A stretch of 64,000 nucleotides of DNA. Origin: Isoetes taiwanensis (lineage: Eukaryota > Streptophyta > Lycopodiopsida > Isoetales > Isoetaceae). Shown here one piece after another: positions 1 to 64,000 of the stretch. The stretch covers positions 462,332 to 526,331 of the forward strand of contig JAJEKV010000083.1 in the NCBI GenBank assembly GCA_021234155.1, given 5' to 3'. The position numbers were made by a program, and so were the translations under genes. Below the pieces are notes generated by a model. The model had not been told where the DNA came from. It made no database searches and was given only the letters and a program-made list of their open reading frames with translations. The stretch's first letter is position 1; the number at the start of each line of letters is the position of its first letter.

Positions 1-1260
1 ATGCCTGGACTAGATTCCATGTTGAAAGACAGGTGCTCCTCAAAACTTGTTTGTTTTTCTCTTGCAAGTATTAAATCCATCACCTGTGCATTCTTTAGCA
101 ACTAATAATAGTGCCCAATGTACCTAGCCTTAAGTTGAGAGTTCGTAAATATTTTGGGCTGCAAAGAAAAGTGTACCCACATATACTTGTTCTATAATGC
201 TTATCTTTGTAATTGTTGTGCGTATGTAAAGTGAGGCACTCTGTGATATTATTATAGGTTAGTATTTTAAATATGCACGAATCAAATTTAAATTGTGTTT
301 GGATCTTACATTCAATACATCAAAATTGATACAAGTTACAAGAGGTGATTGTGTATGTAAATAATTTATTAGTACCTTCATGCACCGGGTAGTAGCTTCT
401 GAAGCCAATTCCTCTATGGCTGCCCACCTTATATGTAGAGCAGAACGAAGAAGTATATTCTAAGAAAGATGAAGTGATGTATATTCAAGCACATAATCTT
501 GTTACTCATTCAAATATACAACAATGTTTGAAGTGAATATATTTGTCTCGCAAATAGAATCTATTGTTCTAGACATATGGCTTGTCCAATAACTGACCGA
601 TGTCTTACATCATCTGGAAACATTAGATATACCAACATTTCAGTGGGTTGGATGGACCTGGCTTTGGAAATGCGTTTGATACTTATAAGTTTTATGATCC
701 AACAATGATAACATTGAGAAAATATGGATGTCCAGAAGATGGATGGTTTGCGTATAATAAGCTTATAATCCATCACGATTCATTGTCATAAATTGACTTT
801 TCATGATATATAATGGTCTTACCAGCTCAAGAACCTTTTTGCGGCAAGCTTGCCCCTTTCAACAGTCTTACAGTGTTAGATGCAAAAAGTGTGCATTGCC
901 AATGGAAGCATTCATACCAAGATCACAAAAGATGGTTCGTCGCATAAAACGTATATTCGTACGACTTTCTTACAATGGTTTTCATATGATTTAGGGCATG
1001 TATTTAGTTTTATGTATAAAGTATGTATTTATAGAGCGTGCCTATCATTTTTACTCAACATTTTTTTCCTAATGGTAATGTCATGTATATGCTTTTCTTG
1101 TGTATTTCTATAATAGTATGAGAAAAAATGGCATGCAGGCATCGAGCAATTCTTCTTTAGGGTTCTTGTTTTCTGCTGTGATTGCTATCTCCGTGGAAAT
1201 AGGCCTTCATTATTCCTGAAAGAAGAATTAGGAATCAAATCACAGATCCCATATGCTATA
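1..1260. other. Intergenic, no gene recognised
   Basis: AT-rich sequence with only short chance reading frames. None resembles a protein family I know, and no repeat or RNA structure stands out. The LINE relic at 1261 may extend a little upstream, but no reverse-transcriptase motif is visible here. Confidence 0.5.
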
Positions 1261-1881
1261 ATGCTGGCAGAAGTAGGAATGTTTCCACTTGAACTGGAAG
1301 GATTGTACCAGGCAATCAATTTCTATAATAGGGTCCAGGCGCAAGACACTACGCGGCTATCACATCAAGCAATGGTAACTTCAGATTGGTGTAGAAGCTT
1401 GCAGGCATGGGCAACCAGATGGGGCATTGGCAGTACATGGCCGCTTGAAAAACAAGAGGTCCGGGTCATGCTCGAAAAGGCAGCAGTGGATAAGCTCTGG
1501 GCTAATCCGGGAAAAAGGATGTTGGAATATCGGTTAAATGTTAACCATATGATCACGTATGAGAGCCAATTATATCTGAAGGCAAATATATCTAAGATAC
1601 AAAGGAGACTTATTGCCAGGTACAGGACAGGGTCACACAGGCTGGAAATTGAAATTGGCAGATGGGCAAAAATTCCAGTGGAAGATCGGACATGTAAATT
1701 GTGCAGAACAGGACAGGTTGAAGATGAGCGACATGTTTTCTTAGTATGCTCGGCATATATTAGACAACACTTTGGGATACAGGCACTAGACGTTTATTCT
1801 TTGTTAATGCTACCGCCAATGGCATTAGGTCCCTATATAAGGGCGGTGGATGCACACCGTGCCTTGATGCTGAGATTGTAA
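1261..1881 (+). pseudogene. C-terminal part of a LINE (non-LTR) ORF2 protein
   Basis: A 206-codon open frame that matches the region downstream of reverse transcriptase in plant LINE ORF2 proteins. A helical basic stretch (about residues 110-140, with RRLIARYRTGSHRLEIE) is followed by a zinc-knuckle-like motif near residues 144-163 (CKLC, then EDERHVFLVC). No RT palm motif is present, so only the 3' end survives, as expected for a 5'-truncated insertion. A short 3' UTR and a TAA-type microsatellite follow directly, which is the usual LINE 3' terminus. The minus-strand relic at 9177-9629 has the same two motifs, so both come from one family. The first ATG is at 1261 but is probably not the original start. 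Confidence 0.75.
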
Positions 1882-1931
1882 ACGTTTGTTCATGTGCTCC
1901 ATGGCCTCTCGAGGCCCAAGTGAGCAATAGA

Positions 1932-1955
1932 CATAATAATAATAATAATAATAAT
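1932..1955 (+). repeat. (TAA)n tail of the LINE
   Basis: A run of ATA/TAA triplets about 50 bases after the LINE stop codon. Many plant LINEs end in a short A-rich microsatellite of this kind, so it probably marks the 3' end of the insertion. Confidence 0.65.
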
Positions 1956-1959
1956 TATC

Positions 1960-4300
1960 TTGATGCACCCAGTGCTACATTTGGACGATCCATCAGGCTA
2001 TATTCCAAATCCAGCCTTCCTATGCCAAAAAAACAGGCTTTTTGTCTGGAATTGTTTTTGTCCAGTACGACAACCAAACGTGGCCATGGATCTCGATGGT
2101 TCTTGTATTGAAGCTGTACGTGTAGCTTGTTTTGCTGTTATATTCAGATCATAGGTTTGTTTCCCATGTCGTGTTCTTTCCTTTGCATCTAAGTCTCAGG
2201 CCAGCGAGGCGTAAGATCCATCTAAGAAAAAATATATGAGGTTAAACAAACCAGATCCTGGACTTGAATAGTCCCTAGTATCCCTACTATGCCAGTGTTT
2301 CCGAGATGTTTCTGATTGGATCTTTCAAGGCATTTCCGATTGGTTCTGCTAAAGCTCAAATCGACTGAATCTGCTAATGCTCAGAACGACTTGATATATT
2401 AAGAAATCTATCCATTTGTCTACAGCATATTCCCAATGTTTTAGCCATCTCTTTAGCCTATTTTGAATAAGTTCCCTGATTTTTTTATGCTTCTAAAGGC
2501 CATGAAATATTGTAAATTGAGTTGTTTTGTTGCTTGAATCTCAAGTTGTCTTAAGCTATTTCATATTATTGCTCACTTCTATAGAAATGAAAAATGTTGA
2601 AGGCTTAATGGATCCATCCAGGGCAAAGTGTATGTTACAAAGTAGGCGTTGAAGATCCTCCTTTAATCAGTCTAGCTGGTCAAACTATTACAGATTCTTT
2701 CCTTCTGCCAATGCTATCAGGTACTAAAAATGGATCTCAGATTTTGTTGTTATCTTGATTACCTGTTTTGGCAAGATCTTTGGAACATTTTTTTACTGAA
2801 ATGGCATTTGGATTGCAAGCAAGTAAGGGCCTATCACTGGGTTTTATGATGAATATTAAAGGGGTTGGTGGAGCTCATTGTTCTCAAAATTGGCAGAAAT
2901 GAAAGGTAACAACCTTCTCTTTCTTTTCCCTTAGCAAAAAAATATATTTATTGGTGCAAATAGAATGGTCATAGAGACTTTTAGCTACAAATTGGCTAAT
3001 GTTTTTCAGTTCTCGTGTTTTGTCAGGTCTTGAACAGGTCTTGAACAATGAATGCTTTGCCATTATGATCATTATGGCCCTTGTTACGACATTCATGATT
3101 GCATCAGATGTTATGTTGCTATACAAACCAGATAAGAATATAAATGTGCCCATTGCAACAGGTAAATAAATCCTAGTCCTGGCTACAATGTTAAGCAGGT
3201 ATTTCCAAAGCGGATGGACCTCTTAAAAGTCTTTGGACAAGTTCAATACATTTCATGTTGATTTATTCATTTCTGATCTGTGACAATACTATCTTTACAT
3301 TGTCTTATTCACATCCTTTGATAATTTTCAAGGGCCTAAAAATTCGTCTGTAATACCTGAATAATGTAGAACTTAAACTGAGTCGTTCCTACATTTGTAG
3401 TGGTATTTCCCCCGAGGGGATGCACCAAAGCTATGGGGGGACACGCCATCTGCGTGCACAGGGTTAGAAGAAAACCCCCCGTATGCAACTTTTCCTTGTA
3501 GAAAAACCCCTCCCATCAGGTCTTATATTGTCGAAAATTTTGCACCCATACTATACTTGTACAAGCATTTTTGTTAGTGAAAACTATACCCATCCCATAT
3601 AAATACTTATTTCAAATGTACTCGAAAATAGATCTAATAGTGTAGAAACCTAAATCCAATAATCCCTCTTCACATTTAGAGATCAAATGATGCCCTCCCA
3701 TACATGTATAATTTATTCTCCTCCTGCCAACTTCCCCCTCACGACTTTGTATGGTATGAAATACACAAAAACCATACTTACTATGATGTATATGTGTGTT
3801 TTCATCAAAAATAGACGCCCTAAAGGTCACTCACTAGTGTTGTATGGCCAGTATAGTATGAACACCCCTTGTATTTTCCTTTCCTTTGTTTCACAACTTG
3901 GCATTTATAGGCTTGACATCTAGTTTATTCTATTCTATTCATTTATGCTTTGAAGATGCAATGCACATATCCATACACTTGTGAAGGAGAACACTTGTAT
4001 GCTTGTGATAGCACATTATTTATACATAGAGATTGATGGCCTTAGTGTTTGTTTATGCATATGCCTCTTAACAACTCTCGATAAACAAATGTGTACATAG
4101 AACACGCCATCTTTGTTTTTTCAATTTCTCTTGCAATGCAATGTTTTTCAGGTCAAAAACCCTGACATTTGGCCTCAAAGGGGCCACCTCAAAATTTCCA
4201 TACAACATTCACACATATTTCTTACAAGATGCATATTTAATCCGTACATATTATGTACCTTATTAATAATAATGCATTAATATAGCACATTGAACCATTG
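1960..4300. other. Intergenic, no gene recognised
   Basis: About 2.3 kb of AT-rich DNA with only short unrelated reading frames on both strands. No transposon terminus, RNA gene or conserved protein motif is visible. Homopolymer runs of C and G near 3410-3500 are the only local oddity. Confidence 0.5.
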
Positions 4301-4309
4301 AAAGGGGCA

Positions 4310-4670
4310 TCTAACATATTAAGAAATTGAACCATTAAATTAACCCCCTCCTTCCCCACCTCCGAACCCCCCAGTTGTTTTTGCTGATATTCGTGCAGGG
4401 CGTCCAACGGTTGGCAAGGAGCCCCAAACACATAAGCCAGTATATGTGTACCGTACATGTGTACAATGCACCTCACAACCTGTGGGTTATTTGTGTATTT
4501 GAAACTGACAGTTAACTAAAACTTACTAAAAAACGAGTCGGGCGTAACGATGATCGTCCGAAACCGACATCCAACGGTCCGAGCTTACTGATGGACGCCC
4601 TACACACATATCAGCAAAAACAACTAGGTGGTTCCAGGGGTTTAATATAATGGTTCAAGTTCTTAGCGAT
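4310..4670. repeat. Foldback (MITE-like) inverted repeat
   Basis: Two arms of about 80-95 bases face each other across about 190 bases. The left arm (about 4310-4406) contains TTGAACCATTAAATTAA and AGTTGTTTTTGCTGATAT followed by GGGCGTCC. The right arm (about 4592-4670) contains the complements: GGACGCCC, ATATCAGCAAAAACAACT and TTAATATAATGGTTCAA. The arms differ by small changes, so the element is not recent. No protein is encoded. It is most likely a non-autonomous foldback or MITE; I could not define a target duplication. Confidence 0.6.
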
Positions 4671-4679
4671 TTGATGTCA

Positions 4680-6245
4680 AATGGCAATCCACCCCATGAA
4701 AAGAATTACCTATTCTACTTACTTTGAATTGCAAAAAAGCTTTAATCAATATGCAAGTTGCAAGCACTATGCATAGATTTCTACCAAGATGAATCTTCAA
4801 TTGATGTCGTCCTAATAGGCAGCGTAGATAATATTAGACAAATTAATAGACAATAACAATAATAATAACAAATATGAGAGACATTTAACTAGATAATAAA
4901 GTGAGGGGAAAGATTCAAGAGGCTACAAAAATAAGAGCATATAAGTCGGAATGATGTATGAAATGCAAATGTTAAAATGCAAGGCTGGGGGAGTATATTA
5001 AAAGATAAGGGCTAAATAGCCAAGGCTTTTTTGCTAAAATATCAACCACGCTCTCATAGCCAATCAAAAGCAAGGTGCAAATCACGCTTAGCGTGTTTTA
5101 AAAAAGAGAACGCTACCCTGGAGTGCAATCAAGACGCCATAAGTGCCAATCTCTGGAGCTCATAAAAATTATTGTATCTACATTTCAAGTGCTGCTTGCA
5201 AACAGTTAAGGCTTTATTTAGTGAAGAATTGTCACTATTTGCTAAATCTAGCTTCTTATCATTTATAAGGGAGGAGATCGGCAATGAAAATTTAGATGCA
5301 TCAGAATACAGATCAGGTATGACTCCCAAGCGTTTCTTACTGCACATTATTGGCCCAGTAGAATTGCACCATTTCGTCTGGTATTGCTTTGATCTTCTTC
5401 ATGACTGACTTATCACATAAACTAACCACCGATCTCTGTTGTTTAAACTTACCTTATATCTATCAGCGGTGCAAAACTGTAGACGTTTGTGAAGCACCTC
5501 CAAGATGGCTCCATATATGAATCTGATTTCTATATACCGTTCAAGAAAAGTCTTAATTGTTGCAAAGGCAAAGAGCAATCACGCTTAGCGTGTTTAAAAG
5601 GAAAAGCTATGAAAAAGTCTTAACTGTTGTTTGTTGTTGCCACTACTTACACGACTACTCAGAAACTAAAAACAGGAATTACTATTGATAGAAGGAGGGC
5701 GTAGTCTTTCCTGTTGCGCCTCAGTCAGCGCCTTAGAGCCATCACTCAATTTCTGCAGCTCAACCTCCTTATCATGTGGCACAATCTGCTTTTCCCCGTG
5801 CTCCAGCAAAGTCTGCTCAGTGTTCAATCTCAGGTTCCTGCCCGACTTATCTCAAGCATAGTATATTTTGAGCTTCTGCTCCTCAAATCAATGGAGTAAG
5901 AGGTAAAGGACGACGTTTTACAATTAAATGGAGACAACATGCATCACTTGCAAGCAGAATGTGTTTTTAACAGCTGATGATGGCCGATTCCAGCTTGGTC
6001 TTGCCTCGGCATTCCTTCGCGTTGTCATGCCAAAAATCGTCTTCCCAACTGTGTTTTATTCCTGTATCATCCTCCTTAACTGTGTTTTTTTGCTATGTTT
6101 TTTGCAGGCATCAAAAGCAATCGATCCATACCATGTTCATTCAGAGGTATTTTCTCAACCTCTAATATTTTTCCAGCTTCCTTTTCATATGACGAATCCA
6201 ATGCTCGGGGGATTCACCCAGAAGACCCGTATAAACCTAGAGAGT
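4680..6245. other. Intergenic, no gene recognised
   Basis: No coding region can be supported. The only structure is a short palindrome that occurs twice, described separately. Confidence 0.45.
5083..5592. repeat. Palindrome CACGCTTAGCGTG occurring twice, 497 bp apart
   Basis: The 13-base palindrome is at 5083-5095 and 5580-5592, each time in the context AATCACGCTTAGCGTGTTT followed by A-rich sequence. The shared flanks show that this is a repeated segment rather than a chance palindrome. It may mark the ends of a small unidentified element or a duplicated protein-binding site. Confidence 0.5.
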
Positions 6246-6247
6246 GT

Positions 6248-6380
6248 ATGGAAGGGGTTTTTTTCTCGATGTTTTCGTACGTATACTAGGGGTCTAAATC
6301 CTCCTCTTACTGACATTCTAGTGTATTTTCTCCATGGAAGGGGTGTTTTTCCAACACTTTTCCGTACGTATATAGGGGTG
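6248..6380. repeat. Two diverged copies of a 47-bp segment
   Basis: The segments at about 6248-6294 and 6333-6380 both run from TGGAAGGGG through TTTTC.GTACGTATA to AGGGGT, with small differences. They create a repetitive reading frame on each strand that looks like a gene but matches no family. Confidence 0.55.
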
Positions 6381-6483
6381 TTTCTTCTCACCTTAAGCAT
6401 GCAGGTGGCATATGCTCATATGATAAAGGTGAATCCCCCGGGATCCAATGAGCACATTTGCAGCATGATAGGATTAAAGGAGA

Positions 6484-6930
6484 GGCCATGGATCGACCAA
6501 GAAGTTGCTAGAGAAAGCACAAAAAAGAAACACAAAATAGGCAAAAGATGGAACTTGAATTTTGAATCTGCCCGTGCGCTTTTGAACTGTGAAATGAAGG
6601 AGCATATCTGTAGCATATGTCGGAGCAGCATATGAATCAGCGGGGCATTATAAATCGAAGGAGCATATCTGAGGATCATATGAATCGGAGGAGCATATTT
6701 GCATATGAAACAGAGGAGCAAATGAATCGGAGGGGCACTAAGAATCGGAAGAGCATATCTATAGCATATGAAACAAAGGAGCATATGAATCGAAGGGGCA
6801 CTATGAATCGGAGAAGCATACATGCAGCATCAAAGATAAAGAGGAAGCCACGCATCAACCAGGGATCAACCAAGAAGCTGCAACGAGAAGCACAAAAGGA
6901 AAAGTCAGAAATGAATCTGGATAGAATTTG
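6484..6930. repeat. Degenerate minisatellite with duplicated flanks
   Basis: Between about 6596 and 6828 the motif AATCGGAGGAGCATAT recurs many times in degenerate form, mixed with GAAACA.AGGAGCA.ATG. The sequence on the left (about 6484-6570, GATCGACCAAGAAGTTGC) is repeated on the right (about 6848-6930, GATCAACCAAGAAGCTGC). The whole structure is therefore a duplicated flank around an expanded array. Open frames cross it on both strands because the repeat lacks stops; I do not regard them as genes. Confidence 0.6.
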
Positions 6931-8548
6931 AAAAATGCCTTTGTCAAGCAATGCATCAATCAGATTGTTTCGACATCTTTGATGGAAAAATCTTGAGCTC
7001 CAAAAGTAAGCTGCAGCGACATGCTCAAGTGCTCAGGGAACGAATTACGGGCCAGGTAGAAATCCGTGACATTAAGCTTCGCACTTTTCTCTGTGCATCT
7101 TTGAAACACCGATCTAAAAGTAGGTATACAGAAAATAGAATGTAGGAGCTTCACATTAAAAAAAAAAAAAAACTTAAACAAAGTATGCCTTTTTGGTCAC
7201 GCCAAGCGTGCATATTTGTGGTTTTTTGAGCTATTGTAGGCTAAATTTGATACATAAAAGAAAACGTCATTGTGGAGTTAAATTGATAATTTTTTTGGTC
7301 TTTTCTGGGTTCTCTTTTTTAGAGCACAAAGCAACTCTTTCAAACCATTCATGGCATATGCCCAGAACATCCAGGTTTTTAGTCGTTTTTTCTCTTTTGC
7401 ATTTAGACCCTATTCGAAATAGATGGAACTTCTATTTTGGAGTTTGGCATGTAGCTTCGAGTTCATATTGCATCTTAGTATTGCACTAGCTTAGAGTATT
7501 ATTTTGTGTTTTGGTTGATAGTTCACTCTTCTCAACCAATTTTTGTATTATGAGTCTCATTTTTCATGTCAATTCTAGAAAACTAATACTTGTTTTGTGA
7601 TACCTGTAGCTTTGACGTGGAAATAACATGCGTTATTATATGTATGCTAGGAGTTTTATTTTGGACCACAGAAGAAAGCACAATATGAGTAAATTAGGAT
7701 TCTCGGTCAGGGTCAAGTCTTTGTGCAACATATGAGCTCTAAACTTAAGGCCTATAAGCACATTCTCGCCATGTGAGCTTTGAACTTGAATGAGGCTATT
7801 ACAATTGGATGTAAGGAAGAAAGCTATGGTATCTTTAGAAGTGTCTTCTGAGAAGTAATTGACATGATGTCTGAAGAGGTACATATGTAAAACATTTTCT
7901 ATTTTCTATGCAATTCTGTTGTGCTATTATAAAAAAAATCACATTCTCGATGCGAGTTTACTAACCCGGGAAAAAGTAGCAATGCCAAAAGGGTCCAAAA
8001 TCCTAGCATAAATCCAATTTAAATGAATGATGGTTATCTTGGTGTTCTAGTCTCTGAGCCTTGCAAAAGTTCTCTTGGTGTAGGAACCAGCAGATTGACG
8101 TCGTCATTAGGCATGCCACGTTTGGAGCCATGAATTAGTGTGTGTTGTTCCTTTTTTTATGGGTTTTTTTTCGTGCTTGTAGAGGCACGTCTACTCTTCT
8201 GTGATATGTTGAATGTGACCTCTGAAATTTGTGATTTCAGTTTCTGGAAACCATGTTTTTTCAGAGTAGGTTGACATATGCACTGACACTTCTAAAATTT
8301 CAGCGGGCTAAGCCCCTGGATATAGGGGAGATCCCTTGTGTTGGGATTGCTCCTATGCCTAGATGAGCATCGGCATTGTGCTTGGGTTCAACTCCCCGGG
8401 CTCACTGATATGTGTGAGTTGTTTTCTTATAGTGTGCATGGTGATGGGCGGCCTTCCGGATGGTAATAATGCTCTTGATGGCTGTTGAACTTCATGCTTT
8501 GAGAGTACTCTAGAGCATTTCCACCATCCGGAGCCGAGTTGATACTAA
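6931..8548. other. Intergenic, no gene recognised
   Basis: No protein family, transposon end or RNA gene was recognised. A run of 15 A at 7158-7172 could be the tail of an old retroposed sequence on the plus strand, but nothing recognisable precedes it. Confidence 0.45.
7158..7172 (+). repeat. Poly(A) tract, 15 bases
   Basis: Uninterrupted A run. It could be a retroposon tail or a chance homopolymer; there is no paired target duplication that I could see. Confidence 0.4.
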
Positions 8549-8633
8549 CAACAACTATGTATCATGATCATCAGTCTGATGCCCCTGATTGTTAGTGATG
8601 CCAGACTGATCATCTTGATGCATAATGTTGTTG
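8549..8633. repeat. Short hairpin with 34-bp arms
   Basis: The left arm, 8549-8582 (CAACAACTATGTATCATG, then ATCATCAGTCTGATGC), pairs with the right arm, 8599-8633 (CAGACTGATCATCTTGATG, then CATAATGTTGTTG), across a 17-base loop. There are a few mismatches. The size and near-perfect stem resemble a microRNA precursor or a tiny foldback element. No mature product can be assigned from sequence. Confidence 0.5.
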
Positions 8634-8639
8634 AAATTA

Positions 8640-9006
8640 GAGACATCTTCAAGAAGGCATGTTAAGTATGTGGAGGGCGTTGGATCCCAGTTGGGGTTCG
8701 GTTCCTCAAGCTCACTTGATGTACTGGTTATTTGTTTTGTTGTGTTGGTGTTAGGGAAATTCGAATGACCTAACCATTGAATAGGGAGCTGGTTGAACCC
8801 CCCGTATAAATCGAGTCAGTATGGGGTGTTCGACCCCATCTTGACTCTCAATGAAGGGTGCATATGGATGCTCGTGGAATATTCCTTAAGATGTTTCCAT
8901 GATCCATTCTTTTTTAGTAATCGTCCAGAAAAGTTTCTTTTAGATGAAAGAAATCCATTCTAGCTAGATGAGAAAAATGGTGGCTTAGACACAAATTGAT
9001 CTCCCT
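8640..9006. other. Intergenic, no gene recognised
   Basis: No coding or structural signal seen. Confidence 0.4.
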
Positions 9007-9007
9007 T

Positions 9008-9032
9008 AAAGGAAGGAAGGAAGGAAGGAAGG
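9008..9032. repeat. (AAGG)n microsatellite
   Basis: Six tandem AAGG/GGAA units. It lies on the 3' side of the minus-strand LINE relic and could be that element's tail. Confidence 0.6.
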
Positions 9033-9176
9033 TACTTTTATCGTCCACGGAGACCAATCGGGCTATGGGACCCAATACAAAAACGCAGCAAAAGCGGATT
9101 CTTTCGGATTAAAACCCCCACCAAGGGTTTTCGAGGGAAAACCGCGGCGGCAGAATCACCACCGACAAACCGTATG

Positions 9177-9629
9177 CTAATCATATAAAATGCGTAAACA
9201 TCCCAATATATACTGGGCATGCACCACCCCGTAGTGCCTAGTCACGGACAAACCGGGGGGCAAAGGTGACCTCGCAGTCCGGTACCTCTGGATGTATGAC
9301 CCGTGGCACGCATCGACGGGTGTGTTCATCAAGAAATGCAAGGGCACGTCCCCGCCGCATTTAAGGGAGCGATCCGCCCCTGACCGACCGAACGCCGGGC
9401 AACTCGAAAGTGTGAGACTCATCCTCAATGGCACCGCTTGACAAAGACTCGACAGAGCCTCGGCACCCTGGCGGGGCTCCCCAATCCACCTGCCCGTCTC
9501 GATGCGAAGATGGTGGGCACCGGTGCGAATGGAGGCAATGAGTCTGTGCTTTTTCAGGGGCAGCTGGGAACGCAGGTAGAGCTGTGGGCCCCGGGGGTGA
9601 ACGCATTGACATTGTGTGTGTTGGAACAT
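9177..9629 (-). pseudogene. LINE ORF2 C-terminal relic, frameshifted
   Basis: The first third of this minus-strand frame contains KKHRLIASIRTGAHHLRIET followed by GRW, clearly related to RRLIARYRTGSHRLEIEIGRW in the LINE at 1261-1881. The zinc-knuckle part then continues in another frame (9361-9612), where EDESHTFELPGV corresponds to EDERHVFLVCSAY. A frameshift therefore separates the two, and the downstream residues are nonsense. GC content is higher than in the neighbouring DNA. It is a second 5'-truncated copy of the same non-LTR family. Confidence 0.65.
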
Positions 9630-9915
9630 TACAAATGCTCTTTCCTTTCTATTTGCTTTTTAGCACTTTTCTCATGATTAACAACATTGAATTATGTTCC
9701 TAGTCTAAGTTTTTATGTCAAATGCAGGCAAAATATGAGTATTAACATCCATGACACATTATTAAGTAGGAAGAGCGAGTAGAATAAACTTGTAAAACCA
9801 TATTGACCTCAAAATCGAAGCTTTTATATCATGTACCAGTTAAAAACATCACCTTATTTACTCACTAGAGGATAGTCCAGCAACATGCATTGCCAGTCAG
9901 AAATACACACAACAT
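9630..9915. other. Spacer, nothing recognised
   Basis: AT-rich spacer between the LINE relic and the 3' end of the LRR gene. It probably includes that gene's 3' UTR. The minus-strand sequence after the LRR stop codon encodes no membrane segment or kinase. Confidence 0.4.
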
Positions 9916-11693
9916 TTAACATCCTTTAAGAGGGTAGCCACATAGCTTTGGATTGCCCTCGTAGCTTGATGAATTGAACTTGGTTAAAGCGTCTCCTTGT
10001 GGTATCTTCCCACTTAATTTGTTGTATGACAAATCTAGTGATTCCAACCATAGATTCAAAAAAGACTCTGGGATTGAGCCACTCAGTTTATTCCTGGACA
10101 AATCCAAGTCTTTCAAATGATCTAAAGATCCTATGCCAGATGGCAGCTTACCAGAAATTTTGTTGTGGGATAAATCTAAAGACTTTAGCTGCCACAGTTT
10201 CGACAATGACTCAGGAATTGAACCACTTAGCTGATTCTCTGATAGGTCAACATTTTCCAGGCTGATTGCATTTCCAAGATTTGATGGTATTATGCCTGAA
10301 ATCTTGTTGTTGTGAAGATATAAACCACCAAGACCTATTATGGGGAGATGCTTCCTGTAATGGAGTTAAATGACAAATCAATAACAGCTGGTCTATGCTC
10401 ATCCTCTGGGTCTCCTGGTAACCTGAGCTTGCTGAACCAGCTAGGTATGGGACCTTTGAGGCTACAGTTGCTTAAGTCGATAACCGAAAGTGTTGGAATG
10501 CTTGTAATGCTTTTGATAGAATCAAAGGTTAGCACATTTCCGCTTAATTTCAAAGTAAACAAGTTTTTTATTGACTTTAAATCCGTCGGCAGCCCATTAA
10601 TCTTGTTGTAACTGAGATCTAAAAAATATAGATTCGTGAGGTTACTGCCAAATCCATCACTAAGAAGATCAGAGAGATAGTTGCTATGTCCATCAAACTC
10701 TGACAGCTTGCCAAGGAGGCTAAGCGATGGAGGAAGTGGGCCTGTGAAGTAGTTGTTCTGGATCTCAAGAAGTTGCAGATTTGGGGTTCCTCTAAATATA
10801 TCAGGAATGGGACCATATAGACCTGTGTTGGATATTCTTAAGGCTGACAATGCATTAAGGCCTTCAAAAGAAGAGGGAAGAGTGCCTCCAATATCTGGAT
10901 TATCCTGAAGTGATAAGTATTGAAGCTTAGAAAGGTCTCCTAAACTGGCAGGGATGGGGCCATGTAAGAAATTATTTGAGAGATCCAAATCTTGAAGATT
11001 GTGGAGCAAACCAACGGCAGAAGGTATGGTGCCATGTAAAAGATTATTTGATAGATCCAATCTTTCAAGGTTATGGAGCATAGAAAGTGCAGAAGGTATA
11101 GTCCCTACCAATTTAGCTTTCTGTAGTTTGAGGATCCTGAGCTTGCTAAGCTTAGAGAAATTTGAAGGCAGACTGCCAGTAATGCCAGAGAAAGAATAAT
11201 CACAAGACAAATCAAGCTCTTCTAGATTAGGAAGGCTGAAGAGAAAGTGAGGAAGGGTACCATTAATACCTGGATTGTTGGACAACTTCAGATTTTTTAA
11301 CTTTGTAAGGTTGGAAAGGGATGTAGGGATTGGACCTGTAAAATGCCGCCATGGAGCATCTAGGGTTTCAAGCTCTGACATAGTGGCTAGAGCCCCAAGA
11401 ACAGAAGTGGGTGTAGTTTCAGCAGAACCAGAAGGCAGATATAAATAACTAACTCGCCCTGTTGTAACATTGCATGCAACCCCATCCCAATTACAACAAT
11501 TTGTATCATTTGAATTCCAAATGGCTGCAAGATCTGTTACCTGAGATTTGAGTTTAAGCAAAGCAATGCCATCTGCAGGTATACATTGCTCGGCTGCTTG
11601 AACAGATGTTGTAGCTGTCCAGAATAATGTTACTAATAGTACTGCTATACAGTATAGGGACGCCATTATCCCAAGGAATAGAAATTGTATCAA
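9916..11693 (-). CDS. Secreted or receptor-like leucine-rich-repeat protein, one frame lesion
   Basis: Extracellular plant-type LRR protein. The ATG at 11666 starts a clean signal peptide (MASLYCIAVLLVTLFW); an in-frame ATG nine codons upstream (11693) is the alternative. Next comes an N-terminal cap with ALLKLKSQV and CCNWDGVAC, then about 19 repeats of the plant consensus (LxxLxLSxNxLxGxIP). The gene ends with a capping pair (KLCGYPLKGC) and a stop. The first 451 codons end at an in-frame TAA at 10338 beside a run of four C. The repeats resume one frame over and continue to 9916, so a 1-base loss in the C run is the simplest explanation. There is no transmembrane helix or kinase, so it is a soluble LRR protein, a truncated receptor-like protein, or a gene whose 3' exon I cannot see. 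Ligand unknown. Confidence 0.85.
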
Positions 11694-11699
11694 AGCCTA

Positions 11700-12711
11700 A
11701 AAAGATGCTTGAAATTGCTGAAAAAAGCTTGTGACCTGTGATGGATGTCATGCTTGAGATGATGTTTTTATAATCTGAATTTGAGGAAGATTGCTGCACG
11801 TTGTTCGCCTTAACCGCCATTCTGGCAGTCATTTTGATAGCCGCAGACGCGGCCCCAAAGCACAAGTTAAAAGAGGTCAAAGACAATAAGACATAACTCA
11901 AGTGCTTAGAAAATTTGCATCATCATGCAACCTCATAATCAACCCGTTTAAAGATAAGTAACCAATTTGCCGGCTTTTGCAAATTGTGCATGACGGTTTA
12001 GACACAACTTGCATATACAAGTACGGCGGCACTACCCTAGTATACAGACCAGGGTGCTTCATATCGAGCAACGAAGGTGCTTCCGAATCCGATCATAAAA
12101 ATGGACAGTAGATGCTGTTAATTATCATTTCACAATAATCCTTGGCATCAATAAAGTCAGTATGTTGTGAATTTTTGGGTTGCCCCTACAGGGGCAAATC
12201 CTCGCCCATGTGGGTTTCTAGCATATTCTAAGCATATCTTGGAATATGCTTAGGATATGCCAAAAACTGCTCCAAACCTAGTGTTGCCTGTAAACTGGCA
12301 GTCGCCAGTGTTGCTGGACGGCCGATGTGGAAACTGGCCAACCGGCTCCATATCCGAGCTCAGCTATGGAGGTCGATGCATTCGGTATAGAGGTCACCTG
12401 TGTTATAGCTTAGATTATGGCAGTTCTTGGCCAGATTTATGGCTAACAGGGTTTTTGGCCGGGAACAGAGTTTAGTCAGGGTTTTGGTTTATGCGTCTTT
12501 CTCTTCTGGAAAGCAAAATAGGGCAGAGATGCAGGTATGTTTCAAGGTGTTTGGAGGTTCAGAGTGATGCATTAGTGGGTGCGTCAGACCCAATGGAAAC
12601 TGTGGTGGGCATTAGTCGTAATCTTCCAGTCATTACTCTCAAAAAGAAGAAGGATGAAACGGATGTTGTTCCCATTGCTTTTGAATTATGAAAGTGTGCC
12701 AAGCACTTTAT
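11700..12711. other. Intergenic upstream of LRR gene and PPR relic
   Basis: The 5' flank of the minus-strand LRR gene, with no recognisable coding sequence. It contains two hairpin-like palindromes near 12182-12260. The short plus-strand frames at 12257-12691 match nothing I know. Confidence 0.4.
12221..12260. repeat. 40-bp palindrome
   Basis: GCATATTCTAAGCATAT pairs with the reverse complement of ATATGCTTAGGATATGC across a short spacer. A GC-rich hairpin (GCCCCTACAGGGGC) precedes it at 12182-12195. It may be the end of a small transposon or a regulatory palindrome. Confidence 0.5.
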
Positions 12712-14266
12712 CAGAAGGCAAGAACCTTCAATCTTGTTTCTTGCAGACTTGCTTATCAGAATGTATATCAAATGTGGAGCTCTCCATGATGCTAGAACTA
12801 TTTTTAATAACATGAATAAATGTAAATCCTATTCTTGGTGCATTATGATTGCATCTTAAGCTCAGCAGGGATGGTTCAAAGAAGTTGAGGAATTATTCCA
12901 TTGTATGCCTTGTAAAAGTTTTCTATCATCTACCACTTTGATTTCGATTTATTGTCAGCAAGGTCGGTTGGACCAGGCTTTTAATTTGTTGATTCAAATC
13001 AAACAATCAGATACAGTTGCGTGGAATGCATTGATATCCGGCCATGTCCAACAGGGGAAGTTGAAAGAAGCTCTTGACGTTTTTAGAAAAATGCCTGAAA
13101 GAAATGAAATCACTTGGAAAGCCATGATTAATGGTTATACTCAGCATCGTCACTTTGAGGAGGCAATGGATTTATTCAACAAGACATTCTTTCGAAATGT
13201 AGCTTCATGGAATGCCTTGATCTCAGCATATGCTCAGCAAGACTTCATCCTAAGGGTTGTTATACTCTTTTGTCAAATGCCCAGCCGAGATATTGTCTCA
13301 TGGACTGCTATAGTTTCAGGTCTTGCCCAAAAGAGGCATCTTAAAGAAGCTCTTATGTCTTTAAGCAAATGCCCAAAAGGGACATGGTTTCATGGAATGC
13401 TTTATTATCAGCTTATGCTAGGCGAGGGCACCTAAAAGAGGCCATTGCCTTCTTTGATAGAATGCCACAAAAGCACATCACTTCCTGGAATTCTTTAATT
13501 GCAGGTCATCTTGAATGCCAATACTTTGCAAAGGCTTTAGTTTATTTTTAAAATATGCCCCAGAGGAATTTGATCTCATGGAAAATTATGCTAGGTGGTT
13601 ATGCTCAAAACGGGTACATCAAGGAAGCTTCTAAAGTATTTGAACACAATGCCACAACGGAACACCTCCTCTTGGAATGCGATTATTGTAGGCTATACTC
13701 GTCAAGGACGCATTGCTAAGGCGCTCCAACTTTTTCAAGGTATGATGCTTAAAAAGCTGAAAACAGATAGTCTAGTCTTCATTAACATTCTTGATGCATG
13801 TGCAGATCAAATGTCCCTGGTAAATGGTAAGTGGATGCATGCATATATTTTGAACCATGTGTCTAAAACAAATATTATTGTCAATAATGCTATTTAAAAT
13901 ATGTATGCAAAATGGGGGTGTCTAGAAGAGGCACATATAGTATATGATAAACTGTCTGTATGAAATACTGTCATATGGAACACTATCATTGGGTCACATG
14001 GGCACCATGGCTATGGTAGCCAAGCCGTGAAGATTTATCAACAGATGAAGCTGAAAGAAATGGTACCAGATGAAATAACATTTGTAACTGTGTTGTGTGC
14101 TTGCATGCTGGCCTAATTAATGAAGCTTACCATTTTTTTGTTTCTATGGGTTATAATCACAACATTGGGCCACCATTGAAATAGTGTAATTGCACAAGTG
14201 ACCTTCTTGGGCTGTGTTGGATGGCTGGATGAAGCTGAGGCATAAATTTACAGTATGGTTCAACAT
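12712..14266 (+). pseudogene. PPR (pentatricopeptide repeat) protein pseudogene, PLS type
   Basis: PPR proteins bind organellar RNA one base per repeat. Clear repeats run through the region, with units such as DTVAWNALISGHVQQGKLKE, then ALDVFRKMPERN, and DMVSWNALLSAYARRGHLKE. Later segments match the typical L2/S2 and E-like end (KTDSLVFINILDACADQMSL, then GKWMHAYIL; a diverged equivalent of the usual LLGRAG..DEAE). The series uses several frames (12905-13435, 13369-13551, 13595-13897 and beyond) and has internal stops such as the TAA after YF near 13551 and a TAA after NNAI near 13897. It is therefore dead. It stops abruptly where minus-strand LINE sequence begins at about 14270, and no DYW domain is visible. 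Confidence 0.85.
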
Positions 14267-14267
14267 T

Positions 14268-14600
14268 CTAATTTTCCATCTGATCAATGTATAGGCCAAA
14301 GAGTGTGGGGGAGAGGGGGCAACCCTGACGCACTTCGATGCTACTGATTACCGGCTGTGCTGACGATGTGATATGGCCTGAGCATGCCTCGTATAGCCTA
14401 TATACTGCATTCTGCAAGTCAAGGGGGGTCCCCAGCTGCCGCAATCTGTCCCATAGCTTGTCGCGGGGTACTGTGTTGAAAGCTTTTGCAAAATCCACGA
14501 AACAACAGTACAGGTTCTGCCGGCGATTCCTGCTATCCTCAATCAATGTGCGCAGCAAAATACCAAATCTTTCAGCCAAAATAATAGCTTGAAATTCAAT
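14268..14600 (-). pseudogene. LINE reverse-transcriptase fragment
   Basis: The minus-strand frame contains RT motifs of non-LTR elements: NLYCCFVDFAKAFNTVPRDK in the early palm and RQGCPLSPTLFGLYID in the middle palm. The catalytic FADD box, which should come next, is missing because the fragment ends at about 14270 against the PPR relic. It is probably a truncated LINE insertion that removed the 3' end of the PPR gene. Residues upstream of about 14600 in this frame are not RT-like. Confidence 0.75.
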
Positions 14601-14669
14601 ACAAAGTTTACTGACAAGAGGAGACGGATTAAGATTTAATTTATATGGTATAGATGCATCATATGGCAA

Positions 14670-16195
14670 TTCTTTCTAATTGTTACCTGCAAAGTGCAGA
14701 ATCCTCTCCAACAATGGATATAGAAAAAAAAAAGAAACTGATTGAAGACATTGATGTGGAGAGGCATTATACTATTGGTGCATTATTTGTTTGTATCATG
14801 AAAAGCCGCAAAGTATTGGTACCATCAAATAGCTCTAGAAAGCATTGAGCAACTTGATCGAATGTTTAAAGCAACAATTTCTCATTGTTTGTCAATGTTT
14901 GAAGCGCACATCTACTTTGGTTTCTCATATGTCCATATTGTAATGTGTAAGTTGCTGAAATATTTGGTTTATATGGCACATCGATGTATAAAGAAGTGGC
15001 ACATTTTCAAGATGTTGGCCTCAAATTTTAGGCAGAGCAGATGCCAATCTTTAGCATATCAAACTAGGGGTTAACTGCAATTTTGATATGCGTCACTTCT
15101 ATTGTCATCCCATATTTTGTACATGGGTAAAAATGTTTCCTTTTCTTCTCCAACACTCGTAGAGATAGACCTTGTTTGTCACGGTTTTTGTCACCCAAAA
15201 TACACTATTATTATCGTCATAAATAACTTTGCGCAACTAAAAGACTATAAACCATTGCAAAAGACCAAAAGACTTGCAAAAACAGCCTCAAATCGTGATT
15301 GGCCATGGCTACCAAACCGATGTTTCATTGGCTTTCGTTTTGATTCTAGAACTATAGACGTAAAAAATCATAAACGAGTGAATAAAATAATGCAAGCTAA
15401 ATAAAGCAAATTTGTTGCTCGAATTCAAATGATTCAAGCAATTCCGCAGCAGCTGTTTGATCCAAACCCCTGTGTCTCATCTTATTCAAAAGCCCTGCTC
15501 ACATATCAATGTAACCTGGTCATTCATCATCTAATTGTAATCGCACCTGGCCCAATGAATATGGAAGTTCTATCTCTATATATTTTGATGTCTCATCTAT
15601 CTTACCTACAAAAGAAATAACAGGATAATCTTTGCACCCTCAATTTAATCATCTAGTTTAACCCTTGTAATCTCAACACTCCTCCATCATGTCTTGACCT
15701 ATAAATTCTATATACCTCTGGATTTGCAATAGCCATTCTTGCTTTAAATGGACATATCAGTACCAAGAAAAAAAAAAAAAACCATGATGCAACCTTTTTC
15801 TTATGAACTGCTAGGCCAGAAGAACAGTCCACCCAATCTGCCAAGAAAGGCCGGATCTTGGCCTGCTCTATTTTTAGGGTTTTTCAAAAAAGTTTTTTTT
15901 TTCGATTTATCCACAGGCCGAAGAGAGATTTGACCAAGGTATAAAAAGAAAAGTGCACCTTTTTTTTTTTAAATTTATGCATGAACCTCCACGTTAGATA
16001 TGACCTGCAGGGAGGCACCCACATGGCTAAGGTGGATTCGTGGAAGTGAATGATTGGGGAAGAAGGGGAGGGGAGGTGATAGGTAGGCAAATTTTATAGC
16101 AGACTTGCCTGACCTCTCCTACAATATTTCTTGGCTTTCTAGGCTATCCACCTGTAGAGCCAGCTAGCCTCAATTGAATGAGACCTATTGGATCT
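14670..16195. other. Intergenic, no gene recognised
   Basis: About 1.5 kb with poly(A)/poly(T) runs (15768-15781, 15893-15903, 15960-15970) and short frames only. It ends at the target duplication of the Harbinger element. Confidence 0.5.
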
Positions 16196-16198
16196 TTA

Positions 16199-16214
16199 GG
16201 GGCAGATTTCACTA
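16199..16214 (+). repeat. Left terminal inverted repeat of Harbinger-1
   Basis: GGGGCAGATTTCACTA, directly preceded by the target copy TTA. It pairs with 21085-21100 at 14 of 16 positions. Confidence 0.88.
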
Positions 16215-16520
16215 CGACTACTGGCAATTTCAATACATTCAGCAATTTCCAGGCCGCAATTTGCCCTTCCGTCGAGATAGATTCCACAGGGCCAAAACTA
16301 CCGGCTGACTCAGCGTCCATGTCGCCAACATCTTCAACAAATTGGCGTCAAGAATCTTCGTGAGAGGAGGCGTGCATTCGTTAGCTCCTCCATGCTCGAA
16401 GATGAAACGCATATCAGGTAAGCAATCAGATTCTTAATTCACTATTCCTTTCCATAAATTCACGTTCCTTCTTGTTGCTAAAATAGATAAACTTGGTTGA
16501 ACGTAGAAGATTAGGTGAAT

Positions 16521-16832
16521 ATGGAAAGAAGAACTTCAGAGGAACATGCAATTGCCAATCTTTTGACTCCACAAGTCTTCAGTCTCAATTCATCAGAAAA
16601 TCATTCCACAGATCCTAGTTCTGTGCAAGAAGAATATGCAGAAGAGGTTGATGTTGCTATGGACAGTGCACTAAATCATGTGGATGATGAATCAAATGAG
16701 AGGGTAAATAGCCTTATTATGAGAAAACAACTGATTGTTTTTGCCCTCGCTTGCTATATGCAGTTTATGATGCTACTTTTCCAAGGAGATACCACAGAAG
16801 CTATCACTTATGGCTTGATCAGTGCTATCTAG
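16521..16832 (+). CDS. Possible 5' exon or leader frame of Harbinger-1 transposase
   Basis: The ATG at 16521 opens a frame of about 100 codons with an acidic N-terminal region (SSVQEEYAEEVDVAMDSALN). It overlaps the start of the transposase frame but is out of phase with it. Either a short intron or a frameshift joins the two, or this is untranslated leader. A GTAAAT donor at 16704 and a TATATGCAG acceptor at 16763 would remove 60 bases, but that does not correct the frame, so I leave the join open. Confidence 0.4.
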   Translation: MERRTSEEHAIANLLTPQVFSLNSSENHSTDPSSVQEEYAEEVDVAMDSALNHVDDESNERVNSLIMRKQLIVFALACYMQFMMLLFQGDTTEAITYGLISAI

Positions 16833-18097
16833 TGCTTAGAGGTTCAAATGGAAGGTCTGCCAGGAGACGCCCTAATATATGGTGTTACGATAGGCCAGCA
16901 ACATTCATGGAATGTACCTTGATGCAATTTTACAGTGATGGTATGTTCAAGAAAAGGTTGAGGTTGTGTAAACAAACTTTTGAGTACATTTGCCAAGAAT
17001 TAGGGCCTCTATTAAAGCGTGAGGATACAAAAATGCGCCTCAGCATTTCTGTAGAAACTAAGGTGTGCATTGCACTATCTAGACTCGCTACAGGTAATAC
17101 AATTACAGAGATTGCAGACAATTATGCAGTAGGCTACACCACAGCCCAGCGTGCTATTTTGGATTTTTGTTTTGCTCTCAAAGAGAAATTGCACAGATTA
17201 TGCATCAAATGTCCATCAACTGAACGATTTCAAACACTTGCACAAGAATTTGAGAAATTGAAAGGCATTCCGTATGTTGTTGGTGCGATTGATGGTTCAC
17301 ATATCCCCGTTATGGCCCCAGTTGAAAGCAGAGAGGACTATTACAATCGGAAAGGGTTTTATTCTATCATTCTTCAGATAATTGTGTCCTCAAGCTGCTT
17401 GATTTGGGACTATGACATGGCCTGGCCTGAGAGTTTGCATGATTGGAAAGTGTTTGAAAGCTCAAACGCAGGGAGAAGAATTATGAACAATGGAAGATTA
17501 AAGAAATATTGTCTTGTGGGTGATGCGGCGTATCCTCCCAGGCCATGGATGTTATCGCCTTTCAAAGGTCACAAAGATGGTTTGAACATGATGGAATACA
17601 ACTGGAATTACCTCCAGTCTAGCACTAGGATGCCTGTTGAGTGCGCATTTGGGATGCTAAAGTCCAGGTTCAGAATTTTATTGAAAAGAATGGATGTCAG
17701 ATTAGAATTTGTTCCTGCTATTGTGACTGCATGTTTGATTTTGCATAACTTGTGCATCTTTCATCGAGATAAGTTTGATGATGATTGGATAACTGAAGCG
17801 ACGAAGGAATTGGAAAGATCAATTGCATCTGAGGAGACTTCTAAACGAGCAGAACGTAGATTGAAGAGATTGAAAATCTCAGGTGGCGATATTGCAAATG
17901 CTGCAGCTTATGGTATTCATGGTGTGAGAGGTGTTGACATGGATCCTCTCGAGGCCCTTGCAAGAGCTCTGGAGGAAGATGTAGAGGATGTGGTAGCAGT
18001 TTCAATAAATGGTCCGCAAAGTCAAAAGGATGCAAATGCAAGTAATACTGCTAGATGCAACGCATTGGTCAGGGCTCTATATCTTCAAACATCCTGA
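16754..18097 (+). CDS. PIF/Harbinger transposase (HARBI1-like, DDE_Tnp_4)
   Basis: Cuts and rejoins the element at its terminal repeats. The open frame of about 447 codons has a helix-turn-helix-like region (ATGNTITEIADNYAVGYTTA) followed by the RNase H-like catalytic core. The three acidic residues are all present: Asp in GAIDGSHI (codon 17291), Asp in GDAAYP (17522) and Glu in PVECAFGMLKSRF (17639). The family motifs YYNRKGFYSIILQ, HDWKVFE and LHNLCI are also there. The frame is open from 16751 but has no in-frame ATG until 16907 (MECTLMQF), so the true start lies in an upstream exon or at that ATG. No internal stop is seen, unlike the second Harbinger copy. Confidence 0.9.
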   Translation, partial: LYAVYDATFPRRYHRSYHLWLDQCYLVLRGSNGRSARRRPNIWCYDRPATFMECTLMQFYSDGMFKKRLRLCKQTFEYICQELGPLLKREDTKMRLSISVETKVCIALSRLATGNTITEIADNYAVGYTTAQRAILDFCFALKEKLHRLCIKCPSTERFQTLAQEFEKLKGIPYVVGAIDGSHIPVMAPVESREDYYNRKGFYSIILQIIVSSSCLIWDYDMAWPESLHDWKVFESSNAGRRIMNNGRLKKYCLVGDAAYPPRPWMLSPFKGHKDGLNMMEYNWNYLQSSTRMPVECAFGMLKSRFRILLKRMDVRLEFVPAIVTACLILHNLCIFHRDKFDDDWITEATKELERSIASEETSKRAERRLKRLKISGGDIANAAAYGIHGVRGVDMDPLEALARALEEDVEDVVAVSINGPQSQKDANASNTARCNALVRALYLQTS

Positions 18098-18190
18098 TGA
18101 CATAATTAAAGTTAGTTCTCCTTTGTGCTACTTGAAGTATGAAGTTTGTCATTTAATTAAATGCGTTACCATGTGTCTTGAAGGAATGGG

Positions 18191-18330
18191 CAAGAAGTGT
18201 ATCAGCAAGAAGTGTATCAGCAAGGGGCATTTCCCACATAAATATGCCTCTCAAAATGAGCAAGAAGTGTATCAGCAAGAAGTGTATAAGCAAGGGGCAT
18301 TTCCCACATAAATATGGCTCTCAAGTATGT
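18191..18330 (+). repeat. Tandem duplication, 70-bp period
   Basis: Two copies of a 70-base unit begin CAAGAAGTGTATCAGCAAGA at 18191 and 18261. Each holds an internal near-repeat of AGCAAGAAGTGTAT and ends CATTTCCCACATAAATATG. It lies in the spacer downstream of the transposase. Confidence 0.85.
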
Positions 18331-18814
18331 AGATCATTCGTCTTGTGTTATTTCCCACTTTTAAAGATAAAACTGTTCAAAGATCAAGTCTTCCTTGGAG
18401 ACCAAGCATGATTGTATCCTCCTTCGCACAAATCCATATAACATTTCTAGAAACAATTATTTGTGTTTAGAAGATTGTTGATTCACGGTTATTAAAAATT
18501 ATGTAGCCTAGAGGATTTAGGAAAGCATATCTTTGGACTGCTATATAAGGATTACATGAAGGCAATGCAACTATAAAATTTTAAGGAATTTTATTAAGTA
18601 AAATTTTATTACTTCACTACCTGCATGCATATACACATACTTAGAAAACAGACAGGCTTATTTGTGCATGTCTTTTTGACACAAAATATATGTATTTATG
18701 AGAAAAAGAAAGCAAAATGTTGCTCCTTGAGAAAAACAGTGTGTAAACAAGCTGCTTACAGGAGATCAATTTTCCCATTGTGAGTACTATTATAACAGGT
18801 ATTTACAACAGCTT

Positions 18815-19013
18815 ATGGTACCCTGTTCCACAGAAAAAGCCTCCATCTGAGCGAGAGCTGTCCAAACAAAGAATGTGCTTGCCCATATTGGCAGCAACCT
18901 GAGAACCATCTTCACTTCCTCAACCTGTGTAACGGTGCAAAGCTTCCACTGGCTGACATAACTCAGAAATTCCATGTCTTTGGGAAGAATAATTGTTGCC
19001 CTATCAAGAAACC
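18815..19013 (-). pseudogene. Captured exon fragment of an NPF (NRT1/PTR) transporter
   Basis: The minus-strand frame reads FLDRATII, then WKLCTVTQVEEVKMVLRLLP, IWAS and VEQGT. This matches the conserved central region of plant nitrate/peptide transporters (FLDKAA..., LCTVTQVEEVK, LPIW, VxQG). The match begins just after an AACAG, where NPF genes commonly have an exon boundary, and ends after VEQGT. The rest of the roughly 570-residue transporter is absent. It sits inside Harbinger-1 between two element genes, so it is most likely a host exon picked up by the transposon. It cannot encode a transporter. Confidence 0.75.
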
Positions 19014-19535
19014 TGTTTGAGAAACTTCTTATCAACCACAGCGAGAATTCACAATTCACAATTGCAGCAAAATGGTTTAAGGATCTTACAAAAACTGAGC
19101 GGTGCGAACACATTGGACATATAAAATACAATGAACAATGAACATGGAAACCAATGAACATATAAAAAACAGCACATAAACTATAGCACATGAAATACAT
19201 GAACATTGAACATATAAAATACAGCACATTGGACACTCGAACATGGCAACCAATGCAGCTGAACATGTGACAGCCTGTGTTGCAGCTGAACATGTGACAG
19301 TAACAATTTCAATTAAGCAATAGAAAACTAAACATGAACAACAATAAATTAGTAGCAATGAAGTAAATAAGTAAGTGGTTCAACAAGTAGTTTGAATCAT
19401 TATGAAAGAGAGTACAATCTGAAACTGTGAAACTCCAGCTTGACAAACCTGTGAGCCAAACATGAGCAATGTCACCACTCATATCATAAAATGAAAAAGT
19501 AAGATAGACTAAAGGAAATGTACCTAACATTTTCT

Positions 19536-20682
19536 TCAGAGCTTCTTCACTAGCATTCCAAAATAGGAGTCGAAGCTTCGCAGCAATTCGAGGCGCTCTT
19601 CTTTCAGCTTGAGTTTGCGTTCCTCAATCTTTTCCATCTTGTCAATGAACTCCTTACGCCCGTCCTTGAGTTCTTGCAGCAATTGGCGTTTCTGATCTTT
19701 ATTGTTGCTTTTTGGATCAATTGTCTTCTCTACCTTGACCTCAACCTTCACCATCTTCTTGTTCTTGGTGTGTCGTCTCTACATTGGGTTCAAGTTTCTT
19801 ATCCATTCCGTCTTCATCCATAGCTTCTTTGGGTGCACCATCTAGCTCACTAGGTAATGAACTACCATTTCTATTGTTTGCTTCATTATCAGAATCAGAA
19901 TCCACCTCTATAGCTGCACCATGTATGGCCTTGGACACATTTGCTCTCGTGCCCATGAACTCATCAATAATGTCAAACCACTCACATGTATTTGCTCTAT
20001 CGTTCCCAGAAATGCTATTATGATGCTTATCAGCCTTGTACTCAGCATAGATGGACATCAATTTTTTCCTGCAGGCCTCTGCATCCTTGTCCAAGTCAGG
20101 ACAACGAGCAACAACACGCCTATGGACTCTCGTCCACAATTCACGCAGGTTCCCTTGTTTTGGCTTGTTGAAGTCATCAAGAAGTTCAGCTCTAGCATGA
20201 ATAAGCTGCACAGTCCACTTATCATCCCATCTAGCCCACTTACCTTTATCCTCCTTCTTGGAAGCCTTGGAACAACCTTTCCTGCTTTCTGCCTTTGGAA
20301 CCTTATCTGCAGGGTTCATGATATTTGGGACAGCACATTTTTTTGATTTGTTACTAGCAATTTCTAGTTGGTTTGGCAATGGATTAACGGGAGTTGCATG
20401 GTGAGCAGTAGGAAAGTTAGCAAGAGGCATGTTTGATCGATAAGCCTTATCAGCTTGAACAGGCTGGCTGGATGGAAATTAGTAAGGAGCAGACTGGGTT
20501 GGATAGCCTGGATGTGGCTGCTGAAATCCATGGAAGGGTGCATTGGCTGGATTGGTTGTTTGGAATCTTCTCAAAGGAAGCTTTTGAGGACCAGCAAACC
20601 CTTGTTGTACAGAAAGTACAAAGGACTGTTGATCTTCTTGAGTCTCATGAACGATTTCAATCTGTAACTTATTGCACAACAT
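19536..20682 (-). pseudogene. Myb/trihelix-like DNA-binding protein of Harbinger-1
   Basis: PIF/Harbinger elements need a second, Myb-like protein that binds the transposon ends and helps bring the transposase to the nucleus. Here a Q/P-rich N-terminal part (20682-20480) runs into an in-frame TAA at 20477-20479. It is followed in the same frame by the domain KWARWDDKWTVQLIHARAEL and then ACRKKLMSIYAEYK, a trihelix/SANT-like fold. This frame stops at 19741, and the C-terminal coiled coil (QLLQELKDGRKEFIDKMEKI) resumes one frame over to 19536. One nonsense codon and one frame change make it non-functional as sequenced. Convergent with the transposase gene. Confidence 0.8.
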
Positions 20683-21084
20683 AAAAAATGCTACTTTAGC
20701 CTATGAATTGGTATGAGAATGGAAAAGGCAGAAGAAATCTTACGGGTTGTTGGTTCTCAAGCTTTCTTCTAGAGGAAACGGTGCCATCGTCTACAAACCG
20801 GCTAGCAATTGTTGATCAGCCTGGAGGCTGAAAGGAAGAACTAGCAAGACGAACTAGATTTCTTAAGGAGAATTTTGGCGGTAGTAGGAAACGTGGCCAT
20901 TATCATCACTTTCGGCGGTTAAACCTTAGGGCAAGAGAGGTCGTCAATAAGGTTACGTTTTGGCAATTCCATCTCAGCGATTGGAGCACAACTTCCAGGC
21001 ATAGTGCAATATCAACGTAAAGGTTATTTGATGATGTGGCCATTTCCTATTGCTAAACGATACTCAATTTAACTTTATTGGCAC

Positions 21085-21100
21085 TAATGGAATCTGCCCC
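21085..21100 (-). repeat. Right terminal inverted repeat of Harbinger-1
   Basis: TAATGGAATCTGCCCC, directly followed by the target copy TTA at 21101-21103. Confidence 0.88.
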
Positions 21101-21103
21101 TTA

Positions 21104-21530
21104 GGGTGATTTTCTACTATAGGTACATTTTAGGACTATCATATAATTATATGACACCATTTTATGATGCCATATCATGTTTAAGACACGTCTTATTTTT
21201 ATCATTTTTCCATTCTAACAAATAAGACATGTCTCAATAATATAAGACATGTCTTAAAAGTTTACATTTTCCACTAATAAATGACATGGAACATGTCCTT
21301 TAAATTTTAATTCAACGTAGCAATACTTTACATAAAGACAACACAACTTTATGTTCAAATCAATCCTCCTCCATGTTTGCAATTCCATTGCATTTGTTTA
21401 CTTCATACAAAGCTTTAGCTAATGCGTCCCTTCTTGCAGTATCTTCCAGTTGATAATTGAGTGTAACCACTTCCTCTTGAATATCAGAATCTGAACCATT
21501 TGCAACACCATCGTAAGCCACACCTAATTC
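21104..21530. other. Spacer, possibly 3' part of Harbinger-2
   Basis: AT-rich, with recurring AAGACATGTCTTA-like palindromes at about 21182-21262. It lies between Harbinger-1 and the minus-strand Harbinger-2 transposase and probably belongs to the latter element. I found no clear terminal repeat. Confidence 0.4.
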
Positions 21531-22388
21531 TCATAAAGCATCTCTAGCAGCATTATCCCTACATTCCTTTAACTCTTCTTGGGCTTCCCTGATCCAAATT
21601 TCATCAAAAGCATCATTGTGAATAATACATAAGTTATGTAGAACTAAACACGCCGATACAACTAGCGGAACATGCTTCAAACGCATCTCCATTTTTTTCA
21701 ATAGTATACGAAAACGAGCTTTTAGTATATCAAATGCCCTCTCCACGGACATCCTGGTGCTAGACTGAATGAAATTCCAATGTTTCTGTATTGGGGTAAA
21801 TACTGGGCCTACATTAAAATGTGGTGTCAACAGCCAATTCCTAGCATTGTAACCTGCATCACCTAATATGCAGTAATTGCCCATTTGACCAGAGGTAAAT
21901 TTGGTGCAAGCAGATGTTCTTTCAAATAGAGCCCAATCGTGCATACTTCCTGCCCAACCAACATCGTAATCCCATATCAGACACCTGGAATCAACAATGA
22001 TTTGTAGAAGGATGGAGTGAAAGCCTTTCCTATTGTAATAATCAGGAGCATGCTCTATAGGAGCTGTTATGGGAATGTAACTGCCATCCACTGCCCCAAT
22101 CACATTGGGAATGCCATGCTTGGCCTCAAAGCCAGTTGCATATTTCTTACACGTACTCATGGAGGGCCAAATAAGACCACGATGCAGTTTTTCCTTCTTT
22201 ATTTTTATTGCCTAACAAAATTCTATAACACAAAGCTGTAGTGACGCCAACTCATATAATTCTGCTACCACGGGAAGTGTTGAACCACTTGCAAGGCGAG
22301 TCAATGCAATAGCCACTTTTTTTGGGACTTCCAAAGCCAATCTTAGGTGTGTGTTCTTCCTCACTAGCACTGGATGTAACACACTGCA
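21531..22388 (-). pseudogene. Harbinger-2 transposase, catalytic part, split by chromovirus
   Basis: Same family as the transposase at 16754 but clearly diverged. The catalytic Asp in GAVDGSYI, Asp in GDAGYN and Glu in SVERAFDILKARF are all present, with YYNRKGFHSILLQ and LHNLCII. Upstream in the same frame, the N-terminal part (KKVAIALTRLASGSTLPVVA) is separated from the core by a single TAG at 22212-22214. At 22388 the gene is cut by the 5' LTR. The missing N-terminal segment lies 13.3 kb away at 35674-35924. The gene was already, or has since become, inactive by both lesions. Confidence 0.85.
22384..22388. repeat. Target-site duplication CTGCA, left copy
   Basis: CTGCA directly before the TG of the 5' LTR; the same five bases follow the CA of the 3' LTR at 35674-35678. 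Five base pairs is the usual Ty3/gypsy duplication. Confidence 0.9.
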
Positions 22389-22531
22389 TGTGATGTTCGG
22401 GACGCGTATCTCACGGTCCCCGGGCGTATACCGCATCGTTGCCACGTCCGCATTACCGCCACTCCGACCGACGGTAATGCGTAACGTGTAGCCAGGTGGG
22501 TAGCCCCTAGGGGGCAACTTGCCAGAAATAT

Positions 22532-22691
22532 GTGCAACTATTAATGTGCACATTTTCCAATGTACACATTAATGTGGGCACACATTTCCATGTGGACACT
22601 TCATGCCAAGTGGGCCACACCCTTAGGTGCAATTAATGTGCACATTTTCCAATGTACACATTAATGTGGGCACACATTTCCATGTGGGCAC
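22532..22691 (+). repeat. U3 direct repeat, 95-bp spacing
   Basis: A segment of about 65 bases (from GTGCAA through ATTAATGTGCACATTTTCC to CATTTCCATGTGG) occurs at 22532-22599 and again at 22627-22691. Both copies contain the palindrome-rich core ATTAATGTGCACATT. Repeats of this kind in U3 often act as enhancers. All LTR copies in the window have them. Confidence 0.85.
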
Positions 22692-22786
22692 ATTTGGCCA
22701 CCTAGCCCTTAAAGGCAAGTGGGCCCATTTCCAATTATCCCACATGCCCAAAGGGGATAATTGGAAACCCTAACCAACCCCCTTGT

Positions 22787-22794
22787 CTATATAG
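22787..22794 (+). promoter_or_regulatory. LTR TATA box
   Basis: CTATATAG in CCTTGTCTATATAGGGTAGG, downstream of the U3 repeats and conserved in every LTR copy. This is the probable core promoter for the genomic RNA. Confidence 0.65.
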
Positions 22795-24061
22795 GGTAGG
22801 AAACCCTAACTTGCCCAATTTCGATTCTAGGGCTTTAGAACTCTGTTTTGGCTGCCTCAACAGCCAAAACCGCATCCTAGACTCTGCCTGGGAGAATTGC
22901 ATCCTTAGTTTCTCTTGATTCGAGCGTTTCAGCAGGATGGTCGAGCTCAGGTCAGGAGGAGCCTCTCAAGGATCAGGTATTTAGCCAATTAGATAGTCTA
23001 AACCCTATTTCAGTCATCGAATCAGTAGGTTTAGCCTCTTAGATTGCCCATAGCAGCTCTCTAGATCTCTAGATAGCAGATTCTAACTAAAGAACCTAAC
23101 TCTATGTTGTAGATTAGATCTAGTTCTTTAGTTCTCTGTGAAGTATATGGATGATGTATCTCTATGAACTCCTTGTATTGGGAAGGGGGGTAGAGACCTA
23201 AAGCTCTGTAGTTGATGCTCCTAGAGTAGCCTCTCTAGCACACTGTAGATTCGCCCGTGCACAAGAGCCATACACCGGATGTGGGTGAAGGGGCGGGCTG
23301 GCTAAGAAGGAGATTCATGTCCTGACTCTTGAACGATCCCTCTGGTGTGTAAAGCCTACCGGGGATCATTGTGACTAGGTCCAATGGCTTGTCACTGTGT
23401 GCGGGCAAGGCATGGGCTCGACACCCGTGAAGTGGTGTTCACTTTCTAGTGGGTTCAGTCGAATACGGGCAGTGGCCCTCTAGTCACCTTGAGTCAGCAT
23501 GTAGATCTCGGAGGGAGTGATCCCTACCTGCCCATCTAACCGGGAAGATGAGCCCGGGAACGGCCCTTTTGGCTATGCATCCGTGGGCTCTGGTCAGTCC
23601 CGACACTTTTCAGCCCACTCGCAAAGTGTGCACGGGAGAGGCGGATGGAGTGGACAACCCTATGCCATGTTCATATGCCGCCCAAATCCATTGCCATGAA
23701 TTACGTCCCAATGAACTCACGGAGACCCAAGCCGTCACCATCCCTTCGAAATCCGAGCCTTGGGTAGGATTCCCCTATGTGATGTCTTGATCTTTGTCGA
23801 TCAGATATAGGTGGAGGACCATCCTTCGAGATGGTCATATGATGTTGATGTATGTGCTACTGACATGTATGTTTACGCTTCAGCGGCTAGGTAGGCCCCG
23901 AGGGAGACGGGGTGCAATGACCCTTCCTCTTCCCCACGGCACCCGTCCACGCGGTTGCGATGTCATGTGAAGGGCCCCTCGTATTAGCATGGAGCTGGTA
24001 TGGGGATGAACTCGATTGTATACGGTGAGTGCACCGTGATATGAGTAGGGGGCGTCCGCGG

Positions 24062-24072
24062 TGGTATCGAGC
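24062..24072 (+). other. Primer-binding site, tRNA-iMet type (damaged)
   Basis: TGGTATCGAGC two bases after the LTR. Unit 2 has the intact TGGTATCAGAGC, complementary to the 3' end of initiator methionine tRNA, the common plant Ty3/gypsy primer. Confidence 0.8.
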
Positions 24073-24262
24073 TATGTTCTTGGAGACCAAGAGCAAAGCA
24101 TCGCCATGTTCCCGATAGCACTAACTTGATAGGATCCTTAAACCTCGAAAAATGGGAAAAAAAATTTCTCATTTTTGTAGTTATGCTAAGCTAGTAACAG
24201 TTAAAATGAATAAAAATGTAAAAAGATTAAAAATTGGTGAGCCAACATCCAAAAAGTAGGGT

Positions 24263-24330
24263 GGTCTCACACTTGGCCAGGGACGAAAAGCGAGATTCTC
24301 GAAATGGGGGTGGGCTTAACGTGTGAACAT
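24263..24330. repeat. Hairpin repeat H1 (damaged copy)
   Basis: First of four related inverted repeats. Here the arms are degraded (GGTCTCACACTTGG and AACGTGTGAAC). The corresponding copy in unit 2 (37400-37466) is nearly perfect. Confidence 0.7.
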
Positions 24331-24452
24331 TCAAACTTTGACACCAAAAAAAAGTTGTAAATTACAATAAAATAACTTGGTAATTCTAATTTTAAACTAA
24401 GAATCGGTAGAATTAGCATGTTACATGTTAATTTAATAGTGGGTCCCACCAT

Positions 24453-24519
24453 GTCTCACACGTCGCGCCAGGACCAAAAATGAGATTCTCAAAATCGGGC
24501 TGGGCGCAACATGTGAGAC
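24453..24519. repeat. Hairpin repeat H2
   Basis: 67 bases: left arm GTCTCACACGTCGCGCCAG, right arm CTGGGCGCAACATGTGAGAC, loop with GAGATTCTC. It lies 76 bases upstream of the cassette-1 TATA box. Confidence 0.85.
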
Positions 24520-24594
24520 CTTGCTTAATTAGGTGTTTTAGATGCTTTAAGTAACCCAAAAAGGTAATTAAAAGTTGACCTAAAAAGTGGCCCC

Positions 24595-24602
24595 TATAAA
24601 TA
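24595..24602 (+). promoter_or_regulatory. Internal TATA box, cassette 1 (H3-like)
   Basis: TATAAATA within GGCCCCTATAAATAGACC, about 100 bases before the first ATG of the H3-like gene. It is conserved in unit 2 and degraded in unit 3. The leader contains GGCGATCTTC at 24661, which also occurs in the leader of cassette 2. Confidence 0.65.
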
Positions 24603-24704
24603 GACCTAGACCCCTCCCATTTTTCGTGTTCTTCCCTAGAACTTTGCTCGTGCTCGCCAAGGCGATCTTCTGGCGCTTAGCTCCGATCGGCAAACCACCA
24701 AATG

Positions 24705-26016
24705 ATGGCCCGCACCAAACAAACTGCAAGGAAGCCTAGCCGAAGCGGATCCTCCAGCGCCAGTGGCTCCGGCCTATTTCAAAGGGTCCTTCGAGAACGC
24801 CTTCTCCATGAAGGCGAATCTTCTTCGAGCGAGGAAGCGGGATCGGATCGGAGCGACCGTACAGAGCTCGTAGAGGACGACCGGCCGGACATCATGCACC
24901 AAATCCTCGAAGAGATCGCACAGGAGGAGGGAAGAAGCAAGGAGGAGCAGGAGCAGATAGGGGCGCCAAGAAACCAGGGAGCAGCCTGGGAGGACACCCG
25001 CCCCACAGAGGAGAAGCGGCAGAAGCGGACCAATCAACAGCCCAAGAGCAAACCCAGGTTGAGACCCACCTGCAAGAAGGGCAAGGAAGAGAAGAACAAA
25101 GAATAAAGACTCAAATTCAGCGGAGGAAGCCGACCTTGCACGCTTCATCAGCAAGTATGAAGCCAAAGAGCGCCGCCGGGAGCAGAGGACGAAGAGTCGG
25201 GAAGACGACCCGACCACAGTCAGCGGGTTGAAGAAGAGGAAGGCCAAAGCCATAAAGGCAGGCAAAAGGAAAGTGGTGAAGGTCGGGAAGCGAGCAGTAG
25301 GTCCCGTCATCAACGAGCCGTCAGGAGAGGAGACCCCGCCTACTACCGACGACTCGGATGAAGACTACGTGCCAGGCGCAGAGGGAGCAAGCTCTTCAAA
25401 ACCCCCGGTCGTAGAGGAAGAAACCCCGGCGGGTGCAGGCAGAAAGGGAGGAGGCGGGAGCGGTTAAGCCCCACCTTTCCCAACGTGGGATAGGGTTAAA
25501 GCCCCGCGACCCCAACGGGAGACGTATGTGATAGACCCTGTCAAGGTCTATCAGAAGAGAATTAGGGAGCACAACTCCTATATGGAGAAGTGGGAGGCAT
25601 ACAATGCCTACTTTCAGGAGCATCGGGTGAGGACAGTTGAAGGTGGAGTACCCCCGAAGCAGACCTTGAAGCCACCGCCACCCAGGCCCAAGCCTCTCCG
25701 AGCACCAGGTAAGAAGCGGAGCAAGAAGAAGAAGTTGGAGGACAGAGCCCTTAAGGAGATCCGCCACTTCCAGAAGAGTTACGGACTCTTGATCCCCCGG
25801 GCGCCGTTCCAACGCTTGGTTCGTGAAGTAATGCAAGAATACAACACGGACATGCGAGTAACCGACGAAATGTTGCTGTGCCTACAGGAGGCAGCAGAAG
25901 CAAAAATAGTGCAGCACTTCGAAGATTCAACGGCCTGCACGGTGCACGCGAAGAGGGTTACCCTCATGAGGCAGGATATGTATCTTGCCAGGCACATCAA
26001 GGGAGAACGCCCTTGA
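24705..26016 (+). CDS. Giant histone H3-like protein carried by the chromovirus
   Basis: Two ATGs occur in tandem (24702 and 24705). Starting at the second and removing Met gives ARTKQTARK, identical to H3 residues 1-9 including K4 and K9; position 10 is Pro instead of Ser. A long Ser-rich, acidic and Lys-rich insert follows, with a nuclear-localisation-like [20 protein letters not shown] and acidic [10 protein letters not shown]. The last 90 residues are an H3 fold: [11 protein letters not shown] (alpha-N), [24 protein letters not shown] (alpha-2), HAKRVT and a C-terminal IKGERP. By hand count 49 of 89 fold residues equal canonical H3. Loop 1 (EYNTDMRV) has no insertion, unlike CENH3. Total about 437 codons against 135 for H3. 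The frame is broken here by a shift near 25100 and a TAA at 25465; unit 2 is open at the first of these. Confidence 0.88.
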
Positions 26017-26090
26017 GATTTTGTAAATAACTGTAAAATTTTGTTAATATAAAGAATTTTTGTGTAAATAAAGTGTCAGACCTTGTTTAA
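26017..26090 (+). terminator. Probable poly(A) region of cassette 1
   Basis: Immediately after the TGA, the sequence becomes AT-rich with TTTTGTAAATAAC, AATATAAAGAA and GTAAATAAAGTG (an AATAAA signal). It resembles the 3' UTR of an independent gene, which is unexpected inside a retrotransposon. Confidence 0.5.
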
Positions 26091-26159
26091 ATAAGTTAAG
26101 ATATCGATCCCTAGCTTTTGTTTTAGTTAAATTGGAGCTTTGAGCAAAATTGAGACGAT

Positions 26160-26226
26160 GTCTCACACGTCGCGCCAGGACCGAAAACGAGATTCTCAAA
26201 ATGGGTGCAGGCAACGCGTGTGAGAC
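26160..26226. repeat. Hairpin repeat H3
   Basis: 67 bases with arms GTCTCACACGTCGCGCCAG and GGCAACGCGTGTGAGAC. Unit 2 has the cleaner version (39296-39362), where GGACCGA and TCGGTC extend the stem inward. Confidence 0.85.
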
Positions 26227-26358
26227 CATGCCCAAAAATGCCCAAAACAGCTCCAAATCGACCAAATAAGGGGTCAATTCTGCCTAACTCGACGAGTTTA
26301 GTGGAATTACAGCCTTAGATCACTTAAATTGAGTAAGCCTAGCCCAATTGGGACCCAT

Positions 26359-26425
26359 GTCTCACACGTCGCGCCAGGACAGAAAACGAGATTCTCAAAA
26401 TCGGTCTGGGCGCAACGTGTGAGAC
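26359..26425. repeat. Hairpin repeat H4
   Basis: 67 bases with arms GTCTCACACGTCGCGCCAG and CTGGGCGCAACGTGTGAGAC. It is the second of the pair upstream of cassette 2; the two lie 199 bases apart, and H1 and H2 lie 190 apart. Confidence 0.85.
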
Positions 26426-26603
26426 CTCATACCATTTCTTCACTAAATGATCTCCAAATTGTACAATAGGTTCAGTAGTTGTTCTTAGCATGCTCAAACC
26501 CTAGAAATAGTCTTCAAACTTGCAATTGCATCCCTTAATAGATCAGAATTGCCTAATCTCAGTAAATTCTAGGTCATCCAAAAATTAGGGTTTTCCCCAA
26601 TTC

Positions 26604-26613
26604 TATATATAAG
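26604..26613 (+). promoter_or_regulatory. Internal TATA box, cassette 2
   Basis: TATATATAAG, about 115 bases before the ATG at 26727, conserved in all three units. The leader contains GGCGATCTTC at 26663, shared with the cassette-1 leader. Confidence 0.65.
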
Positions 26614-26726
26614 TTCCCCCATTTCTCATTTAGCACCCTGCAAATTTGCTCTCCACTGCTTAGGCGATCTTCCAGATCCCTGAGGCGCTTCTGCATCCGT
26701 CTGTTACTCCCTTCTTTGCTAGATCA

Positions 26727-28149
26727 ATGGCCATTAGCGACTTGGGCGATGGTGCAAATACAAATGCCCATGTCTTCTTAGAGGCGGATGTCAACGACAT
26801 CTTCCAACTCTTTGGGAAAGAAATTGACATCCAAGCTACGCTAAATGCAACCCCATCATATAGGCAAGTGCTAGCAGAGTTTCAGACTAGGGTAGGACCC
26901 TCCCTTGTTCAGTCCCCCTTGCATAGGATATTTCGTTCCCGGCCATCCTTCAAGCAACCTTGGGTGATGTTCCTAACATCGCCAAGTACTTAACCAACAA
27001 GGCGCCAGAGACTCGCCTGACTACATGGTCCTGACAGCCAATAGGACCACCGCCGCCCTAGCCATCTTCTTATCCCACCAATAAAACCCGATGGGGGCAA
27101 CCTCTATCCCTCCGATGGAGGTGAACCCCATAGCAAAGGTAAGAGGAAGAGCGGATGCTTTTGCAAGATCAACAGAACAAGAGGCAAGAGAAGGAGAAGA
27201 GGGCCGGACGACGAGGAATACACCTGAGCTCGACTCGCAGGCAAGAACGGGCGCCAAGGGCTAGGCATCAGAAAGCTGATCAACTTCGAAAGGAGCCGGG
27301 CACGCATATCCATCCGGAACCTTCCCCGCGGGGAGAGGGAGCTCGTGTTGGACGAATCGCTCCACCAACCGCGGCGGAACCGACGTGGACGACTTCATCG
27401 TCCGGGAGCCTCGGACTTTCCGCTTCAAGTCAGAGAAGCCGACACCTTACACTGTGGGACCTCCGATATCCGTGCCTACAAAGCAAAGATCGGGCAAATG
27501 ATGGACGGCGGAGCTGCCAACAGAGGAGGAGTTCCTCGCCCTCCAAGAACAGATGGGGATCCGTGGGAAGACCACGAGCATCCTAATGCCCAGGCCTTCG
27601 ACACCACCCCCGGCAAGAGGAGAAGGAATCGACCTCAGGAGGGTCGACCGCACAATTGAAGACTACCGGGAGCTCACCGAGATAGAGGTCGACGAGTACG
27701 CCGGGCGGCACAGAACAGGAGGCCAAGCAAGTGGAGAATCATCCGCGACGCACAAACGGAGTCGCCAGTACTACTTGCCGCTGCTGCTGGATGGGAGAAT
27801 AGCGGTAATACACCGCAAGTTCAGTCCCAGAGGAGAGGAAGGGGTGTTCATGCTGATTGCACTCTCGGGCTTCGGCAGGCATGCTCGCATAGCGGCAAAT
27901 GTTGACTATGCTGTCCTGGTCAAGAGGGCAATGGCACTCGACCTCTTTGACTTCGCCATACCCCATCGGCGTCGGCGAGATTGGTGGATCGCGCGGCCCT
28001 TACATCCGACGCGGGTAGAAGACTTGGTGAGAGCCTTACAGGGACGCTCGTCGGCAAGCATCATCAGGAACTTGGGTCACTCGGTAGGGACGGCCCAAGT
28101 TAAGAAGTTTCTTGAAGACAACCCGTCTTACCGGCGATTTCAAGACTAG
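26727..28149 (+). CDS. Unrecognised chromovirus protein (cassette 2)
   Basis: The ATG at 26727 starts MAISDLGDGANTNAHVFLEA. In this and overlapping frames it is followed by a helical region (DIFQLFGKEIDIQATLNATP; in unit 2 NIAKYLTNKAQRLPDYMV and AALAIFLSH), a highly acidic Glu/Asp stretch, a basic stretch, and a C-terminal part (27553-28149) with YYLPLLLDGRIAVIHRKFSP, LVKRAMALDLFDFAIP and VEDLVRALQG. I recognise no family. A faint resemblance of the IAKYL...AALAIFL segment to histone H2A is too weak to call. The frame is broken several times, and unit 1 lacks about 80 bp present in the other units near 27310. Its own TATA box, leader and 3' tail suggest separate expression. Confidence 0.55.
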
Positions 28150-28321
28150 TTAGACTCTTGGTCCCGGAGACTCTTTTTGTACTAAAATATTATATGATAT
28201 ATAAATACAATTCTGTTGCACTTTAAATGTTTTGTTGATGTATTTTGCCCCACAATTATACCAACAAACATAAACAATGCAAGAGAACAAAGGAAACTAA
28301 CCATATAGCCATGAATCACTT
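28150..28321 (+). terminator. AT-rich tail of cassette 2 and gag leader
   Basis: After the TAG, the sequence runs into TACTAAAATATTATATGATATATAAATACAATTC-like AT-rich DNA (split here only for description) and then a short leader to gag. It is almost unchanged between units 1 and 2. No TATA box precedes gag, so gag-pol is presumably made from the LTR transcript. Confidence 0.4.
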
Positions 28322-29600
28322 GTGGATGCAGCTAGAGGCCTAAGCGCAGGGGAACGACAACTGCGAGACCTTATAGAAGAACGGACCCCGCCCAGACCAC
28401 CCCCGGCAAGGAACGTGTTTGAAGATATGGAACCCATGACCCCAGAGGAGGAGATATCCCAGATGAGGACGGACCTTGAGCAGATAAAGGCCTTGTCGTC
28501 CGCACTGCGTGAGCAGTTCGGTGGGCAATGCTCAATTGCCACAAGCATCGCTCCCGAAAACAGAAGGGACAAGAAGAGGAGCAAGAGAAGGAGATCCCCC
28601 AGCTCGGATTCCTCAGACTCAAGTTCGAACTGTCGGACTCGAGGAAGAAGAAGAGCAGGCCCAAGACCGAACAGAAGGAAGGCAAAGGAACACTGAAGAG
28701 GGAAGGCAGAGGAACACCCCAGAAGGACGACAAAGAGACACCAGGGCCTCTGACTACCAGAAGAAGGTAGATTCCGCACTGGGCAATGTATGGAAGGCCC
28801 TGAATCGAAACAGGCCTCGGGGAGAACAGTCGGATTGGAAGTAGAGGCATGGCTGGACGAAATGAGTGAGTACGGCAATGCTTATGGCATGAAGGATAAA
28901 GATAAAGGAAGAGTGGCAACAGCCAACTTGAAAGGAGCCGCACGGATTTGGTGGAAGGGTTATGCAAAGGCACATGGCTTAAGCAGGGATGCTTGTAAGT
29001 TCAGGAAGTTTGCTAAAGCCTTCAAGCACCATTACGTCCCAAGGGAACATAAGTCCAGCATGATGCAGCAGTTCTATAGGTTGCAGCAAGGCAACAAATC
29101 AGTCCAGAAATATACAGAAGAATTCATGAGGCTAAGACTGTATGTGCCAAAGTTGGGAGAGAAGCATGCAGTTGAAAGTTATATTGAGGGGCTGAATGAG
29201 GAGATCCGCAAGCTTGTGAGGGCAATAAACCCTAAGACAGTATCGGAAGCAGAGTCCAAGGCTATAAGCTTGCAGGGGTCGGGACCTCAGAATAGCGGCG
29301 CGAAGCGGCCCGTATTTCCGGGATAAAGGCAAGGCGACAGAAGCTATAGCCCTAGGGCAGCCGATCCGTGTCCAAATAGAGCCTCGCATGGTGGAAACCA
29401 GGGAAACAAATAGGAGAAGAAGCGGTGTCCTTCAAGGACAAGCGGGAGGGTCAAACTACCCAAAGCGGTCGCGATCCTTTTTGCGGCGATGCCCAAGGAA
29501 AAGAGACAGAGTGCATAGAAAAGCAGCTTTTGCTTCATGTGCTTCCAGCGAGGCCATAGGACGCCAAACCGCCCCACGTCATGAGTGCAGCTCTAGCGGA
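28322..29600 (+). CDS. gag: Gag polyprotein, unit 1 (broken)
   Basis: Forms the virus-like particle. An N-terminal coil (GERQLRDLIEERTPPRPP, EEEISQMRTDLEQIKAL) and an SR-like basic/serine linker are followed by a retrotransposon-gag domain (VEAWLDEMSEYGNA, GAARIWWKGYAKAHGL, FAKAFKHHYVPREHK, VQKYTEEFMRLRLYVPKLGE). A degraded zinc-knuckle region lies near 29500-29570. There is no ATG in the gag frame: the frame enters from a TAA at about 28289 and the first residues follow without a standard start, so a non-ATG start, splicing or frameshift is needed. A TGA at 28694 separates the two halves in the same frame. Confidence 0.8.
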
Positions 29601-29639
29601 GTTGGGAGATTGGGACGCCTGTCCGACGACGACGGGCGG

Positions 29640-31700
29640 CGAAGCCCGCGAACTACATTCGTGGTGAGTGCCATATCTTTGCCGCAATAGATACGAAGCA
29701 AGCGTAAAAGCCGATTATAAGGTAATTTCCACGGTAGGAAAGGCCAAGACCAAGTCCTTCATAGTCTTGATAGACTCGGTGAAGTAGCCATAACTTTGCA
29801 TCCCCGTAATGGTTCAAATGTTGAAGTTGAAACCATTGAAGTCAAAAGCCAAGGCCCGTCGCCTTAGCAAGTGGTGCGGTAAGGCGCATTGCGGCAAAGA
29901 GAATTAACCGACATCGACTTGCCGTGGATTAATATCCGGATGGGGCAGAAGTAATGGGCATTGGCAAGTATGACTTGATCATAGGAATGGAGTACCTTGG
30001 ACCAGCAAGGGCCATTATCGATTGTGGAAAGCGGAAGGTGACCTTCCCAACACCCGACGGCAAGATCATTGAGATAACAGGTAAGGAAGTTGTTCCCATC
30101 ATGCAGTGTATGTCTTCTAAACGGCTATTCAAGTGCATCAAGAGTGAGCAAGTGGCATACATCTTCAAGCTTGAGATTAGTGAGCCAGAATCGGAAGGAA
30201 GCAAAGAAGACAAAGTGCTCAGCAAGTTACCCAAGCAAATAGCTAAGCTGATCACGGAGTTCCATGATCTCTTTCCAGATGAGATCAAGCAGCTTCCTCC
30301 CTATAGGGGAATCGAGTGCGAAATAGCACTCGAACCGGGAACAAAGCCAACAAGCAAGGCTCCATATAGAATGACAACGCAGGAGTTGTCAGAGCTAAAG
30401 AAGCAGTTGCAGGAGCTGCTTGACCTAGGTTTCATTAGACCTAGTGTTTCGCCATTTGGAGCGCTCATTCTCTTTGTAAAGAAGAAGGATGGCAGTTTAA
30501 GGATGTGCATAGACTACAGGCAGTTGAACAAGCACACCATTAAGAACAAGTATGCGCTCCCCAGATCAGATGACTTGATGGATCAGCTACAAGGAGCAAG
30601 AATCTTCTCCAAAATCGACTTAAGGTCAGGGTATCATCAGATCAGGATAAAGGAAGAAGATATCCATAAGACTGCCTTCAGAACGCGGTATGGGCACTAT
30701 GAGTTCACGGTGCCCCCGCGACGTTCATGAGGCTCATGAACGATATCTTCAGGGAGTTCCTAGACACCTTTGTGATTGTTTTCTTTGATGACATTTTGGT
30801 GTATAGCAGATCCCTTGAAGAGCACGTACAACACTTGAGAAGAGTGCTGGAGAAGTTGAAGAGGCACCAGTTGTACGCCAAGTTGTCGAAGTGCCACTTC
30901 GCAACAGAGAAGGTGGAGTATCTAGGTCATGTGATCTCGATTAGAAGGCATCTCGACGGATCCTCGCAAAAGATTGAAGCCGCCATTCGGCCGGCTACCA
31001 AGAATGTGCATGAAGTCAGAAGTTTTCTACGGCCTTGTGGTACTACAGGAAGTTCGTGAAGAACTTTGCCAAGATAGCGGCCCCGTTAACAGACTTGACG
31101 AGGGCGGAGAAAGTAAAAGATTGGGCGGAGCATTGGCACAAGAAAGCCCAAGCAGGGTTTTAATTGTTGAAGGAAGCTTTAACAACCGCCCGGCCTTAAC
31201 CCCTATTGGGACCCGGGAAAGACAAGCTTGTAGCGGCGACACGAAGTAAGATAGCTACAAAGTGCGGTGCTTATGAAAAGAAGAGCGCGCGTGGTAGCGT
31301 ATGATTCCGGAAGATGAACGGCGCCGAAACACGCTACCACACGCATGATCAGAATTGCTTGCGTTTGTCGGGCATTAAGAATTTGGAGGCACTACCTTTT
31401 GGGAAGGAAGTTCCAAATTGGATACGCACCACCGTAGCCTCCAATATGTATTCACGCAACCACACCTCAACCTGAGGCAGAGAAGGTGGATGGAGTTCCT
31501 TGAAGAGTACGACTTTGATATAGTCTACAAGCCAGGGAAGCTCAATGTGGTAGCGGATGCGCTTTCAAGGCATCCCCTGACAACTAGAGTGCATTGCAAT
31601 GCAATTTCGACCCTCTCCAGCGACTTTGGTAAGAAGATTGAAGATTCCTTGCCAACGGATGTGGATTTCAGGGAAGTATGGGCAAGCCTCTCTAAGGAGG
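29640..31700 (+). CDS. pol: Pol: protease, reverse transcriptase, RNase H (broken)
   Basis: Copies the element RNA into DNA. The protease active site VLIDS is at about 29766-29778, with the following Gly lost. RT begins with [20 protein letters not shown] and continues through [20 protein letters not shown] and [20 protein letters not shown] to the catalytic FFDDILVYS at 30781-30807. Between FTV and ATFMR (about 30710) the conserved PFGLTNAP segment is missing, leaving a frame change. Unit 2 has the identical junction, so this loss predates the duplication. RNase H and its tail follow ([37 protein letters not shown]). Many small lesions lie at 29280-29950 and 31000-31460. Confidence 0.88.
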
Positions 31701-31789
31701 CTAGAACAGATAAGGAGCGGGAAGCCTTTAAACATTATAAGAAGGAAGGCAACCTGTTGTACCATAAGAATAAGTTGTGCGTACCCGAA

Positions 31790-33100
31790 TCATCAGGGGT
31801 AAGGAAATTGATCCTCCACAACACGCACAACAGCCCAATAGCTGGCCATGCGGGATTCATGAAAACATATTTCAAAGTGCGCAACAGCTATTATTGGCCA
31901 GGAATGAAGAAGCAGATAGCTCGCTACATCAAGGAATGCCACTATGTCGTGAGAAGGCGAAGCGAGCTTAAATTCCAGGAGCTTTAGAGCCATTAGCGGT
32001 GCCAAATGCTAAGTGGGAGGTGATTAGCATGGATTTCATCACAGGACTCCCAAGGACCGTAAGAGGGAAAGATGCTTTGATGGTAGTAGTCGACAAGTTG
32101 TCGAAAATGGCACATTTTATGCCTTGCAAGACCACGATATCACGACTATGGATACTGTGAAGCTCTTCACCAAAGAGATCTTCAGGCTTCATGGCATGCC
32201 AAGGGAGATTATCTCCGACAGGGATCCGAAGTTCATGAGCGCCTTTTGGCAAGACCTCTTTGCGACAATCCAGACGAAGCTATCCATGAGCACGGCATAT
32301 CATCCTTAGACGGATGGCCAAACGGAGCGGACCAACAGGATTTTGGAAGACATGCTACGAAACTATGTCTGGAATAAGCAAGGTATGTGGGAAGAATTTA
32401 TTCACTTGGTGGAGTTTGCCTATAATAGCACCAAGCAGGAATCATCCCAAATGTCGCCGTTTATGATCAATTACTGCTATCGCTTGCCTAACTCCGCACA
32501 ATTTGGCACAACCCCGTGTCCAAGGTGGAAGTTTCAGCGGCCAGATGTTGGCCGATATCGCGGCAAACTTGTGGAAGAAGTTCGAGGGTATCGCTAGCAG
32601 CAAGAAGTCGACAAAAGAGCATCACGACAAGCATCGAATCGGTAAGAGAGTTCAAAGTTGGAGATGATGTTTGGCTCAAGATCAAGGTGAAGCGGTGGCT
32701 CGGGATCGGAATTGCAAGAAGCTTGCTCCAAGGTGGGCTGGACCTTCCGAGAATAGTCAAGAGAGTAGGTAACCAATCCTACAAGCTAGACTTGCCAAAG
32801 ACACCTAAAGATTCATAAGGTCTTCCACGTGAGTTTGTTGAAGAAGCATACTCCAAATCCGGCGAAGTCTTGGACACTCCAACGATGTTGGAAATGATGG
32901 AGGAGCAAAATTGGAAATAGTTCCGAAATTGATTCTTGATAAAGCCTTCAAGAAAACGAGGAGATCGAATTCCTCCAAAGATTTGGTCAAGTGGAAACAC
33001 TTACCGCTGGAAGACGCGACGCGGGTACTTAAGAAAGATTTAGTAAAGCAAAGACCCCAGCTTTATGGAGCAATGGGGCGGCAAGGTCATCTCCAAGAAA
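31790..33100 (+). CDS. int: Integrase with C-terminal chromodomain (broken)
   Basis: Inserts the DNA copy, with the chromodomain steering target choice. The zinc-binding H-H part ([11 protein letters not shown]...[10 protein letters not shown]) is clear, but its CxxC is disrupted here; unit 2 keeps ECQLCRASK. Catalytic core: Asp in [11 protein letters not shown], Asp in ISDRDPKFM and Glu in TDGQTERTN. The usual HPQTDG reads HP-stop-TDG because of a TAG at 32307-32309, also found in unit 2 (46085) and apparently unit 3. A GPY/F-like module ([17 protein letters not shown]) and a chromodomain ([31 protein letters not shown]; about 32920-33060) follow. The chromodomain places the element among chromoviruses. 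Confidence 0.88.
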
Positions 33101-33222
33101 TCGGCTCAGGGCATGTCGATTCGTGTAGATTAATTCTATGTATAGTTAAGATTAATCTACGCATGCAACCTATGCTAGGTATGGGTCGCATGCGTTCTAC
33201 CATGATGGGACCACTACGGTGA

Positions 33223-33992
33223 TCTCTAGGGCGTGGTGTAATGTCAATGTAGGCATGACCGCGTTTTAAACTGAGCGAAAGTGGAAGGTAGATTAGAAAG
33301 TCTACTTACGTCCTACTAAGTAGCAGACGACCTCGAGAGAAAGGAGGTCATTAAGGAATGCATTGATAGGAAAGGCACCTTTAGCCCCATATATGCTTTG
33401 ATAGGAGGAATCGGCCTTCACGCCCACATACCGGGAAGGACCTATCCTCCACGCCAAGGCAACTAGGGTGTAGGCATGAGCGGCATATAGGCATATAGGC
33501 CGTCTCCACGACCATAATAGAAGATTCACCCTCTTCCTCTGGCGGAGATTAGCCATGCATCCATGTAGATAGGTGGGGTGGTCACCATATAACTAAAATT
33601 TTTATTAATAATTAAATGATACTAACGTGGTGTCGACCATATGAGCCAATAGAGCCCCCTGAGAGGGCAAGGAGGTCGAAGCTCAGAAGACTTGCAACAC
33701 AAATTTTGTTGGAATGTGTTGCAAGGAATGAAGAGACCTCGGACGTTAATTTTAATTTTGATAAACTTAATTGTCATGTTAAGTGAATTTTTGAGTAACC
33801 TGTTTTAATGATGTTATGAATTGATAAGTTATTTCATAATATAATGGTGTGATAATGTCCTAAAAATATTACCTTAAGGTAATCTTAATAAATGTGTAAA
33901 TACTATAGTAGCTATCGTATGTATCAGGTTGATTGCAGGTTAGGATGATCCCAAGGTGGGGAGACCCACGATGTTTGCGACGACATCATTTC
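33223..33992 (+). other. Non-coding 3' region between integrase and polypurine tract
   Basis: No frame is conserved between units. It contains AT-rich stretches and a second polypurine-like copy, AAGGTGGGGAGACC (about 33953-33966), 40 bases before the real tract. Function unknown. Confidence 0.5.
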
Positions 33993-34005
33993 AAGGTGGG
34001 GAGAA
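33993..34005 (+). other. Polypurine tract
   Basis: AAGGTGGGGAGAA directly before the 3' LTR. Primes plus-strand synthesis. One T interrupts the purines. Confidence 0.8.
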
Positions 34006-35673
34006 TGTGACGTTCGGGACGATAATGTCCCCGCGATCTATACCGCTTCGCTGCGTCACGCCGCATACCGCCACTCCGACCGGCGTGTGCGCTAACGCAG
34101 AGCCGGGTGGGTAGCCCCTAGGGGGCAACTTGCCAGAAATATGTGCAACTATTAATGTGCACATTTTCCAATGTACACATTAATGTGGGCACATATTTCC
34201 ATGTGGACACTTCATGCCAAGTGGGCCACACCCTTAGGTGCAATTAATGTGCACATTTTCCAATATACACATTAATGTGGGCACACATTTCCATGTGGGC
34301 ACATTTGGCCACCTAGCCCTTAAAGGCAAGTGGGCCCATTTCCAATTATCCCACATGCCCAAAGGGGATAATTGGAAACCCTAACCAACCCCCTTGTCTA
34401 TATAGGGTAGGAAACCCTAACTTGCCCAATTTCGATTCTAGGGCTTTAGAACTCTTTTTTTGCTGCCTCAGCCAAAACCGCATCCTAGACTTCTGCACCG
34501 GAGAATTGCATCCTTAGTTTCTCTTGATTCGAAGCGTTTGTTGGGATGGTCGAGCTCAGGTCAGGAGGAGCCTCTCAAGGATCAGGTATTTAGCCAATTA
34601 GATAGTCTAAACCCTATTTCAGTCATCGAATCAGTAGGTTTAGCCTCTTAGATTGCCCATAGCAGCTCTCTAGATCTCTAGATAGCAGATTCTAACTAAA
34701 GAACCTAACTCTATGTTATAGATTAGATCTAGTTCTTTAGTTCTCTGTGAAGTATATGGATGATGTATCTCTATGAACTCCTTGTATTGGGAAGGGGGGT
34801 AGAGACCTAAAGCTCTGTAGTTGATGCTCCTAGAGTAGCCTCTCTAGCACACTGTAGATTCGGCCTGTGCACAAGAGCCACACCGGGATGTGGGTGAAGG
34901 GGCCAGACTGGCTAAGAAGGAGATTCATGTCCTGACTCTTGAACGATCCCTCTGGTGTGTAAAGCCTACCGGGGATCATTGTGACTAGGTCCAATGGCTT
35001 GTCACTGCGTGCGGGCAAGGCATGGGCTCGACACCCGTGAAGTGGTGTTCACTTTCCAGTGGGTTCAGTCGAATACGGGCAGTGGCCCTCTAGTCACCTT
35101 GAGTCAGCATGTAGATCTCTGGAGGGAGTGATCCCTACCTGCCCCATCGGAAACTGGGAAGATGAGCCCAGGAACAGCCCTTTTGGCTATGCATCCGGCG
35201 GGCTACAGTCAGGTCCCGACACTTTTCAGCCCACTCTGCAAAGTGTGCACAGGAGGGGCGGATGGAGTGGACAACCCTATGCCATGTTCATATGCCAGCC
35301 AAATCCATTGCCATGAATTCTGTCCGCAATGAACTCTGGAGACCCAAGCCGTCAGTCATCCCTTCGAGTCTGAGCCTTGGGTAGGATTCCCTATGTGATG
35401 TGCTGATCTTTGTCGATGCAGATAGGTGGAGGACCATCCTTCGAGATGGTCATATGATGTTGATGTATGTGCTACTGACATGTATGTTTACGCTTCCGTA
35501 GCTAGGTAGGCGCTGAGGGAGATGGGGTGCAATGACCCCTTCACTCTTCCCACTGGCACCCGTCACGGTTGCAGTCTCATGTGAAGGGCCCTGTATTAGC
35601 ATGGAGCTGGTATGGGGGATGAACTCCTGTTTGTATACGGTGAGTGCACCGTATATGAGTAGGGGACGTCACA
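34006..35673 (+). repeat. 3' LTR, unit 1
   Basis: Starts TGTGACGTTCGGGACG and ends GGGGACGTCACA: TG...CA with an 8-base terminal inverted repeat. Very close to the 5' LTR; most differences are small indels at CAG/CTG/CCG or CG sites. Confidence 0.92.
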
Positions 35674-35678
35674 CTGCA
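35674..35678. repeat. Target-site duplication CTGCA, right copy
   Basis: Matches 22384-22388 exactly. Confidence 0.9.
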
Positions 35679-35924
35679 CAACCATTCAAAAGTTGCCCGT
35701 GAAACCCACATCTTCTGACAAAACATTCTATCCGTGTGACTATGTGACAAGATGTTTTCGTAGTATCCTTCTATGCGCTTGTACACCCAACAACTCCTTT
35801 GCTGCCTTGTCATGAAAGTCATCTTTTGTACCAACTCGAGCACTTGCACACATGCATACATGTATCTCTTGGATGGTGGCGCCTCGCTGGGCCTTAACAT
35901 CTCCAACATTATGAAGGACTGCAA
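35674..35924 (-). pseudogene. Harbinger-2 transposase, N-terminal part
   Basis: Minus-strand frame with RIEGYYENILSHSHTDRMFC, QKMWVSRATFEWLC, the region before the helix-turn-helix in this family. It lines up with the part missing from 21531-22388, so together they are one gene interrupted by the 13.3 kb retrotransposon. The frame begins near 35924. Copies of this segment recur after every LTR in the tandem array. Confidence 0.8.
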
Positions 35925-37024
35925 TATTTGGCATATTTGTAGAAGGTTGTGTCAAGTGCTTGGACCCATTGGGAAACAAAATCCTGAAGACAAATTAGAA
36001 CACAAGACGTGAGAATGGGCAACCGAGGAAATGATCTCAGCAGGCATGACTATGTAACAAGCTGGCCATGATACAACAGGCTGAAATAAGTCAAACTGAA
36101 GATAAAGATATGCATCTACCAAGTTAGATGCATCTTTTAGAAGCATCTTGACATTTGTTGATACAAACTTCCTTGTGTATCCTAGGTGGAGTGCATTAAA
36201 ATATAAATGGGGTCTTAATTAATTAAATAGCATAAATAGTAGTACAATGGTTTCAGTTAAAAAAAGAGCTTAAAAAGGTAACAATATGTTGAGAGCCAAG
36301 TTACCTTTTAAGAATAGTTATCCACCTTGAATGCAAGATGGACTCAAGTCTTTTGTCTTCGAACTGCACAAATCCTTGGGCTTCATGGAATCCTCCTGGT
36401 CCCCTGCAACATCCAGCAACTCAAATCATATCTTGTTCATGCAAACAAACAATATGGAAGAGATCCCAAAGACCCAAAAACATGGCTGTTAAGGCCACAT
36501 TTGCTTAGCCCTTGTTGAATAAAGAACTGTATGGTTTGACCTGTGTTACCAAAGGACTAGGAAAACAGTTTTCAGGATATAGAAGGAATACCTAACAGCT
36601 TTAAGTTATAACTCTCACCTGACAACTCAATGTTGTAAAATAAAACCTTAAGGCCAGCGACCAAGAAATGAATAACCCTGCTATCCTCATGTATAATCTA
36701 ACTAATACTTTTTATAGTATCCTTGGTTAGTAGAACAAGGTAGTGACTGGAAACAAGAGCAGAAACTTACTGCATAGGATACTGCAGCAATGTGAATCCA
36801 GTAAAACAAGAACCAAGAACCAAGAATTGGAATCTTATGATATAAATTACACAAAAGACTTGCAATTGTTCGTATAATGAATCTAATGCATGCTACTTTT
36901 AAAACATTCAGTTCTGCATATGCTGTCATAAGTCTGTACATATTTTTAGAAATAGAAGGCATCACTGACTCTTGTACAATACTTGGGCATTCAGAATAGA
37001 TGAAAAAGGATAAGGGTTTTACTG
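35925..37024. other. Harbinger-2 flank, non-coding
   Basis: AT-rich DNA upstream of the Harbinger-2 transposase. No second gene is recognised. It ends at the tandem-duplication junction at 37024/37025. Almost unchanged in unit 2 for about 650 bases (49690-50340). Confidence 0.55.
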
Positions 37025-37194
37025 AGGTAGGCCCTGAGGGAGACGGGGTGCAATGACCCCTTCACTCTTCCCACTGGCACCCGTCACGGTTGCAGTGTCA
37101 TGTGAAGGGCCCTGTATTAGCATGGAGCTGGTATGGGGGATGAACTCCTGATTGTATACGGTGAGTGCACCGTATATGAGTAGGGGACGTCACA
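37025..37194 (+). repeat. Truncated LTR stub, unit 2
   Basis: Last 170 bases of the LTR, ending GGGGACGTCACA. Lacks U3 and the LTR TATA box, so this unit has no LTR promoter of its own upstream. Confidence 0.88.
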
Positions 37195-37195
37195 G

Positions 37196-37207
37196 TGGTA
37201 TCAGAGC
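37196..37207 (+). other. Primer-binding site, unit 2 (intact)
   Basis: TGGTATCAGAGC, the standard plant tRNA-iMet complement. Confidence 0.9.
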
Positions 37208-37399
37208 TATGTTCTTGGAGACCAAGAGCAAAGCACTGGCCATGTTCCCAGTAGCACTAACTTGATAGGATCCTTAAACCTCGAAAAATGGGAAAAAAAA
37301 TTTCTCATTTTTGTAGTTATGCTAAGCTAGTAACAGTTAAAATGAATAAAAATGTAAAAAGATTAAAAATTGGTGAGCCAACATCCAAAAAGTAGGGTG

Positions 37400-37466
37400 G
37401 TCTCACACGTCGCGCCAGGACCGAAAACGAGATTCTCGAAATCGGGCTGGGCGCAACGTGTGAGAC
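37400..37466. repeat. Hairpin repeat H1, unit 2
   Basis: Arms GTCTCACACGTCGCGCCAG and CTGGGCGCAACGTGTGAGAC; the inner GGACCGA and ATCGGG extend the stem. Confidence 0.9.
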
Positions 37467-37586
37467 ATTCAGCTTTGACACCAAAAAGTTGTAAATTACA
37501 ATAAAATAACTTGGTAATTCTAATTTTAAACTAAGAATCAGTAGAATTAGCATGTTACATGTTAATTTAATAGTGGGTCCCACCAT

Positions 37587-37653
37587 GTCTCACACGTCGC
37601 GCCAGGACCAAAAATGAGATTCTCAAAATCGGGCTGGGCGCAACATGTGAGAC
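37587..37653. repeat. Hairpin repeat H2, unit 2
   Basis: Same structure and spacing to the TATA box as in unit 1. Confidence 0.9.
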
Positions 37654-37835
37654 CTTGCTTAATTAGGTGTTTTAGATGCTTTAAGTAACCCAAAAAGGTA
37701 ATTAAAAGTTGACCTAAAAAGTGGCCCCTATAAATAGACCTAGACCCCTCCCATTTTTCGTGTTCTTCCCTAGAACTTTGCTCGTGCTCGCCAAGGCGAT
37801 CTTCTGGCGCTTAGCTCCGATCGGCAAACCACCAA

Positions 37836-39152
37836 ATGATGGCCCGCACCAAACAAACTGCAAGGAAGCCTAGCCGAAGCGGATCCTCCAGCGCCAGTGG
37901 CTCCGGCCTATTTCAAAGGGTCCTTCGAGAACGCCTTCTCCATGAAGGCGACCTTCTTCGCGAGCAGGAAGCGGATCGGATCTGAGCGACCGCATGAGCT
38001 CGTAAGAGGACGACCCGGCGGACATCATGCACCAAATCCTCAAGAGATCGCACAGAGGGAGGGAAGAAGCAAGGAGGAGCAGGCGATATAGGGCGCCGTC
38101 GGCAAACCAGAGCAGCCTGTGAGGACACCCGCCCACGGGAGGAGCAAATGAGAGCAAAGGCGGGCCAATCAATGTACCCCAAGAGCAAAACCCGTGTTGA
38201 GACCCACCTGCAAGAAGGGCAAGGAAGAGAAGAACAGCAACAGCCAGCACTCAGCCCCGCAGAGGAAGCCGACCTTGCACGCTTCATCAGCAAGTATGAA
38301 GCCAAAGAGCGCCGCCGGGAGCAGAGGACGAAGAGTCGGGAAGACGACCCGACCACAGTCAGCGGGTTGAAGAAGAGGAAGGCCAAAGCCATAAAGGCAG
38401 GCAAAAGGAAAGTGGTGAAGGTCGGGAAGCGAGCAGTAGGTCCCGTCATCAACGAGCCGTCAGGAGAGGAGACCCCGCCTACTACCGACGACTCGGATGA
38501 AGACTACGTGCCAGGCGCAGAGGGAGCAAGCTCTTCAAAAACCCGGTCAGAGGAAGAAACCCCGAAAGCGTGGCACAGAACGAACGAGGAGGCGGGGGAT
38601 TGATGGCCCCACCTTTCCCAACGTGGGATAGGGTTAAAGCCCCGCGACCCCAACGGGAGACTTATGTGATAGACCCCTGCCAAGGTCTATCGAAGAGAAT
38701 TAGGAGCACAACTCCTATATGGAGAAGTGGGGAGGCATACAATGCCTACTTTCGTGAGCATCGGGTGAGGACAGGTTGAAGGTGGAGTACCCCGGCGGAC
38801 CTTGAAGCCACCGCCACCCGGCCCAAGCCTCTCCGAGAACCCACCGTAAGAAGCGAGCAAGAAGAAGAAGTTGAGGACGAGAGCCCTTAAGGAGATCCGC
38901 CACTTCCAGAAGAGTTACGGACTCTTGATCCCCCGGGCGCCGTTCCAACGCTTGGTTCGTGAAGTAATGCAAGAATACAACACGGACATGCGAGTAACCG
39001 ACGAAATGTTGCTGTGCCTACAGGAGGCAGCAGAAGCAAAAATAGTGCAGCACTTCGAAGATTCAACGGCCTGCACGGTGCACGCGAAGAGGGTTACCCT
39101 CATGAGGCAGGATATGTATCTTGCCAGGCACATCAAGGGAGAACGCCCTTGA
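37836..39152 (+). pseudogene. Histone H3-like gene, unit 2 (frames broken)
   Basis: Second copy of the H3-like gene, with the same ATGATG start and ARTKQTARK tail. The basic/acidic middle is open at 38148-38603, including the place where unit 1 shifts frame. Frame breaks lie instead near 37960-38150 and 38600-38880. The histone-fold part (38885-39149) is identical in DNA to unit 1 by eye, although the DNA on either side differs by many small indels. Comparing the two units shows that one long frame existed in the ancestor. Confidence 0.8.
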
Positions 39153-39295
39153 GATTTTGTAAATAACTGTAAAATTTTGTTAATATAAAGAATTTTTGTG
39201 TAAATAAAGTGTCAGACCTTGTTTAAATAAGTTAAGATATCGATCCCTAGCTTTTGTTTTAGTTAAATTGGAGCTTTGAGCAAAATTGAGACGAT

Positions 39296-39362
39296 GTCTC
39301 ACACGTCGCGCCAGGACCGAAAACGAGATTCTCAAAATCGGTCTGGGCGCAACGTGTGAGAC
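39296..39362. repeat. Hairpin repeat H3, unit 2
   Basis: The cleanest example. Outer arms GTCTCACACGT and ACGTGTGAGAC, then GCGCCAGGACCGA opposite TCGGTCTGGGCGC, with loop AAACGAGATTCTCAAAA. Confidence 0.9.
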
Positions 39363-39494
39363 CATGCCCAAAAATGCCCAAAACAGCTCCAAATCGACCA
39401 AATAAGGGGTCAATTCTGCCTAACTCGACGAGTTTAGTGAAATTACAGCCATAGATCACTTAAATTGAGTAAGCCTAGCCCAATTGGGACCCAT

Positions 39495-39565
39495 GTCTCA
39501 CACGCGTCGGCCAGACGTAAAACGAGATTCTCAAAAATCGGGATGCAGGCTAACGCGTGTGAGAC
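39495..39565. repeat. Hairpin repeat H4, unit 2 (slightly damaged)
   Basis: Outer arms GTCTCACACGCG and CGCGTGTGAGAC are intact; the inner stem has indels. Confidence 0.8.
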
Positions 39566-39866
39566 CTCATACCATTTCTTCACTAAATGATCTCCAAATT
39601 GTACCATAGGTTCAATAGTTGTTCTTAGCATGCTCAAACCCTAGAAATAGTCTTCAAACTTGCAATTGCATCCCTTAATAGATCAGAATTGCCTAATCTC
39701 AGTAAATTCTAGGTCATCCAAAAATTAGGGTTTTCCCCAATTCTATATATAAGTTCCCCCATTTCTCATTTAGCACCACACCAAATTTGTTTCCATCGCT
39801 TAGGCGATCTTCCGCATCCCCCGAGGCGCTTCATCCGTCTCTGTTACTCCCTTCTTTGCTAGATCA

Positions 39867-41935
39867 ATGGCCATCTTGACTTGAGGCGATGGTACAACGC
39901 CTGCCCATCTTTGCCGAGGCGGATGTCAACGACATCTTCCAACTCTTTGGGAAAGAAATTGACATCCAAGCTACGCTAAATGCAACCCCAGCATATAGGC
40001 AAGTGCTAGCAGAGTTTCAGACTAGGGTAGGACCCTCCCTTGTTCAGGTCCCCCCTTGCATAGGATATTTCGTTCCCCGGCCATCCCTTCAAGCAGCCTT
40101 GGGTGATGTTCCTAACATCGCCAAGTACTTAACCAACAAGGCGCAGAGACTGCCTGACTACATGGTCCTGACAGCCAATAGGACCAAGCATTAGGATTTT
40201 TTTGAGATTAAAAAAGGGCCTTCAAAACATGTCAACTAAGCCAAATGAAGATAAATGAACTACCAATCAGAAATCAGAGCCTGACGGGTCCAGTCAGCAA
40301 AACTGTTATAACTAACTCACTGGATCACATTTTTTAGCATAACTATTGATAGAAAAGTCCAAATGAGCTCTCGTTTAGTGCAATAGATAGATCTCGTTGA
40401 GATCTTTCCAACCTTAGGTGTTTTGCACATATTTTAACCACTTATGATTGTCAAAACTCCAAAAAATATGGTTTTTACAATTTTTTACTATCCTACGGGG
40501 CTAAAAGATATGCAAACCACCCAAGGTTGGAAAGGTCTCAATGAGATCTATCTATTGCACCAAACAAGAGCTCATTTGGACTTTTCTATCAACACTTATG
40601 CTAGAAAATGTGATCCAGTGAGTTAGTTATAACAACACTTTGGCCGACCGGATTACCAGCCTGCTTTCTCGATTGGTTCATACAAATTTTAGTCAGCAGT
40701 TCTTAGAAGGCCCTTTTATGATCTCAAAAAATCCCTAATGTTCTCTTACACCGCCGCCCTAGCCATCTTCTTATCCCACCGCGCCGAAAACCCGATGGGG
40801 GCAACCTCTATCCCTCCGATGGAGGTGGACCCCATAGCAGTGCAAGAGGAAGAGCAGATGCTTTTGCAGTATCAACAGGAACAAGAGGCAAGAGAAGGAG
40901 AAGAGGGGTCTGACGACGAGGGAATACATGAGCTCGACTTCAGACGAAGAACCAGCGCCAAGCGAAAGCAGGAGCTGATCAACTGAAACGGCGAGGGGCA
41001 TCGAAGTTGTTCCCCGCCGAGCCTGGGCATCACAAGCCTAGCCCCTATCATCATCAGCGAGGAGAGGAGTATCTACTCCTCAGCGACATCCGTAACAACT
41101 AGAATGCGGGGAGGGAGCTGAGTGTTGGACGAATCGCCTCCACCAATGCGGGCGGGAACCGACATGGATCGACTTTCATCGTCCTGGGGAGCCCCGGACT
41201 TTCGGGCTTCAAATCGAGAAGCGGCACCTGGCTACGTGGTGCGACCTCCGATATCCAGCCTACAAGACAGCATCGGGCAAATGATGGACGGCGGAGGCTA
41301 TACCCAGAGGAGTTCCTGCGCCTCCAAGAACAGATGGGGATCCGCAGGGGAAGACCACGAGCATCCCTAATGCCCGCTGTGCCTTCACACCACCCCCTAA
41401 GAAGGAGAAGGAATCGAACCTCAGGAGGGTCGCACCGCATTAAATTGAAGACTACCGAGCTCACCGAGATAGAGGTCGGCGGAGCACGCCAGGCGCAATG
41501 CATCGAGGAGGCCAAGCAAGTGGAGAATCATCCGCGACGGCAACCGACGTCGCCAGTACTACTTGCATTTCTTCTTTGGATGGGAGAATAAGCGGTAATA
41601 CACCGCAGTTCAGTCCCGGAGGAGAGGAAGGGGTGTTCATGCTGATTGCACTCTCGGCTTCGGCGCATGCTCGCATAGCGGCAAATGTTGACTATCTTTG
41701 TCCCGTCAAGAGGGGCAATGGCACTCGACCTCTTCGACTTCGCCATACCCCATCGACGTCAGCGAGATTGGCGATGGCGCGACCCTTACATCCGGCCATC
41801 GGGGTAGAAGACTTGGTGAGAGCCTTACAGGGCCTTCGTCGGGCAAGCATCATCGTGAACTTGGGTCACTTTCGGTAGGGACGGCCAAGTTAAGAAGTTT
41901 TGAAGACAACCCGCCTTACGGCATTTCAAGACTAG
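39867..41935 (+). pseudogene. Cassette-2 gene, unit 2, split by a MITE
   Basis: Same unknown protein as 26727-28149, with the same TATA box and leader upstream. A 552-bp foldback element interrupts it after TANR(T). On both sides the reading is recognisable: ADVNDIFQLFGKEI before, and AALAIFLSHRAENPMGATSI with an acidic EEGSDDEG tract after. This unit keeps about 80 bases (40995-41100) that are lost from unit 1. Dense indels in 41000-41900 break the C-terminal part. Confidence 0.65.
40189..40740. mobile_element. Foldback MITE inside cassette 2, unit 2
   Basis: Non-coding 552-bp element with matching ends (CATTAGGATTTTTTTGAGAT at the left, ATCTCAAAAAATCCCTAATG at the right). A long internal inverted repeat has a left arm near 40306-40420 (AACTCACTGGATCACAT, GATAGATCTCGTTGAGATC) and a right arm near 40521-40628 (AATGAGATCTATCTATTG, GATCCAGTGAGTTAGTTAT). 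Unit 1 has an uninterrupted site at about 27047; unit 3 has the element. I could not define a convincing target duplication. Confidence 0.8.
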
Positions 41936-42099
41936 TTAGACTCTTGGTCCCGGAGACTCTTTTTGTACTAAAATATTATATGATATATAAATACAATTCT
42001 GTTGCACTTTAAATGTTTTGTTGATGTATTTTGCCCCACAATTATACCAACAAACATAAACAATGCAAGAGAACAAAGGAAACTAACCATATAGCCATG

Positions 42100-43340
42100 A
42101 ATCACTTGTGGATGCAGCTAGAGGCCTAAGCGCAGGGGAACGACAACTGCGAGACCTTATAGAAGAACGGACCCCGCCCAGACCACCCCCGGCAAGGAAC
42201 CTGTTTGAAGATATGGAACCCATGACCCCAGAGGAGGAGATATCCCAGATGAGGACGGACCTTGAGCAGATAAAGGCCTTGCTGTCCTCACAAGCAGGAG
42301 CAGGTTCGGTGGGCAATGCTCAATTGCCACAAGCATCGGCTCGGAAAACAGGAAGGGACAAGAAGAGGAGCAAGAGAAGGAGATCCCCCAGCTCGGATTC
42401 CTCCGACTCAAGTTCAGACTCAGACTCCGACTCCGAGGAAGAAGAAGAGCAGGCCCAAGACCGAACAGAAGGAAGGCAAAGGAACACTGAAGAGGGAAGG
42501 CAGAGGAACACCCCGTAAAGGGCGACAAAGAGACACTGTGGCCTCGACTACCGTAAGAAGGTAGATTCCCGCCTTTGGGCAATGTATGGAAGGCCCTGAA
42601 TCGAACAGCTTCGGGGAGAACAGGTCGTCGATTGGAAGTAGAGGCATGGCTGGACGAAATGAGTGAGTACGGCAATGCTTATGGCATGAAGGATAAAGAT
42701 AAAGGAAGAGTGGCAACAGCCAACTTGAAAGGAGCCGCACGGATTTGGTGGAAGGGTTATGCAAAGGCACATGGCTTAAGCAGGGATGCTTGTAAGTTCA
42801 GGAAGTTTGCTAAAGCCTTCAAGCACCATTACGTCCCAAGGGAACATAAGTCCAAAGATGATGCAAGGCAGTTCTATAGGTTGCAAAGAAGGCAACAAAT
42901 CAGTCGAAATATACGAAGAATTCATGAGGCTAAGACCGTATGTGCCAAAGTTGGGAGAGAAGCATGCGCTTGAAAGTTATATTGAGGGGCTGAATGAGGA
43001 GATCCCAAGCTTGTGAGGGCAATAAACCCTAAGACAAATGATCGAAGCGAGTCCAAGGCTATAAAACTGCGGGGGTCTGACCTCGGGAATAAGCGAGCGG
43101 CGGCAGTTATTTCCAGGATAAAGGCAAGGCGCGCGGAAGCTATAGCCCTAGGGCAGCCATCCGAGGTCCTAGAGCCTCTATGGTGGAAACCAGGGAAACA
43201 AGGGGAGAAGAAGCGGGTGTCCTTCAAGGACAAGCGGAGGGGTCAAACTACTCCAAAGCGGTGCGATCCTTTTTGCGGCGTGCCCAAGGAAAGAGACGAG
43301 GTGCATAAAAGCGGCTTTTGCTTGGTGCTTCGGCCGCCAT
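42100..43340 (+). pseudogene. gag: Gag, unit 2
   Basis: Same layout as unit 1. The N-terminal part is open further (42108-42518) and shows a Ser/Asp run ending in EEEEEQAQDRTEGRQRN. The gag domain is at 42640-42973, then frameshifted. The zinc-knuckle region is damaged near 43300. Confidence 0.8.
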
Positions 43341-43429
43341 AGGACAGCAAAACCGCCCCTACGCCATGAGTGCAGCTCTAGCGGAGTTGGGGAGATTGGG
43401 GCCGCCTGTCCCCGACGGCAGCGGCGAAA

Positions 43430-46400
43430 AAGCCCGCGACTACATTCGTGGTGAGTGCCATATCTTTGCCGCAATAGATACACGGCAAAGCGAGTAAGCC
43501 GATTATAAGGTAATTTCCACGGTAGGAAAGGCCAAGACCAAGTCCTTCATAGTCTTGATAGACTCAGAAGTAGCCATAACTTTGCATCCCCGCAATGGTT
43601 CAAATGTTGAAGTTGAAACCATTGAAGTCAAAGCCAAGGCCGTCGTCTTAGCAAGTGGTGCGGTAAAGGCGACGGCAAAAGAGAATTAACCGACATCGAC
43701 TTGCCGGGATTAATATCCGGATGGGGGCGAAGTAATGGGCATTGGCAAGTATGACTTGATCATAGGAATGGAGTACCTTGGACCAGCAAGGGCCATTATC
43801 GATTGTGGAAAGCTTTAAGGTGACCTTCCCAACACCCGGCGGCAAGATCATTGAGATAACAGGTAAGGAAGTTGTTCCCATCATGCGGTGTATGTCTTCT
43901 AAACGGCTATTCAAGTGCATCAAGAGGAGCAAGTGGCATACATCTTCAAGCTTGAGATTAGTGAGCCGTAATCGGAAGGAAGCAAAGAAGACAAAGTGCT
44001 CGAAGAAGTTACCCAAGCAAATAGCTAAGCGATCACGAGTTTCCATGATCTCTTTCGGATGAGATCAAGCAGCTTCCTCCTATAGGGGAGTCGAAAAGCG
44101 AAATAGCACTCGAACCGAACAAAGCCAACAAGCAAGGCTCCATATAGAATGACAAACGCAGAGTTGTCGAGCTAAAGAAGCGATTCAGAGCTGCTTGACC
44201 TAGGTTTTCATTAGACCTAGTGTTTAGCCATTTGGAGCGCCCATTCTCTTTGTAAAGAAGAAGGATGGCGGTTTAAGGATGTGCATAGACTACGTGGCAA
44301 TTGAACAAGCACACCATTAAGAACAAGTATGCGCTCCCGGATCGGATGACTTGATGGATCAGCTACAAGGAGCAAGAATCTTCTCCAAAATTGACTTAAG
44401 GTCAGGGTATCATCAGATCAGGATAAAGGAAGAAGATATCCATAAGACCGCCTTCAGAACGCGGTATGGGCACTATGAGTTCACGGTGCCCCCGCGACGT
44501 TCATGAGGCTCATGAACGATATCTTCAGGGAGTTCCTAGACACCTTTGTGATTGTTTTCTTTGATGACATTTTGGTGTATAGCAGATCCCTTGAAGAGCA
44601 CGTACAACACTTGAGAAGAGTGCTGGAGAAGTTGAAGAGGCACCAGTTGTACGCCAAGTTGTCGAAGTGCCACTTCGCAACAGAGAAGGTGGAGTATCTA
44701 GGTCATGTGATCTCAGCAGAAGGCATCTCGACGGATCCTGCAAAGATTGAAGCCGTCATTCAGTGGCCGGCGCCGAAGAATGTGCATGAAGTCAGAAGTT
44801 TTCTCGGCCTAGCAGGGTACTACAGGAAGTTCGTGAAGAACTTTGCCAAGATAGCGGCCCCGTTAACAGACTTGACGAGGGCGGAGAAAGTGAAAGATTG
44901 GGCAGAGCATTGGCACAAGAAAGCCCAAGCAGGGTTTGAATTGTTGAAGGAAGCTTTAACAACCGCGCAGCCTTTAACCTCCGGGACCTGAGAAAGACAA
45001 GCTTGTAGCGGCGGGCACGCCAGTAAGATAGCTACAGGTGCAGTGCTTATGCAAGAAGAGCGCGTGGTAGCGTATGATTCCAGGAAGATGAACGACGCCG
45101 AAACACGCTACCCCACGCATGATCAGGAATTGCTTGCGGTTGTCAGGGCATTAAGAATTTGGAGGCACTACCTTTTGGGAAGGAAGTTCCAGTTGGATAC
45201 AGACCACCAGAGCCTCCAATATGTATTCACGCAACCACACCTCAACCTGAGGCAGAGAAGGTGGATGGAGTTCCTGGAAGAGTACGACTTTGATATAGTC
45301 TACAAGCCAGGGAAGCTCAATGTGGTAGCGGATGCGCTTTCAAGGCATCCCCTGACAACTAGAGTGCATTGCAATGCAATTTCGACCCTCTCAAATAACT
45401 TTGGTAAGAAGATTGAAGATTCCTTGCCAACGGATGTGGATTCGGGGAAGTATGGGCAAGCCTCTAAGGAGGCTAGAAACGGATAAGGAGCCGGGAAGCC
45501 TTTAAACATTATAAGAAGGAAGGCAAACTGTTGTACCATAAGAATAAGTTGTGCGTGCCAATCATCGTGGGTAAGGAAATTGATCCTCCACGACATTTGC
45601 ACAACAGCCCAATAGCTGGCCATGCGGGGATTCATGAAAACATATTTCAAAGTCGCCAATAGCTATTATTGGCCAGGAATGAAGAAGCGATAGCTTCATT
45701 ACATCAAGGAATGCCAGCTATGTCGCGCATCGAAGGCAGAGTACTTCGAATTCCGGGAGCTTTAGAGCCATTAGCGGTGCCAAATGCTAAGTGGGAGGTG
45801 ATTAGCATGGATTTCATCACAGGACTCCCAAGGACCGTAAGAGGGAAAGATGCTTTGATGGTAGTAGTCTCAAGTTGTTTAAAATGGCACATTTTATGCC
45901 TTGCAAAGACCACGATATCTGACTATGGATACAAATAAGCTCTTCACCAAAGAGATCTTCGTGGCTCATGGCATGCCAAGGGAGATTATTCAAACCGGGG
46001 GATCCAAGTTCATGGCGCCTTTTGGCAAGACCTCTTTGCGACAATCCAGGCGAAGCTATCCATGAGCATCGCATATATCATCCTTAGACGGATGGCCAAA
46101 CGAGCCGGACCAACAGATTTTGGAAGACATACACTACGAAACTATGTCCGGAATAAGCAAGGTATGTGGGAAGAATTTATTCACTTGGTGGAGTTTATAA
46201 TAATAGCACCAGCGTGAATCATCCCAAATGTCGCCGCTTATGATCAATTACGGCTATCACGATTGCCTAACTCCGCACACTTTGGCACAACCCCGTCCAA
46301 GGTGGAAGTTTCGCAGCCAGATGTTGGCCGATATCGCGGCCTTTGTGGAAGAAGTTCGAGGGTATCCGCTAGCAGCAAGAAGTCGACAAAAAGAGCATCA

Positions 46401-46996
46401 CGGCAAGCATCGAATCGGTAAGAGAGTTCAAAGTTGGAGATGATGTTTGGCCCAAGATCAAGGTGAAGCAAAGCTCGGGATCGGAATTGCAAGAAGCTTG
46501 CTCCAAGGTGGGCTGGACCTTTCAGAATAGTCAAGAGAGTAGGTAACCAATCCTACAAGCTAGACTTGCCAAAGACACCTAAAGATTCATAAGGTCTTCC
46601 ACGGAGTTTGTTGAAGAAGCATACTCCAAATCCGCATCGGTCTTGGACACTCCAACGATGTTGGAAATGATGGAGGAGCAGCTGGAAATAGTTCCAGAAT
46701 TGATTCTTGATAAAGCCTTCAAGAAAACGAGGAGATCGGGAATTCCTCCAAAGATTTGGTCAAGTGGAAACACTTACCGCTGGAAGACGCTGACGCGGGT
46801 ACTTAAGAAAGATTTAGTAAAGCAAGTACCCACGCTTTATGGAGCAATGGGGACGGCAAGGTCATCTCCAAGAAATCGCTCGTGCATGTCCGATTCGTGT
46901 AGATTAATTCTATGTATAGTTAAGATTAATCCACGCGATGCAACCTATGCTAGGTATGGTCGCATGCGCGTTAACATGATGGGACCACTACGGTGA
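43430..46996 (+). pseudogene. pol: Pol with integrase and chromodomain, unit 2
   Basis: Protease VLIDS near 43555. RT with the same loss of the PFGLTNAP segment at about 44490, and FFDDILVYS at 44557-44583. The thumb/connection region is better preserved than in unit 1 ([20 protein letters not shown] and [20 protein letters not shown] at 44710-44860). RNase H includes YDSRKMNDAETRYPTHDQEL, LDTDHQSLQYVF and [10 protein letters not shown]. Integrase has an intact CxxC (ECQLCRASK frame) and the TAG at 46085. The chromodomain is at about 46670-46840 ([11 protein letters not shown]). Numerous indels lie after 45430. Confidence 0.85.
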
Positions 46997-47775
46997 TCTC
47001 TAGGGCGTGGTGTAATGTCAATGTAGGCATGACCGCGTTTTCGCTTGAGCGAGTGGAAGGTAGATTAGAAACTCTACTTCTGTCCTACGGAAGTAGACGA
47101 CCTCGAGAGAAAGGAGGTCATTAAGGAATGCATTGATAGGAAAGGCACCTTTAGCCCCATATATGCTTTGATAGGAGGAATCAGGCCTTCACGCCCCACA
47201 TACGGGAAGGACCTATCCTCCACGCTGGGCAACTAGGGTGTAGGCATGAGCGGCATATAGGCATATAGGCGCTGTCTCCACGGCCATAATGGAAGATTCA
47301 CCCTCTTCCTACGCCGGGAGATTAGCCATGCATCCATGTAGATAGGTGGGGTGGTCACCATATAACTAAAATTTTTATTAATAATTAAATGATACTAACG
47401 TAGTGTCGACCTGCAGGCCAATAGAGCGCTCCGGAGGGCAAGGAGGTCGAGCTACGAAGACTTGCAACACAAATTTTGTTGGAATGTGTTGCAAGGAATG
47501 AAGAGACCTCGGACGTTAATTTTAATTTTGATAAACTTAATTGTCATGTTAAGTGAATTTTTGAGTAACCTGTTTTAATGATGTTATGAATTGATAAGTT
47601 ATTTCATAATATAATGGTGTGATAATGTCCTAAAAATATTACCTTAAGGTAATCTTAATAAATGTGTAAATACTATAGTAGCTATCGTGATGTATGTTGT
47701 TGATTAGGTTAGGATGATCCCAAAGGTGGGGAGACCCACGATGCCGCGGACGAAGATCATTTCAAGGGGGGAGAA
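46997..47775 (+). other. Non-coding 3' region, unit 2
   Basis: Equivalent of 33223-34005, including a polypurine tract just before 47776. No conserved frame. Confidence 0.55.
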
Positions 47776-49408
47776 TGTGGCGTTCGGGCGATTATACGGT
47801 CCGGGGCGTAATCGACGTTGCCACGCCGCATACCGCGCCACTCCGAATCGGCGTGTGCACGCTAATGTGTAGCCAGTGGGTAGCCCCTAGGGGGCAACTT
47901 GCGTAAATATGTGCAACTATTAATGTGCACATTTTCCAATGTACACATTAATGTGGGCACATTATTTCCATGTGGACACTTCATGCCAAGTGGGCCACAC
48001 CCTTAGGTGCAATTAATGTGCACATTTTCCAATGTACACATTAATGTGGGCACACATTTCCATGTGGGCACATTTGGCCACCTAGCCCTAAAGGCAAGTG
48101 GGCCCATTTCCAATTATCCCACATGCCCAAAGGGGATAATTGGAAACCCTAACCAACCCCTTGTCTATATAGGGTAGGAAACCCTAACTTGCCCAATTTC
48201 ATTCTTTGGCTTTAGAACTCTGTTTTGGCTGCCTCAACAGCCAAACAGCATCCTAGACTTCTGCACAGGAGAATTGCATCCTTAGTTTCTCTTGATTCGG
48301 CGTTTTGCCAGGATGGTCGAGCTCGAAATCGGAGGAGCCTCTCAAGGATCGTATTTAGCCAATTAGATAGTCTAAACCCTATTTCAGTCATCAATCGGTG
48401 GTTTAGCCTCTTGGGTGCCCATAGCAGCTCTCTAGATCTCTAGATAGCAGATTCTAACTAAAGAACCTAACTCTATGTTATAGATTAGATCTAGTTCTTA
48501 GTTCTCTGTGAAGTATATATGGATGATGTATCTCTATGAACTCCTTTGTATTGGGAAGGGGTAGAGACCTAAAGCTCCTCAGAGCTGATGCTCCTAGAGT
48601 AGCCTCTCTAGCACACCAGATTCGCTGTGCACAAGAGCCACACTTGGGGATGTGGGTGAAGGCCGACCGGCTAAGAAGGAGATTCATGTCCCGACTCTTG
48701 AACGATCCCTCTCGGTGTGTAAAGCCTACCGGGGATCATCAGACTAGGTCCAATGGCTTGTCACCAAGGGCAAGGTGTATGGGCTCGACACCCGTGGAAG
48801 TGGTGTTCACTTTCCAAAGGTTCACTGGTCACGCAAAGGGGTCTCTAGTCACCTTGAGTCGGCATGTAGATCTCGGAGGGAGTGATCCCTGCCCCGCCCC
48901 ATCGGAAACCGAAGATGAGCCCCGGAAACGTACCTTTTGGTTATGCATCCCAAGGGCTATCCCGTCCTCGACACTTTTCAGCCCACTCGCAAAGTGTGCA
49001 CGGAGGGGCGGATGGAGTGGACAACCCTATGCCATGTTCATATGCCGCCCAAATCCATTGCCATGAATTCCCGCCCGAATGAACTCGAGACCAAGCCGCC
49101 GGTCATCCTTGATGCGAGCCTTGGGTAGGATTCCCTATGTGATAATGCTGATCTTTGTCGATGCAGATAGTGGGAGGACCATCCTTCGAGATGGTCATAT
49201 GATGTTGATGTATGTGCTAATCGACATGTATGTTTACGCCCGCTAGCCTAGGTGGGCTACGAGGAGATGGGGTGGCAATGACCCCCTTCACTCTTCCCAC
49301 CGGGCGCACCCGCCACGGGAAGGGCCCTGTATTAGCATGGAGTCGTATGGGGGATGAACTCCTGTTTGTATACGCAGAGTGCACCGTATATGAGTAGGGG
49401 ACGCCACA
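47776..49408 (+). repeat. 3' LTR, unit 2
   Basis: Starts TGTGGCGTTCGGGCG and ends GGGGACGCCACA. Contains the U3 repeats and CTATATAG. Shorter than the unit-1 LTRs by scattered small deletions. Confidence 0.88.
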
Positions 49409-50741
49409 ATCGCACAACCATTCAAAAGTTGCAGTGAAACCCACATCTTCCGACAAAACATTCTATCCGTGGTGACTATGCATGACAAGATGTTTTAAAG
49501 GTATCCTTCTATGCGCTTGTACACCCAACAACTCCTTTGCTGCCTTTGTCATGAAAGTCATCTTTTGTACCAACTTCGAAAGCACTTGCACAATATGCAT
49601 ACATGCTTATCTCTTTGATGGTGTATTTCACTGGCCTTAACATCTCCAACATTATGAAGGACTGCAATATTTGGCATATTTGTAGAAGGCTGTGTCAAGT
49701 GCTTGGACCCATTGGGAAACAAAATCCTGAAGACAAATTAGAACACAAGACGTGAGAATGGGCAACCGAGGAAATGATCTCAGCAGGCATGACTATGTAA
49801 CAAGCTGGCCATGATACAACAGGCTGAAATAAGTCAAACTGAAGATAAAGATATGCATCTACCAAGTTAGATGCATCTTTTAGAAGCATCTTGACATTTG
49901 TTGATACAAACTTCCTTGTGTATCCTAGGTGGAGTGCATTAAAATATAAATGGGGTCTTAATTAATTAAATAGCATAAATAGTAGTACAATGGTTTCAGT
50001 TAAAAAAAGAGCTTAAAAAGGTAACAATATGTTGAGAGCCAAGTTACCTTTTAAGAATAGTTATCCACCTTGAATGCAAGATGGACTCAAGTCTTTTGTC
50101 TTCGAACTGCACAAATCCTTGGGCTTCATGGAATCCTCCTGGTCCCCTGCAACATCCAGCAACTCAAATCATATCTTGTTCATGCAAACAAACAATATGG
50201 AAGAGATCCCAAAGACCCAAAAACATGGCTGTTAAGGCCACATTTGCTTAGCCCTTGTTGAATAAAGAACTGTATGGTTTGACCTGTGTTACCAAAGGAC
50301 TAGGAAAACAGTTTTCAGGATATAGAAGGAATACCTAACAGCTTTAAGTTATAACTCTCACCCCGACAACTCAATGTTGTAAATAAAACCTTAAGGCCAC
50401 CAAGAAATGAATAACCCCGCAAGTATCCTCATGTATAATCTAATCCATACTTTTATAGTATCCTTGGTTAGTAGAACAAGGTAGTGACTGAAAACAAGAG
50501 CGTAAACTTACCGTGATAGGATAATTGCAAAGAATGTGAATCCAAGAAAACAAGAACCAAGAACCAAGAATTGGAATCTTATGATATTAATTACACAAAA
50601 GACTTGCAATTGTTAAATTATAATGAATCTAATGCATGCTACTTTTTAAAACATTCGCCTCGCATATACGCCATAAGTTCTATACGTAATCACTTTAAAG
50701 GCTGTTTTCGCACGTAATGAGAAAAAGCGATGCGGGTTTAC
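49409..50741 (-). repeat. Duplicated Harbinger-2 flank, unit 2
   Basis: Copy of 35674-37024, including the damaged transposase N-terminal segment (DRMFCRKMWVS near 49440). The part at 49690-50340 is practically identical to unit 1; the last 350 bases are scrambled by indels. Confidence 0.85.
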
Positions 50742-51484
50742 CGGTGTAGTTCCCAGGGAGTCGGGTAATGACCCTCCTCACTTTTCCTCCCACGGCAAAT
50801 CTGCCACGCTGTGCCGTCGAAGGCCCTGGAAATGGGGATGAACTCGACATGAAGCGCAAACGTATATGGCGGGGACGTCGGCGGCAATGGAAGTTATAGC
50901 CTTTTGGAGCATCAAGAAGCACCTGCCATGTACCCTGAATAACTTGAGTAGATCCTTAAACTCTAAAAAATGGGTACCTTCACTTTGTGTTGCTAAGCTA
51001 GGTAACAAGAAATGAATAAAAATGTAAAAGATTAAAAATTGGTGAGCCAACATCTGGGTGGAGTTCACACGCTCGCCAGACCAAAACGATTCTCTAAACG
51101 GGCCGGGCGAACGCGGTGAGACATTCAGCCTTTGACACCAAAGTTAAATTACAATAAAAATAACTTGGTAATTTAATTTTAAACTAAGAATCAGTAGGAC
51201 TAGTGCATGTTACATGTTAATTTTAATAGTGGTTCATGTCTCACACGCCGCGGCCAGACCAAAATGAGATTCTCAAATCATCGGGCAACCATGTGAGGAT
51301 CTTGCTTAATTAGGGTGTTTTAGATGCTTTAAGTAACCCAAAAGGTACCAAAAGTTGACCTAAAAGTGGCTCCCCATAAATAGACTCCAGACCCTCCCAT
51401 TTTTCGGGTGGTTCTTCCCTTAGAACTTTGCCTGCGGTTTCAAGGCGCATCTTCCGGCGCTTAGTCTCGGACGCAAACCACCAA

Positions 51485-52760
51485 ATGATGGCCCGCGACC
51501 AAACAAACCGGCAGAAGCGGAAGCTCTAGTCAAGTGATCCTCCACCGCTGGCTCATTTATCAAAGGGCTATCTCAGAACGCTTCTCCATGAAGGCTTAAT
51601 CTTCGGAGCCGGAAGCTGGATCGATCGATACCACGAGCTCAGAGGATCTAATCGCCGGACATCATGCACCAAATCCTCGGCGAGATCGCATGAGGAGGGA
51701 GAAGCAAGAGTGAGCAGGAGCAGAGCAGGGTACAAGAAACTGTATGTTTCCCAGATAAGGACACCCTACCACTGTGAGGAGTGCAACAGAGTGCGGTCAA
51801 TCAATGCTCTCAGAGCAAACCTAAAGGACTCCACCAAGAAGGGCAAGGAAGAGGAAGAAGAACAAAGAATAGCCAAGACTTCAAATTTCCGGGCAGAGAA
51901 AGCTTGACCTTTGCAATCGCCCATCACAAGTATGAAGCCAAAGAGCCGAGCAGAGGAATTTAAGAGTTCCGGAAGACGACCACCACAAATGGGTTGAAGA
52001 AGAGGAAGGCCAAAGCCATGTGCTGCTGAAAGTGGTGAAGGCCTGAAGCCAGCAAGAGGTCCTGCCATCAACGAAGCCACAGGAGAGGAGAGACCTCGCC
52101 TACTACCGACGCACTGGATGAAGACTTGCCGCGCTGCAGGGAGCAAGCTCTTCTCAAAACCCCTGGCCAGAGAGGAAGCAGCCCCGAAAGCAGTGGCACA
52201 GAAATCAGGAGGGGAGCGACAGTTTGGCTTAAGCCCCCACCTTTCCTAACGTGGGATAGGGTTGGGGCCTGCCGAATCTCAACGGAGACGATGTGATAGA
52301 CCCCGCCAAGGCTCCATCAAGAGAATTAGGGTTACCAACTCCTATATGGAGCATGGGAGGCATACAATGCCTACTTCTCGTAGAGCACTGTGAGGACAAA
52401 TAGCTGCGGATACCCCCGGCGCACCTGGAAGCCACCGCCACCTGTGCCCAAGCTCGAAGCACCGTGCAAGCATGAGTGCGAAGAAGTTGAGACGAGGCTT
52501 CCCTAAGGAGATCCTACCACCTGTAAGAGTTACTGACTCTGATCCTGCCGCTCCAACGCTTGGTTCAAGCAATGCAAGAATACAACACTACACGCGCAGT
52601 AACCGACGAATAAGCTGGCCGCCTAAGGAGGCGCTAGGCAAAAATAGGCAAAAGACTTCGAAGATTCAACTACCAGTATTCGCGTAATGCCGAAGAGGTT
52701 ACCCCTCATGAGGCGGGTGGATATGTATCTTGCCGCACATCAAGGAGAACGCCTGGAGAT
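51485..52760 (+). pseudogene. Histone H3-like gene, unit 3 (heavily damaged)
   Basis: ATGATGGCCCGC and ACCAAACAAAC are still visible at the start, with a one-base insertion after GCCCGC that destroys the ARTKQTARK reading. The fold region can be traced (GACACATCAAGGAGAACG-like end near 52750) but has no continuous frame. Confidence 0.65.
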
Positions 52761-53489
52761 TTTGTAAATAACTCCAAAAATTTTGTTAATATAAAGAATT
52801 CTTTGGTGTAAATAAAGGTCGGACCTGTTTAAATAAGCAAGAAGATATCATCCTTTCTAGCTTTGTTTTTTAGTTAAATTGAGCTTTGAGCAAAATTAGA
52901 CGATAGTTCATTTTCATCACGCTACCAGACCGAAAAATCCAGATTCAAAACGGCCCCTGGGCTTAAACGTAGAGACCATGCCCAAAAATGCCCAAAACAG
53001 CTCCAAATCGACAAATAAGGTCAATTCTGCCTAACTCGACGAAGCCAGCGGAAATAATGCCGCGATCACTTAAAATTGGGAGTAAGCCTAGCCCAATTCG
53101 GGACCCATGCACCCCACGCCGCCAGTTGTGAAAATCCAGATTCTCAAAAATCTGCCTCGGGCTAACGCGGTGAGACCTTGTATTATACCATTTCTTCACT
53201 AATGATTCTCCAAATTGTACCATAGGTTCAATAGCGTTGTTCTAGCATGCTCAAACCCTAGAAATAGTCTTCAAACTTGTAATTGCATCCCTTTAATAGA
53301 TCAGGAATTGCCTAATCTCAAGAAATTCTAGGTCAATCCAAAAATTAGGTTTCCTTTCCCCTAATTCTATATATAAGTTCCCCCATTTCTCATTTAGCAC
53401 CCCTCGCAAATTCTGTTTCCATCATAGGGCCATGTATCTTCTGCATCCCCAGGCGCTTCTCAAGATCCGGCTCATATCTTTCTTGCTAG

Positions 53490-55550
53490 ATCACTGCCAT
53501 CACGACTTCTCGGCGATGTAGTACAACAAGTGTCTATAAGCGGCCGGTATGGATGTCACCCATTATTCCTTTCCAACTCTTTGGGAAAGAAATTGACATC
53601 CAAGCTACGCTAAATGCAACCCAAAGATATAGGCAAGTGCTAGCAAGAGTTTCTCGTAGGACTAGGTAGGACCCCTCCCCTTGTTCGTAGTCCCCCTTGC
53701 ATGTGATATTTCCTGCCTGCCATCCTCTGGGCAAAATTTTGGGTGATGTTCCACATCGCCAAGTACTTAACCAACAAGGAAGCAGAGATCGCTCGACTAC
53801 ATGGTCCTCGACAATAGGGACTAAGATAGGGATTTTTTTTTGAGATTAAAAGCGGCCTCTTCAAAACGGTGTCAACTAAGCCAAATGAGATAATGACTAC
53901 TAACCTAAAATCGAGTTCGATTTGAACAAATAGCAAATGAAGTTAGGAACATCCATCGATCATTTTTTAGCATTAACTATTGATAAAACCAAATGAGAGA
54001 ATAGATAGATCTCGTTGAGATCTTTTCCAATCTAGTGTTTTGGCACATATTTTAACCAATTTATGATTGTCAAAACCCAAAAATATGGTTTTTGGCAATT
54101 TTTACTATCCTACGGGCTAAAGATATGCAAAACCAACGGCTAAGCTTGGAAAGGTCTCAATGAGGATCTCCATTCCATTGCACCAAACAAGAGCTTCATT
54201 TGACTTCTTCTATCAACACTTATGCTAGAAAATGTGATCCAAAGAGTTAGTTATAACGTTGTTGGATCGATTTTCACCAGCCTGCTTTCTGACAGAAGTT
54301 CATACAAATTTTAGTCAAGAGTTCTTAGAAGGCCCTTTTATGATCTCAAAACTTAATGTTCTCTTACAATCACGCCTCTAGCCATTCTCTCTCTACTCAA
54401 TGCTGCCGGAACCCGATGGGGCAATCTCGGTCCCTCCGATGGAGGTGGGACTCCATAGTAAAGCAGTAAGAGGAAGAGCAGAAGGTTTTTGCAAGATTAC
54501 CAGAACAAGAGGCAAAGAGAAGGAGAAGAGGGGCTCTGACGACGAGGGACAAGAATGAGTTCGACTCAGACGAAGAATCCAAGGCCAAGCAGAAAGCAGG
54601 AGCTGATCGCAATCCCCGAAGCGGAGTCAAGCAGGGCATCGAGTTGCCTCACTCCGGGCTAGGCATCACAAGCCTAGCCCCTATCATCATCAATCTGAGA
54701 GGAGTATCTACTCCTGCCGACATCCGGTAACCTTCCCTAATGCGTGGAGAGGAGTCAGTTGGACTTTTAACGGCCTGGGACTAACCGCGGGGTGATCGAA
54801 GAGTTGACCACTTTATCGTCTCCGAGCCTCACTTCTCAGCCAAGTCGGTAGTCGGCTACCTGGCCAGGAAGCTGCACCGATATCCGTGCCTACAAAGAAG
54901 ATCGTGCAAATGATGGACGCAGCCGGAGCTGCTGAATGAGGAGGAGTTCCTGGCCTCCAAGAATGTATGGGGATCCGTGGAAGACCACGCAGCATCCTCC
55001 AATGCCTGTGCCTTCACACCACCTCCCCTAAGAAGTGAGAAGGAATCACTCCCGGGGAGGGTCGACTCCGCATTAATCGAAGACCACCGAGCTCACCGAG
55101 ATAGAGGTCGACAGTACGGGCGCACGTAATCGTAGAGGCCAAGTGCAAGTGAGAACATCCGCGACGACAACGGCTGTCGCCAGTACTCATTTCTGCCGCC
55201 ACGGCCGATGGCGAATAAATGTACACCGCAGTTCACCTTAGGAGAGGAAGTGTTCATGCTGATTGCACCCTCGGCTTCTGCAGTGCATGCTCGCATAGCG
55301 CAATGTTGACTATGCCGCCCCGTCAAGAGTGGGCAATGGCACTCGACTCTTCGACTACCATACCCCATCGACGCCAGCGACACAATAGCAAAATCGCCCC
55401 AGCATCCATCAGCAGGTAGAAGACTTGGTGAGAGCCTTACAGGACGCCGCCGGGCAGTTATCATCGTAGAACTTGGGTCACCGGTAGAATGCGCCCAAGG
55501 CTAAGAAGTTTCTTTAGACAACCTTGCCCATCAAGCGATTTCAAGACTAG
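53490..55550 (+). pseudogene. Cassette-2 gene, unit 3 (heavily damaged, MITE-split)
   Basis: Recognisable only by nucleotide similarity to units 1 and 2 (GAAATTGACATCCAAGCTAC, later GGAGACTCTTTTTGTACTAA just past the end). No long frame. Confidence 0.6.
53825..54358. mobile_element. Foldback MITE, unit 3
   Basis: Same element and position as 40189-40740, with GGGATTTTTTTTTGAGATTA at the left and TATGATCTCAAAACTTAATG at the right. Confidence 0.75.
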
Positions 55551-55729
55551 TTAGACTCTTGGTCCCTGGAGACTCTTTTTGTACTAAAATATTATGATTA
55601 TATAAATAATTCCTTGCTAGACTTTAAATGTTTTGGTTGATGACGGTCTCTGGCCAATTATACCCAACAAACATAAACAATGCAAGAGGAACAAAGGAAA
55701 CTAAATCCATATAGCCACATGAATCACTT

Positions 55730-58700
55730 GTGGATGCAAATTTTAGAGGCTTCCAAGCTGCCAGGGAACAACCCATGAGATCTTATAGAAGAACGGACCT
55801 CACCCAGACCACCCCAAGAAGGAACCTGCTTGAAGATATGGAACCCATGACCCCGTGAGGAGGAGATATCCCAGAGGAGGACGGACCTGAGTGTATAGCG
55901 GCCTTGCTGTCTCACAAGCAGGAGTGGTGTTCTATAAGGCCGCCCACCGTCACAAGCACGGGCTCGGAAACAGGAAGGGACAAGAAGAGGAGAAGAGAAG
56001 TGAGATCCCCAGCCTCGATTCCGACCTGCCCTCGCACTGCATCCACCGGTGAAGAAGAAGAGCAGCCCAAGACCGAATGTAAGGAAGGCAAAGGAACAAT
56101 CAAGAGGGAAGGCAGGAAACACCCCGTGAAGGACGACAAAGAGACACTGTGGCCTCCTCGACTACCGTAAGGTAGATTCAAAGACCGCAATGTGGCGAAG
56201 GCCGAACGGGAAGGCCTCGGGAGAACAGGTCGTGATTGGAAGTAGAGGCAGCTGGCTACCAAATGAGTGGAGCACGGCAATGCTTATGGCGTTTAGCGAT
56301 AAAGATAAAGGAAGAGGGTAAACAGCCAACTTGAAAGGAGCCACGGATTTGGTGGAAGGGCGAGTAAAAGGCACATGGCTTAAGGTGGATGCTGTGTTCG
56401 TGAAGTTTGCTAAAGCCTTCAAGCACCATTACGCCCCAAGGGAACAGGAAGTCCAAAGATGATGCACAGGCTTTCCTATAGGCCGCGGCGTGCCATAGCG
56501 CTACCAACCAGTCCAGAACATACAGAAGAATTCATGAGGCTAAGACTCAGATGTGCCAAAGTTGGGTGAGAAGCATGCGCTGAAAGTTATATTGAGGGGC
56601 TGACGAGGAGATCCCAGTTTGTGAGGGCAATAAACCCTGAAGACAAAAAGATCGAAGCAGAGTCCGGAAGCAATATAAGCTTGCGGTGGTCTGACCTCTA
56701 ATAGCTGCAAGCGCATGTTAAAGATTTCCGTGATAAAGGCAAGGCGACGGGGAAGCTATAGCCCTAGGCGTCATTCAGGTCCAGAGCCCCTATTGCGTGG
56801 AAACCAGGGAAACAAGAGGAGAAGAAGCGTGTCCTTCAAGGACAAGCAGAGGGGCTCAAACTTACCCAAAGCGGTGCGACTCTTTGCGCCATGCCCATGA
56901 AAGAGACAGAGTGGCATGAAAAGCAAATTTTGTTTGTGTGGCTCCAGCCGTGCCATAGGACAGCAACCGCCTCTTTACCGGCCATGAGTGCAGCTCTAGC
57001 CGAGTTGGGAGATTGGGGATCGCCTGTTCGACGACGACGGGCTTAAGAAGCCCGACTACATTCGTGGTGAGCTATATCTTTGCCGCGACAGATACACGCC
57101 AGCGTAAAGCCGCGATAAGGTAATTTCCATGGAAAGGCCAAGACCAAGTCCTTCATAGTCTTGATAGATCAGGAAGTAAAGCCATAACTTTGCATCCCCG
57201 CACGGTTCAAATGTTGAAGTTGAAACCATTGAAGTCAGCCAAGGCCCTACTGCCTTAGCAAGCGGTGCGGTAAGGCGACTTCCAAGCAGTAAGAGAATTA
57301 ACTTCGACATCGACTCTGCCGTGGATTAATATCCGTGATGGGGCGAAGTACCGGGCATTAAGTGGCATGCGACTTGATCATAGGAATGGAGCACTTGACC
57401 AGCAAGGGCCATTATCGATTGTGGAGTTTGAAGGTGACCTTCCAACACCGACGGCAAGATCATTGAGATAATGTAAGGAAGTTTGTTCCCATCATGCGTT
57501 GTATGTCTTCTAAACGCTATTCAAGTGCATCAAGAGGAGTAAAGGGCATACATCTTCGCTAAGCTTTGAGATTGGGGTGAGCCGTAATCTAAGGAAGCAA
57601 AGAAGACAGTGTCAAAGAAGTTACCCAAGCAAATAGCTGCCGACACGAGTTCCCATGATCTCTTTCCGTATGAGATCAAGCGCCTTTCCTCCCTAGAGTC
57701 GAAAAGCGAATAGCACTGGAATCGGGAACAAAGCCAACAAGCAAGTGCCTGATATAGAATGCACGACAACGCCAGAGTTGTCGTGAGCTAAAGAAGCAGC
57801 TTATGTGAGCCGCTGACCTAGGCTAGTTTCCTCATTAGACTTAGTGTTTCGCCATTTGGAGCCCCATTCTCTTTGTAAAGAAGAAGGATGGCAGCTTTAA
57901 GGATGTGTAGACTATGTGCGCCTGAACAAGCACACCATTAAGAACAAGTATGCGCCTCATCGATGACTTTGATGGATCATCAGCTACAAGGAGCAAAGAA
58001 TCTTCCTAAAATTGACTTAAGGTCGTGTATCATCGATCAGATAAAGGGAAGAAGATATCCATAAGACGCCTTCAACGCCAGGTATAAGCACTATGAGTTC
58101 ATCGTGCTCTCACACGCTCATGAGGCTCATGAATCCATATCTCCTCGTGGAGTTCCTAGACACCTTTGTGATTGTTTTGATGACATTTTGGTGTATAGCA
58201 GATCCCTTGAAGAGCACGTGATAACACTTGAGAAGAGGCCGGAGAAGTTGAAGAGGCACTGGGGCTAGGCCAAGTTGTCGGGCGCCACTTAAATGCAGGA
58301 AGGTGGAGTATCTAGGTCATGTGATCTCGAGAAGCAGCATCTCGACGATCCCCGCGAAAGATTGAAGCCGCTATTCAGCGGTCGGCTCAAGAATGCAGAA
58401 GTCGGGTTTTCTACCAGTAGAGTACTACAGAAGTTCGTGAAGACCCCTTGGTTAAGATAGCGCCCTGCTAATGCATTTGGACGAGGGCGGAGAAAGTGAA
58501 AGATTGCATGGAGCATTGGCACAAGAAAGCCCAAGCGTGGTTTGAATTCATTGAAGGAAGCTTTTAATGAACCGCCAGCCTTTAACCGCCGGACCGAGAA
58601 AGACAAGCTTGTGGTGCTTTACGACGCGAGTAAGATAGCTATAAAAAGGTTTATGTAAAGAAGAGCACGTGGTACAGATGATTCCGGTGAAGATGAATCC

Positions 58701-60530
58701 ACTAAACACGCTACCACACGCATGATCAGGAATTGTTTAAGGCTGGTCGTGGGTATTAAGAATTTGGAGGCACTACCTTTGAAGGAAGTTCCAGCTGGAT
58801 ACGTAATTCACCGAAATTCCAATATGTATTCACGCAAATCCACACCTCAACCTGAGGCGTAGAAGGTGGATGGAGTTCCAGCACGACTTGATATAGTCTG
58901 GGCAAGCCGCGGAAGTCAATGTGGTAGCTGGATGCGCTTTCAAGGCATCCCATTAACTAGAGTGCATTGGTAATGCAATTTAATTCTCCACACTTTGGTA
59001 AGAAGGATTGAAGATTCCTTTGCCAACTGATGTGGATTTCAGTGAGATGGGCAAGCCTCTAAGGAGGCCAGGAAATGTATAAGGAGCGGGAAGCCTTAAA
59101 CATTATAAGAAGGAAGGCAACTGCAGGCCCATAAGAATAAGCTGTGCGACCAATCATCGTGGGTAAGGAAATTGATCCTCCACGACACGCACAACAGCCC
59201 AATAGCTGGCCACAAAGCGGATTCTATGAAAACATATTTCCAAAGTGCGCAATAGTTATTATTGGCCAGAAATGAAGAAAGCGATAGCTCGGTATATCAA
59301 GGTAAGGAATGCCAAATATGTCGCCATCAAGGCGTATAGCTTCAATTCCAGAGCTTGAGCCATTAGTCGTGCCAAATGCTAAGTGGGAGGTGATTAGCAT
59401 GGATTTCATCACAGGACTCCCAAGGACCGTAAGAGGGAAAGATGTTTTGATGGTAGAATGGCTGTTGTTTAAAAATGGTACATTTATGCCTTGCACACTA
59501 CGATACAAACATATGGATACAGCCGGTTTTCACCAAAGAGATCTTCAAAGCTCATGGCATGCCATGATTATTCCACAGTATCCGAAGTTCATGGTTACTT
59601 TTGGCAAGACTTTAGCATTAATCCAGACGAAGTTATCCATGAGCATCTATGATAATACTTCATCCCTTAGATCTGATGGCCAAACTGAGCCGACCAACAG
59701 ATTTTGGAAGACATACTTAAACTATGTCCGGAATAAGCAAAAGCGTGGGAAGAATTTATTCGTTTGGTGGAGTTTAGTTTTATATTAGCACCAAGCGTGA
59801 ATCATCCCAAATGTCAAGCATGATCAATTACGGGCTATCAAGGTTTCAATCTGCATTAATTTGGCACAACCCCGTCCATGTGGAAGTTTCGCAGCCAGAT
59901 GTTACCGACAGCAGCCTGTGGAAGAAGTTCGAGGGTATCCGAAGAAGAAGTCACAAAAAGAGTGATCACGGCTGCTGACGTAAGAGAGTTCCAAAGTTGG
60001 AGATGATGTTTGGCTCAAGATCAGGTGCTGCGCGGCTCGTAGATCGGAATTGCAAGCAGTTTTCTGTTCCGCGGTAATGGATCCTTCTAATAGTCAAGAG
60101 AGTAGGTAACCAATCCTACAAGCCAGACTTGCCAAAGACACCTAAAGATTCATATGTCTTCCAATGAGTTTGTTGGAAGAAGCATATTCAAACTGCATCG
60201 GTCTTTGACACTCCAAACGATAAGTTGGAAATGATGGAGGAGCAATTCGGAAATAGTTCCGCACTGATTCTTGATGTAAAGCCTTCAAGAAAAACGAGAG
60301 AGATCGTGACCCTCCAAAGATTTGGTCAAGTGGTTTACTTACTGTGCTGGAAGATCGACGCGGGTACCCTTAAGAAAGATTTAGCAAGCAGCATCTACGC
60401 TTTATGGAGCAATGGACGGGTAAGGTCATTCAAGAAATCGGGGCTCGTGCATGTCGACTGTAGATTAATTCTATGGTTAAGATTAATTCACGATGCAACC
60501 TATGCTAGGTATGGTCGATGCGCATAACAT
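55730..60530 (+). pseudogene. Gag-pol, unit 3 (heavily damaged)
   Basis: Nucleotide-level copy of the gag-pol of units 1 and 2. Short coding pieces survive: [20 protein letters not shown] at 59380-59450 (integrase) and a chromodomain trace at 60270-60400. The HPQTDG equivalent is again CCCTTAG. No frame exceeds about 160 codons. Confidence 0.7.
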
Positions 60531-61301
60531 GATGGGACCACCACGGTGATCTCTAGGGCGTGGTGGCAATGTCACGTAGGCATGACCGCTACTGAGCTTG
60601 GCGCGGGATGGTGATTGAAAGTCTATCATCTCTACTGGCAGACGCACTGAGAAAGGGAGGCCATTAAGGAATGGCATTGATAGGAAAGGCACCTTTAGCC
60701 CCATATGCTTTGATAGGAGGAATCAGCCTTCACTCATTATTACCGAAGGACCTATCCTCCACTGCAACTAGGTGTAGGCATGAGCTGCATATAGGCATAG
60801 AGTAGCGTCAGCCTCCACGGCCATAATGGAAGATCACCCTCTCTACCGGGAGATTAGCCATGCATCCATGTAGATAGGTAGTGGTCACTATATAACTAAA
60901 ATTTTTATTAATAATTAAATGATACTAACGTAGTGTCACCGCAGCCAATGTAGAAGCCCGGAAAAGCAAGGAGGTCGAGTTATTTGAAGACTTCCGCAAC
61001 ACAAATTAATGGAATGTGTTGCGCTGAAATGAAGAGACTTGACGACTTTAATTTTGATAAACTATCTGTCATGTTAAGTGAGGAATTTTTGAGTGTAACT
61101 GCTTTAATGATGTTATGAATTGATAAAGTTATTTTACAATATAATGGTGTGATATCAACTTTAAAAATATTACCTTAAGGTAATCTTGTTAAATGGTAAA
61201 TACTTCATAGTGAAGCATCATGTGACGTTGACGGTAAGGTTAGATGATCCGCTGGACCTGCCCCATGCCGCGGACAAACATCATTTCAAGGGTGGGGAGA
61301 A
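60531..61301 (+). other. Non-coding 3' region, unit 3
   Basis: Equivalent of 33223-34005, diverged by indels. Confidence 0.5.
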
Positions 61302-62902
61302 TGCTTCCAGACAAGAGATAATGGCCCCGGTGACGACACGACGTTGCCACGCCGTATTAATGCCAATTCTAATCATCGTACGCCAATGTGTAGCCAGTGG
61401 GTATTCCTGTAGGGGCATCACGTAAATATGTGCAATTCATTAATGTGCACATTTTGCCCAGCACATTAATGGGCACATATTTCCATGGACACTTCATGCC
61501 AAGTGGGCCACACTTAGGTACTAATGCACATTTTCCAATGTACAGCCATTAATGTGGGCACACATTTTCCATGGCAACATTTGGCCACCTAGCTCTAAAG
61601 GTAGCCCATTTCCAATTATCCCACATGCCCAAAGGATAATTGGAAACCCCTAACCAACCCTTGTCTATATAGGTAGAAACCCTAAATCTGCCCACTCTCA
61701 TTCTAGGGCTTTAGAACTCCTGCTTTTGGCTGCCTCAACAGCCAAACCGCGATCCTAGACTCCCCACTGGGGAGAATGTATCCTTAGTTTCTTGATTCAG
61801 CCAAGCCGCCAGATGGTCGAAGCTCAAAATGTAAGGAGCCTCTCAAGGATCGTATTTAGCTAATTAGGGATAGTCTAAACCCCTATTTCACCATCAATCT
61901 AGGTTTAGCCCTTAGATTACTCAAGCAGCTCTCTAGATCTCTAGATAGCAGATTCTAAACTAAAGAACCTAACCTATGTTATACATTTAGACGAAGTTCT
62001 TAGTTCTGAAGGCGGACGACGTATCTCTATGAACTCCTTTGTATTGGGAAGGGGTAGAGACTCAAAGCTCAGAAGCTGATGCTCCAGAGTAGCCTCTCAG
62101 CACACCAGATTCGCCTGCACAAGAGCCAATAACGGATGTGGGTGAAGGCCAGACCGGGCTAAGAAGGAGATGTCCCGACTTTGAACGATCCTCCGTGTGT
62201 AAAGCCTACCGGGGATCATCAGGACTAGGTCCACGGCTTTGTCATCATGCGGCGTAAGTGTATGGCTGGCCTCGGCTGAATCTCGAAGTGGGTGTTCACT
62301 TTCCAAAGGTTCACTGAATACGCAAAGGGGTCTCTAGTCACCTTGAGTCAAGATGTAGATCTCGAGGGAGTGATCCCTACCTGCTCCCACTGAACCGGGA
62401 AGATGAGCCTCCAGAAACGTACTCCTTTGGTTGCGTATCCGCGGCTGTACCGTGTCCTCGACACTTTTCAGCCCACTCGCAAAGCGTACGGAGGGGCGGA
62501 TGGAGGGATAACCTTTATGCCATGTTCAGGCGCTGCCCAAATCCATTGCCATGAATTCGTCCGCGAATGAACTCGAGAATCTGCCGCCGGGCCATCCCTT
62601 CGAAGTCCGAGCCTTGGGTAGGATTCTGTAGGATGTGTCATCTTTGCTGATGCAGATAGGTGGATGGACATCCTTCGAGATGGTCATATGATGGATGTAT
62701 GTGCTAATGACATGTATGTAAGTCTACGCTTCCGCAAAATTAGGCGCCGAGGGAGATGGGTAATGACCCTTCACTTTCCTTAATCGGGTGCACCGCCATG
62801 CTTTTGCAATTTCATGAAGGGCCCCAGATAGCATGGAGTCGGGTATGGGGATGAACTCGCTTTATACCTGCGGAAAGCAACGAGGCGAGTAGGGATGCCA
62901 CA
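61302..62902 (+). repeat. 3' LTR, unit 3 (damaged)
   Basis: Starts after GGGGAGAA with TGCTTCCAG and ends GATGCCACA. The U3 repeats and CTATATAG (near 61665) are recognisable. Confidence 0.8.
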
Positions 62903-63936
62903 TCGCACAACCATTCAAAAGTTGCCCGTGAAACCTACATCTTCCTCGACACAAAACATTCTATCCGCGGTGACTATGTGACAAGATGTTTTCGTATCCT
63001 TCTATGCGCTTACACCTAACAACTCCTTTGTCATTTCCTTTGTCATGAAAGTCATCTTTTGTACCAACTCGAAAGCACTTCGCACAATATGCATACATGT
63101 ATCTCTTTGGGATGGTGTATTTCTACCGGGCCTTTAACATCTCCAACATTACAGCGAATCGCAATATTTGCATTTGTGGTAGCTATCGTATCAAGTGCTT
63201 GGAACTACTAAAACAAAATCCCAAGACAAATTAGGAACACAAGACGGAGAATGGCAACCGAGAAATGATCTCGCCAGTATGACTATGTAATGTCGGGCCA
63301 TGATACAACAGTTGAAATAAGTCAAACCGAAGATAAAGATATGCATCTACCAAGTTAGATGCATCTTTTAGAAGCATCTTGACATTTGTTGATAAACTTC
63401 CTTGTGTATCCTAGGTGGGAGTGCATTAAAATATAAATGTGGGTCTTAATTAATTAAATAGCATAAATAGTAGTACAATGGTTTAAGAAAAAGAGTTTCT
63501 AAAAAGGTAACAATATGTTGAGAGCCAAGTTACCTTTTAAGAATAGTTATCCACCTTGAATGCAAGATGGACTCAAGTCTTTTGTCTTCGAATCAGACAA
63601 ACTTGGGTTTTGTTTGAATCCTCCTCGTCCCCTCTCGTACAGAACATCCAAAGAACTCAAATCATATCTTGTTCATGCAAACAACAATATGGAAGGAGAT
63701 CCCAAAGACCCAAAACATGTATCGTTAAGGCCACATTTGCTTAGCCCTTTGTTGAATAACAAAGAATCAGGAGGATTTGACCTTGTTACTAAAGGACTAG
63801 AAAATAGCTGATAGAATACCTAACAGCTTTAAGTTGAGCTAACTCTCACCCGACAACTCACTGTTGTAAATAAAACCCAAGGTCACACCAAGAAACAATA
63901 ACTCGAGCAATACGTAACTGAACGCATAATACCGAT
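62903..63936 (-). repeat. Duplicated Harbinger-2 flank, unit 3 (cut by gap)
   Basis: Third copy of the flank. The segment 63340-63560 matches units 1 and 2 closely; the rest is damaged. Ends at the gap. Confidence 0.8.
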
Positions 63937-63946
63937 NNNNNNNNNN
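63937..63946. other. Assembly gap (10 N)
   Basis: Ten undetermined bases, a scaffold join of unknown true size. Confidence 0.99.
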
Positions 63947-64000
63947 CATTGAGTTTTAGATGTTCTCATTGTTTCAATAATTTTGTTGCAGGAAAATGCT
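63947..64000. other. Unassigned sequence after the gap
   Basis: 54 bases not recognised as part of the tandem unit. Confidence 0.4.

Follow-up and report, generated by a model that had tools for sequence, protein, structure and literature searches.

A Histone H3-like Gene Inside a Chromodomain-bearing Ty3-type LTR Retrotransposon Family of Isoetes taiwanensis

Core histones are among the best-guarded proteins of a host, and it is through marks on the H3 tail that transposons become silenced. An H3-like gene found inside a retrotransposon of Isoetes taiwanensis, an aquatic quillwort and thus a lycophyte, raises the question of whether the element carries this gene as its own, and what a transposon could do with an H3 variant. 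The window analyzed here is the whole stretch of 64,000 nucleotides in which the gene was recognized, and coordinates refer to it unless a locus elsewhere in the genome is named.

The H3-like gene and the element that carries it

The gene for the H3-like protein is located at 24705..26016 (+), the coordinates given in the original prediction. As was also predicted, the sequence directly after Met is ARTKQTARK, identical to H3 residues 1-9 (24708..24734, +), with P in place of S10, and the gene ends with an H3 histone fold with the C-terminal GERP (25747..26013, +). The search against histone families that had been proposed as a check supports the fold: it matches Pfam PF00125 Histone with 96.4 bits (E 1.8e-27, cut-off 26.4), and its best match among solved structures is H3.3 (E 4.4e-29). 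The fold is identical to canonical H3 at 50/88 positions, so that the earlier hand count of 49/89 was about right, and to the host's own H3 at 52/89. Among the columns invariant in 40 other H3s, 29/33 are kept in the window protein, as are 18/37 of the nearly invariant H3 columns. A CENH3-type loop-1 insertion is absent, in line with the prediction, in a direct comparison with provisional CENH3 folds.

The layout of the protein differs from that of a typical H3, in which the tail is joined directly to the fold within about 135 residues. Here a P comes after ARTKQTARK, and roughly 340 further residues lead on to the fold. The order of tail, linker and fold had been recognized correctly, with about 300 residues put between tail and fold; the size of the whole protein is corrected to about 400-470 aa. 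The predicted gene is present, but the window copy is disrupted, by a single frameshift near 25103 and a single in-frame stop at 25465-25467. Its two halves are in different frames, 24705-25103 (+) corresponding to the tail part and 25528-26016 (+) ending in the H3 fold. The AlphaFold model of the fold half is poor (mean pLDDT 59), with the helices in the order of a histone. It includes a predicted helix in the linker, at residues 4-37 of the window half, with pLDDT 81-86 over residues 1-30.

The gene is sited between the primer-binding site (PBS) and gag of an LTR retrotransposon, as proposed. The 5' LTR (22389..24060, +) is 92.9% identical to 34005-35670, with ends taken from alignments, and the 3' LTR (34006..35673, +) is preceded by the purine tract GGTGGGGAGAA. 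The LTR start is TGTGA, and the 3' LTR ends with CACA. The target-site duplication (TSD) CTGCA is found at 22384..22388 and again after the 3' LTR at about 35674. The PBS TGGTATCGAGC (24062..24072, +) follows the left LTR; it is TGGTATCAGAGC in the second copy in the window and at the locus L084, a sequence which we take to be of the tRNA-iMet type. The gag capsid region (28790..29326, +) was recognized with Retrotrans_gag (67.8 bits) and Ty3_capsid (61.7 bits), the reverse transcriptase (RT), in two frames (29954..31056, +), with RVT_1 (49.3 and 67.5 bits), and the integrase and chromodomain region, with broken frames (31418..33222, +), with Integrase_H2C2 (61.6 bits). The order of the element is thus LTR, PBS, H3 gene, gene 2, gag, RT, integrase and LTR.

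In this broken copy, rve and SH3_Tf2-1 are below the cut-off and Chromo is unscored. A sister copy at L062 has an open gag-pol of 1266 aa with Retrotrans_gag, RVP_2, RVT_1, RT_RNaseH and Integrase_H2C2, and the same element continues at L064, where rve and SH3_Tf2-1 pass and PF00385 Chromo, with a cut-off of 25.1, reaches 40.6 bits. The LTR pair, 5-bp TSD, PBS, purine tract, domain order and chromodomain are those of a chromovirus-type Ty3 (Metaviridae) element, as the original prediction had it. Terminal inverted repeats and a hAT transposase would characterize hAT; this element has LTRs, a TSD, gag and pol instead. The chromodomain appears to lack aromatic cage positions 1 and 3 in a by-eye alignment with the HP1 pattern, which suggests the group II type.

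A DDE_Tnp_4 (Harbinger-like) transposase gene at 21531-22160 (-) is apparently split by the LTR element, and 35577-35924 (-), which was recognized by eye and is without a Pfam match, is likely the N-terminal part of that transposase.

Two 67-bp near-palindromic promoter modules precede the H3 gene (24264-24326 and 24453-24519, +), and a second near-palindromic pair precedes gene 2 (26160..26425, +). The 67-bp module is identical to its own reverse complement at 50/67 positions, compared with a mean of 16.6 and a maximum of 32 among 1000 shuffles. A TATA box (tataaata; 24595..24602, +) lies about 110 bp upstream of the ATG of the H3 gene. Twelve stretches of 9.9 kb around intact copies, the long copies below, were scanned for colinearity, and all four modules, two before each gene, are found in 12/12; TATAAATA, about 110 bp upstream of the H3 start codon, likewise occurs in 12/12. 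The starts of the gene-2 modules are 192-200 bp apart in 12/12. Those of the H3 modules are 187-204 bp apart in 10/12; the distance is 170 in L055, where the match is partial, and 541 in L061. A spacing of 187-204 bp is near one nucleosome repeat. Because the modules and TATAAATA are conserved in 12/12 long copies, the H3 gene looks like a separate transcription unit with its own putative promoter.

Gene 2 (26727..28149, +) is broken in the window and encodes 507-508 aa in intact copies, such as that at L062:3968-5488 (-). The L062 protein has no match in Pfam, NCBIfam or PDB sequences at E 1. Gene 2 is a conserved gene of about 507 aa with the same type of promoter as the H3 gene and a homologue in the second lineage described below.

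The window includes two further repeats of the 13-kb unit (37025-50688 and 50917-63902, +), with H3-like gene copies at 37839-39149 and about 51600-52760. When units 1 and 2 are compared, segments at 100% identity alternate with others mostly at 85-97%, and 235 of the 267 gap events involve 1-2 bases. Unit 3 is about 80% identical and ends beside a 10-N gap at 63937-63946. The Isoetes genome paper describes a Nanopore assembly with LR_Gapcloser gap filling and pilon polishing, which would explain such noise, and the tandem units are probably unpolished assembly. They are joined through flanking target DNA (35677-37024), and together with the noise and the 10-N gap this makes a gap-filling artefact likely. 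As independent evidence for the gene, the two further copies were rejected for their noisy identity pattern, short indels and N gap.

A dispersed family in two lineages

The genome search covered 1,658,258,908 bases in 1110 contigs, the window contig being C1093. With the fold half as a query, 150 matches were scored from 10,994 first-look candidates, the window's own included. All have E 6.9e-89 or better, are 83-99% identical and are distributed on many contigs; by hand count, 137 are without an internal stop and 53 are in stop-free open frames of at least 400 aa. A linker query (residues 13-276 of a sister copy), which lies outside the fold and nearly all of the tail, scored 145/7022 candidates with at least 231 matches. 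The H3-like genes thus constitute a large dispersed family in the genome of Isoetes taiwanensis.

Fifty loci were read: the 10 top-ranking matches, plus 40 selected mostly because their open frames are long. A single ORF of 398-467 aa runs from MARTKQ to the fold in 32/50 of them. The fold motif, defined by our own pattern and surveyed in any frame, is missing in 3/50. Among the 47 read copies with the fold motif, the tail is exact in 38, has one change in 2 and is absent in 7. In the 32 intact copies, which were picked for MARTKQ, the tail is unchanged except for one A7T, and S10 is replaced by P in 32/32.

LTR, H3 gene, gene 2, gag and RT are colinear in 8/12 long copies (L051, L053, L054, L057-L060 and L062), where all copies were found through the H3-like gene and the counts cover gene-bearing copies alone. 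L055 has all colinear parts except an LTR within range. In L052 the RT match is of 33 bases only, and the second LTR begins at 9515; its LTR pair is 94.1% identical over 409 bases. L056 and L061 are without a gag or RT match, and an ORF of L061 resembles the gag N-terminus by eye. Absence of the gene from every other member of the family had been named as the outcome that would make it a single chance capture. Its recurrence at 150 places and the eight colinear copies exclude this.

The NG86 dN/dS was calculated for 496 pairs from the 32 intact ORFs, with a mean dS of about 0.7, and is 0.171 for the whole H3-like gene. It is 0.225 for linker residues 13-276, which lie outside the fold-half search query. 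The values of 0.129 for linker residues 277-350 and 0.040 for the fold are biased, as ranking by fold-half similarity lowers dN in both, and the value of 0.031 for the tail includes six first codons in which the MARTKQ requirement lowers dN. In tail codons 7-11, which were not selected on, 34/35 departures from the commonest codon are synonymous, counted as copies and not as independent events. The dN/dS of gene 2, also outside the search query, is 0.115 (6 copies, 15 pairs), and that of RT is 0.116 (3 copies). The H3-like gene is kept under purifying selection.

A canonical H3 query revealed 15 near-identical host genes (96-98%; 12 were read) and 135 further matches at 71-86%. Among these further matches, a second lineage, itself a large family (lineage 2, with the family above as lineage 1), was recognized from the loci L079 and L080, both of which were read. 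Its proteins, of about 410 aa, lack the ARTKQTARK start and have instead an unrelated N-terminal part of about 300 aa, which leads into an H3 fold identical to host H3 at 76/89 positions (L079, Pfam Histone 141.2 bits). The lineage-2 N-terminal query scored 136/5217 candidates, 76 of them (hand count) in stop-free frames of at least 400 aa. The loci L079, L080, L082 and L084 are on contigs C1044 and C1061.

At L079 the gene follows a piece of LTR, with matches of 79-158 bases that are 83-86% identical to the window LTR, and the PBS TGGTATCAGAGC. A gene-2 homologue with one in-frame stop comes after the H3-fold gene (blastp 6e-11 and 8e-5; profile score 30.4 bits, compared with the best of 2.3 in 200 shuffles). 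This order indicates that two deeply diverged lineages share the arrangement of PBS, H3 gene and gene 2. The window gag and RT queries gave no match within 7 kb downstream of the L079 copy. Two 74-bp repeats, which agree at 74% and start at a distance of 108 bp from each other, were observed before the H3 gene at a lineage-2 locus.

A search of the annotated proteins of other species with only the linker, in a query that began 4 residues before the start codon, scored 7999 candidates and gave no hit. The best 120 of 6217 candidates for the fold are named H3s, H3 fusions, CENH3/CSE4-like proteins and some unnamed proteins. The best 120 of 2284 for the read-through query are of the same kinds, and none of those listed covers more than 38% of the query. 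Four of these annotated relatives were read as sequence.

Possible roles and origin of the H3-like protein

The residues C110, H113, A114, R116, D123, L126, A127 and I130, which we take to be the H3-H3 interface, all match host H3, with one change among the 32 intact copies (A127V in 1 copy). Of the presumable DNA contacts, 6/9 are kept (R69, R72, R83, K115, R116 and T118) and three differ (R49K, R63P and K64R). Further changes are K79N, K122Q, and S87E and V89L at positions assumed to contact chaperones. At position 56, 20 of the 32 intact copies have K and the other 12 have R. With changed DNA-contact and chaperone positions and 18/37 nearly invariant columns kept, nucleosome assembly could be weakened.

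Our preferred reading, held with moderate confidence, is that a chromodomain-bearing Ty3-type LTR clade in Isoetes took up an H3-family gene between the PBS and gag, and that its product most likely joins host nucleosomes and there alters silencing or docks proteins. The product would be an H3 variant of about 400-470 aa, encoded in one uninterrupted frame, in which a charged linker of roughly 340 residues joins residues 1-9 of H3 to a histone fold with the H3-H3 pairing residues and part of the DNA contacts retained. Such a variant would pair with host H4 and enter nucleosomes on the element's DNA or at its target sites. The tethered tail would offer K4 and K9 without S10, K14, K27 and K36, so that silencing could be altered or element proteins docked, to the presumed benefit of the element. 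With its own H3 variant, the element may have the means to assemble its own chromatin or to put marks on it. An H3 gene carried, under selection and with putative promoters of the element's own, long enough for two deeply diverged lineages to form would be a direct case of parasite-supplied chromatin.

The tail is present in 40/47 read copies with the fold motif, and its variation is synonymous. This is also consistent with a soluble histone mimic, in which ARTKQTARK would soak up writers, erasers and readers of K4 and K9 and the fold would mainly serve stability or dimerization. The long linker agrees with such a decoy, and P at position 10 in 32/32 intact copies would remove the phospho-switch beside K9. 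However, the dN/dS of 0.04 in the fold, biased low as it is, is below the 0.225 of the linker, a constraint that a decoy does not need. In both lineage-2 proteins read, the fold is nearer to that of host H3 (76/89) and such a tail is absent, which indicates that not every member of the clade needs it. A decoy is accordingly regarded as rather unlikely, while still the foremost alternative to the nucleosomal variant.

A more elaborate form of the nucleosomal reading, somewhat less probable than the decoy, is a private address system. The element's own H3 variant would be loaded with H4, and the integrase chromodomain would read this variant rather than host H3K9 methylation, so that the mark would be both written and read by the element. 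Gene 2 would act as a loader or partner, and the palindromes would be control or loading sites.

The lysine-rich stretches of the linker and the kept contacts R69, R72, R83, K115, R116 and T118 would also suit a protein that binds the cDNA of the element, or joins H4 in the pre-integration complex, and protects or imports it. The location of the gene within the element and its own putative promoter are compatible with such a packaging or nuclear factor. Against it, the gene is separate and not part of gag; a histone fold is a poor DNA binder by itself, without partners. This role is considered doubtful, more so than an address system.

The origin of the fold was approached with two small trees of 89 columns with long branches and provisional CENH3 sequences. 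They place lineage 1 with three plant CENH3 folds (support 93/90 and 97/93), apart from canonical H3 and lineage 2, and a single clade of lineages 1 and 2 is weakly rejected (p-AU 0.033; 89 columns). If the lineage-1 fold was captured from CENH3, it could steer the element to centromeric chromatin or imitate it. Several observations are at odds with this: human CENP-A is on the canonical side in the 93/90 tree, the loop-1 insertion is absent, the GER end and the ARTKQTARK tail are canonical, and the copies are spread over many contigs. In the fold, Y54F and A135P are the only departures from host H3 that the two lineages have in common. Gene 2, common to both lineages, favours one capture. A search of the host genome with a CENH3 query gave canonical H3 and other H3-fold copies, none recognized as CENH3. 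Given the provisional CENH3 sequences and the long branches, the origin may be a CENH3 source, two captures, or a single capture after which the lineages diverged fast; centromere-type capture as an account of the gene's role is improbable, slightly more so than packaging.

A functionless passenger H3 fragment or an assembly chimera, which the broken window copy, its noisy repeats and the fate of most hAT-captured H3 copies in fungi, described as dead in PMC6710886, might suggest, is very improbable and was rejected, being already contradicted by the size of the family, its open frames, the low dN/dS, the promoter modules shared by 12/12 long copies and the two lineages.

Relation to known systems

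Among the matches listed in a literature search on histones in retrotransposons, chromoviruses, mimicry and viral histones, no title or opening of an abstract presents an LTR retrotransposon with a histone gene, and the word "histone" is absent from the main text of the Isoetes genome paper. The closest parallels among the matches listed are fungal hAT DNA transposons carrying H3 (H3L) in Pyrenophora tritici-repentis and Pseudocercospora fijiensis (PMC3538342, PMC6710886). There too, a mobile element carries and amplifies an H3 coding sequence, for which ESTs are reported in Pyrenophora. In contrast, hAT-H3L are DNA transposons with terminal inverted repeats, and the P. fijiensis copies are described as RIP-inactivated except for the original. 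The Isoetes element is an LTR retrotransposon in which tail and fold are about 340 residues apart, with purifying selection, a putative promoter of its own and a companion gene.

Single histones in viruses include the bracovirus H4 (CvBV/CpBV-H4) and singlet H3s such as xenomavirus H3 (PMC9145170). These are likewise parasite-borne core histones, and the bracovirus H4, with an extended tail, joins host nucleosomes (PMC9145170). They differ from the present case in that they belong to DNA viruses or polydnaviriforms and are H4 or near-canonical H3. The main text of this review contains neither "retrotransposon" nor "retrovirus".

Extra ORFs are known from plant Ty3 elements, such as aORFs, Grande gene23 and the Phalaenopsis 2-ODD (PMC7264820, PMC9289625). 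The H3-like gene resembles aORFs as an extra gene in the internal region, and for Grande gene23 a reference title indicates a separate promoter and a product located in the nucleus. Across 121 angiosperm genomes, 15 extra domains are reported for LTR elements in PMC9289625; its section on them names nine, with no histone among these, and the main text of PMC7264820 does not contain the word "histone".

Plant chromoviruses with group I/II chromodomains are described in PMC6317226 and PMC2864245, whose passages on them, unlike the present element, mention no H3 gene. The partner of the type II chromodomain is stated to be unidentified (PMC6317226). An element-encoded H3 variant makes it testable what group II chromodomains bind, and how elements escape or steer H3K9-based silencing. 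The Isoetes element shares with these plant chromoviruses the gag-PR-RT-RNaseH-INT order and the C-terminal chromodomain (PMC6317226, PMC2864245).
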